Source: Amaranthus tricolor (taxonomy: Eukaryota > Streptophyta > Magnoliopsida > Caryophyllales > Amaranthaceae). Taken from it: a stretch of 64,000 bases of DNA. The stretch spans positions 2,803,960 to 2,867,959 of the forward strand of contig NC_080049.1 in the NCBI RefSeq assembly GCF_026212465.1, read 5' to 3'. The notes under the pieces are model-generated. The model made no database searches and was not told where the DNA came from. It saw nothing but the letters and a program-made list of their open reading frames with translations. This document shows, piece after piece, positions 1 through 64,000 of the stretch. Position numbers and translations under genes: made by a program. Position 1 is the first letter of the stretch. The number at the start of each line of letters is the position of its first letter.

Positions 1-234
1 AACAGTAATCTGAGGCCCTGAGCCAAAATCTATGTACAAGCTTAGTTTATGTTTTCTTTCGAAATGGAAAATGAGATACAAGTATACAACTATACAAAAC
101 CATTGTTATTTAAGGCAAAATATAATAACTCAATATTTACCTACTTAACATTGAAAAAGCCGTTGGAAAATCATTTTCCTTTAATGATAAATTAGGTGAA
201 TGAAGCATACAAATGTTTTGGTAAGTTAAAGTAA

Positions 235-498
235 GACCTTGTTTAGTTCACCTTAATCATTAAAAATCAGTTTCAACCAGCAACAGTCAGTTACAATTAA
301 GTAAAAATAAGTTGTAATCGGTAAAAATCAGTGTTAATTAGTAATACTCGGTAATAGTTTATAACTAGACTAGTTATAACAAATAAAAATCAATTTAAAT
401 AATTTTAATCAATAAATCAATTACAATCAGTAAAAATCAGATTTGATCAGTGTAAAAATAAATTTTAATCGATAAAAATTAGTTGAACTAACAGGGCC
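235..498. mobile_element. Tourist-like MITE (PIF/Harbinger type)
   Basis: The ends are inverted repeats: GACCTTGTTTAGTTCA at the left and TGAACTAACAGGGCC at the right. Both sides are flanked by TAA (232-234 and 499-501), the 3-bp target duplication expected of PIF/Harbinger elements. The interior is AT-rich with many short AATCAGT-like repeats and no coding capacity. A diverged copy sits at the equivalent place in OSCP copy B (5778-5983), so this insertion is older than the gene duplication. Confidence 0.7.
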
Positions 499-1190
499 TA
501 AAAAGTCCGATAAAGTTTTGATAACCGGCTACCCAATTTCCAGTTAACAATAAGCACAGACAAGTACTAACTTCCAAATTCCGATAGTAAGATTAGAGAA
601 TTTCAGATACAAAGAACAATCTAGGTTTTGGTTTTTTGTTCGGACCAACAATGAACCAACTCTTTCATGATCAGCTCATATGGCACAACCAAAATTCAGA
701 CATGATAGCACAAAAATGTAAAATTTGAGACATCATACAATCAGAAATTTACGAGCATCAAGTATTTTGGGAATGTTATGCACCTGCCACTAGCCCACTA
801 CTACCATACGATGAAACCAACTCTTTGTTCGTCCTAGAATAATTTTGAAACCATTGGACTTTGCTTTTTAACTACGTATCATAAACTAGATCAAAAATCA
901 ACAGATACAAGCATAAAACAATCATTGGCAACTGTAATGGTCACCTGTAGACTCTATAGACACACATAACATTAAATGTGCACATGTGAGCAGACTGCAG
1001 TTTTCAGGAACACCTGACTGTTTACAACATATAGATTATAGACTGCAATTAATCATACAATCAAACATTAAGAACTCAAACAGTAGGACATGAGAAGATA
1101 GGTGAAGAAGAGCATATATCAATACATGAACAAGCAGAAAGATGGTCAAAACTAGAACCAAACAACATGCGCAAAGTAAAAGAAACATAC

Positions 1191-3744
1191 ACAATAAGTT
1201 CCTTGTGACATCAGAGAATTTTGCCTGAGCACATATGTCCTCTATAGCCTTTTTCCTTACATCTGCAGGGACTGTGGGGTCCCTTGTGAACTGAGAAAAT
1301 GTTGGAGATTTTTTGGTAGCCTCAACAAGGTCAAAAAGCTCAGCCTCCACCTTCTCGAATGCATTAGCTTTGGTGGCAGCAAGGTATAAAGCAGATGCGT
1401 AATTGCCAAAAGCTCCAAACAGAGCAATAGGAACCTGACACATCAGCGAAGACCACCCAAAAGAAAGTCTATAAGTAAAGCATGGAATTAGTTAATAACC
1501 TTATAAGCTTCTATATAATAGCCTCATTCATGGAAGCATGAAGCATATCAAACACATCAATATCATAGCTTTCAGAACCTTTATTCTGAATGATAAAATA
1601 CATTAATACTAAGAATCAACAAACGTGGAAAAACCCAGCACCCACATGGTCTAGGGCTCCAAGCCCCTATAAAAATAATTAATTATCAAAGAACGGTTTT
1701 TCAACTTCTACCCAGTAAAGTGTTGATGGGAAATTGGATTCAAATTTCAAAATAAGTAATAAAGAAGATCAAGAGAATCAACCACAGTAATTACACAGGA
1801 AATCAAGATGAACTCTCTCATCACATGTACACCTCAATTTCTAAACTCAAAGGTTGAATAATCGAACAGGCACTGAACGGGCTTAATGCATTAGCACTTC
1901 AGAAAAGATTCACAAGGCTCAACCCTGCTTCACCATCAACTGGCTATGGTCGGCCTGTTGCCAGTTTTGCATTTAATTAATATGTGTAGAGCTTTGGATC
2001 GCAAACTACAGCTTTGTAGGCTTATGCAAGAAAGGATTGCACCTAGCAAGTTCCCCCATATTTAGAAAATTGACACAATACACGCAAAATGCATTTGACA
2101 GAGAAAATACATTTTCATGTTTTACATGTAGGCATTGCAATACAAAGATCAAACTCATTTAATTTCCACTTGTCCTCGATTATTTATTATTACGCCAGAA
2201 AAATAGGCTATTGATGAAAAAAGATGAACTAAAATGAGAACGCTCCTTAAACTCCTTGAGGCTCCAATACTCCTAGCTGTTGGTGTTTGGATTATTCCAC
2301 TGAAAACAGCTATCACACATGCTTTTGTAACAGTCACATAATTTACTTTAGAGGCCAGAAAATAAAAACGACAACAAACAAAACCATAACTTTTCAACTA
2401 TAATTAGGACAAAGTTTTGCAACTATCAAGAAATCAAAACCTCAAACTAAGAAGTCAACTTTTCAAATTAAACCAAAGGCCGATGATATTGCTTGGTCAA
2501 AAAATAACATTAAAACTTATCAAGTCCCATGCATACACTAGAAATCAACCTGGAACAATAACTTGTAAGCCCTATAGAAAAAAGAAAACCAGGAGAGTAA
2601 AAAGGAACGCGGACTTTTATAGTTTAAACTCAACCTTGAAGGCTAAATGGTCAATTTGAGGAATCAAAAAGTGATAGCTCGAACAGTACTTCTACGCAAT
2701 TATATAACAACTCGAGCAATTACACCAAATAATCATAAGCCATCTCCTCCCTTCCCTCTCATCTGTTACATTTCACTTTTAGCAACGCTGTCAATTCTGC
2801 ACTGGAATTGTTTTTTAGGGAAAGAACATACCAAGGGATGCGCTACAGGAATAATTTACCCCTTCTCCCCAACCAAGACCTCTAAACGTTCAAATTTTTA
2901 ACTCTTCATTTCATCCCCTTTTACAATCTGTCAATCTAGAAAAGGCCCAAAGGAAATGATTACCGACTATATATAATATTTATATGATACCTAACCACAA
3001 AAGCTTGCAAATGAGATAGAACTCCACTCAATAGCTGGTTGAAAATTAACACGCACAAATCAACCATATAAACAGTTACAAACTGATCCTAGAATATTTT
3101 ACACTATCCATCACCAATAAAATCAAAAAGGTACAACCACAACTCCACAAGCCTAAAATAAAAGCCCACATCAATCCAAATTACCACCTATATGTGAAAG
3201 CTCTATTACATAGATTCATAAATTACTACTGCTAATCAGAAATTCCACTAAAAAAACAGAACATAGGAGTATACCAGTAAAAACAATCAAAGTAGTGAAG
3301 CATCTAAAACACACAAATAAACATTTAAACATAATTAAAACAAAATGATTTTACCTTTATCTTGTCCGATTTAGCAGGAGCAGTAGCATAGTCTCTCTAC
3401 AAAATTGAATTAATAAAATTTCATAAATGAGTAACCAATAATTCATAAAGTAAATTGATTTTCGCGATAAATAAACAAATTAACGCAATAGAAATCAACG
3501 AAAAAAAATTAAAATATAAATGTAAGATAGAAGTATTCAAAAATACGGCATAAATCAATGCCGCATAATATAAACAGCAGATGAAACGGAAAAAATGAGC
3601 TTAAATCGCATAAAATGGTACCTCAGCAGAGATGAAATTAGGGTTAATCTTTTGGAGAGTAGATCTTCCAGAGGATAGAGAATCAGATGCTAAAACTTTC
3701 TGAAAAAGAGGGAGGCTTGCTCTGATTCGTTGATTCATAGCCAT
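1191..3744 (-). CDS. ATP synthase subunit O, mitochondrial (OSCP), copy A; exons 1-3, 3' part outside window
   Basis: OSCP is the peripheral-stalk subunit joining the F1 head to the Fo stator of mitochondrial ATP synthase. Exons visible on the minus strand are 3744-3622 (41 codons), 3396-3355 (14 codons) and 1434-1191. Exon 1 starts MAMNQRIRAS and looks like a mitochondrial presequence; exon 2 carries the YATAPAK segment near the usual cleavage region; exon 3 opens VPIALFGAFGNYASALY, the conserved N-terminal helical domain. All splice sites are GT-AG. By comparison with copy B, exons 4-6 should lie about 0.3 kb or more left of position 1. The exon 3 protein is identical to that of copy B, while exons 1 and 2 differ at about six residues. 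An in-frame Met exists upstream at 3822, but MAMNQ is shared by both copies and gives a normal-length presequence. Whether copy A is functional cannot be judged because its 3' half is missing here. Confidence 0.9.
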
Positions 3745-3880
3745 TTTTGCAAGATTGTTCAATGAATTCAACGAAGACTGAGAGAAATGGTTAAGATGGA
3801 GGATGAATAGAAGCAGAAACAAAGGTTTTTTTCGTCGAGGAAGTTGTGTTTGGTTTGTTAATTGGGCAAGTCTGATATTG

Positions 3881-3893
3881 GCTTAGCCCACCA
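3881..3893 (-). promoter_or_regulatory. Site II-type element (TGGGCT) upstream of OSCP copy A
   Basis: On the minus strand this reads TGGTGGGCTAAGCC, about 140 bases before the start codon. TGGGCY 'site II' elements, bound by TCP factors, are common upstream of plant nuclear genes for mitochondrial respiratory proteins. The same element precedes copy B at 10494-10506, so it was copied with the gene. The assignment rests on motif and position only. Confidence 0.45.
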
Positions 3894-3894
3894 A

Positions 3895-4659
3895 GGTCAA
3901 GGGCAAATTTGTCACTTTGACTTCAAACCGTATCACCGTGAGATGTACCGTACAAGCAGCTTAAAGTTAAAATTACTTGAAAATTCACTAGATAAAAACA
4001 GCTTTTTTTCATTACTGAAAAAATCTTAAAATTAGATTAGTCCATATTAAGTCGTCTTACCGTGAAACGGTCTTAATTAAGAATTTGTCTTACTTTTTTT
4101 ATTACTTGTTAGGTTTATTATTTAAGTCGATTGTTAACCCGTTAATAATTCGTAAAATTAATTGTTGATTATTATAATCTTCTTAAAAGCCAATTACCAA
4201 ATAAATTTATTATTTGATGTTACCAACAAGCCAAAAAATTTAGAATCAACTAAAAAAGTGATGTCAATCACCCTTTAAATAGCTCTTTCTTTTCTATTTA
4301 GAACAAATAAATATTTGAGAAAAACGAGATTAATTATAATGACTGTGTACCACATCTCATGATACAGAGCATCACAAAACTTTCATCATTATTAATATGA
4401 GAAACATGAAACTTCACACAATTCATTTACCTATTCAAATGCAGCATAAAAGAGCAGAATTACATATGTATATACATGATAAATCTTCAAATTCTTTTAT
4501 TTTGGGCATAAGATCATTTCAGGTGAAACATCGAAAGTATGCTTCAAAAATCTTGGGCCAAGAGGTACAACAATGAACTTTCCGTCTTATAAGGCACCAT
4601 TGCGCAGTAAAACGAAAGAAACTCTACGCTTTGCAAAAAATAAATCTTCCATCGAATAC
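3895..4659. other. Intergenic spacer between the OSCP copies
   Basis: No gene is seen. The stretch at about 3925-4080 carries short 'caccgtgagatg' and 'accgtgaaacggtctt' motifs, typical of a dispersed small inverted-repeat family that also appears near 50270. The rest is AT-rich and includes the 3' UTR of copy B from about 4659 leftward. Confidence 0.5.
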
Positions 4660-7600
4660 TCAAACGTTGACGGGTTCTCGCAGGAACCTCTCCATTTGCT
4701 TAGCCCTGGTCTTGATAGACATATCGAATACTTTCTGCCCAAATTCAACTACTAGACCACCAAGAATGCTAGGGTCAATCTGAAATAAATGAAAAAATTC
4801 AATATTAGATTGGTTGTAGAAGGCAGATGCACAGGCTTAGTCCGTAAACAACAAAACAACAAGGACAAGACACGAGGACAGAAAATTAGACGTGCCTTCT
4901 GCTCAAGCTTGACTGTCATTCCCTCCCCAAGTATTTCCTGTAGAGCCTCCTTCAGCTCTTTCTCTTCAGCAGGAGGAAGGGGCTGCCAACAAAATACATC
5001 GATAAAAAATACAAGTCACATAAGGAACAATTCAACAAACATCCAATACGACTGTAGAAAAACTAAAAACGAGTAAAACTATACGAGAACAAGGAAATTG
5101 GATACAAAAAACATACAATGACAGTTGTTACAGTTGCTTTCATCTCTCCCCTGTGCGCCATAGTCAATTCTGAGAATTTCTTTGTAATACCGTCTAAATA
5201 CCTTAACCTTCCATTCTCAGCCATGATTACTAAATGAACAGGAAACACATCAACATGAATACCAAAAAAATATACTTCTCGGAAACACTTCATTATCAGT
5301 ATCACATAAACAGCTCCATTTATATGATTCAGCTATAATAAGGAATGCCACAAGCCAAGGGCTTGGGAAACATTAATAGCAAGAAGCCTACTCCACAATA
5401 GAGGTAGAGATGGTAAAGCGAGTGCAGCGATGAAAACCATACAAATATAAAACTTAACCCAAACAAATAACAAATTACATAATTTGGCAAAGAGATGCAT
5501 GGATTCATCATACAATTTACCAGCTATTACAAGCTCAATCAAAAACAGTAATCTGAACCAAAATCTTTCTACAAGCTTAGCTTATGTTTTTTCCAAAATG
5601 GGAAATGAGATACAACTATAAAAGTATACAACTCTCCAATACCATTGCCATTTATAGGAAAAAATACCAACACAAACTTACCTACTAAACAGTGAAAATG
5701 CCGCTGGAAAATCTTTATCCTTCAAAGATAAATTTTAGGTAAATGAAGCATACATAAGTTTTGGTATGTTAAGGTAAGACCTTGTTCAGTTCACCTTAAA
5801 ATATAAGTAAACAGACAGAAAAATCAGTTACGATAAGTGAAAATAGTTGTAATTAGTAAAAATCAGTTTTAATCGGTAAAACTCAGTTATAGTTTACAAC
5901 TAATTAGTTATAACAAATAAAAATCAGTTTCAATCAATAAAAATCGATTTCAAAAGTATAAATCTGTTGAACTAAAGAGGGCCCAAGTCCAATAAAGTTT
6001 TGATAGGCGGCTACTCAATTCCACTTAACAATAAGCACAGACAAGTGCCAAATTCCCGATCCCAATAGTAAGATTAGAGACATTCAGAAATAAAGAACAA
6101 TCTAGGTTTTGGTTTTTGTTCCGACGAACAACGAACCATAGCTTTCATGATTTACTCATAAGGTACAACCAAAATTCAGCAATGATAGCACAGAAATGTT
6201 AAATTTGAGACATCATACAATCATAAATTATAGAACATGGAGTATTTTGGGAATATTATGCACCTGCCACTTGCCCACTACTACCATATGATGAAACCAA
6301 CACTTTGTTGGTCCTATAATTTTAAAACCACTAGCCTCGCATTGCAACTATGTATCCTAAACTTAGTTTGATGAAACGACCAGAAAAGATGCCATAAGCT
6401 AAAACAAATATCAATAGACACGAGCATAAAACATTGACACTGTAATGGTCACCTGTAGAGTATAGACACAAATAACAGAAAATGTGCACACATGAGCAGA
6501 TTGCATTACAGGAACACCTGCCTTTTTACAGCATATAGATTATAGACTGCAATTAATCATACAATCAACCATTAAAAACTCAAACAGTAGGACATTAGAA
6601 GATAGCTGAAGAAGGGCACATATCAATACATGAACAAGCAGAAAGACAATCAAAACAAGAAGCAAACAACATACGCTAAGTAAAAGAAACATACACAATA
6701 AGTTCCTTGTGACATCAGAGAATTTTGCCTGAGCGCATATGTCCTCTATAGCCTTTTTCCTTACATCTGCAGGGACTGTGGGGTCCCTTGTGAACTGAGA
6801 AAATGTTGGAGATTTTTTGGTAGCCTCAACAAGGTCAAAAAGCTCAGCCTCCACCTTCTCGAATGCATTAGCTTTGGTGGCAGCAAGGTACAAAGCAGAT
6901 GCGTAATTGCCAAAAGCTCCAAACAGAGCAATAGGAACCTGACATATCAGCGAAGACCACCCAAAAGAAAGTCTATAAGTAAAGCATGGAATTAGATAAT
7001 AACCTTATAAGCTTCTATATAATAGCCTTCATTCATGGAAGTATGAAGCATATGAAACACATCAATATCATAGCTTTCAGAACCTTTATTCTGATTGCTA
7101 TAATACATTAGTACTAAGAATCAGCAAACTAGAAAAAACTCTCCAATTACAAGCCAACACCCACATGGTCTAGGCTCCAAGCCCCAATTAAAATTATTAA
7201 TTATTAAAGAAGGGTTTTCCATCTTCTACACAGTAAGGTGTTGATGGGAAATTGGATTCAAATTTTAAAACCATAAAGAAGATCGAGAACATCAATTACA
7301 GTAATTACACAGAAAATCAGGATGAATTCTCCCATCACAAGTAAACCTAAATTTAAAAATTCAAAGGTTGAAATAATCAAAGAGGCACTAAATGGGCTTA
7401 ATGTGTCAGCACTTCAGAAAAGATTCACAAGGCGGCTTTACCATCAATTGGCTATTTTTCGGCTTGTTGCCAGTTTGGCATTTGATTAAGATGTGTAGCG
7501 CTTTGGATCACAAAACTACAGCTTTGTAAGCTTATGCAAGAAAGGATTGCACCTAGCAAGTTCCCCCATATCGAGAAAATTGACACAATACACGCAAAAT

Positions 7601-9278
7601 GCATTTGATTGAGAAAATACATTTTCATGTTTTACATGTTGCCATTTCAATACAAAGATCCAACACATTTTATTTCCACCTGTCCTGGATTATTTATTTT
7701 TGAGCCAGAAAAATGGACTTGCAAAAAAAAAATCAACTACATAGGGAAGGCTCCTTAAACTACTTGCGGTTCCAATTCTCTTAACCGTTGATGTCTAGAT
7801 TAATCCATTGGAAACAGCTATCACACAATGCTTTTATAACAGTATTATAGGTTACTTTACAGGCCAGAAAATAAATACTTAAAACAAAAAAAACCATAGC
7901 TTTTTAAACAACAATTTTTTGCAACTAGCAAGAAATCAGAACCTCAAGCTAAGATGTCAACGTATCAAATTAAACCAAAGCCAATGATATTGCTTGGTCA
8001 AAAGATAACATTAAATCTTATCAAGTGTCATGCATACACAAGAAATGAACCTGGAACAATAAACTGTAAGCCCAAAAGAGAAAAGATAACCAGGAGACGA
8101 TGCGGACTTTTAAAGATTAAACTAACCTTAATGGCTAAATGGTCAATTTGAGAAATTAAAAAGTGATGGCTCCAACAGTACTTCTACGCAATAATATAAA
8201 AACTCGAGCAATTACACCAAATAAACATGAAGTCATGAAGTTGAAGAAACCAATCTAAGATCTCATAATTCAACTGCCAATAATTCCTCATTCCTCTATC
8301 ACTTCTTTTGAGACCTTTCCAAGCCTTAATTTCTAACATGCAAGAGGGTAAAATTTACAGGGGAAATAATTCCAAGAGTACTTATTAGGGGAGGTCAATA
8401 ATTTTTTTCTCATCAAAGGGGTGATTTTTGACTTTATTCAAGAAGTAATAATCATAAGCCATCTTCTCCCTCCCCACTCCTCCGTTACATATCACTTTTA
8501 GCAGCGCCACCACTTCTGCACAGGAAATTCTTTTTGTTAGGGGAGGAACTTACCAACAGGTGCAATAGGGGAATAAATGTCCAAATTTTTAACTCTTCAT
8601 TTCATCCCCTTTCACAATCTGTCAGTCTAGAAAAGGCCTAAGGGACATGATTATATAGGAAATAAGGGTCCTAATATCAAGAGTAACTACTAAAATATAA
8701 ATAGGATATAATATGGAGATTAATACATTCGATTATATTAGGTGGTCATAGTGTTTTGCTAGAAACCAACTTTGATCTGTATATTAATTAGATTAGTATA
8801 CTGCTATTATAATCGGGTCCTATAAAATCACACATATAAGATACCAATTGGATAAAACAGTACCAATTGCATAAAATGCTCTTTGGGCTATTTAGTATAG
8901 GAATTATTAGCATGAATTGATGATATGTTTTAACTGGGAATTAAAACACAAAATCAATTCATTTACATTATTACATATAAATGCTATATGTAACCATCAA
9001 ATGGGTATGTGAAGAGGTGTCGCATTTGTATATAAATAGATGCATTTTACTCATTATTTTCATAAGCTTGTGTGCTATTCCTCTCGATCTTTCTCCACCT
9101 TAAAAGTAATAAGATTGTTAGTATTTCTTATTCCGTACTAGCATATGTGGTGATCCAATTAGTGCTTGTGGACCAATACAAGAGGAAAGACACTTGACGT
9201 TCTAATCTCATTTGGTGATATTATATATCCTGTCGTACTACGTGGAATTCACACATCGAGAGTATGATTCTTATACAT

Positions 9279-9321
<43 letters not shown>

Positions 9322-10343
9322 GAGATCCTGTTTTAGATGTATAAATATGTTTCTTGAAATTCCGCTTAACACGCCTAAGTTCCTACAGATTACAGACGAC
9401 ATATAGTATTTATATGATGCGTAACCGCTAAAGCTTTCTAATGAGTTAGAACTCTAGTCAATTGATGGTTAATAAGTAACGCGCGCAAATCACCATATAA
9501 ACATCAAACAGTTAAATTGATCTTAAAATATTTCATACTATCGATCGTCAATAACATCAAAAAGGCACAACCACAAGCCTAAAATCACAGCCCACATAAA
9601 TCCAAATTACCACCTACATATGAAACTTCTAATACATAGATTCATTAATCACCAATGCTAATCAGAAATTCCTGTGAAAAAACGGAACATAGGAGTATAC
9701 CAGTAAAAACAATCAGGCTAGTGGAGCAACTAAAGCACACAAATAAACATTCAAACGTAATTAAAACAAAATGATTTTACCTTTATTTTGTCCGTCTTAG
9801 CAGGAGCAGTAGCATAGTTTCTCTACAAAATTAAATCAATAAAATTTCGAAAATGAGTAACCAATCATACATAAATTAAATAGATTTTCGCGATTAATAA
9901 ACTAATTAATGCAATAGAAATCAAAATTTAAATTTGAAAAGAAGTATTCAATAATCTATCATAACTTAATGTAGCAAAACTTAAACAGCTGCATAGTTTC
10001 TCTACATTATAAAATTAAATTTCAGAAAATGAGTAGCCTATAACGCATAAAGTAATAGATATCCTCTAAGAATAAACAAATCAACGAAAAAAATTGAAAT
10101 ATAAATTTAAGATATAAGTATTAAAAGTACAACATAAATCAATGCTGCATAATATACAGCTAACGAAACAGAAAAAATGAGCGATTTCAAAAAAAAAAGA
10201 AGTATCGCAGAAAATGGTACCTCAGCGATGATGAAATTAGGGTTACTCTTTTGGAGAGTAGATCTTCCACAGGATAGAGAATCAGCTGCTAAAACTTTCT
10301 GAAAAAGAGGTACGCTTGCTCTTATTCGTTGATTCATAGCCAT
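4660..10343 (-). CDS. ATP synthase subunit O, mitochondrial (OSCP), copy B; complete six-exon gene
   Basis: The coding exons on the minus strand are 10343-10221, 9822-9781, 6938-6695, 5229-5117, 4982-4896 and 4779-4660. They total 729 bases, giving 242 residues with all phases matching. The product has an N-terminal mitochondrial presequence, the six-helix OSCP domain that binds the alpha-subunit N termini (VPIALFGAFGNY...), the link AENGRLRYLDGI, the PLPPAEEKELKEALQEIL segment, and the C-terminal motif IDPSILGGLVVEFGQKVFDMS ending REPVNV. The length fits plant OSCP (about 240 residues). Introns 1, 3 and 4 are GT-AG. Intron 5 appears to use a GC donor (see 4892-4899). Intron 2, about 2.8 kb, holds a solo LTR, and intron 1 holds a 179-bp partial duplication. 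Every exon is open and the splice sites look usable, so this copy is probably functional. Confidence 0.93.
4892..4899 (-). other. GC-AG intron donor in OSCP copy B intron 5
   Basis: Exon 5 ends with the codons GAG CAG AAG at 4896 and is followed by GCACGT, not GT. Joining there to the AG acceptor before ATTGACCCT at 4779 gives the conserved ...LEQK-IDPSILGG... reading with phase 0 on both sides. Using the nearby GT four bases later would break the frame. GC-AG introns are a known minor class in plants. Confidence 0.75.
5778..5983. mobile_element. Tourist-like MITE, ortholog of the 235-498 insertion
   Basis: It has the same ends as 235-498 (GACCTTGTTCAGTTCACC at the left, GAACTAAAGAGGGCCC at the right) and the same AATCAGT-rich interior, but about 60 bases shorter. 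It lies in intron 3 of OSCP copy B. The left flank TAA is kept; the right flank has changed to CAA. Confidence 0.6.
8225..8455. other. 230-bp segment present only in OSCP copy B intron 2
   Basis: Aligning copy B with copy A (break at about 2728) shows an extra segment of about 230 bases flanked by a short AATAA repeat on each side. It has no coding content and no clear inverted ends. It may be a small insertion in copy B or a deletion in copy A. Confidence 0.55.
8654..9387. mobile_element. Solo LTR inserted in OSCP copy B intron 2
   Basis: The segment begins TATAGGAA and ends TTCCTACA, so its termini are near-perfect inverted repeats of the TG...CA class, the first G having mutated to A. GATTA stands on both sides (8649-8653 and 9388-9392). 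The empty site with a single GATTA is preserved in copy A at 2958-2962. Inside there is a TATA-like stretch (about 9031-9040) followed by AT-rich sequence, as in an LTR promoter, and a (TA)n(CA)n tract. It was inserted after the OSCP duplication or lost from copy A before fixation. Confidence 0.8.
9283..9321. repeat. Microsatellite (TA)n(CA)n
   Basis: About 14 TA units are followed by about 5 CA units, inside the solo LTR of OSCP copy B. The tract makes a spurious short reading frame. Confidence 0.9.
9812..10169. repeat. Imperfect tandem duplication (179-bp period) at the OSCP copy B exon 2 boundary
   Basis: The 16-base block GCATAGTTTCTCTACA occurs at 9812 and again at 9991, and the sequence after each copy stays similar for about 170 bases. 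Copy A has only one unit. On the minus strand the duplicated block contains the exon 2 acceptor and the first bases of exon 2, so a decoy acceptor plus exon stub now lies in intron 1. Confidence 0.7.
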
Positions 10344-10493
10344 TTTCGCAAGATTGTTCAATAAATTTGACAAAGACTTAGAGAAATGGTAAAGATCAAG
10401 GATGGATGGATGGAAGCTGAAACAAAGGTATTTTTTTCGTCGAGGAAGATGTTTGGTTTGTTGAATGGGCAATTCTGGTATTGGCTATTTGGC

Positions 10494-10506
10494 TTAGCCC
10501 ACCAAG
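10494..10506 (-). promoter_or_regulatory. Site II-type element (TGGGCT) upstream of OSCP copy B
   Basis: The minus strand reads TGGTGGGCTAAGCCAAATAG, about 155 bases before the start codon and equivalent to the element before copy A. Site II (TGGGCY) elements are typical of plant nuclear genes for oxidative phosphorylation. Only motif and position support the call. Confidence 0.45.
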
Positions 10507-11091
10507 GTCGAGGGTAAAATTGTCACTTTGAATTTTGGCAAATAACGTTGAGTAGTTGATTATTGATTGTTGGTTGTTTTGGTTGAATGGTTTAATCATT
10601 TGGCAACACTTACATTTGTTAAGTCATTTATACAAGTCAAACGTTTGCCCGTTAATTATAAGTTTTTTAATTATTGGTTGTTGATTATTATTTTACTAAG
10701 AAATTCAGATTTGATTTTTAAAGTTAATTAAAAACAATGTTCATTGGCCACGAAATTTGATATGGGAGTCTCTTAGTAACCAAGCACCAATATGACATCA
10801 TTATGATAATTTTGATGGAGATGGCTACAAATGAGTTGAGAGTCGCCTTACTCCTAATGACCATTGTCCTTAAATACTATTAAAAGCGTTCAGAATCATC
10901 TTGAAGTTTATCTATACTTGTTGTATGGTCAAATTAGTTAGAGGGATCTCTTAAGACATAAATCTAAAATAGGGTTATATATCATCTTTGCCACACATTT
11001 AAGGAGGTCCAAAGTTAGTCTTTACAAAGCAATACATTCTCGTGTAGGGGTTTTAAATTTCTCTTTTATTGGATAACGCTAGTATTTTTAC
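10507..11091. other. AT-rich intergenic DNA
   Basis: Repeated TTGATTATTGATTGTTGGTTG-like words at about 10555-10710 resemble a degraded MITE; a related stretch lies upstream of copy A at about 4090-4210. No coding sequence is recognised. Confidence 0.4.
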
Positions 11092-11480
11092 ATGAATATG
11101 GACGGATCGAGAGAGAAAGTAAAGGGTCTTAGCAAGGATATTAATAAATGGAAGAAACCATTATTTGGCAAGGATGATATTAGTTATTGGGAGGGGGTAG
11201 AGGAAATGTTGTTAGGGGAAACTTTTCACATAGACAAATCCAAAAGGGATGAAGTGGTGAAGTACAAAATTATTACATAAACAAATCTAGAAGGGAAGAG
11301 ATGAAGTACATGTTGAATGAAGATGAATTAGAATGGGTGGTGGAAGGAGTAGATGATGAGGATATCGTTTACATTAAGGTTATTGAAGCATCAAAAACAT
11401 TTGGATATTGAAGCATAACGTTGACATCAATCTTATAGGGAAGAATCTATACAAGACCCAATTTTATCATTAGACAAATA
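11092..11480 (+). pseudogene. Unrecognised degraded coding sequence
   Basis: A 62-codon frame (11092-11280) reads MNMDGSREKVKGLSKDIN... with balanced acidic and basic residues. After its stop, another frame continues with a protein-like stretch containing EEMKYMLNEDELEWVVEG and DDEDIVYIKV up to about 11400. The motif before the stop (DKSKRDEVVKY) resembles the one after it (NKSRREEMKY), which may mean a small internal duplication or a frameshift. The base composition is less AT-biased than the surroundings. I do not recognise the family; it could be a relic of a transposon or a host gene. Confidence 0.3.
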
Positions 11481-12289
11481 AGCAAAAGGAAGAGGGAATG
11501 ACTATTTTACAACCAAATCATTACTTATAAATTAGTTGCCACCAAATCATACACTTTGTAAAAAAAATTTAATTAGTGTATTTAATGTAATATAATCTTT
11601 TTGAAATCTTACCTTTTAATACTTGAAATCATAATAAATTTAATAAAATCCTTTTGAATGTCACTCAATTACATTTTAACCTATTAATATGCTCCATTCA
11701 ACAAAGTTCTATAAAGTCGTCATTTAGATTTTTTTTTTTCAATTCTTTTGTTATACCGTATGATGTAATAAAATCTTTTTAATGCCATACAATTACATTT
11801 TAACTTGTAAAAATGTTCATTTGACAAAACTCTATAAAATCAACATTTGGAAATTTTCAGTTCTTTTATTATATTGTAAGTTTAAGCTTAATTAGCTTAA
11901 AACAAATTCTTGAAAAAGACGGTATTTTTTAAAGATGTCTTTAATTAGGCTGACCTGATATTTAAAAAGTACTCTTAAATATTAAAAAAATTACAAATAA
12001 AGTGCTCTTCAAATCATGACAATTTATATTTTCATGGCTACTCTCTTTCTTCTTCCTCTATAGCTTTTCTCGTTCTTCTCCTTCAAGCCATTTATGACTA
12101 TCTTTCACTTTCTCCAATTGAATTTCACCTTTAAAATCACAAACAAATTTTAAATTATGATTCTTTTATGATTGAGATTTGGTTGAGTAGAGTTAAGACT
12201 GAGAATAAATTTAAGTTTAAATGTTTTTGGCGTACGTTTACTTTAACTATAACTTCCTCTATTTGTGGTTGTATCGCAGGCATTTGAAC
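11481..12289. other. AT-rich intergenic DNA without recognised genes
   Basis: Two similar stretches (about 11575-11700 and 11760-11880) both contain 'gtaatataatctttttgaa...acattttaacctattaa' patterns and so form a diverged duplication of roughly 180 bases. The rest shows no coding signal. Confidence 0.4.
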
Positions 12290-13290
12290 TAGCTAAGTAG
12301 GTGTATATCTAATGTAAAGTAGGAGTTTTAGTATGCGATGTAGATATTTATGATGTATAAAGTAGAGATTTTAGTATGTGTAGCAGGTGTTTGTGATATG
12401 TGAAGTCAAAGTTTTTAGGATGTAAAATAGATGGTTTTGATATTTAAAGCAGTGAGTGTTTTATCTTTATAGTAGGAGTTTTCTATTTCTTTATTTTGCA
12501 AGATAATAAGTAGACATTTAACTACTTAGTTTTATAATATAAAGTATGAGTTTTAAGATCTAAAAACAGATATTTTAAAGGTAACAAAGTAGGTACTTTA
12601 AGATAAATAAATAGGTGTTTAAAGATACAAGGTTTCATTGTATTTTATCATATGAATCATTAAATACCACTTTTATTGATAAAACATCTACTATAAACCA
12701 TTATAATACCTACTTGTACATGTAATAATAACTACCTACATACTACGAATCATTATAATAACTACTACTTTCAAAAACAACTATCATGACTCATTAAAAT
12801 ACCAACTTCCACTGATAATCATACATACTGTGTTTATGATATATAAAGCATGGGTTTTTTCAGTATGTGTAATAGGTGTGTGTAATATGTTAAGTAGGGG
12901 TTTTTAATATGTAAAGTAGATATTTTTGCTATACGACGTAGCTGATTATGATATGTAAAGCAGGAATTTTTGATATATGAAGTAGGAATTTTTGATATAT
13001 GAAGTTGGATTTTTTAATATCATAAGTAAGCGCTTATGATATGAAAAGTAGATGTTTATAATATGTGAAGTGGGATTTTTTAATATATAAAGTTGGAGTG
13101 TTTAATAGTCAAGTAGGCCTTTATAGTATGAAAAGTAAGTGTTTATAGATTATGAAGTAGGATATTTAAAATCGGTTTTTAGGATATTGAAAAGGTGTCT
13201 AGAATATGTGTAGTAGGAGCTTTATGGTATATATTGTAGGGGTTTATAGTATGTTGTAGGGGTTATGGTATGTCAAGTAGAATTTTTTGT
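12290..13290. repeat. Degenerate minisatellite, about 30-bp unit, partly inverted
   Basis: About thirty loose copies of a unit like TATGTAAAGTAGGTGTTTATGA run along this kilobase. Between about 12650 and 12840 the complement appears instead (ACTTACTATAAACCATTATAATACC-like), so the array changes direction and then back. Units vary by substitutions and by a few bases of length. There is no open reading frame of note. Confidence 0.65.
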
Positions 13291-13664
13291 TATATAAAGT
13301 ACGTCATTAAGCTAACTACATTATTATCTTCTTCAGCATTGATATTTTTTTATCATCAACTTCAATCATCAATTTATTATACATGTATATTTATTTTTAT
13401 TGTGTTTGAATCTAATTTGAGATTAAAAATTTTTCAAATTCAAAAATTAATTCTTTCTTTCCTTTTTTGTTTTTGAATTTAGAGATATTAGAGGAGGTTG
13501 TTTTACAATAAGTGGAGAAATAGTTTTTTTAAGAGTAAGAAGTTTATTTTGTTTTTTTTTTAATGTTACAATGGGTTGGACTTGTTGAAACGTCTATCAC
13601 CAGATTTGCTACTAACTTAAAAGAAATTTTGTATATAATAAAATTTTTTTTTAAAAAAGTTTCC

Positions 13665-14025
13665 CAAAATAAGTTTCGAAATATTTTAATTTTCAAAATA
13701 AGCGTCTTTGTGTCAGAGCCTAAGGTTAGACTTTATTTGTCATGCTTGTTACTAACAACGAACAAAAGAAAGACAATGTCATAACATTTAAAGTGAGAAA
13801 AAAAAGCGAACAACCATTGCTTTTATTTTTTTTGTCATTCAAATGTTATAACATTGTTTTCCTTTTATTTACTATTAGTAACAACAAAGAAAGAATTTTG
13901 ACTTTTTTGACCAATTATTTTATTCGTTGTTAGTAACAGCAAATAAATACTCGACTTTAGCTTTGGCATGAAAACACTTATTTTGTGAATTAAATTTGCT
14001 AAAGCTTGTTTTAGGAATATTGTAC
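13665..14025. mobile_element. Foldback-type MITE
   Basis: The left part (CCCAAAATAAG...TTATTTGTCATGCTTGTTACTAACAACG) is repeated in inverted form at 13925-14015, giving terminal inverted repeats of roughly 110-130 bases. The middle is also partly self-complementary (AATGTCATAACATTT against AAATGTTATAACATT). It is non-coding; the short frames found here are products of the repeat. Target duplication could not be fixed. Confidence 0.6.
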
Positions 14026-14333
14026 AAATTTTATTTATTTTTTTCAAATTTTTAATTAAAAGTTCTATCCACAATATTGTTGAGCCTTGGAAAGATAGTC
14101 CATTAAGGCATGAAATTCTATTGGGCTTTAAAGGAGAGTCGACGGGGAATACCCAAAAGAAGTTGAAAAGTCGAAAAAGGTGTTTAAAAGAAATAATAAA
14201 GAAGAAAATCAGAAAACCCTTTAAATCAGAAAATTGTTTGTAGCTAGAGATAAAAACTTTGCGTGAGAAGAAAGCTCCATTGGAAGTATAATTTCTAGTG
14301 AGATAAAGTATAGAGAGAGAACCAGTCTCAGAG

Positions 14334-18804
<4,471 letters not shown>

Positions 18805-19518
18805 ATCTTGATGTTCCTCAATACGAAGGAATTTTAGGTTGTTTTCAGATTAAAGACCATGTTTAAAACTACTCTATTGTAACTTGATTTGCCTAATCAT
18901 AACTTTCTGCTCATCTAAGCTCGGTTTGTTGAAGCAAAATCTTGATACTTGATGTCAGTTACCAGTCTGCGTCAGGGTATGGGTTGGGATCCGGACTCTG
19001 ATTTTAGGGTAGGGTCCAAACCCGGACCTTGATATTAAGTGTCAAAAAATTTAGACCCTGACTCAGACCCTAAGGGTTTGGACCGGGACCCTTAGGGTCT
19101 ACAACCATACCCAAAAAAGTTTGTTTTCTTAACGAGATTAAAGGTCTAAAAATTAGACCTTAATTTGAACTCTTATTAGACTCTTAAGGTCTAGGTTCCT
19201 AAAATACATAGAGAATTACTTAAAAACCTTCTAAATTAATAATGATTTCAAAATCAAATTTAAAAACAAATTTGAGTAACATATTTTTACTTCAATGGCA
19301 GAAATTACTCTTAACACTGCAAAGAACATTAAAGCACTTAAATTCAAGTTATGAAAACACTAAAATTCAAAATACACAATTAATCTTTGTCCAAATACAA
19401 ATTTAACTCCCATATCATCCATTTTTTAAATGCTGTACTCCTTCCTCTAATCATGTAGGTCGTCGTCAAGATCCTGCAAACATATATAAGAAAGCGAATG
19501 TAAATAAAAAACTTAAAT

Positions 19519-19520
<2 letters not shown>

Positions 19521-19569
<49 letters not shown>
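19521..19569. repeat. Microsatellite (TA)n in left hAT arm
   Basis: About 24 TA units lie in the last intron of the inverted transposase. The equivalent tract in the right arm (23530-23623) is about twice as long. Confidence 0.95.
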
Positions 19570-19574
<5 letters not shown>

Positions 19575-20194
19575 AGTTTATGTTAAAAATAAAATACCAA
19601 ATTTATAATATCAACTACTTCACCATCGCCTTCAACATCAAAATCTTCATTTATAGTTGAACAACCGTAAATGTTTTCTGATGTACCTTTAAATGAAAAC
19701 CACCAAAAAAAAATATCAATGCTCTAAAATGATTCAATAACATGAAATAAAATAAATGTTATACAACTACACTAGCAATTATTGAGAAAAAAAATGAGGA
19801 AAAAAAAAGTAAAAAGTGTATTACCTTTAAGGTCTTCGGTCATCCAATTTTGCAAACACATAAGTGCTTCCACAGTATGGGAATGGAGTCTACATCTGTG
19901 TGGACTAACTACTCTTCCTCCCGTACTAAAAACACTTTCCGAAGCTACAGTCGAGATGGGTATAGAAATAATGTCCTTGGCAATCTTTCACCAAATTGGA
20001 TACTTATTATTCTTACTCCACCATTTAAGAAAATTAAACTCTTCATCTTCCAGTAGTGGTTCCCCGGCTAAATAATGATCCACTTTAAAGATTGGGTCCA
20101 CTTTCTTTGTGCTAGTCTTAGCAATTTTATTTTGCGCCCATAAATCCCATCCACTATTAGAAGATTGCACAGGTACCCTATCTTGGAAATTTTC

Positions 20195-20745
20195 TAAATA
20201 TATGTTTTCATATTTTTAGAGTTAATAATCAATGCTCAATGTTTATTCAACTACTTTGAATTGAATTAGATGAAAATTGATAGAACTTTATAATTTTAAT
20301 TTCCAGTCAAACAAGTAAAAGTAACAAAGTAATAATGATTACTAATTGATTTGCATTTTAACTATTTTGCTATAAGTAAAGAAAATCTTGTCATCATTTA
20401 AAAAATGACTAACAGCTTAATTTAATCAATCGATAGTAATTAGTAACACGTAGCTGAATTCTGTTTTAAAAAAAATCCGAACCCGATCTGTACCCGACAA
20501 AACCGAATCAATTAGTAACCGATGACAACCCGACACCGATTGACACTCGACACGAACTTCAACCGACACCGAATCGATGCTAACCCGATAGCTTAATAGC
20601 CGATCTCCAACCGAACCGTGACTAACCAACTCGACCCGAGTGTGTCCTGTTGTAACACACAGCTGAAAAATAATCGATTTGAAATACAATCGAACTGAAT
20701 GACATCCATCCGAAACTGACCCGATCACCCGAACGAACACCTCTA
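20195..20745 (-). mobile_element. Truncated non-autonomous hAT element nested in the left arm
   Basis: Read on the minus strand it begins TAGAGGTGTTCGTTCGGGTGAT at 20745 and follows the element at 56077-57062 for about 550 bases before stopping. About 27 bases of the host transposase are missing at the junction, so the piece replaced part of its target. It is rich in GGGTC/CGGTT words typical of hAT subterminal regions. No target duplication is expected because one end is lost. Confidence 0.75.
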
Positions 20746-21312
20746 CTTATTCTCTTGATACTCATTAACTAGCATATCAAAAAGCTTTCTAATTCTTTCA
20801 ATTTGCACCTTAGCTTCACCATCATAAAACAAGTCAAAATAAAACTTAATACAATCCATTTTGTTTCTTGGATCTAAAATAGATGCAACAGCTAACAATC
20901 CATTAATGTCTTCCCAATACTTGTCAAATTTTTCTTGCATTTTTTGAGCCATACACTTAATAACTTCCACTTCAAATTCTAACCATTGTCTCAAAACAAC
21001 TTTAATTTCAAATACGTCGAAAAAAAAAAATTAATGGTAGTGTATTTTCTTCCGGAAAATGCAAGAGTTGTATCATTAAAAATTCCCAAATTCTCACACA
21101 CAAGAGCAGCTAAAGTCCAATCTTCTTCACTAGGAACCTCAAATTTCATTCTCTTATTCAAACGTTTTAACCTCAAGAACACATCTTTAAAAGACAAAAC
21201 TGCTTGAAGCATTAAAAATGTAGAGGTCCACGTAGTCTTACAATCAAGAATAAACCTCTTACTAGTACTTAAATTCAAAAAGCGACATGCCTCCTCAAAA
21301 TTTTCAATTCTT

Positions 21313-23707
<2,395 letters not shown>

Positions 23708-24211
23708 AGGAAGGAGTGCAACATTTAGAAAATGGATGATATGGGAGTTAAATTTGTATTTGGACAAAGATTAATTGTATATTTTGGATTTTAGTGTTTT
23801 CTTAACTTGAATTTAAGTGTTTAATGTTGTTTGTAGTGTTAGAGTAATTTCTGCCATTAAAGTAAAAATATGTTATTCAAATTTGTTTTTAAGTTTGGTT
23901 TTGAAATCATTATTGATTTAGAAGGTTTTAAATAATTCTTTATGCATTTTAGGAACCTAGACCCTAAAAATCTAATAAGGGTTTAAATTAGGGTCTATTT
24001 TTTAGACCCTTTAATCTCACTCAAGAAAATAAACTTTTTAAGGTATGGTTCTAAACTCTAAGGGTTCCGGTCCTGACTCTTAGGGTCTGGGTTTGGGTTT
24101 TAATTTTTACACCCTTAATATCAAAATCCGGGTTTGGACCCTATCCTAAAATTAGGGTTCGAATCTAAATAGGGTCCGGACCCGACCCATACCCTTAAAG
24201 GTCCATTCCTA

Positions 24212-25066
24212 TTTTCTAGAATGCAATCAAGGCCACAAAATGGTACGTGCCGACAATGGACATGATATGTGGGCCTTATATAATCAATAATTTGGTCATC
24301 AAAATTTGTGGTGAAATCAAACCTTTTCTTTTCCTTTTCCTTTGTACCTCTATCTCTCGATTCTTATTGGTTTTAAAAAATTGTTAAATTAAATTTGACC
24401 AATAAAAAGTATGAGTGTTACTTATCTTTTGCACTTATTTTGCTATACTTTCTATATAAAATGTTTTATTCATGTTATATTTTCAAAATTGTTTTTTTTT
24501 TATTTATTTATTTATCATCTCATCAATATTATTCCATTTTAATATCAATATGAATTGTAAATTGTTGGGTTGTAGCTATAGTTTTTAAAATTATGATTTT
24601 ATGATCTAAAAACAAACGAGCGGTTCTAACGTTGATTAAATCTTATGATTCTTATTGGAAGAAAAATATGAGAGGTAGGATCATATATGATTCTATGATC
24701 CAACAATTTGACCTAACATGTTTAGTTTCAATTTTAATTCATTTTTTCATTTATCATCCTAAGTTTTTTTCTTTTTCTTTTATTTTTCAATTCAAAACAT
24801 AAAAGAAAATTAACGATTTTCAACGATTTTAGACAGAAAAAGTTAAAAAAGATTACAATTGTAAAACGCTTAATAATACGAAGATACCACTAATAATAAA
24901 AAAAAATTTAAAAATACTATTAATAAAGTACCAAAAACACAAGAATATCATTAATAATTTCCCTAAATTTTTCATAGTTCATAGCCATCAAAACTTAAAA
25001 GAGCATACTAATCTTTTCTATCCATTCACCAACCCCACATCTTTCTTACACTCTCATTCTCCAACA
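24212..25066. other. Upstream region of the RAF2-like gene
   Basis: AT-rich spacer with no coding sequence. A partly palindromic stretch around 24580-24720 alternates 'tatgattttatgatc' and 'gatcatatatgattc' words. The pyrimidine-rich stretch at about 25010-25066 is probably the 5' leader. Confidence 0.4.
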
Positions 25067-25723
25067 ATGGCTACTTTATCCACACTCTGTACCCTGATCT
25101 ACTCCTCTTCATCTTCCTCCTTCAAACCATCTTCTTCTCCTCTCCTTCCCACCTACCTTCCCTTCCTCCCCACCCGAAATCGACTTCTACCGCGAATCAC
25201 AGCCGTCGGCCCCGACGTTCTAGGCGACTTCGGGGCACGGGACCCATTCCCCGCCGAACTCGAATCCAATTTCGGCGAAAAAGTCGTCGGAAATATGAGC
25301 ACTGAACACAAAATCCTCATCCCTCATGCTCAAGCTTTAGCTCTTTCTCAACAAAATTGTGTACCCATTTCAGCTAATGATTCTCCATTATCTAAACATG
25401 ATGCTAAACAGCTTCTATTTAAGGTTGTAGGATGGAGATTAGTTGAAGAAGAAGATACTAAAAATGGAAATGTTGTGATGAAATTACAGTGTTTTTGGAA
25501 ATTAAAAGATGTTGATAATGGAAAAGAATTAATTAAGAGGATTAATGATGTTGCTGAAAAAGCTGGGCATTCTCCTGTTTTGAATCAAGATGGTAATCAT
25601 GTTACTGCTGTCTTATGGACTGAGATTATTGGTGGGTTAAGTCTTAATGATTTTATTGTTGCTGCTAAGATTGATAAAATTAAAATCTCTGATCTTCTTC
25701 CAAGAAAAAGAGTTTGGGCTTAG
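25067..25723 (+). CDS. RAF2: Plastid Rubisco assembly factor 2 / pterin-4-alpha-carbinolamine dehydratase-like protein
   Basis: A single open frame encodes 218 residues. Residues 1-45 form a Ser- and Pro-rich, basic chloroplast transit peptide. Residues 53-60 (GDFGARDP) and STEHKILIP (78-86) mark the plant RAF2 subgroup. Residues 107-205 are the pterin carbinolamine dehydratase (DCoH) fold, including GWRLVEEED, AEKAGHSP and IGGLSLNDFIVAAKID; it ends LPRKRVWA. RAF2 helps assemble Rubisco in the chloroplast stroma, and the same Arabidopsis gene has been described as SDIRIP1. In true dehydratases the active site is a His-His-Pro triplet. Here it reads Gly-His-Ser-Pro (167-170), so one His is kept and the other replaced, which argues for a structural role. 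The first 250 bases are distinctly GC-rich against an AT-rich second half. Confidence 0.85.
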   Translation: MATLSTLCTLIYSSSSSSFKPSSSPLLPTYLPFLPTRNRLLPRITAVGPDVLGDFGARDPFPAELESNFGEKVVGNMSTEHKILIPHAQALALSQQNCVPISANDSPLSKHDAKQLLFKVVGWRLVEEEDTKNGNVVMKLQCFWKLKDVDNGKELIKRINDVAEKAGHSPVLNQDGNHVTAVLWTEIIGGLSLNDFIVAAKIDKIKISDLLPRKRVWA

Positions 25724-28184
25724 TCTCATATTTCTTTTTTAATTAATTTATTTTTTTTGGGTTTTTTTGAAGTGTAACAAATTGTCTTAGTGATAGTTGA
25801 TTGGTCGGGAAATTATGAATTGGTCTAATAGTTAAAGAATTTCTTTTTTCTAATTTCACTCTTATTCGACTTGCCATGAAAAGAACATATCTATATATTT
25901 TTTTACTTGCATCCAAATAGTTTTTTACGCAATCTAATGTGTTTGTTGAGCTGCTTATATCTGCATTATACTCAACTAAAAACTATAAAAATTCAATATT
26001 ATGAAAACATCCGATGAGACAAATAAAATAAGATTCTATATGATTATGGTTTTTTTTTCGTTTAATAGCCACAATATGTAAAATATTATCAAATGATAAA
26101 TAGTGTAAAATAGAATTTTGGTGAAACTAAAAAAAGCACGAAGTATATTATTGGTTGGTGCATTGGTCTAATACTCTATTCAGTTAATTTCATTGTTCAA
26201 TTTTGGCAAGTATAATGTTAAATTTAACTTTATTCTCAATATTTTTGGAATGTTTTGGGAATTTATGTTTTTTTTGTTTGTTTTCTTATTTTTTTTGTTA
26301 TCCTCAAAATGGGTTGTTATGTTTTTTTTTTTTAGCTTTTTAGTAGGTATACTCTTTTTTTTATTCTTTTGAGTTTGCAGCATATATTTAAATTTAATTA
26401 TATATATAAATTTAAAGGGACAAAAAGAGTATTAAATCGAGAGACTTGTGATAAAATGAAATAGGTTCAACCGAATTGTTTATTGGAAAATATATTTGGT
26501 TTTATCTTTAGGTGGTCAATATTTTAAATGTTTGATTCTTTATTCATCCTTCAAAGGTTTCATTTTTGTATGACTATTTCTTCTTAAACTCTGGCTTTTT
26601 ATTTATTCTTTAAAGATCTGACATTTGCGTGACTCTTTTATTTTTAAGGTTTAAAAAACATAAAACTATTATTATTAGTTTTTTTTGATGTGAAATGAAA
26701 GTGTTTAGGGTTGTATGTGGTGAAGAACAATATGATAAAACCAATGAAAAACAGAGCAAAAATTGATGGAGGCAAAACACAACACACACAAGTTTGATGA
26801 GGTATCTTAGATACCCCTCAACAAATGTAACTCTCTCATTTGAGAACAAGCTCTCAAGATAAAGATTCTACCGTTAATAAAGATCACCCCCAATACTAAT
26901 ACAATGAAGAAGAAAATTCTATTGGCATCTGGCATTAACCCTAGCCTCCTTTCTATGTATTAGCCTTTTTAAACACCTTTCTATGTTGATTTGGGTTTTA
27001 TATGTGGCCCTAAATAAGATACATAACCCTAGGATTTAGTACAAAGCCTACCCCCAAGAAATAGACAAAATAAAAAAATCAAAATTATCCTTCACCAGGA
27101 TGCTCGGACGTGCTCGAACGAGCACCTAGTGCTACTATTCACCGACTTCTTCTTTCCTTTTTCTCGTTCGAGGCAACCTTCTCCATGTCTTACCTCGTTC
27201 AAGGCATGACCCAATACTCATGTTAAGCTTCTGCTTGCTACCTTGTTTAAACCCTCCCTTACCTTGCCCAATGCACCCCACTTGCTCCACATTGATCACC
27301 ACATGAAGTGATTCAAACATCAATTTATCAGGCCTCATTGCATACACATCACTCTCCTCCAATGTGCACGCTAAAGAGTAGACTATGAGATAATCAAAAT
27401 CATCTTTCACATAGGTAGCTCTGACACTACCATGATGGTTTCAGGGTTCGGCTTTCGAGTGGAGGGGAAAGAGGTGGAGGTAGTCAAAACACACACCAAA
27501 TCTAATTCACTTTTTTGGGTCCAATTTACGAGCCGATTTATAATTAATGATTTATTGATTTATATGCTTCAATCCCTGCATCATTCCTTTATGACTCAAT
27601 TAGATTTTCTTGCTGAATTGTTTTATAAGCTTATACTAAAGCAATTGGCTATCCTTTTCTCTTGTTTTTTGTATTATATTTGATATTTGATTTGTGAATA
27701 TTTAGCTTCTATCTAACACTATTGATTTGCAACTAATCACATATTCACATTTCAACCATTGATGCGTCTTGCAAAGTTGTAAATAAACGAATCCCTGGTT
27801 TGGTGATGTCATTCCAACAAATTACTTTTGTAAGCCTATTTAATGTAACATCTCTTCGAATTATTATATTAATATATATATATATAAAAGAATTAGTTGC
27901 GAATTAAAGGCTTAAAGTTTAGACTATTAGCAAATTACAATTTTAATTTTTTTGAATTGCAATCACCAAAGTATTAATATCTGACTAAAATGTTCAGGCC
28001 AAATCACAAATATCAACGTCTACAACTCTACATATTTATGTAGCAACCATAACAAAACAAAACATAAATAACATAATCACAATTACAAAGAAAGATTTTT
28101 TCAATAATTAAAAATTAGTGAATAATTTGCGTGCAATAAAAAATATTATACAAATGATTTATAGTAAGGACTTGGACCGAATAA
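25724..28184. other. Intergenic region, no secure gene
   Basis: The first 900 bases are AT-rich. About 26780-27130 contains LTR-like non-coding sequence with GAGGTATCTTAGATACCCCTC and GTGCTCGAACGAGCAC palindromes. A 91-codon minus-strand frame (27410-27135) matches nothing I know and is probably chance or a retroelement scrap. A short TA tract lies at about 27871-27887. The rest shows no signal. Confidence 0.35.
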
Positions 28185-29525
28185 GTTCCACCCAATTCTA
28201 CGCAGCCTAATTTCAGCTTCACCGTTGCCATGGCTGCCGCCATACCTTTTATTTTTTTCATTCTTCATTATTTCTATTTCCATCATTTTCTTGTTTTCCA
28301 AATCCATGCTTGCCCATGTTGTTGGAACTTTATAGTATTCACCATATCACATAAATAAGCACAGGCGAAAATAATCACCAAAATAATTCGCTAAGCTTCG
28401 ACAATAATAGTTAATTTCAAAAAAAAATGCTTGTGTTGAAATTTGATACATGTTTACTCTTTTGGCTATAACTTTTAATAGAAAAATTACATAATTACAA
28501 TGTTTGCGGCATTAGAACCTAGACTTCAAGATCTTTTCAATGATATATTATATGCCCAATTCCGATAACCTAGCAAGAAGTGACGATCGTTTAAAATTTG
28601 TTTGTGCGGAAAATTGATACATGTTTAATCTTTTGGGCATAACTTTTTATAAAAAAATCTTATTAATGCATGGTTTACTTCACTAGAAACTAGACTTCAA
28701 GAGCTTTCCAACGAGATATTATATGTTCAATTCCAACAATCGAGCGAGAAATGACGACCATTTAAAGTTTGCAGAGATTTTTAACTCCAATCGCGCGAGC
28801 GGACTGCGGTATGGTCGCGTAAAACGCACGACCAAACCGCGGTATGGTTGTGTAAAATGCAGGACCAGACCACGGTGGAGTCTCGCGTTTTACGCGATCA
28901 TACTGTAGTTCGGTCGCACGTTTACGAGACCATACCGCGGTCCGGTTGAGCGTGACTGGATGTTAGAAATTACTACAAACTTTGAATAGTCGTCATTTCT
29001 CGCTTGATTGTCGTAATCGGGCATATAATATGTTTTTGGAAAGCTCTTGAAGTCTAGTTTCTAATGCCTAAAATCATGCATTAATAGGATTTTTGTATAA
29101 AAAGTTATTCCTAAAAGATTGAAAATTTCAGCACAAGCAAACTTTAAACGATCATCATTTCTCGCTCGGTTTTCGGAATTGGGTTTATAATATCATTGGA
29201 AAGCTCTTAAATTCTAGGTTCTAATGCCGCAAACATTGTAGTAATGTGATGTTCCTATCAAAAGTTTTAGCTAAAAGAGTGATCATGTATCAAATTTCAA
29301 CACAAAACGCACGATTATGTTTATTTTCCTATTTTAAAAAATTGTTTTCTTTTTTAAAATTAATAATTTTTATTTTAATTTAATTATTAGTAATAAATTT
29401 AGTTTAGTAATATTAATGGTTGATTTTATAATTAAAAAAAATTTAAGGGTATTTTAGTTATTTCATTAAAAAAAGGAGTGGTGATACAATAAAAGGCTGG
29501 CGAACTTTAAGGATTGGAATTCAGA
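28185..29525. mobile_element. Non-autonomous foldback / Mutator-like element with GC-rich core
   Basis: The outer ends resemble those of the large element at 57905-61990: CCCAATTCTA...CTTCACC at the left and GGTGATACAATAAAAGGCTGGCGAA...TTGG at the right. Inside, two related 190-bp modules (about 28425-28610 and 28611-28775) are followed by the GC-rich core (28780-28960) and then by both modules in inverted order (28975-29130, 29131-29315). This makes a hierarchical palindrome of about 900 bases. There is no coding sequence. Confidence 0.6.
28780..28960. repeat. GC-rich minirepeat, about 33-bp unit, built on ACCGCGGTATGGTCGCGTAA
   Basis: Units such as ACCGCGGTATGGTTGTGTAA repeat about five times, first in one direction and then inverted (TACGCGATCATACTGTAGT-like). 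The CCGCGG and TCGCG content is striking in such AT-rich DNA. Related units occur at 58165-58320. Confidence 0.7.
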
Positions 29526-29689
29526 ATACTTATCTCTTTATCCGTATAGATCAATCAACTCGATTATTATTTTACTATATCATCATACTTTACTAAATTC
29601 AGGTTCAAAATTTTTGAGGTGGGCACTTGGACTATGGCTGGCCTAGGTAGGTCTGTGCTAGAGTATATAACATATCATGTGACCTCAAT

Positions 29690-29880
29690 TATTAACTTGA
29701 TTAAACTTTTTGTTGAATTGGTTCCTTGATCACTTGGTATTAGAAGCCAACGTGATAAGAGGTCATGAGTTCGAATCTCAACCACCCATCATTTAAAGTG
29801 GAATATTTAGCTCCAAGTATGAGGACTTGTATTGCATCCATATTAGAGTATTAGAGTATATAATTGTTAGAAAAAAAAAC
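29690..29880 (+). mobile_element. tRNA-derived SINE
   Basis: An A-box-like TTGGTATTAGAAGCCAACG (about 29735) is followed 30 bases later by a B-box-like GGTCATGAGTTCGAATCTC (about 29762-29780). The element ends in a short A-run after 'ttgttag' at about 29870. The spacing and boxes fit a tRNA-derived SINE. The exact 5' end and target duplication were not determined. Confidence 0.6.
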
Positions 29881-30526
29881 TATTTAAATGGGATACACAC
29901 AAAAATATGGTACACAAACACAAAGATTTATATTTTTAAGTGAAAGAACCCTTTCACCCTTATATTATTATCAAGGACAAAATAATACAAGACTTCGTTT
30001 GAGAACTATCAAACACTCCAACAATTAATGAGAACACACATTAATCTCACATAAGCTCTCTATCAAATTTGGGCATGCACAAATGAGCAACCTTACACCC
30101 TTGTTTGAAAAAACCCTAAACTCATAAATTTAGGAAACAAAATATTACTAGGACACTTTAGGAAAGTACATAATTAAGAAAAACATAATTCCAAATCATA
30201 TTTGATCTCCAATTTCTTAATTATTATCAAATAATAATAGGAAATCTATCAAATAAAATAATATTGGGTTTACTTCTTAGCAAATAATATGGCTATAAAC
30301 TCAAATTAATGAGTCACCGAAAGCTCCATCTTGATAAACTTGTCCCAACGATGTCTTCCATTGAACGCAAATCTCTCTACCATGCTCATAAACGTAAAGA
30401 TTTCTCTCGTTCCTTTGATCAATCATAATGTAACACCCCGGCCCCTCGGACCGCTGGTGACTACTCATGGAGACTGTAGACTGGCCCCACAAACCAACAC
30501 AAGTCTTTCCAGCGCACTTTGGCCTC

Positions 30527-30645
30527 ACTCGTGCGCATCCGGGAACACTTTCCAGGAGGTCACCCATCCTAAGATTGCTCCCCACCAAGCACGCTTAACT
30601 GTGGAGTTCTTAGCAAATGGGCTTCCTAGAAAAGAAGATGCACCT
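30527..30645 (-). repeat. 5S rRNA-derived segment in left Cassandra LTR
   Basis: The minus strand carries GAACTCCACAGTTAAGCGTG, CTTAGGATGGGTGACCTCCT and the flanking stem, close to plant 5S rRNA including the internal pol III promoter region. It is not a 5S gene: both ends of the 120-base molecule are altered and it lies inside an LTR. Confidence 0.8.
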
Positions 30646-30972
30646 TGTTGATATGAGTAGTCTATCAATCCTTTTTCAAGCTAAATCTGGGGTATTACAC
30701 TCACCCCCACTTAAGAATACAACGTCCTCGTTGGACCGTAACTTCAGAATCTTTTCCCCCGCTAGGTGCACTAAACACTATCAGCCACGGTTGCAGGGTT
30801 GCTCTGATACCATTTGTTACCCTGCAACCGTGGCTGATAGTGTTTAGTGCACCTAGCGGGGGAAAAGATTCTGAAGTTACGGTCCAACGAGGACGTTGTA
30901 TTCTTAAGTGGGGGTGAGTGTAATACCCCAGATTTAGCTTGAAAAAGGATTGATAGACTACTCATATCAATA

Positions 30973-31092
30973 AGGTGCATCTTCTTTTCTAGGGATCCCA
31001 TTTGCTAAGAACTCCACAGTTAAGCGTGCTTGGTGGGGAGCAATCTTAGGATGGGTGACCTCCTGGAAAGTGTTCCCGGATGCGCACGAGTG
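30973..31092 (+). repeat. 5S rRNA-derived segment in right Cassandra LTR
   Basis: It is the same 5S-like block as 30527-30645 in the opposite direction, with AGGGATCCCATTTGC where the other arm has AGGAAGCCCATTTGC; the right arm is closer to real 5S here. It is probably the source of pol III-type internal promoter motifs in the element. Confidence 0.8.
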
Positions 31093-31940
31093 AGGCCAAA
31101 GTATGCTGGAAAGACTTGTGTTGGTTTGTGGGGCCAGTCTACAGTCTCCATGAGTAGTCACCAGCGGTCCGAGGGGCCGGGGTGTTACACATAACCACCG
31201 AGAGCCCACTAGTAATCATAATCCACCCATCCATCATTCGTATATGATACCCCAATTTCTCCACCCTCCCCAAAGAGATTAAATTTTTTTCTTAAATTAG
31301 GTTCATACTTTAGCTGACCTAAAGTTATTACTTGGCCGTTGTGAACCATAATCTCCACCTCTCCGACCCCTGGAACTTGCATTTCTTCTCCATTGGGTAA
31401 AGTCACCTTTTTATCTTCACATCTCTTTAAAGATGAAAAACTTTCCCTCCTCCCACATAGGGGATTCAACCCAAATCAAAAATCCATTCATCCTTCACTG
31501 ACTCTTGTATAAGAAGAAGGTCATCACCTTCATCATGCGCTGTAGCAACAATTTCCTTCTCTTTAGCCTACTTTTACTCTTTTATGTCCTCATTTGCTTT
31601 TGGACAAGTATATTAAATATGGCCAATTTTCTTGTAATAGTAACATTTTACCCTCAGAATTATTTTTGCCATCTTTCTTCTTGTTGTTGTATGCCTTAGC
31701 CACCATTAAGCCCGTATGATATGTATCACTCGATTCTTGCATCATGAGTCTTTCAGCTTCTTGAAGACAAGCGATGGTTGCATCCAAAGCTAGCTTCGTT
31801 TTTCCCACCAATAAAGAAGTAAACACAATACTAATACTTCTTTGGTAAAGACACCATAAAGAGAATAGTTTTGTCTTCATCCTTGAGCTTTTCAATACTT
31901 TGTGCTACATTTTAGTTGTCGCCCAAAATATTTTTCTCGT

Positions 31941-32022
31941 AGCATGCGATCTGCATAGATGATCATCCAATTGATCAACAATTGGGTGAGACTTTGAGGG
32001 AAAATTGAAAGATCGAGTTAAG
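31941..32022 (-). pseudogene. DUF241 gene relic (N-terminal fragment)
   Basis: The minus strand reads LTRSFNFPSKSHPIVDQLDDHLCRS, matching the start of the nearby DUF241 genes (HTRSNSFPSKSHPIADQLDQQLCRL). It has no start codon and joins directly to copia gag sequence at about 31940. This shows that the DUF241 cluster once extended at least 2 kb further left, or that a fragment was carried there. Confidence 0.7.
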
Positions 32023-32451
32023 GCCTTCTTGATGTAGTTAGTTTATATTAGAGCAAATACTCTTCCAAGGGAGATTCTAACTACAAAGAATAAGAAAGAT
32101 TACAAAATGTAAAGAAAATCAAATAAATACACCAAGAATTGAAATGTGGGAAAATCCTAATATCAAATTGATATTAGACTATAAAACCCACCCAATGAAT
32201 GAAGACAATTCTATTGATTAGTTCTTGATTACATACACTAATTAATTCTAACAATGGAAAAATGAAAAACTATAAAGATTACAAAACTAAATTAAAAACC
32301 CCTAATTTTAGTCAAGAACCCTAATTCGTAACTCTCTCTATCTAAATCAATCTCCCTTACATGAGGATTACACTGTGTTTCTCTCTCAATTTCTTACAAA
32401 TGATGTTTACATGAGTATTTTTAAGGCTATGAAGTGATGGACAACAACTAG

Positions 32452-32985
32452 TAGGGATGGTTATGGGGCGGGTTTGGAGCGGGTCTGGCCAGATTCGGAC
32501 CTGAACCCTTTTATTTTTTATAGATTCAGACCCGGATCCGGACCCTAAGGGTCTAAAATTTTCAGACCCAGACCCAGATTCTCTGGATTTGACGGGCCTA
32601 AGGTTCTTGATGGGTCCTTAATGGGTCTTAAACAAAGTCTCTTTGATTGTCAAAATTGAACCTTTTGCGAATCTTTTTGTATTTTTGTAAGCAACATATT
32701 ATAGTATTACAAATACTTGTTTGAGTCCATGAAATTCAAAAACAAAATAATTACTAAAAAGTAAAAAAAAATATTTAATTGTATAGGGTTCGAGTCTGGG
32801 TCTAAGGGGGCGGATCTAGAGTCCGGGTCTGCACCTTGAGACCCGGACCCAGACCCGTCAAATATATTCTGGATCCAAATCCGACCCGAATCCGATAGGT
32901 CTCAAAAAATAAGACTCAAACACTTAAAAAAGGAGCGGAAAAAAAGGGCGGATCCAACAGGATCCTGAACCAATGACCATCCCTA
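32452..32985. mobile_element. Non-autonomous hAT element
   Basis: It begins TAGGGATGGTTATGG and ends CAATGACCATCCCTA, inverted ends of the hAT type. The 8-bp flanks ACAACTAG (32444-32451) and ACAACAAG (32986-32993) agree at seven of eight bases. Both subterminal regions are packed with GGGTCTGG/CCGGACCC words. There is no coding sequence. Confidence 0.8.
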
Positions 32986-32993
32986 ACAACAAG

Positions 32994-33887
32994 TAGACGA
33001 ACTCTCGCTCAAAACAGAATACACAGCAGCTCCCGCAAATTTGCTCGACTCGGTCGAGCCAACTCGCTTGTGTTGGTCGAGCGACCAACAGCAGGTCGAG
33101 CCATAGGGCTCGTGATGGTCGTGCAAGATATCACAACATTCTGACCTTGTTACCACTTCATATCACAACAGTTTAAAGGCAAAGAACTATGAGATTCAAG
33201 TTCTAGTTTGGTTATTTTCTCATCCTTTCATACCATGTTTACACTGAATCATGTGGTGAAGATAATATTATGCTTCACAATTTTTAATCATGATCCAAAA
33301 AGGGAAAAAATTGATTCCTTATTTCTTGAATGCAGTACTTAATGATTTGCCAACGATGCTCACGCGTAGCATTCAAAATTCTATTTCTTTTTGCCATTCA
33401 ATGGTTTCCTACAAGAGATTTGAATGGAATATAATTTGGAACTTGCATACAAGATCCTGCAATGTAGGTATGTGCTTCACTGTAGGAGACCACATCATAT
33501 TCAGGCATGTATGCATTTCATTACTTTTTTTCTGGTGCATATGCAAAAATATGGAATCTTAACAGCTATTCAACCCTGATTTCACATCATAATATGCATA
33601 TTTTCACATGGATTGATACTGCAGTGGCTCCCACCTGGGTTGGGATTTGGCCATTTGGGAAGGTCAAACTAACAAAGAGGCTGTGTTTGTTTGACCCTTG
33701 GTAGCAAATGTCATGTACAACTTCAACAATAATTTCTTAGTGAAATATATTAAAACTAATAGAGAAATTCAGGGGATATATTAAACTATGAACTGAAAAG
33801 ACAAAAATTTGTGAAAAATGTATATTCATTTATAAAGAATTATCATTTACATATCAAAAAATTGTATAGTATAAGTGACTTTCTGAT
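32994..33887. other. Intergenic, with GGTCGAGC motif cluster
   Basis: At 33040-33125 the words GGTCGAGC, GCTCGAC and TCGAGCC repeat in both directions, a pattern seen in LTR ends of plant retroelements. At 33440-33520 is one copy of the DUF241-cluster module ('gcttcactgtaggagaccacat'). No gene is seen. Confidence 0.4.
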
Positions 33888-34682
33888 CTAGTTGCTGACA
33901 ACATTCAGAAGTGTTGCTCTGGTCTTAACTAGATTCCTAAACAAACATTCAAGACCTTCGTCGATTTCTTGAATTTCTGACTCTAATTTAACCAACTGTG
34001 ACATATCGACAATCGATTTCTTTTTTTGGGAGATCATCAACTCTAGTGTAGCATCAACTGCATCAAATTCACTGCTAGATGCTGATGTTTCCTTCTCAAC
34101 TCTTTGGCCGTGGACTAATTTTGAGAACGACCAGCTGCTTTTTTGTGATCCGCCAATGTAAGACAACAAGGAAATGAAGGTATCAGATGTAATTGCTTGC
34201 ACATCTTTCAACATCCCATCAATGGGATTTGTGTCATTAGTTTTTTCAACTTGTTTCATTTCTTTCAAGCACTTCTTGATCATCTTCTTCACTGTTTTTC
34301 GGGTTTTTAAGTATTCATTGACTTCATTTGTAATGTTAAGTTCACCACTGGATCTTCTCCTTAAGGCTGATTGTATTTCTTGGATCCGTTCCTTTGATTG
34401 AGCCAAGACATCCCGAGATGTAGCACTAATGTCTAGGAGCCTTAGAGATCCATCCAATACCTTCTCAACCCAACTGTCATATGGAGTGTTCTGTTTAACA
34501 GGCAGTTGAAGAAACTCATCAACACACATGTATAAATCTTTAAGGCCCGAAAGTTTGTTGGTCAGTGATGAAGTAGAGGCGGTTTCAGATGATCTTAATC
34601 TGCACAATTTCTGATCGAGTTGATCAGCAATTGGGTGAGATTTTGAAGGAAAACTGTTTGATCGAGTGTGGTAAGACGCCAT
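33888..34682 (-). CDS. DUF241 domain protein, cluster copy 1
   Basis: An intronless frame of 264 residues. It has the DUF241 (PF03087) hallmarks: a basic, Ser-rich start (HTRSNSFPSKSHPIADQLDQ), LCRLRSSE (about 28-35), GLKDLYMCVDEFLQLP (about 46-61), WVEKVLDGSLRLLDI, ALRRRSSGELN and a helix-rich C terminus ending LVKTRATLLNVVSN. The family is plant-specific and has no firmly assigned biochemical role; the predicted long helices suggest a coiled scaffold. MASYHTRS is the conserved start in all copies. The last ~75 residues match copy 6 exactly (ASSSEFDAVDATLEL...), although the 3' flank is of a different type. Confidence 0.9.
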   Translation of the reverse strand: MASYHTRSNSFPSKSHPIADQLDQKLCRLRSSETASTSSLTNKLSGLKDLYMCVDEFLQLPVKQNTPYDSWVEKVLDGSLRLLDISATSRDVLAQSKERIQEIQSALRRRSSGELNITNEVNEYLKTRKTVKKMIKKCLKEMKQVEKTNDTNPIDGMLKDVQAITSDTFISLLSYIGGSQKSSWSFSKLVHGQRVEKETSASSSEFDAVDATLELMISQKKKSIVDMSQLVKLESEIQEIDEGLECLFRNLVKTRATLLNVVSN

Positions 34683-36841
34683 TTTAAAGTTTTTTAAGGT
34701 TTTCTAAAGGCAAAGAATGAAGAGATATACAAATTTTGGTTTGATGCTTTGTTCATCCTTCTCTACCTCATATATATATGAAGTTAGGCAAGACAAAAGG
34801 AATCTTTGTAAGTGGGGAATAATATGATGTCAGTTTATTATATGAAGGTATTTCTTGTGCTTGTTCAACTTTGTCTCTTCTTAACCAATTTACCAACTAA
34901 TACAATTATTATATATATTAGTTTAATTTAAAATAAATCCTTTCTGATGCTGTTTTTCTGTGTTTTTTAACTCCCAACTTAACAGCTAATGTGTTTTCTG
35001 CATCCCCCTATCCCAATGAAAATGAACATGTGGTGATTTTTATTGTTAGTGTCAAATATTGCTGCCAAATACTGTACCATGATCCAAAAAATGTGCAATA
35101 CACGAGTGACACTGTCGAGTTTTGTTCTCTTGTATGAGTTTTAGCAGCCTTGCAGGAATACTACTACTCAGTACATGGAAATTGATGTACATGAGTGGTT
35201 AAAGTTATATGAAAGGGAGTGCTTATTATCCCAGAAAACAGGCAAGATGTCGCATGCATGGACTTTACTTCTGAGCGTTCAGACAAATTTTCCGGAGACC
35301 CTACAAACTGATAAAATCCCTACGGACTAAACAGTTTCAGAGTCATGGTGAATGCAATTTCAGTATTTATACAAATTTTCTGGAGGCCCTACAAACCGAT
35401 AAAAGGAAGATAGACTAGTAGTTTTAGTTTGGATCGATGATTGTATTTTTATCCTGAATGTCAAATGATGGGTGAATTGTTATGGTCCTCTGACTAAGTC
35501 AGCAGATGATGATGCAGACCTGCTGCTGCTCATGTGCATGCTGCTGCTAAAGTGTCACCTGTTATCAATTATGTGGTAAATAATTGGATAGGGCTGGGAC
35601 TACCGATGTTTCTTAACAAAATGGCCAATTGAACAATCATGCTACACAACTAAATATGAATGCTCACCAATCCCTGAATTTGCGGCAGATCAAGGACCAC
35701 TCTAACTGCAACATTTTGTAAAAAATCCGCGCCTTCGAACTGAATCCGAGCCTTCAAACTGACTTGGGTGTGTTCTGACAAAGTTTGTGTGAAGCAGGAA
35801 AATTTTCTCATGAAGAGCCTATCTCGTTGAAGGACTGTTACAAATGAAGGATAGAGTAGTGCAAATGTGCAATGCAAAATGATCCTATCTAAATGATACA
35901 CATGAATGGAAACGACAGAATATGATATTGAAAGAAAAGAACGTGTAGCCAATTGTATATTTAAGTCTTCTACCTACATAATTTCAGACAATTTGTTGTA
36001 ACTGTTAGTAAATTAATAAAGGAATCTGATTTGAATTGAATATAAAATTCAATACGCTCTCACATGATCCAATAAACTAGGCAAAGGCAAGGATAGAAGA
36101 CCTAATATCATATATTTTTTAGATTTTATAACATGTTTTTGCTTTTTTTTTTTTATAGCAACTTCAGTTCAAATTTTGTTAACGCCCAACTTGTAGCTAA
36201 TGTGTTTGTTAATTAAGCACCTCTTATTTATGTGATGTTTGCTACCAAGGATAAAGATTGCATACATTTGATCCCCTCAAACCCCGTTCTAAGTGGGAGT
36301 CACTTAATTGCATTGGGGTAATGTGAAGTATTGTACTTTGTAGCAAGATCCAAAAAACACGCTATACTTATCTCTTGAATTATGTTAAGCAAGAATGCTC
36401 ATTTTCCAACGATGCACATGAGTTGTATCGAGATTCAAAAATTTGAATATTTAAATCCTATTTATGTAGGCAATTGCTTGATTAGAGGAGACCATCTATA
36501 TTCACACATTCATGGACTGTGCTTGTACAAAAATTTCCAGAGTTCCTACAGACATATGGAATCATGACAGCCAACAACGCGTTATATACTCATTGTAAGT
36601 AATTCCATGTTTAACCCATTTGCAGTAAATTTTTTGTTATGTAGTAAATATATCTTGATTATGCTTATTAAGAGGAAATATTAACTTTTATTTTTGTCTA
36701 GGAGAAATTTATCATATAAGATGGTATGATAATGAATTCATAGAAGAATAAATAATAACTCAATTGAGCAAAACTGTATTTTCATTTGTGTATCATTATC
36801 TTCACATCAAAATTTTGTACATGAGTAATTGTCTGTTTTTT
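34683..36841. other. Intergenic spacer between DUF241 copies 1 and 2
   Basis: Next to copy 1 lies its promoter: a TATATATATGAAG box on the + strand at about 34770 (about 90 bases before the ATG, minus strand). About 34940-35040 is a module repeated before every copy ('tgctgtttttctgtgtttt...aacagctaatgtg'). Further modules recur at 35500-35900 and 36380-36580. A SINE tail lies at 36262-36325. No intact gene is seen. Confidence 0.55.
36262..36325 (+). mobile_element. SINE 3' fragment
   Basis: The stretch 'gatcccctcaaaccccgttctaagtgggag...cattggggtaatg' resembles the 3' body of tRNA-derived plant SINEs. Similar pieces occur at 51270-51335 and 54980-55045. The A and B boxes are not preserved here. 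Confidence 0.45.
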
Positions 36842-37636
36842 CTAATTACTAAGGACATTGAGAAGGGTTCCTCTGGTTTTAACCAGATGCCTAGATAAGC
36901 ATTCCAAGACTAGATCAATTTCTTGAACATCAGATTCTAGTTTAACCAACTGTGACATATCGACAATCGTTTTCTTTTTCTGGGAGATCATCAACTCTAG
37001 AGTAGCATCAACGCGATCAAAATCACTAATAGATGCTGCTGTTTCCTTCTCAACTCTTTGGCTGCGGACTATTTTTGAGAACGACCAGCTGCTTTTCTGT
37101 GATCCGCCAAGGTAAGACAACAATGAAATGAAGGTATCAGATGTAATTGCTTGCACATCTTTCAACATCCCATCAATGGAATTTTCCTCATTAGTTTTTT
37201 CGACTTGTTTCATTTCTTTCAAGCACTTCTTGATCATCTTCTTGACTGTTTTTCGGGTTTTCAAGTATTCAGCGACTTCATTTGTAATGTTAAGTTCACC
37301 ACTAGATCTTCTCCTTAGGGCTGATTGTATTTCTTGGATCCGTTCCTTTGATTGAGCCAAGACATCCCGAGATGTAGCACAAATGTCTAAAAGCCTTAGA
37401 GATCCATCCAATACCTTCTCGACCCATCTGTCATATAGAGTCTTCTGATGAACGGGCAGTTGAAGAAACTCGTCAAAACACATGTATAAATCTTTAAGTC
37501 CCAAAAGTTTGTAGGTCAGCAATGATGTGGAGGCAGTTTCAGATGATCGTAATCTGCACAATTGCTGATCGAGTTGATCAGCAATTGGGTGGGATTTCGA
37601 AGGAAAACTGTTTGATCGAGTGTGGTAAGATGCCAT
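36842..37636 (-). CDS. DUF241 domain protein, cluster copy 2
   Basis: It has 264 residues, intronless and intact. It is the most divergent member: STSLLTYKLLGLKDLYMCFDE near residue 40, LPVHQKTLYDRWVEK, DFDRVDATLEL, and a C terminus VLECLSRHLVKTRGTLLNVLSN. The DUF241 core motifs are all kept. Its 3' flank ('gtctgttttttctaattactaa') groups with copies 5 and 6, unlike copies 1, 3 and 4. A TATATATATGAAG box lies about 90 bases upstream of the ATG. Confidence 0.9.
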   Translation of the reverse strand: MASYHTRSNSFPSKSHPIADQLDQQLCRLRSSETASTSLLTYKLLGLKDLYMCFDEFLQLPVHQKTLYDRWVEKVLDGSLRLLDICATSRDVLAQSKERIQEIQSALRRRSSGELNITNEVAEYLKTRKTVKKMIKKCLKEMKQVEKTNEENSIDGMLKDVQAITSDTFISLLSYLGGSQKSSWSFSKIVRSQRVEKETAASISDFDRVDATLELMISQKKKTIVDMSQLVKLESDVQEIDLVLECLSRHLVKTRGTLLNVLSN

Positions 37637-39085
37637 TTTTAGGTGTTCTTTAGTTTGCTAAAGACAAAGAAATATGTATACAAGTTCTGGTTTGATGGCT
37701 TGTTCATCTTTCTCCGCCTCATTTATATATATGAAGTTAGGCAAGACAGAAGGAATCTTTTCTAAGTGGGGAATATTTTGATTTTAGTTTTATATATCAA
37801 GGTATTTCTAATGGTTGTTCAAAATTGTCTCTTCATAGCCAATTTTCCAATTAATATAATGATTATATATTTGATTTAGTTTAAATTATGTATTATAACA
37901 GATTCTGTGTGATGCTGTTTTTCTGTGTTTTTGAATTCTCAACATAACAGCTAATGTGGTTTGTGTATTCTCTTATTCCAATGAAAGTGATAATGTGGTG
38001 AACTTTATTGTTACTGTCATATTCTGCTGCAAATTAATGTATCATGATCCAAAAAATGGGGTACACACAACCGGCATTGTCGAGTTCTTTTCTTTAGTAT
38101 GGCATATTGCCGGAGTACTACTACGTGGTACTTGGGAAACGATGCACACGAGTGGTGGAAGTTATTTTAAATGGAGAACATATTTATATGTTCCAACTCC
38201 TAAAAGACGTGTTTTTAGCTCGAAACAGAACTGGTGCAGCTCGAGCCTATGCTTCTACTGTTGTTTCGTCACAAAATGGTAAGCCTAACACAACTAAATA
38301 TCAATGCTTCACCAATGCTTGGGTTCAGTGCAGTTCAAATGGCCACTATATTTACATCAGTTAGTAGAAATCCCAGCTTTCTAACTGGTTGCGCGCAGGT
38401 GAGTTTGATTCTTCTTGTTCTTTGATTGTGAGATATAAAGCATGTTACGGTTGATTATCAATTTGGCAAAAAATTTTTGTTAGGTGCGACAATGAGACTG
38501 AATTCTATTGTATGCAAGTTTTGTTAGAAGTGATAACGAAACATCTAAATTTTCATATTCAATATATCCCGCTCATAGAAGCTATGATTAGGATATGGAG
38601 AGGTAGAAGACGGCAGACCATAGAACCCTGTTGATCAAAATCCCAAGTAAGCTCTACCCTGTGTACTCAAAGATTTGCCAACGATGCACACGATTCGCAT
38701 TCAAATTATTCTTTTTGCCACTCAAAAGCTTACTACAAGATCCTACAATGTAGCTAAATGCTTGGTTGTAGGAGACCACATAATATTCAGGCATACATGC
38801 ACTTCATAATATATTCTTTAAATCTTAAGGAAATATGTTTATATATTAGTTATTTCATTTCTTAAGGAATTTTTTTTTTCTAATTTCTTAGTGAAAAATT
38901 AGAAAACAGGTAAATTCTCAAAAGACAAAATAGAAATTTACTTTACTTTGTTGGTTTTTCAGTTAACATTACTGAATGAGAAGCAATGAACTTGAACAAC
39001 ACAAATTAGAGAAAAATAATGAATATTCATTTCTATAGATTTTTCATTTACATATCAAAAATCTGCACTGTAGTGACTTTCTGAT
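37637..39085. other. Intergenic spacer between DUF241 copies 2 and 3
   Basis: It contains the conserved upstream module (about 37905-38000) and, at 38100-38370, a coding-like stretch on the + strand (VSSQNGKPN...) that recurs in decayed form in other spacers. The 'tgtaggagaccacat' module is at 38740-38800. No intact gene is seen. Confidence 0.5.
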
Positions 39086-39880
39086 CTAATTACTAACAAC
39101 ATTCAGAAGTGTTGCTCTGGTCTTAACTAGATTCCTAAACAAACATTCAAGACCTTTGTCGATTTCTTGAATTTCTGACTCTAATTTAACCAACTGTGAC
39201 ATATCGACAATCGATTTCTTTTTTTGGGAGATCATCAACTCAAGTGTAGCATCAACGGCATCAAATTCACTGATAGATGCTGATGTTTCCTTCTCAACTC
39301 TTTGGCCGCGGACTAATTTTGAGAACGACCAGCTGCTTTTTTGTGATCCGCCAATGTAAGACAACAATGAAATGAAGGTATCAGCTGTAATTGCTTGCAC
39401 ATCAATCAACATCCCATCAATGGGATTTGCCTCATTAGTTTTTTCAACTTGTTTCATTTCTTTCAAGCACTTCTTGATCATCTTCTTCACTGTTTTTCGG
39501 GTTTTCAAGTATTCAGCAACTTCATTTGTAATGTTAAGTTCACCACTGGATCTTCTCCTTAAGGCTGATTGTATTTCTTGGATCCGTTCCTTTGACTGAG
39601 CGAAGACATCCCGAGATGTAGCACAAATTTCTAGGAGGCTTAGAGATCCATCCAATACCTTCTCAACCCAACTGTCATATGGAGTGTTCTGTTTAACGGG
39701 CAGTTGAAGAAACTCATCAACACACATGTATAAATCTTTAAGGCCTGTAAGTTTATCGGTCAGTGATGAAGTGGAGGCGGTTTCAGATGACCTTAGTCTG
39801 CACAATTGCTGATCGAGTTCATCAGCAATTGGGTGGGATTTTGAAGGAAAACTGTTTGATCGAGTGTGGTAAGACGCCAT
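39086..39880 (-). CDS. DUF241 domain protein, cluster copy 3
   Basis: It has 264 residues from the conserved MASYHTRS start at 39880. The frame stays open upstream to 39973, but that extra part (RRMNKASNQNLYIYKS...) covers the 5' leader, has no counterpart in the other copies and is not taken as coding. The DUF241 motifs are complete: SKSHPIADELDQQLCRLRSSE, GLKDLYMCVDEFLQLPVKQ, ALRRRSSGELN, and an end LVKTRATLLNVVSN. The 3' flank is of the 'gtgactttctgatcta' type shared with copies 1 and 4. Confidence 0.9.
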   Translation of the reverse strand: MASYHTRSNSFPSKSHPIADELDQQLCRLRSSETASTSSLTDKLTGLKDLYMCVDEFLQLPVKQNTPYDSWVEKVLDGSLSLLEICATSRDVFAQSKERIQEIQSALRRRSSGELNITNEVAEYLKTRKTVKKMIKKCLKEMKQVEKTNEANPIDGMLIDVQAITADTFISLLSYIGGSQKSSWSFSKLVRGQRVEKETSASISEFDAVDATLELMISQKKKSIVDMSQLVKLESEIQEIDKGLECLFRNLVKTRATLLNVVSN

Positions 39881-41378
39881 TTTTAAAATTTTTTGAATTT
39901 TTTTAAAGGCAAAGAATGATTTATATATATACAAGTTTTGGTTTGATGCCTTGTTCATCCTTCTCTGCCTCATTTATATATATGAAGTTAGGAAAGACAG
40001 AAGGAATCTTTCGTAAGTGGGGAATAATATGATGTCAGTTTTTTATATCAAGGTATATCTTGTGCTTGCTCAACATTGTCTCTTCTTAACCAATTTACCA
40101 ACTAATACAATTATTATATATTTTATATTAGCTTAATTTAAAATAAATCCTTTCTGATGCTGTTTTTCTGTGTTTTGGAACTCCCAACTTAACAGCTAAT
40201 GTGTTTTCTGCATCCCCTCATCCCAATGAAAATGATCATGTGGTGAATTGTTGGTTTGGTTTCAGGTTCTGCAACTAATTACTATATCATGGCCCAAAAA
40301 ATGCGCTATGCACAAGTGGCATTCTCGAATTCTTTTTGTCTAATAGGACATATTGCAGGAGTACTGCTACTCGGTACTGCGTAAATCATGCACACAAGTG
40401 GTGAAACTTAAAAAAGGAAAGGGATTCAAGAACTTCATTGTGCCTATTACTGAGACTGTTGCTTCTATTGATTCTGCTACTAATACAACTACAGTTGACT
40501 CTAAGTTTTCTGCTGCTACTTCTTATACTAGGTGAGTCGAGGCATGCAAGAAGAACTTCATCAACAATATTGAATGGTTTTGTGGCGCTTCATCTGGTGA
40601 ATGTCCACAATGCGTTCTTGTATGATGATCGTAGTTTGTCTTGTTCTATTTCTCCTTATTGTCAAGGACCAACTCAACCAAAAGCTTAAGCTGATGGTTG
40701 AGCCCTAGGATATGTTATATACTCTAACACTTATGTAGTGAAAATAACATTTGGCTTCACAATTCGGAACCATGAACCGAAAAAGGTGCTATACACGAGT
40801 AAAAAACTGGATTCTTATTTGTTGAATGAAGTACACAATGATTTGCCAAAGATGCACACGATTTGAATTCAAATTCTGATTATTTTTCCCTCTTAAGTGC
40901 TTCCTACAAGAGTTTTGAAGGGAATATAATCTAAAAATTTGATTACAACTTACAAGATCCTAAAATGTAGGTAAGTGCTTAACTGTAGGAGACCACATTA
41001 CATTCAACAGCTTCTGCTAACATATGGAATCTTAAGGAAGATGTATTTATATATTACTACACATGGTTTCACATGGAAAGATATTAAAAGTTGTATTTTC
41101 TTAATTATTTCTTAATTATTTTTTAGTGAATTATATTAAAAGTTGTATTTTCTTAATTATTTCTTGATTATTTCTTAGTCAAATAGATGAAAAGTTGTAT
41201 TCTGTTAATTTTCTCTTTTCTTAAAGAAGATATATTTTTTCTTATTTCTTAGTAGAAAATGATAAAACAGGTAAATTCTGAAAAGATTAATACTCAAGAT
41301 AAGTCAAAGGATTAATATTCATTTCTATAGAATTATCATTTACATATCAAAAATTTGTAGTATAGTTGACTTTCTGAT
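39881..41378. other. Intergenic spacer between DUF241 copies 3 and 4
   Basis: It holds the common upstream module (about 40155-40245), a decayed coding-like module at about 40350-40690 (TETVASIDSATNTTTVDS...), and a stretch at 41090-41200 where 'gttgtattttcttaattatttctt' is repeated three times. Confidence 0.5.
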
Positions 41379-42174
41379 CTAGCTACTAACAATATTCAGT
41401 AGAGTTGCTCTAGTCTTAACCAGATTCCTAAACAAACATTCCAGAACTTGATCAATTTCTTGAATTTCCGACTCTAATTTAACCAACTGTGACATATCGA
41501 CAATTGATTTCTTTTTCTGGGAGATCATCAACTCTAGTATAGCATCAACTGCATCGAATTCACTTATTGATGCTGTTGTTTCCTTCTCAGCTCTTTGGCC
41601 GCGGACTAATTTTGAGAATGACCAGTTGCTTTTCTGTGTTCCGCCAATGTAAGACAACAATGAATTCAAGGTATCAGCTGTAATTGCTTGCACATCTTTC
41701 AACATGCCATTAATGGAATTTGCCTCGTTAGTTTTTTTCAGCTTGTTTCATTTCTTTCAAGCACTTCTTGATCATCTTCTTGACTGTTTTTCGGGTTTTC
41801 AAGTATTCGGTGACTTCATTTGTAATGTTAAGTTCACCACTGCACCTTCTCCTTAAGGCTGATTGTATGTCCTGGATCCGTTCCTTTGACTGTGCCAAGA
41901 CATCCCGTGATGTAGCACAAATGTCTAGAAGCCTTAGAGATCCATCCAATACCTTCTCAACCCAACTGTCATATAGCGTGTTCTGATTAACTGGTAGTTG
42001 AAGAAAGTCATCAACACACCTGTATATATCTTTAAGGCCTGTAAGTTTGTCGGTCAGTGATGAAGTGGAGGCGGTTTCAGATGACCTTAATCTGCACAAT
42101 TGCTGATCGAGTTCATCAACAATTGGGTGGGATTTTGAAGGAAAACTGTTTGATCGTGTGTGGTAAGATGCCAT
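41379..42174 (-). pseudogene. DUF241 gene, cluster copy 4, frameshifted
   Basis: The gene is 796 bases, one more than the 795 of its sisters. The minus-strand frame runs MASYHTRS...KEMKQAEKN and stops at about 41728. The rest (MLKDVQAITADTLNSLLSYIGG... to the end LLNIVSS) is open in another frame. The cause is an A-run of seven where the other copies have six (T7 at 41732-41738 on the + strand). Other features are intact, including the promoter TATA region, so the break is probably recent. A slippage polymorphism or sequencing error cannot be excluded. Confidence 0.85.
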
Positions 42175-44890
42175 TTTAAAGTTTTTCAAAAAGTTTTCTA
42201 AAGGCAAAGAATGATATATAAATATACAAGCTTTGGTTTGATGCCTTGTTCATCCTTTTCTGCCCCATTTATATATATGAAGTTAGGAAAGACAGAAGGA
42301 ATCTTTTGTAAGTGGGGAATAATATGATGTCAGTTTATTATATCAAGGTATATCTTGTGCTTGCTCAAAATTGTCTCTTCTTAACCAATTAACCAACTAA
42401 TACAATTATTTCATATATTAGTTTAATTTAAAAAAGGATACTTTCTGATGCTGTTTTTCTGTGTTTTGGAACTCCCAACTTAACAGCTAATGTGTATTCT
42501 ACATCCTCTTATCCCAATGAAAATGATCATGTGGTGAACTTAATTGTTTACTGTTATATTCTGTACCTAAGTATTGTATCATGATCCAAATAATGTGCTA
42601 CACACAAGTCGCATTGTCGAGTTCTTTTCTCTATGGAGGAGTACTTATACTTGGTACTTGGCAATTGAAGCACACGAGCGATGAGAGCTTTAGAAAATCG
42701 AGAATTTTTTTAAAAGGATAGTGCTTGACTGTAGCCAACAACGTAATGATCACGCATTCATGGACTTTATTTGAACGGGTTCAGACAGATTGATAAGTTC
42801 AAAATTTCAGCAAGAAATTCGAGCCTATTAGAACTCAGATGGGAAGATAGACTTGTCATTTGTGTATTTAGCTCGACGCATACTTGGTGCTTCATGTGTC
42901 ACCTGCTGACTGCTGTGTATTATGTGGGAAATGATTTGGATGTGGCTGGGACTTGTGTTGTTTCTTCACAAAATGGCAAGCCTAACATAACCCTGGGTTT
43001 TTTGCAGATCAAAGGGCCTGTTGAATTACAACCTCTAATAAGATTCCTAGCTTTTAACTGATTGCATGTGAGTTTGATTCTTCTACGACTTGGGACTTAT
43101 AAAGCGTGTTATGGTTGATCGTCAATTTGGTCAAAAAAATATGAGGAGTGATAACTAGACTGAATTCTATCGTTTGCGATTGTTTTGTTTTTCAATCTTC
43201 ATGTGTTGGTTCCCACAACAAAATCATCAAATTGGAACTTGGGAGAAAATACAAACAGATTTTTAGTGTTGTTCGTGCTCTTAGATTCCAAGCAAAATGT
43301 GTTTGACAACTGTTTATTTGATCAATTTAACACGTTCTTTTGAGCATATGATAAGTCCTCTGTCTTATGATTATATTCATACTTTGATATTGAGCACATA
43401 GTGAATAAGCAAAAGGAGACAAATTTGATAGTAGGAGTCGGAAGTGTTTGACGACAAACAGATGCTGCTCGTGCCCATGCAGCTGCTATTGTGTCATCTG
43501 TTATGGTTTTCTGTCTATATGTTACTGCTTCACCAATTCCTCTAAATCTGCTTCTATGTATTCTGCTAACTCCAAGCTGTTAACTACTCTGCTGCTACTA
43601 CTTCCCATACTAAGTGGTACTACTACTACTAACCCTATGATGGGTCGAGTTTGCAGGAACAATTTTCGTCAACAAAGTTGAAAGGTATTGTGCCGCATAC
43701 AGTAGTAACGACGAGTTTTCTCCAGCTTCAAATGCCTCGTACATTTCTCATCTACAGCTCATTTTGTTAGTTCTGAAAAAATTTGTGTGGAACTGGAAAA
43801 TTTTCTCGCGAAGAGTCTACGTCCTCGAATGACTGTTACAAATGAAGGATGGAGTAGTGCGAATGTGCAATGCAAAAAGAAAAGTAGAAGATTTTGCTCT
43901 TCCTTCCAAGTCTTTTTATATATGTAAGTAAAGAACACATAAGAAACCTTAAAATAAGTAACATAGTTGCATTTTTTTTTTATCAACCTTTGATGGGTTT
44001 TGTTTAATACTGTCTCTTCCTACAAAATGACCCTCAAATTATACAACAAAAAAATGTCAAATCTTGTTCCCTGCCTATTGATCAAGATCCTAAGTAAACG
44101 ATACACACGAGTGGAAATGGCAGTTTTCTAGTCCATCAAGCTGTATATATAAGCCTTCTACTTACATAACTTCAGACAGTTGTTAATAAATAACAAAAGA
44201 ATCCGATTTGAACTGAATATAAAACTGAATTCTCTCTTATACGTTCCAATGAACTAGGCAAGTGCCAGACTGTAGGAGACTTGAGAGGTTATTTTTAGCA
44301 GACAGTAGGAATATTTGGAGGGTGTAACAGATGTATCTTTCAGATTTTAGTGCAATACTTTAATGTAGCTCACACGGACGATCAGTTGTTTATATAACTA
44401 TTTTTTGCTGTATCTCTTAAATCATCTTAAGTATAATTTTCCAACGATGCACTCGAGTTGTAACAAACTTTCGAATATTTAACTGAGTAATTGCCTGCAT
44501 GATCCTACAATCTAGGAAAATGCTTGACTGTAGAAGACCATCTAATATCAACACGTTCATGCGCTTTGCTTCAACACGAATTTTTCAGAGTTCCTGCAGA
44601 CAAACAGAATCTTGACAGCCAACAATGCGTTATAGAGTCATTGTAAGTAATTCCATGTTTAACCCATTTTCTGTAACCTTTATTTTTCTTATTTTCTTTT
44701 ATATTTTCTAATATATTTTTTCTCGAGTATTTTAACTGCTGAGACATAATTATATGGCAAATATTTTTTACTGTATGAATTCATAGAAGAATAAACATGA
44801 AGGCAAATTATGGAAAAAATGTGTTTTCATTTGTGTATAACTAATATTGACATTTTCTATACATAAGTAAGCTTTATATACTGTTTTTTT
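42175..44890. other. Intergenic spacer between DUF241 copies 4 and 5
   Basis: It contains the upstream module (about 42445-42540). The segment 42560-44890 closely matches the next spacer (46065-48320), offset by about 3.4-3.5 kb, showing tandem duplication of gene plus spacer. Coding-like modules at 42770-43060 and 43440-43760 are broken. The 'gcttgactgta' module recurs at 42722, 44270 and 44520. Confidence 0.55.
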
Positions 44891-45685
44891 CTAATTACTA
44901 AAAACATTAAGAAGTGTTGCTCTGGTCTTAACCAGATTTCTAAACAAACATTGAAGAACTTCGTCGATTTCTTGAAGTTCCGACTCTAATTTAACTAATT
45001 TTGACCTATCAACAATTGATTTCTTTTTTTGGGAGATGACCATTTCTAGTGTAGCATCAACGGCATCAAATTCACTGATTGATGCTGCGGTTTCCTTCTC
45101 AACTCTTTGGCCGCGGACTAATTTTGAGAACGACCAGTTGCTTTTTTGTGATCCGCCAATGTAAGACAACAATGATTCAAAGGTCTCAACTGTAGTTTCT
45201 TGCACATCTTTCAGCATGCCATCAACGGGATTTTCCTCGTTAATTTTGTCAACTTGTTTCATTTCTTTTAAGCACTTCTTGATCATCTTCTTGACTGTTT
45301 TTCGGGTTTTCAAGTATTCGGTGACTTCATTTGTAATGTTAAGTTCACCACTGGACCTTCTCCTTAAGGCTGATTGTATGTCCTGGATCCGTTCCTTTGA
45401 CTGGGCCAAGACATCCCGAGATGTAGCACAAATATCTAGAAGCCTTAAAGATCCATCCAATACCTTCTCGACCCATCTGTCATATAGGGTGTTCTGATTA
45501 ATGGGCAGTTGAAGAAACTCATCAACACACATGTATAAATCTTTAAGGCCTCTAAGTTTATCGGTCAGTGATGAAGTGGAGGCGGTTTCAGATGACCTTA
45601 ATCTGCACAGTTGCTGATCGAGTTGATCAGCAATTGGGTGGGATTTTGAAGGAAAACTGTTTGATCGAATGTGGTAAGACGCCAT
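44891..45685 (-). CDS. DUF241 domain protein, cluster copy 5
   Basis: It has 264 residues, intronless and intact. It differs from the others at several places: HIRSNSFPS at the start, LQLPINQNTLYDRW, KQVDKINEENPVDG, VQETTVETFESLL and MVISQKKKSIVDRSKLVKLESELQEIDEVLQCL. The DUF241 signature regions are unchanged. The duplicated unit downstream leads into copy 6 with nearly the same spacer. Confidence 0.9.
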   Translation of the reverse strand: MASYHIRSNSFPSKSHPIADQLDQQLCRLRSSETASTSSLTDKLRGLKDLYMCVDEFLQLPINQNTLYDRWVEKVLDGSLRLLDICATSRDVLAQSKERIQDIQSALRRRSSGELNITNEVTEYLKTRKTVKKMIKKCLKEMKQVDKINEENPVDGMLKDVQETTVETFESLLSYIGGSQKSNWSFSKLVRGQRVEKETAASISEFDAVDATLEMVISQKKKSIVDRSKLVKLESELQEIDEVLQCLFRNLVKTRATLLNVFSN

Positions 45686-48319
45686 TTTAAATTTTTTCGA
45701 AGTTTGTTAAAGGCAAAGAATGATAAATATACAAGCTTTGGTTTGATGCCTTGTTCATCCTTCTCTGCCCCATTTATATATGAAATTAGGAAAGACAGAA
45801 GGAATCTTTTCTAAGTGGGATTATAACATGATTTTAGTTTATTATATGAAGGTATTTCTTGTGCTTGTTCAACATTGTCTCTTCTTAGCCAATTTACCAA
45901 CTAATACAATTATAATATATATTAGTTTATTTGAAATAGATTCTTTATGATGCTGTTTTTCTGTGTTTTTAAACTTCCAACTTAACAGCTAATGTGTTTT
46001 CTGCATCCCCGTATCCCAATGAAAATGATCATGTGGTGAGCTTAATTGTTTACTGTCATATTCTGCTCCTAAGTATTGTATCATGATCCAAATAATGCGC
46101 TATACACAAGTGGCATTGTCGAGTTCTTTTCTTTATGGAGGAGTACTTATACTTGGTACTTTGCAAATGAAGCACACAAGCGATGAAAGCTTTATGAAAT
46201 CAAGAATTTATTTAAAAGGATAGTGCTTGACTGTAGCCAACAATGTAATGATCGCGCATTCATGGACTTTATTTCAACGGGTTCAGACAGATTGATAAGT
46301 CCAAAATTTCAGCAAGACATTCGAGCCTATCAGAACTCAGATGGGAAGATAGACTTAGCATATGTGTATTTAGCTTGTCGCATACTTGGTGCTGCATGTG
46401 TCACCTGGTGACTGCTGTGTATTATGTGGGAAATCATTTGGATGTGGCTGGGACTTGTGTTGTTTCTTCGCAAAATGGGAAGCCTAACATAACCCTGGCT
46501 TAAGTGCAGATCAAAGGGCCTGTCGAATTACAACCTCTAATAAGATTCGTAGACTTCTAACTGATCGCCTGTGAGTTTGATTCTTCTTCAATTGGGAGCT
46601 ATAAAGCATGTTATGGTTGACCGTCAATTTGGTGAAAAGAATGTTAGGAGTGATAGCTAGACTGAATTCTATAGGACGCGATTTTTCTTTGGGCAATGCC
46701 ATTGTTTTTCAATCTTCATGTGGTTGTATCTCACAACAAAATGATCAAGTTGGGACTTTGGAGAAAACACACAGATTTTTAATGCTGTCCATGCTCTAAA
46801 ATTCCAAGCAAATTTGTGGGCTGTTCCTACATCCTTTTTATTTATGCTTTTATTGAGTCTGCTATTATGTTTGATGCTTCTATTGACTCTGATTCTTCTT
46901 TACACATGCCATACCGATAGCGCGTTCATGGGCTGTTCAGACAAAGTTTCTGGACCCCCTACAAACAAATAGAATCCCTGCAGGCAACAGTTTCAGCCTT
47001 CAGGGTCATTGTGAAAGCAAGCTTCTGAATATTTACATATTGTTCAGTCCAAACACTCCGGTATATATCACATTCTAGACCAAATTTAATCAGAAGGGAA
47101 GATATACTTGTGTATTTAGGTGGTCGGTTGAGCGCTATGGTTATTTGTCTAAATCAGAAAACGACATCATAACAGCAGCTGCTCGTGCCCATGTTGCTGA
47201 GGTTGTGTCATCTGCTATGGTTTCTGTCTATATATTACTGCTTCACCAATTCTTCTTAATCTGCTTCTATGTCTGCTAACTCCTAGCTGTTAACTCTACT
47301 TTTGCTGCCACTACTTCCCATACAAAGTGGTATCATGACGCATACAGTTGTAACGAAGAGTCCATCTCCTGCTCACTATGTTAGTTCTTGTGACAAACTT
47401 TCTCAAATTACAAAATGGCGCATTTTGTCTCTTCTTACAGAATGACCCTCAAATTAAATACTAATACAAAAAATGTCATATCTTGTTTCCTGCCTGATGA
47501 TCAAGATCCTAAGTAAACGATATACACGAGTGGAAATGGAAGTTTTCCAGTCCATCAAGCTGTATATATAAGCCTTCTACTTACATAACTTCAGACAGTT
47601 GTTAATAAAACAACAAAAGAATCCGATTTGAACTGACTATAAAACTGAATTCGCTCTTACCCGATCCAATGAATAAGGCAGTGCCAGACTGTAGGAGAAT
47701 TGGGAGGTTATTTCTACCAGACAGGAGGAATATTGGGAGGCTGTAACAGATATAATTTTTCAGATTTTAGTTCAATACTTTAATGTAGCTCACACGGACG
47801 ATCAGTTGTTTATATAACTATTGTTTGATGTATTTCTTTAATGATTTTATGTAAGCGTGCCCAATAATTTCCAATGAAATTTAGAATATTTAACTGAGAA
47901 TTTGCCTGTATGATCCTACAATGTAGGCATATGCTTGACTGTAGGAGACCATCTAATATCAACGCGTTCATGCACTTTGCCTCTACCAAAATATACGGAG
48001 TTCCTATAGACAAACGGAATCATGACAGCCAACAATGCGTTAGAGTCAATGTAAGTAATTCCATTCCATGTTTAACCCATTTTCTGTAACCTTTTATTTT
48101 TGTTTAGGAGAAATTTCTTATTATCTTTTATATTTTTCTGATATATTTTCTCTTTAGTATTTTTACTGCTGAGGCATAATTATATGGCATATATTTTCTA
48201 CTGTATGAATTCATAGAAGAATAAACAGGAATGCAAATTATAGAAAAATGTGTTTTCATTTGTGTATAACTAATATTCACATTTTCTATACATAAGTAAG
48301 CTTTATATACTGTTTTTTT
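45686..48319. other. Intergenic spacer between DUF241 copies 5 and 6
   Basis: A near copy of the preceding spacer. A 62-codon + frame at 46223-46411 (RAFMDFISTGSDRLISPKFQQDIRAYQNSDGK...) is the longest surviving piece of the decayed module; its counterpart at 42717-42905 has stops. I do not recognise it. Confidence 0.5.
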
Positions 48320-49114
48320 CTAATTACTAACAACATTCAGAAGTGTTGCTCTGGTCTTAACTAGATTCCTAAACAAACATTCAAGACCTTCGTCGATTTC
48401 TTGAATTTCTGACTCTAATTTAACCAACTGTGACATATCGACAATCGATTTCTTTTTTTGGGAGATCATCAACTCTAGTGTAGCATCAACTGCATCAAAT
48501 TCACTGCTAGATGCTGATGTTTCCTTCTCAACTCTTTGGCCGCGGACTAATTTTGAGAATGACCAGCTGCTTTTTTGTGATCCGCCAATGTAAGACAACA
48601 ATGAAATGAAGGTATCAGCTGTAATTGCTTGCACATCTTTCAACATCCCATCAATGGGATTTGCCTCATTAGTTTTTTCAAGTTGTTTCATTTCTTTCAA
48701 GCACTTCTTGATCATCTTCTTCACTGTTTTTCGGGTTTTCAAGAATTCAGCAACTTCATTTGTAATGTTAAGTTCACCACTGGATCTTCTCCTTAGGGCT
48801 GATTGTATGTCCTGGATCCGTTCCTTTGACTGAGCCAAGACATCCCGAGATGTAGTACAAATGTCTAGAAGCCTTAGAGATCCATCCAATACCTTCTCAA
48901 CCCAACTGTCATATAAAGTGTTCTGATTAACGGGCAGTTGAAGAAACTCATCAACACACATGTATAAATCTTTAAGGCCTGTAAGTTTATCGGTCAGGGA
49001 TGAAGTGGAGGCGGTTTCAAATGACCTTAGTCTGCACAATTGCTGATCGAGTTCATCAGCAATGGGGTGGGATTTTGAAGGAAAACTATTTGATCGAGTG
49101 TGGTAAGACGCCAT
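48320..49114 (-). CDS. DUF241 domain protein, cluster copy 6
   Basis: It has 264 residues, intronless and intact. It has the complete DUF241 layout with SKSHPIADELDQQLCRLRSFE (Phe for Ser near residue 33), VAEFLKTRKTVKKMIKKCLKEMKQ and an end LVKTRATLLNVVSN. Its coding 3' part is almost identical at base level to copy 1, 14 kb away, while its 3' flank matches copy 5. That mosaic points to gene conversion. The usual TATATATATGAAG lies about 90 bases upstream. Confidence 0.9.
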   Translation of the reverse strand: MASYHTRSNSFPSKSHPIADELDQQLCRLRSFETASTSSLTDKLTGLKDLYMCVDEFLQLPVNQNTLYDSWVEKVLDGSLRLLDICTTSRDVLAQSKERIQDIQSALRRRSSGELNITNEVAEFLKTRKTVKKMIKKCLKEMKQLEKTNEANPIDGMLKDVQAITADTFISLLSYIGGSQKSSWSFSKLVRGQRVEKETSASSSEFDAVDATLELMISQKKKSIVDMSQLVKLESEIQEIDEGLECLFRNLVKTRATLLNVVSN

Positions 49115-50799
49115 TTTGAAGTTTTTTGAAGTTTGTTTAAGGCAAAGAATGATAAATATAGAAGTTTTGGTTTGATGGCTTGTTCATCCTTCTCTGCCCC
49201 ATTTATATATATGAAGTTAGGAAAGACAGAAAGAATCTTTTTTAAGTGGGGAACAATATGATTTCATTTTTTTATATCTTGTACTTGTTGAAAATTGTCT
49301 CTACTTAGCCAACTTACCAACTAATACAATAATTATATTTTTGATATTAGTTTAATTATAAATAGATTCTTTCTGATGCTGTTTTTCTGTGTTTTGGAAC
49401 TCCCAACTTAACAGCTAATGTGCTTTCAGCATTCCCTTATCCCAATGAAAATGATCATGTGGTGAGCTTAATTGTTTACTGTCATACTCTGTACCTAAGT
49501 TCTGTATCAAGATCCAAATAATGCGCAATACACAAGTCGCATTGTCGAGTTCTGTTCTCCTGTTTTGCATATGGCAGGAGTACTAATACTCGGTACTTGG
49601 CAAATGATGCACACGAGCGATGAAAGCTATATGAAATTGAGATTTTATTTATTTTATCGCTGCATGACTGTAGGAAACAATGTAATGATCGTGCATTCAT
49701 GGACCTCACGTTAAAGTGTCCAGACGAATTCTCTGGAGCCCCTACAAACAATAGAATGCACACAGACTAAACGATTTCAGAGTAATTGTGAATGCATTCT
49801 TCAGAATTGTGTTTTTAGATCAGATCATGATGTCTCGATGTGGTTTTAGTTGTAAGGCTATCCTGAATGATGGGTGGATCTTCTCCTAAGTCAGCAGACA
49901 AGGATGCAGACCTGCTGTTTCTCGTGCCCATTGTATCACTGCTATCAATTATATGGTAAATATTTCAGGTGGGGCTGGGACTTCCCGTGTTTCTTCACCA
50001 AATGGCCTACCGAACAATCATGCTGCATTCCATGTCTTCTACTCTTCCTCATATAAAGCGTGTGATGTCTTTTACTATAAACTTTAAGTCTATTTCTGTT
50101 AATTTGACCACTAAATTTATTTATCTTGAGATATTTAATCAACACTTATATTTGCTATCTATTTTAACATTGACTAGTTACGTCTCTTCAAATATAACTT
50201 CAAAAAATCATACTTTCATTAATTCATTAAAGTTTACATTTGCATAACATTTTAATTTTCACAAATTCTTGTATGAGACGGTCTCCCCATGAGACATGCA
50301 TCATAGTTGGCTTAAATAACCTAATAATAAAAACTTTTAGCTTATGAAATTCTTGTTTTGATGTTGTCTCATAATTTGATATTAAATTCAACTATCATGA
50401 TACTTGTTAAGTTGTTATGAATTAAATAGAAATGTTCCTCATATGTAACAAAATTCACATGGTAATAATGATCGAAAATATACATAACGCAGAATCTATA
50501 AACAAAAACTAAAAATCGCATCCAACATGCTAAACTTTAATAGAAATAGTTTATTAAGTCGATCTTTTGACATGGCTGTATACATGGTTATTGCTCTGAT
50601 GTGTTGTACATTCGTATACATGTCGCCGTACACATATTTTTTGATTTTTTATATTTTATCCCATCTTTTTGATTTTTTTTTTATATTTTATCCTAATTAA
50701 ATTTTTAATTTTAGTTTTAATCAAATTCTCAACTTACAACTCAACTCGCAAGTAGGAAAATAGTTGAAGTTACCATTCTTGACTTTTGACAACTCTTTT
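49115..50799. other. Intergenic region between DUF241 copy 6 and CNX5
   Basis: The first kilobase continues the DUF241 modules (49370-49460, 49560-49760, 49880-50010). After about 50050 these cease. At 50268-50303 'ttcttgtatgagacggtctccccatgagac' matches a dispersed small inverted-repeat family. The rest is AT-rich. Confidence 0.45.
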
Positions 50800-50809
50800 C
50801 GTTTTGGTA

Positions 50810-50840
50810 GGTTAAACCCTAAATTCTAGGGTTATACAAT
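50810..50840 (+). promoter_or_regulatory. telo-box type element upstream of CNX5
   Basis: The sequence TTAAACCCTAAATTCTAGGG contains AAACCCTAA, the plant telo-box, and an inverted TAGGGTT right after it. It lies about 100 bases before the ATG and next to a CT-rich leader (50874-50890). Telo-boxes are common near transcription starts of highly expressed housekeeping genes. The role is inferred from motif and position. Confidence 0.4.
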
Positions 50841-50912
50841 TGGGGATTTTCGCTTGCATATACATCCCACAAATCTCTCTCTCTCTCTTCAAGAGCTTCA
50901 TTGCAGACAACG

Positions 50913-53900
50913 ATGGAGTCACAAGAATCAAAACCCAGTAAAATTCTTGACGAAATTGAATCACTAAAAGCTGAAAAGAAAGAAATCGAAGCTCGAATTT
51001 CATTTCTTGAATATCAACTTCGAGAATCTTCCATTGCTGATCAAACCCCTTGTAACGGCATTTGTCCTTCAATATCTACCGTTACTTCCAATCTCAGCAA
51101 ACATGGATTACCATCCGATGCTATTTACCGTTATAGTCGTCATCTTTTGCTCCCCTGTTTTGGTGTTCAAGGTTCCAATTTTATGTTTAATTAATAAGAT
51201 TAGTTTAGTTTCTTATTAGTTCATGATGTATTGATTAACGTGTTTGTTATCACTAACACGGGTAGTATTGTGTACAATCGAATCCATAACAACCCGCTTA
51301 GGTGGAAGCCATTTAATATCATTGGGTTAATGGAATGTGTGTAGATGAGTATTTTCAGATTAAATCTACATATGTTGTCTAAAAGAATAGAAGAATTATT
51401 GTTTTTGTTCTTGGAAATGGTGAAAATTGATTGCAATATGATGAGTCGAGTTTTTGGGACTGCAGAAATGGGGATTGAGTTTAGGTGAACATGATCTACT
51501 TGTTTGTTTCAAAGCTTATGATCAATAATGGCCTTTTGATTTGTCTAATTTTTATAGAATTGATTAGCTTTCGTATTACTACAATTTTAAGGTTGAAGAA
51601 AGCTGAATGATTCCTCTGTTTTTTGCTGTAAAACGTGGAATACGAAAATGAGGTCTATGAATTGAGTGGTGAAAAATTGCAAGTACTTTATACTGGTATT
51701 TTTTCTGTTGTATTAGCCAAATTATTTTGCTTATTGCATTTTATGGAACAAAATGAGGTTTAAGAATTGAGCTTTGGATAGTTTTGAAGTATAGAACATA
51801 AATGGGAAGCCGTGTGTATGCACTGGGAAGGAACCCACCATAGAGGTTGACACTTGAGTGTAACCAAACCTTACCCTGCATTACTATACGATGCTGCGTC
51901 CAATACTTGAACCCATGACCTTTTGGATAGAACATAGAAGTTCCTATTAAGTTTCTAGCAGCTAGATTTTTTGCCCATTATACCTCATATGTGTTTTGTT
52001 GATTATGGAACTTGTCTGTGTATGATTTAATGCTTGCCAATTAGTCAAGCCAGGTTCCCATGGAATTCAGTTAAGTAGAGCATATTAAGGGCTTTGAGAT
52101 AATAGATATCATCATCAATTGTTTAAACTTGACTTTTTAAACTATTTTCACACTCAAGCAGCTTGTTTAATGTTTAACCTGGGTGGTTGTAGGGCAGTCA
52201 AATTTGTTAAAATCATCAATGCTGGTTGTGGGAGCTGGAGGTTTGGGATCTCCGGCTCTTTTGTATCTTGCAGCATGTGGAGTTGGTAAGAACTTATTTT
52301 GATTAGAAACTTGCAAAAGAGCTTTTTTTGGCACTTCCAATTGATTGAACTTCTTGTGAAGATTTAAACTTCGAAGGAACCAACTGTGTTTTTGTATCAT
52401 CCATCTTTCAGGTCGAATAGGTATAATTGATCACGATGTAGTTGAGCTTAACAATATGCATAGGCAGGTTTGTTCCTTTCGAATATTTCTTTTGTAGATT
52501 TTTGTAATTGCTTTTTACAAGTATATGCATTCCATTCTTTTGATCTGGTTTGATAAACAGGTAATACACACGGAAGCCTACATTGGAAAGTCCAAAGTAG
52601 AATCTGCTGCTGCTGCCTGTCACTCGTGCGTAATTCTCGAATTCCTTCCTTATCTTGATTAATAATGATTTCCTGTGTATTGTACTAATCATTGTCTTAC
52701 ATAATTTCCTGTCAATAGATCTGGCTTCTTTCCGATTTTTTTTTGTTTCTCTGACATGTTTTTTTATTTCAGAATCAATTCAACAATTGAGATAGTTGAA
52801 TATAGGGAAGCATTACGAACGTCTAATGCTTTGGAGATCTTTAGCAAGTATCTTTCCCCTATAAATTTACCTGCTTTTGCTTTTCTTCTGAATGTCAGTT
52901 TGATCTAGACATGAATATTTCCTTGACTGGTGGCTTTTTCCAGATATGATATAATAATTGATGCAACAGACAACGTCCCAAGTCGGTACATGATCAATGA
53001 TTGTTGTGCTGTATTGAAAAAGGTAATGAAGGGTTTGAATATATTGGAGTTTTTACAATGGCTTAAGATGCAACCAATCTTAGGTACATATGTCGCACTT
53101 GGGTATGCATCCAAGTCTCTGACTCCACTGTTTTATGTAAAATATTGATGATTTTCACCAACAATGGAGTGTCAAAGCCACACCCGATAGTCTAAGATAC
53201 AACACGGGTACTTGAGCTTAAATGAACCGTGCAATTAATATAGGGTCCCATAATTGAAGAGATCATTTTTTCTGTACGACTTCTGTGATCTCTCCCATTA
53301 CAGTGATCACATTTCTATGTGGTTATTGTAATATTTTTCCGTTATTATTGATTTTAATAAAAAGAAATTTAATTTCTCATATTTATAATTTGCTAAAAGC
53401 CTAAAACCATTTATCTTATAGAAATATAATGAAATTGTTTCTCTTAGGAGGGAATAAAACCAGTTCATTACTTACTTCCTTCCCTTGAACTTACAATCTA
53501 AATTCCTTTTCGTTTTCCTTTTCTTGTGCAGCCACTTGTATCAGGTGCTGCTCTAGGACTGGAAGGACAGGTATGTGATGTGTGAATTTTTTTTATTTTT
53601 TTTGTATTCCTCTCATTTATCTAGCTCAAACTATCTTAAGAATATAAGATATGTTCGTATAAGGATTCAGCCAGCTTTGCCTTGTGAACTGACCATAATT
53701 CTCCATAATATATCAACAGCTAACCGTATACAACTACAAAGGTGGCCCATGCTATCGATGCCTATTTCCAGCTCCCCCACCAATGACAGCATGTCAAAGA
53801 TGTTCAGACAGTGGTGTTCTTGGAGTAGGTTAGTTGCTTAATAGTCCATCATATATTTTGTTAATCATGCTTATTTCAACTATCTATGTTACGTTGTGTG

Positions 53901-55749
53901 ATGGTTTGTACCTATGTTTTTTGGGTTACTTTCATTGTAACTTTGACTAAGGCATTGAAATATTATGTGGATGTGATGTTTATTTGCAAAGCATGACAAA
54001 ATAAATGGGGTTTTTTAGCTCACAGAAGATGCTGGCGGTGTAACCCAAATTGGATTTTGTTTCATTTAATCTTGTTTCCTATCTGGGAACCCAATTCAAA
54101 ACAATTTTCCATGCTGTTTCAATGTCTTGTGTACTCTTTTTCATCACATTTTCCGCTTATACATTACAAACACTTATCTAATGTATGTTTTTCAGTTCCC
54201 GGAGTTATTGGGACTTTACAGGCTTTAGAAGCTATAAAGATTGCTAGTAATTTTGGTGAACCACTTTCTGGAAGGATGCTTATATTTGATGCTTTGTCCG
54301 GAAGAGTTCGTGTGGTATGACATGTTTTATTGATTCTGAATATAAAACTGTGGGCCTTGTTAAATTAATGCCTTTCCAACTAACTTCGTTTCATTTTCAA
54401 ATTGTACCTATTTAATCTTTTATTACTTTGAATACACATAAATAACAAGTATTTTTTTGGATTGTGAATCCATAGTAATCTGTAGTACTTTTTCATTTAA
54501 TCACTTTTGTATCAAAGGAACAATGAGATTTTAATTGGCAAAGTTCAAGCATTTTTTCCTCTCAAGGGAAAAACTTCCAACCTTTCCTTGGAAGTCTATT
54601 TAAATAAGGGATGTCTTAGGTTGTTTTGATGAATTTTGTTTTCTTCATATAGCTCAAACGTTTCTTTCCGTAAGTTGTGTCAATTGCCAAACATTATATT
54701 TACCTACTGTACAGGTTAAAATACGAGGACAATCACCGCAATGTGAAGCTTGTGGAGAAAAATCCGCATTCACTCCCGAAAAATTTAGAGAATTTGACTA
54801 TGAGTTGTTCACACAGTCTTCCCTTTCAACGGTATGGACTCTCATTTACCAATATGCTTAATGGGCTCAAAGTTTTCTAAGGTTATTTACATGTACTCCC
54901 TGTGTCCCGATGGGATTGAATCAAATAGAAACGGGGTGAATTTTAAGGGTCAATCAGAAACAACATCTTTGTTATTACACGAGTAAGGTTGCGACCCTCC
55001 CAAACTCCACCTAGGTGGGAATCACTTGGCATTGGAGTCATGGCATGCTGTATATTGGACTTTTTTCTTCAATAATATTTGTTCCGTTGGTCAATTTATT
55101 GAATGAATCAGGTGATTAGGTCTCAGATTTTTCTTTTTTCTTCAAACTGAAGTTTCGTTAGATGAACTCCCTGTCCTCGCACTTCATACCTCACAACCGC
55201 TGTCCGCTTATGCATCACCTTCTTTAGAAAAAAAAGCTTTAATAGGAGTATCAACTATTTGTACTCGTAAATATCTCCACTTTTATGCAAAGATTGGTGA
55301 AGTCGAAAATGTTTGAGAACAAAATTGCCCGGTTGCTCTGTAATTGTTATATTGATCGATTGCAGGCCCCACTCAAGTTGAACCTTATCCCTGCGGATTC
55401 AAGGATAAGCTGTAAAGAGTACAGTGAAAAGGTTGCCAATGAAGAAGCACATATATTGATCGATGTGCGGCCTGCTCATCATTTTGACATAATTTCACTT
55501 CCGGATTCACTGAATATCCCTCTCTCGAGTTTGGAGTCCCGGTTGCCAGAAATCTCTGCAGCTTTGAAAGAAGAAGAAACACGTAAGGGCGTTTCAGACG
55601 CTTCTCTATATACAGTTTGCAGAAGAGGCAATGATTCACAGAGAGCTGTCCACTTATTACACAAGCTTGGATTTACCTCAGCAAAGGACATTGTCGGGGG
55701 CTTGACTTCTTGGGCGAAAGAAGTCGATCCTAACTTTCCCGCATACTAA
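50913..55749 (+). CDS. CNX5: Adenylyltransferase and sulfurtransferase MOCS3 (CNX5/UBA4), complete 11-exon gene
   Basis: Coding exons: 50913-51171, 52193-52285, 52412-52467, 52561-52625, 52773-52847, 52944-53022, 53532-53570, 53720-53828, 54196-54314, 54715-54831, 55366-55749. They sum to 1395 bases, 464 residues, the usual plant CNX5 length. An N-terminal coiled-coil (about 8-45) is followed by the E1-like domain: RYSRHLLLP, the ATP loop GAGGLGSP (100-107), [13 protein letters not shown], and [14 protein letters not shown]. Zinc ligands are CYRC and CEAC. The thioester Cys lies in [10 protein letters not shown]. The C-terminal rhodanese domain (about 350-464) has its active Cys422 in CRRGNDSQ. 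The enzyme adenylates and thiocarboxylates CNX7 (MOCS2A-like) for molybdopterin synthesis and URM11/12 for tRNA thiolation, in the cytosol. The exon 4 donor is GTGCGT; the others are ordinary GT-AG. Introns carry SINE pieces. Confidence 0.96.
51270..51335 (+). mobile_element. SINE 3' fragment in CNX5 intron 1
   Basis: The stretch 'gaatccataacaacccgcttaggtggaagccatttaatatcattgggttaatgg' matches the fragments at 36262-36325 and 54980-55045 in layout (two short GC-rich stems around a spacer). No promoter boxes remain. Confidence 0.4.
51775..51930 (-). mobile_element. tRNA-derived SINE in CNX5 intron 1
   Basis: On the minus strand a B-box-like AGGTCATGGGTTCAAGTATT (about 51922-51903) is followed by a body containing GTAAGGTTTGGTTACACTCA. 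The layout fits the tRNA-related head and body of a plant SINE. The 5' A box and target duplication are not clear. Confidence 0.55.
54980..55045 (+). mobile_element. SINE 3' fragment in CNX5 intron 10
   Basis: The sequence 'gtaaggttgcgaccctcccaaactccacctaggtgggaatcacttggcattgg' is the typical end of Au-like plant SINEs (GTAAGGCTGCG...CCC...GTGGGA). It is 5'-truncated. Confidence 0.55.
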
Positions 55750-56076
55750 TGGTGTTCACTCATCAAAAATCAACTTTTGTTTTACAAATCTAGACGGCTT
55801 TTTTCCCTTTTTTGAGCTTGGTTGAATCCTTGAAAAGTTTGCTACTGTATGATTGTATGAAGATGATTACTATTTATAGCAAAGGATTTTTTATCATCTG
55901 ATTAAACAGTGTATGTAGTAGTATATGGACTTGTCATATGAAGTGTATATATAGTAGTATATATCACTTGTCATATGATGTGTATTAATAGACTTGTCAG
56001 AACAGGTTGGGTGGGTTTTGGTTTAGCCTATTTTTTGATCGGGTTATTTTTAGATTTGGTCTATATTCGACCTATC

Positions 56077-57062
56077 TAGAGGTGTTCATTCGGGTGATCG
56101 GGTCGGTTTTGGACGGGTGTCATTCGGTTCGGTTGCATTTTGGATCGGTTATTTTTCGGCTGTGTGTTACAACGGGTCACACTCGGGTCGAGTCGGTTAG
56201 TCACGGTTCGGTTGGAGATTGGTTATTCAAGCTATCGGGTTAGCATCAGTTCGGTGTCAGTTGAAGTTCGTGTTGAGTGTCAATCGGTCTCGGGTTGTCA
56301 TCGATTACTAATTGGTTCGGTTTTTTCTGGTACAGATCGGGTTCGAGTTTTTTTTTAAAAGCAAAATTCAGCTATGTATTACTAATTACTATCCATCGAT
56401 TCAATATCAAATTAAGTTGTTAGTCAATTTTTAATTGATGACAAGATTCCTTTTATTTAAAGCAAAATAGTTAAAATGCAAATCAATTAGTAATCATTAT
56501 TACTTTGTTACTTTTACTTGTTTGACCGGAAATTAAAATTATAAAGTTCTATCAATATTAATCTAATTCGATTAAAAGTAGTTAAATAAACATTGACCAT
56601 TAACTATTAACTCTAAATATAGGAAACCATGTATTTATAAAATTTAATTTATTAAAATATCTAACACTTTATTAGATTAACAAATAAGATGATTGAATAT
56701 GAGTCTATCATACTTTTATGTTAAAAATTGGTTCAGGTTTACAGCAGTTTGATCTAAAATTCGTTCGGGTTAAGTCGATTTTAGCCAGATAGAATTCAGT
56801 TTCGAGCATGATTCGGGTCGGATATGACTCGGGTCGGTCATTATTAGGTTCGGGTAATCTTGGTTAACGGTTATGTGTTGGTTACAAAAATCTGTTACGG
56901 CTCGGGTTCAGCTTTCCCATTTTCGGTTGTTAACCGGTTCTTGTACAATTTCGGTTCGGGTACTGTCAGTTCGATAAACCAAAAAAAGGAACACATTTTC
57001 GGGTCGGTTTACTTTCGGTTTCAGTTCGGATTTTCGAGTCGGGTCACTTTTGAACAACTCTA
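56077..57062. mobile_element. Complete non-autonomous hAT element
   Basis: It begins TAGAGGTGTTCA and ends TGAACAACTCTA, 12-bp inverted ends with one mismatch. GACCTATC flanks both sides (56069-56076 and 57063-57070), a perfect 8-bp target duplication. Subterminal regions are rich in CGGTT and CGGGT words; the middle is AT-rich and non-coding. A 551-bp piece of the same family lies at 20195-20745. It inserted about 330 bases after the CNX5 stop codon. Confidence 0.9.
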
Positions 57063-57070
57063 GACCTATC

Positions 57071-57904
57071 TATGGTTTGTAATTTACATTTCCCTTTACT
57101 GTGTTACTATTTGTCAACTCATTGGATTGATGCCTTCTTTTCAATACTGTATTTTTCTTCCACTTTCATTGTTGGCTTCTTTTCATCAATGTTACAATCT
57201 TCCAGTTTCATGGATGGCTTCTTTTCAAAATCAAAACATTTAGATTTTTGTAGTTATTTAATTAATTTTTAACACTAAATGCATACCGTGTTTGTTTTTT
57301 TTATAAATCTGAAGTCAACGAAAGATTTAATATCCGCATGCGCATGTGGCGTGAGGGTTGCTCGTTTTCAATTGCCGTTCAAAAAACGTTGAAGAAATCA
57401 AGGAAGAATTGAAGACTTAGTTTATTTTATGATTTTGACGGGTTTTGTAATTTATTTGATGTAATTTTTTGTAATTTAAATTAAGTAGTTTAATGGTTGT
57501 TTAATTATTAAAATTTCGGAAATGTATTAATTTCAATTAAGTCTCAAACAATGTGAAACCCAATTTTCCCTCCAAAATTCATTCTATCTACTTTATTAAG
57601 CAAAAGGAGAGAATCATTAACAATTAATCCAATTACTTAAAAATACCCAACTATTACTTTTTTAATGGACCCCACACAACCCTTAATATCCGTGTCCAAG
57701 GAAATGGGACTAATTATTTGGTTCGAAGGGAGTATATGATGTGGAGTTAAAAATAGCAATATAATTCTATCAAAAAAATAAATAGCAATATTATTGAGAA
57801 AGTTAAAATGATTGCATTTAGATTAGGATCGAATTCGGCCTATTTTTTTGCCTTCAAGTCCGGTATTTTTGGATCATAATCCACAAATTTCAAGTCAACT
57901 GAAA
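57071..57904. other. Intergenic DNA, nothing recognised
   Basis: The first 180 bases repeat 'ttggatggcttcttttc'-like words two or three times (57120-57235). The rest is AT-rich with no coding or transposon ends that I can define. Confidence 0.4.
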
Positions 57905-58164
57905 GTCATATCCAAGTAAATATAAACCCAATTCTAAACTTCACCACCCCGCTCCTATTTAAATGAATTGACAAAAATGCCCCTAGACAGAAAATTATAT
58001 AAAACACTTTAATCTCACTCAATAACACTTTTATCACTCTAAAAACATTAAATCTAAACTTAAAATTTGTGGAGCTAAAGCTAAGGAAATCAAAACGAAA
58101 ACAATAATTTGAGGTAATTTCTAATCGAATCTCATTCAAAAATTCAAAAAAATAAAATAAAATT

Positions 58165-58320
58165 CGAATGACCCAGTTGCACGCGACCCAACCGCGGCTC
58201 AGTCGCACAAAACGCGCGACTAGACCGCGGCTCAGCTACGTGAAATGCGCGACTGAGCCGCGATCCAATCGCGCATTTTGTGCGACTCCTCTAGGGTTAG
58301 GTCGCGTGCGACTGGGTCCT
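58165..58320. repeat. GC-rich minirepeat, about 33-bp unit, built on CCGCGGCTCAGTCGC
   Basis: Units such as GACCCAACCGCGGCTCAGTC, GACTAGACCGCGGCTCAGC and GACTGAGCCGCGATCCAATC repeat at about 33 bases. They share the CCGCGG centre and a following CGCGCGAC with the core at 28780-28960. Confidence 0.7.
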
Positions 58321-58859
58321 TCAAATTTTTTATTTTTTTTTAAATTTTTGCGTTTTATGTTATTAATAAATAAAAATTAATATTTTTGTTAATAAATTAA
58401 ATTTATTAATAATAATTAAGGTAATAATAATATTATTATTATTATAATTATTTTTTTTGAAAATTAATTGTAATAATAATAATAAAAAAAAATTAATAAT
58501 TATTAACTAATATAATATATTAATTAAATATTTATTAATTTAACTTATTAATTTAATAATTATAATTTTTAAATGTTTATTAATTTATATGTATGAAATA
58601 TATTGTTTTTTAATAATTTATATTATTAAATATTTATTACTTAATATTATTAATGTAATTTAATTTTTAATATCTTTTTTAGTGCCGGGAATTTATTAAT
58701 GCTAATTAAGTAATCGTTTTCAATCATGAATTAATATGTTAATTAATTATTATTTTTTATTCATGTAATTAACTTAACGTAATATTTTATTATTTTAATT
58801 AATTATTAATAATTAATTAAATTATCAAAATTGTAGTAAATAGCTAGTAACCAAGGAAG

Positions 58860-61800
58860 AGGAAAGGGTTTATTTAGAGGCTTGTTGAGTGGAATAGTTT
58901 TAGACCGACCTTACTAAGAGGGAAACCTCATGAGAGGGGGGTTAGGGGTTCCGTTCGCCGTGCTAGTCAGGAACAGGCGGCCAAACATAGTCAGGCCCAA
59001 CGTTCGAGTACGATGTACCAAGTGCGTAGTCATTTTGAGGACTAGACGAGTCTACTAAGTAATTAGGGGGCTCCAGTGATGAGGATAGTGATTACGAAAG
59101 CTCTGTTGGTCAGCCAGTGGATTGGACGGTTGTGCGAGGACATGTCGGTAAGTTTACACAAGCAAGCCCTAGTACGACTGATGCTTCTGATTATGCAGAA
59201 GACAGCCAGGTTGACGATGCAGCTCCACGGGGGAGGAGGCGCCCACAGTTCGCTGACACGGACAGGCTTATCACATCACCCCAGCCCGGGGCCCCATTGA
59301 CGTCCGCTTGATAGCCAGCTACTGGGGGCACATAGCTAAGGTTGTTTTCGAGGGCTCTGCGCGTACGCCTCCGATTTTGGAGTGCCATACTAGGAAAAAG
59401 TCGCTGGAGGCGATCATCAGACTGCAAGATATGTCTGATGAGCTATACAGAGTTTTACCTACCATTCCCCTTGGTTGTTTGCCTTACATTATAGACCAAC
59501 ACATTGATAGTGCTTGAATTACGACCTTTGTGGAGAGGGCAGCAACCGAATACCAAGACCTTCCAGATGCCCTGTGATACAACCCAGACCAGTGTAAACA
59601 ATATAATAATACTATCTACAAAGCACAGCGAAAGACTTATAGAAGTCTGGGTTGAATCCGACCTGTGGCTGGATAGCCACAACAAACCAATACCAGAGAA
59701 TTTAAAACTTTTTACATAATTAAATGAATACTATTTACAAAATATTTTTAAAGTATTACAATTTAATTTACAAATATCTAATTTATATTATGTATTTCAA
59801 AAAGAAGTCCTCGTCTCGCACGTAACACATAATACGAGTAGGCATCATCTCCACAGTAGAACTAACCTAAAAATGGATCTATCCCCAGTAAGGGATAGGC
59901 CCTATCAAAGACTGTCAACAATTGAATTGTTGAATAATCCAACAAACTATTACATTTATATACAAGTCATTAACAAACATCTCCAATCTAATCTTTTGCT
60001 CATTTGGTATCTCCATATAAAACATTAATTCATCAAAACCATACTCTTTTAAAAGATCGTTTGGTATCAACATAAATATGACTAAAAACCTTTAGTTTAT
60101 AGTGAATTAAAACACTGATATAACTTTACAAGTTAATAGCGAAAATCAAAATACGACTATTACTTTGCAAGTCAATAGCGAAATAATACGGCAATTGAAA
60201 CATATGATTTCATTTACGAAACAAACAAAACTTTATATACCAAACGTATTTATTCAAAACTCATATTAAAACAATAATATAACAGCGCTTTAAAATGTAG
60301 GAATATATGGACCATCAGGAAGTGGCCGGGCTTGATCTAAATCCTGAGAACACGAGTGATCGTCATCACCGAAAATATGGCTCTTGCAAGAACGAAACGG
60401 TATCGGTCGGAGGCTCGAGACCAATCCGAATAACCATTACCTATGATCAAGCTATAGGATTTCACAATAATCCGGAGATAATTATCCATTGTCAATTCCC
60501 AAAAACAGACATTTTTAAATGTCGAACATTTTAATATAAAACGAATCAATAAATCAATTGATTTTCTTTAAAATCAATAATCATAACTCATTTTCATAGT
60601 ACAATATCGAAAAGATCATATTTATAAAATTGTGAACATACAAAACATAATTTTGATCAAGAACTAGAAGCAAGGTCAAACAAAGTCAAAATCCAAAATT
60701 TCAAACACTAAAAATTATACGATTTTGCTCAAATATCAATAGCAGTAATATCACACCTTATATAACATAACTTGAACTTTGATACCTCAATTGAACCCAA
60801 CAAAAGCCTTTGAAATGGATGAAACAAAGAATACAAAAGACTCCCAATTCACTTGTTATTTTCGAATTGAAGAAAGAACCAGATGGGATTTTCAGATTTT
60901 CTTCTTTAATGGATGATAATGATAATATAAATTCAAGTTTGTATGAATGAACTAAGATCAAGGATTTGAGTTTGTGTTTTTCCAAAAATTCAAGATGAAG
61001 AAGTGATGAGAATTGATGAGTGATGATAATAGAGATGAAGATGATGGTTTGTGATAAAATCAAATCTAGGAATGGGTTTTCTGATTACGAAGGTTTAGAG
61101 AATGATGGATGAGGGTGATCACTCATAAGCAAAATGACACTCAATCACCTACACATGACACGTTCGTGGCTTAGGCATCACATGACACTTCACAATTTAA
61201 TCATTTTTTTTACCCAATTTTAATCGTACAACTTACTTTGATCCCAAAATTAATACGGTTGATATCCAAATATAATAGAATCTTTTACTTATTTTCAATT
61301 AACTTAATTAAAATACTTAAAATTTAATAACCCAAATTAACTTAATTAATTACTATTAATTAAACCACTAAAATAGGGGCTATCTCACCCCAAAGGGAGA
61401 TGACCATTATGTTGCACGGCGTGCAACGCATTTCAGGTCTTGGTATTGAAGGTTCATTCCCCGCTGATGGTGAGTGGAAGCTCGTGCTGGCCGATCTATT
61501 TGGAGAGCTCATGTCTGAGCTGCGAAGGAAGGGGTACTTCACTGGCGGGAACATCAACGTTGGTGAAATTATGCACATGTGCCACCGGTCTCAATCTTTA
61601 GAGACACAGTCTACAGCCTATTACATGGCTATTGTGGGTTCAACACTGTTGGTGGATAAGACTAGAGTTGAGATGCGACCTCACCCTATACTTACTGTGA
61701 TTGCCTATCAGCTATCAGGATGAGATTTCTTGGGGTGCAGTGACTCTGGCGTATTTATATCGCCAACTGGGTATGGCGTCTAGGGTTGGGTGCAACACTA

Positions 61801-61890
61801 TTGCTCGTTGTCTTATATTGTTATAGACATGGATCTACGAGTACTTTCCGGCCTTCTGCCCCCATCCTAGTCAAGTTGATGTTAGAGTTT
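58860..61890 (+). pseudogene. Plant mobile domain (PMD) protein gene, split and frameshifted
   Basis: The first part (to 59572) encodes a Ser/Asp-rich linker, then DWTVVRGHVGKFTQASPS, DRLITSPQPGAP, RLIASYWGHIAKVVFEGSAR, RTPPILECHTRKKS and TFVER. After a one-base shift it reads PNTKTFQMP and is cut by an LTR. The second part (from 61388) continues EMTIMLHGVQRISGLGIEG..., GGNINVGEIMHM, then AYLYRQLGMASR and WIYEYFPAFCPHPS in shifted frames. This is the core of PF10536, a domain shared by MAIN-type plant proteins and transposons. Several stops and shifts make it non-functional. Confidence 0.75.
59573..61387. mobile_element. Putative solo LTR inside the PMD gene
   Basis: The segment starts TGTGATACAACCCAG and ends GGGGCTATCTCA, so TGTGATA pairs with the complement TGAGATA at the other end. 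It separates two halves of one PMD domain, which proves insertion. The flanks TGCCC and CCCCA do not form a clean 5-bp duplication. The 1.8-kb length suits a long-LTR lineage, probably gypsy, though the lineage is not established. It contains no coding sequence of note. Confidence 0.55.
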
Positions 61891-61990
61891 TTAGAGAGAT
61901 GTTAGAGTTTTTGAGTTCAAAAATTATGCAGGGGCAATCTTGAAAATTCATTATATAAGGGGTAGCGATAAAATAAAAAGGGTGGCGAAG

Positions 61991-62196
61991 TTTAATAATG
62001 CTCAATATAAATGTCTTTTAATACTTTGTCCCTTTGAATTGTAAACACAGAAAAATATGATTTTTTTTTAAGAAAAAGTTAAATAATAAGTAACAAATGA
62101 AAAGAGAGAATACATTGTATAAATAAAATTAAAAAATAATTAAAATGTACAGATGAAATTAAAAGAAAATGATAGACTATTATTAAAAAAAAACTA
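61991..62196. other. AT-rich spacer before the satellite array
   Basis: No gene or element is recognised in these 200 bases between the Mutator-like end and the first satellite monomer. Confidence 0.5.
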
Positions 62197-64000
62197 TGCA
62201 AAATGAGTGTATTAGTGCCTTAAAAGCTTAAAATACATTAAAAACGCCACTTAGAACATAATTTCAAGCACATTCTTATTTTTCAATTTTACACATTTTA
62301 ATTCAATAATATATACTAATTAGTAGGGCTGAACACGTTCCGGTCTGGTCCGGTTTGACAGAATAATCAGACCAGATCAGAAATTCCGGTCTGAAAATTT
62401 TTCAGACCAGACCGAACCACGGTCTGGTCTGGTCTGGTCTACGGTTTTTTTTTAATTTTTAATTTTTATTTTTATTGAGTGAGATTCTTCATTCTTTGAA
62501 TAAAAAGGATTTATTTCTTCTTCTCTTCTCTCTTTACTATCCTGTTCTTGTTTGTGTTTCGATTAGCAAGGCAAAATTCATCACTGCTCGTGGATAAAAA
62601 AATGCAAAGCAAATCATCATACAGATATGCATTGACTCACTAAAGTAAGCAGATTATCAAGCAAGATAATCTATCAGAGCCAGCTAAATTCTATTGTAGT
62701 AATTGATTGTAAAGTGAACAAAAAACTTCCCAATTTATTAAGTAAAAGAACAAGGATGAGGTAAATGATAAAATGATAGAGATAAATTTCTTACAAAGCT
62801 CGATTCACAAAAATCAAAATTTCTGAATAAAAATGAAGGAAATTGCAAATTGGACAACTTTGAACATTGAAATCCTAAAATCTGAGATGATGATCTAAAT
62901 TGACATGCTTAATCCAAAAAATTATCATAGTCTACCAAGTGCTTAATCATTAAAAAGCGTGAACCCTTATATACGAAATACTTACCAGAATGAATTCGAT
63001 TTTCCGGTTTGAAATGTTGAAAATTACGGGTGTGATTTAATAAACAGGCTTTCTCCTCTTCAAGTTATTGCCGAAAACAATATGATTTTTCCAAAATGTA
63101 GTCCTAATCGAATTACAGTTTATTGTTGGAGCGAAGAGAAATCCTACTTGACGAAGACGATGAAGATGCGAGAGAAAGAGGAGAGAGATAGAAAAGATGA
63201 GCAATAGAACAAAAATGGCTATGGCCGTAGAATATAATTTACGACTCACGATTTTGGAAAAGGAGATGGAGGCAGCCAGCAGCAGGAGTTCACTCACGAG
63301 TAGTTGCCCACTTGCCCTAATCCCCTAAAATATGATTTTAATACGGTTTTCCGGTCCGGTTTGGTTTGAAAATTTTAAAACCGGGACCGGACCGTAAACC
63401 GTTTAAAAAAAAACCGAACCAGACCATTTAGACCGTAGACCAGACCAAATATTTAAATTACGGTTTGGTTTACGGTTTAGACCAAACCATGTTCAGCCCT
63501 ACTAATTAGTGTTGTGTTCCAAGGTTTATGCCAAACAAAACAAGTTTGTACTACTTTAAGGGTGTAAGTGCCCTAAAAGTTTAAAAAACCTTAAAAACGC
63601 AACTAGAAACGTAATTTCGAGCACATGCCTATTTTTCTATTCCAACCATTTCAAAACATTAATATATACTAATTAGTATTGTGTGCCAAGTTTCCTGTAA
63701 AACAAATCAAGTTTAAACTACTTTAAGGATGTTGGAGCCATAAAAGATTAAAAAAACTTTAAAAACGCAACTTGGAACGTAATTTAAAGCACATGTCTAT
63801 TTTTTCAATTTTAACCATTTCAATTCAATAATTTATACTAATTAGTGTTGATTGCCAAATTTAATGCCAAAAAAATCAAGTTTGATTCACTTTAAGGGTG
63901 TTAGTGCCATAAATGCTTAAAGAACCTTAAAAACGCAGCTTGTAACATAATTTCAATCACATGCCAATTTTTTAATTTCTAACCATTACAAAACAACAAT
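62197..64000. repeat. Satellite DNA array, about 168-bp monomer (runs off the right edge)
   Basis: The word TACTAATTAGT recurs at 62315, 63500, 63667 and 63836, and each is followed by the same sequence: GTGCCAA-TTTATGCC, AAATCAAGTTT, CTTTAAGGGTGTTAGTGCC, TTAAAAACGCAACTTG, TTTCAAGCACATG. The 63500, 63667 and 63836 copies are 167 and 169 bases apart. Between 62315 and 63500 a hAT element is inserted; removing it restores the spacing. Monomers differ by roughly 10-20%. The array starts at about 62197 and its full extent is unknown. Confidence 0.85.
62324..63501. mobile_element. Non-autonomous hAT element inserted in the satellite
   Basis: It begins TAGGGCTGAACACGTTCCGG and ends CATGTTCAGCCCTA. 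CTAATTAG flanks both sides (62316-62323 and 63502-63509), a perfect 8-bp target duplication that is also part of the satellite monomer. Both ends are dense in GGTCTGGTCTGG / CCAGACCA words. The middle (62520-63300) differs in composition and has a minus-strand frame of 86 codons without recognised domain. Confidence 0.85.

Follow-up and report, generated by a model that had tools for sequence, protein, structure and literature searches.

Within a 64,000-nucleotide stretch of Amaranthus tricolor DNA (the window), two Cassandra half-elements lie in opposite orientation under one 5-bp target-site duplication, their genuine U5 ends outermost, and the same layout is repeated at six other loci of the genome. 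In our judgement, the element probably arose as a Cassandra insertion from two incomplete cDNAs joined tail to tail. Two joined half-cDNAs can explain all seven inverted copies, and we prefer the joint insertion of two incomplete cDNAs to the fold-back of one molecule. In textbook integration, a single finished cDNA supplies both of the inserted ends. A class with U5 at both outer ends (U5/U5) that recurs under single target duplications would mean the joint insertion of two unfinished copies and would offer a simple source of palindromic genomic DNA.

Cassandra elements are TRIM retrotransposons, as Kalendar is said to have reported in 2008. The palindrome found here spans 761 bp (30429-31189), with arms of 371 nt that differ by five mismatches and no indels around a spacer of 19 nt; the initial annotation had described just such arms and spacer with CATAA on both sides (Table 1). 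All five mismatches fall within the LTRs, and the 100 internal nucleotides are without difference. Each LTR has a U3 end reading TGTAATACCCC and a U5 end reading GGGGTGTTACA, the latter outermost on both sides. The primer-binding site (PBS), TGGTATCAGAGC, is present once in the whole window and presumably matches initiator tRNA. The internal region of the right half begins at position 16, immediately inside the PBS. No ORF of at least 120 aa lies within the 761-bp element. Excerpts of Kalendar 2020 (PMC7215508) give this PBS for Cassandra, together with 5S box A and box C motifs in the LTR separated by 18 nt, and the excerpted text of PMC10853983 gives methionine as the complementary tRNA type. 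In the palindrome, each LTR has one set of these box motifs with the same 18-nt gap, so the earlier picture of two 5S-bearing LTRs with outward U5 ends, an inverted internal region and one PBS stands. Rfam recognizes the 5S character weakly (19.9 bits for the right LTR against a gathering score of 38), and no Rfam match reached its gathering score anywhere in the window. Rfam miRNA matches (MIR2863, 77 bits against a gathering score of 94) are expected of a long hairpin and were rejected as a sign of kinship.

Table 1. Positions of the palindromic element, its parts and its flanks in the window.
Feature	Position	Strand	Remarks
Flanks with broken copia-like reading frame, the element's insertion target	30301-31364	-	Frame continuous through joined empty site
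Target-site duplication CATAA, left copy	30424-30428	.	
Left arm	30429-30799		371 nt
Left Cassandra LTR	30429-30699	-	271 nt; U5 end outward, TGTAACACCCC at outer edge
5S box A to box C, left LTR	30558-30600	-	Gap 18 nt
Complete internal region, left half	30700-30814	-	Purine-rich PPT 30700-30712, PBS 30801-30812
Sole PBS of palindrome	30801-30812	-	TGGTATCAGAGC
ACA, probable last 3 bases of lost 5′ LTR	30815-30817	-	Same bases adjoin PBS spacer in normal copy L011
Single junction T	30818	.	Belongs to neither half
Right arm	30819-31189		371 nt
Right-half internal region, positions 16-115	30819-30918	+	Without PBS; PPT 30906-30918
Right Cassandra LTR	30919-31189	+	271 nt; U5 end outward, GGGGTGTTACA at outer edge
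5S box A to box C, right LTR	31018-31060	+	Gap 18 nt; Rfam 5S 30975-31086, 19.9 bits
Target-site duplication CATAA, right copy	31190-31194	.	

The element thus resembles a Cassandra TRIM in its 5S boxes (18-nt gap, one pair per LTR), its PBS and its lack of coding sequence. It differs in its inverted LTRs, in the absence of an LTR upstream of the PBS and in having a partial internal region alongside a whole one. With no LTR ahead of the PBS, neither strand of the window gave a match to the linked query published for Cassandra (the boxes followed by the PBS; excerpts of PMC7215508). Judged by its sequence and its kin, the palindrome is Cassandra-derived, yet it is not an intact Cassandra since its LTRs are inverted; kin of normal layout make up 45 of 118 clusters in the same genome. 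Three bases (ACA) beside the PBS had been read as a remnant of the lost 5′ LTR. They do equal the three bases with which the LTR ends next to the PBS in L011, and three bases alone are weak evidence.

The flanks tell how the palindrome came to its site. They are identical over no more than 5 bp, a match with a chance of about 0.0018 given the local composition, and when joined at one CATAA they form one continuous copia-like reading frame. Database protein P0002 matches the joined frame at 43 of 56 residues with no gap across the insertion site, and protein P0001 has the identical 56 residues there. Pfam returned nothing for the two copia-like pieces tested; the label ‘copia-like’ reflects stretches that we take to be zinc-knuckle and protease-like. 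TG..CA ends, a 5-bp duplication and a clean empty site are all present, as in integrase-type insertion. The sequence supports a clean insertion, made in a single event with two U5 ends, and likewise the initial proposal of an unfinished reverse-transcription product joined near the PBS.

The CATAA duplication alone, however, proves less than that annotation held, because the LTR ends are near-identical inverted repeats and would allow later conversion of a normal copy. That is, a normal Cassandra at the CATAA site could have been made palindromic during chromosomal replication by two template switches, the second at the 11-bp LTR ends (TGTAATACCCC / TGTAACACCCC, one mismatch in 11), and both the duplication and the TG..CA ends would survive such a switch. 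We consider this history improbable. The U5-type C at base 30434 would confine the switch back to the last 5 bp. Such a symmetric process should yield U3/U3 copies equally often, against the 7 to 0 observed, and two family variants under one duplication in locus L009 (see below) are left unexplained. A simple flip of one LTR via the end repeats was rejected, as the seven copies hold duplicated partial content. Palindromes and repeats are also hard to assemble, so an assembly artefact has to be weighed, as do two independent opposite insertions with a deletion between them. We give this pair of explanations very little credence: each flank-U5 junction is local, six other loci have the same layout, and independent insertions would seldom end up with the same 5-bp flank (chance 0.0018), which is exact in six of the seven inverted loci and agrees at 4 of 5 bases in L123.

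A search for other inverted-LTR Cassandra copies, suggested by the initial annotation, was carried out in the same 520-Mb assembly (45 contigs) and yielded six further loci (L009, L010, L051, L108, L122 and L123), all U5-outward on both sides and with differing junctions. Four DNA queries gave 1466-1494 first-look candidates each, in sets that overlap and favour complex loci. Among 40 scored candidates per query, inverted loci numbered three for the first (of 1493; the window, L009 and L010), five for the second (of 1486; the same three with L122 and L123), one for a 5′-half query (of 1466; L009) and three for the fourth (of 1494; L009, L122 and L123). In the 1486-, 1466- and 1494-candidate queries, most loci not otherwise fetched were judged by match rows alone; L122 and L123 were fetched on account of mixed match rows, and the 40 scored candidates of the 5′-half query held no U3/U3 copy by match rows only. 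A less structure-bound sample, the first 100 of 564 exact U5 ends, gave 84 loci, 35 of them with internal sequence; three of the 35 are U5/U5 (the window, L051 and L108), or two of 34 without the window.

Altogether, 115 loci were classified (39, a further 73, L122, L123 and the window), which hold 118 clusters: 45 multi-part clusters with one U3 and one U5 end, seven U5/U5, 44 solo LTRs with both ends and 22 without one or both recognized ends. No U3-outward inverted copy occurs among them. The direction of 7 U5/U5 to 0 U3/U3 has a two-sided p of 0.016 (0.031 without the window copy). In addition, multi-part one-strand copies with only one recognized end kept U5 in 12 of 15 cases (p 0.035), as unfinished cDNA would predict. 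An exact pattern of the palindrome centre (spacer of at most 30 nt) matched this locus alone genome-wide, which gives no sign that this palindrome multiplies as a family. Viral contigs, and bacterial and archaeal contigs, each searched with one pattern, gave no match.

The inner junctions differ among the seven copies (Table 2), with overlaps of 7, 4, 2 and 1 nt, one blunt join and two 1-nt inserts; the overlaps are upper bounds, given imperfect alignments. The U5/U5 reading of L108 requires an internal deletion in the right LTR, and that of L123 an imperfect duplication. Inner ends lie beside the PBS in the window copy (internal position 16) and L051 (internal position 14); in L122 one falls exactly at the U3 start, and in L010 one falls 2 nt ahead of that start. 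In all, 4 of 14 inner ends are near landmarks of reverse transcription, with a chance of 0.0004-0.005 depending on the number of landmarks allowed, in a test made post hoc.

Table 2. The seven inverted copies; extents are measured inward from each U5 end (int, internal region).
Copy	One half	Other half	Duplication	Inner junction
Window	LTR, int and 3 nt	LTR and 100 nt of int	CATAA	1-nt insert
L051	LTR, int and 70 nt	LTR and 102 nt of int	GTAAA	4-nt overlap
L009	LTR, int and 24 nt	Two units and 56-59 nt	TCTAT	2-nt overlap
L108	198 nt	LTR (internal deletion), int and 173-178 nt	TATGT	1-nt overlap
L010	LTR, int and 152-153 nt	LTR and 2 bases equal to last two before U3	ATAAC	1-nt insert
L122	Two units and 109-111 nt	LTR from base 1	CACAT	Blunt
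L123	133 nt	LTR, int and 99 nt	ATTGG vs ACTGG	7-nt overlap

The joint insertion of two incomplete cDNAs would proceed as follows. Two minus-strand cDNAs would share one particle, with the U5 end finished on both and a complete 5′ LTR on neither. One would stop 3 nt past the PBS and the other just inside it, where the annealed tRNA would block the enzyme. The integrase of an autonomous partner could then take the two U5 ends as a pair and insert both together. The inner ends may have been joined before insertion, by mutual reverse-transcriptase priming or end joining, or afterwards by cellular end joining, and their joining would leave one extra T. The U5 end of the minus strand is the first made in reverse transcription, which would give the 7-to-0 direction. 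Similarly, inner ends at the PBS border and the U3 start (the 4 of 14) fit minus-strand stops and plus-strand starts, a pattern noticed before it was tested.

Whether one template or two took part can be asked of the LTRs themselves. We used 31 family-variable LTR sites, at which a second letter occurs in at least 8%, with the partner LTRs of 39 normal copies as reference. This comparison replaced nearest-neighbour distances between the halves and other copies, which were dropped since private mutations bring unrelated copies closer than true partners. Normal partners differ on average at 10% of the variable sites, with a 95% point of 29%; for random pairs the figure is 25.6%. In L009, the left LTR differs from the right at 10 of 31 sites (32%), which against the 29% point is weak if taken alone, and at 5 of 7 transversion sites (71%), where the mean for normal partners is 7.4% and their 95% point 29%; between its two right LTRs, all 31 variable sites are alike. 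As its halves carry different family variants, L009 most likely unites two templates within a single duplication. Such clear evidence is limited to L009: L051 differs at 12 of 31 sites (an old copy), L122 at 7 of 31 (ambiguous), L108 at 4 of 19, L123 at 1 of 16 and L010 at 1 of 31.

The arms of the window copy, on the other hand, differ at 0 of 31 variable sites and have in common a letter that just 1 of 74 other LTRs carries, so they possibly come from one source or one molecule. Set against these 74, the five differences between the arms look like later mutation: four are departures of the right arm from the commonest letter (two to letters that none of the 74 has, the other two to letters present in 2 and in 1), and one is a departure of the left arm (to a letter present in 2). 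The clustering of these differences (P 0.003), once considered a sign of two sources, was dropped for the same reason.

It is in this context that the fold-back put forward in the initial annotation deserves attention. The 3′ end of one minus strand, 3 nt past the PBS, would snap back over 19 nt and prime on its own internal region, and the resulting hairpin would later be copied to a linear palindrome and inserted. Taken alone, the window copy fits this, with its small spacer, 100 identical internal nucleotides and arms in agreement at every variable site; a predicted RNA fold places a two-pair stem inside the spacer. Yet the bases at the spacer foot are unpaired (T opposite T), and a one-ended hairpin needs an extra step to become a two-ended duplex. 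Moreover, fold-back cannot make L009, with one unit against two and different variants, and it serves L010 and L122 poorly, as it gives no reason for the U3-start ends of their short halves. Overall, we regard fold-back as an unlikely origin for the palindrome.

If two unfinished cDNAs are indeed the source, the two ends of one insertion need not come from one cDNA, and the inner junctions of U5/U5 insertions would be a readable fossil record of where reverse transcription stalls (PBS, PPT or within the LTR). The broader claim, that plant integrase repeatedly brings together the completed U5 ends of two distinct, unfinished cDNAs and inserts both at one site, strikes us as evenly balanced. Such copies would presumably escape annotation that searches for LTR pairs in direct orientation.

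The insertion of an inverted TRIM as a unit has a precedent in Gao 2016, the one inverted TRIM report among the matches listed in our literature search. The excerpted text describes inverted maize SMART TRIM copies under one target duplication (CTTCA), with PCR and sequencing reported for TA-TRIM structures. By description rather than by maize sequence, the inverted TA-TRIM and the window element are alike in this arrangement. SMART is another family, however, and the figure legend is without end types, junctions or mechanism; the length of the inverted copy (559 bp against a typical 280 bp) suggests two whole elements. Angela complex insertions, attributed to template switching (Sabot and Schulman 2007, excerpts of PMC1950507), likewise hold several LTRs under one 5-bp duplication and are explained by two packaged RNAs, but their LTRs are direct. 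Tandem Cassandra arrays (in excerpts of PMC7215508, and L038, L040 and L071 here) also fuse units under one duplication; unlike in the window, the units of L038, L040 and L071 all run in one direction. No U5/U5 class or mechanism was found described in the literature covered, which includes excerpts of PMC10853983, PMC7215508 and PMC11899658, with Yin 2014, Kalendar 2008 and Maiwald 2021 outside that coverage.

The analysis gave no sign that the palindrome is active. From its sequence, it cannot template a normal round, because the PBS has no LTR upstream of it and both 5S promoters face outward. The same orientation corrects the earlier description of a head-to-head 5S pair (the promoters diverge) and leaves the suggested double-stranded RNA unsupported: promoters that face away from each other would give transcripts of the same sense, which would not pair. 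A 371-bp RNA hairpin, with a predicted fold of -778.7 kcal/mol, would need read-through of the whole palindrome.

The survey also brought up several other structures. L018 breaks at the LTR/PBS border, and L085 is one further multi-part one-strand copy with neither end recognized. L057, once labelled mixed, has opposite parts 764 bp apart and was not counted. Of loci L049-L121, 49 of 73 are without internal region. Most of these are solo LTRs, a good number of them flanked by a 5-bp duplication, and LTR-LTR recombination therefore seems common here. L045 (602-1149) holds two full LTRs in head-to-tail order, 6 nt apart, either adjacent insertions or a two-LTR junction. In L036 (~870-1000), the PBS of a Cassandra half stands next to an LTR-like end of another kind (GGGTTGTTACAG before TTGGTATCAGAGC), and the copy may be a chimera that formed at the PBS with a second family.

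Around the element, the window contains hAT-like transposase remains (22350-23045), a pterin-4-alpha-carbinolamine dehydratase ORF (25067-25723) and a cluster of direct and inverted repeats of 56-171 nt that are 75-88% alike (28422-29306). A tandem array of six BPS1-like ORFs lies on the minus strand (33888-49114; the one tested is Pfam BPS1), followed by a rhodanese-domain ORF (55285-55749). A stretch at 31949-32018, adjoining the copia-like remains, is 79% like the 5′ part of the BPS1-like ORFs.
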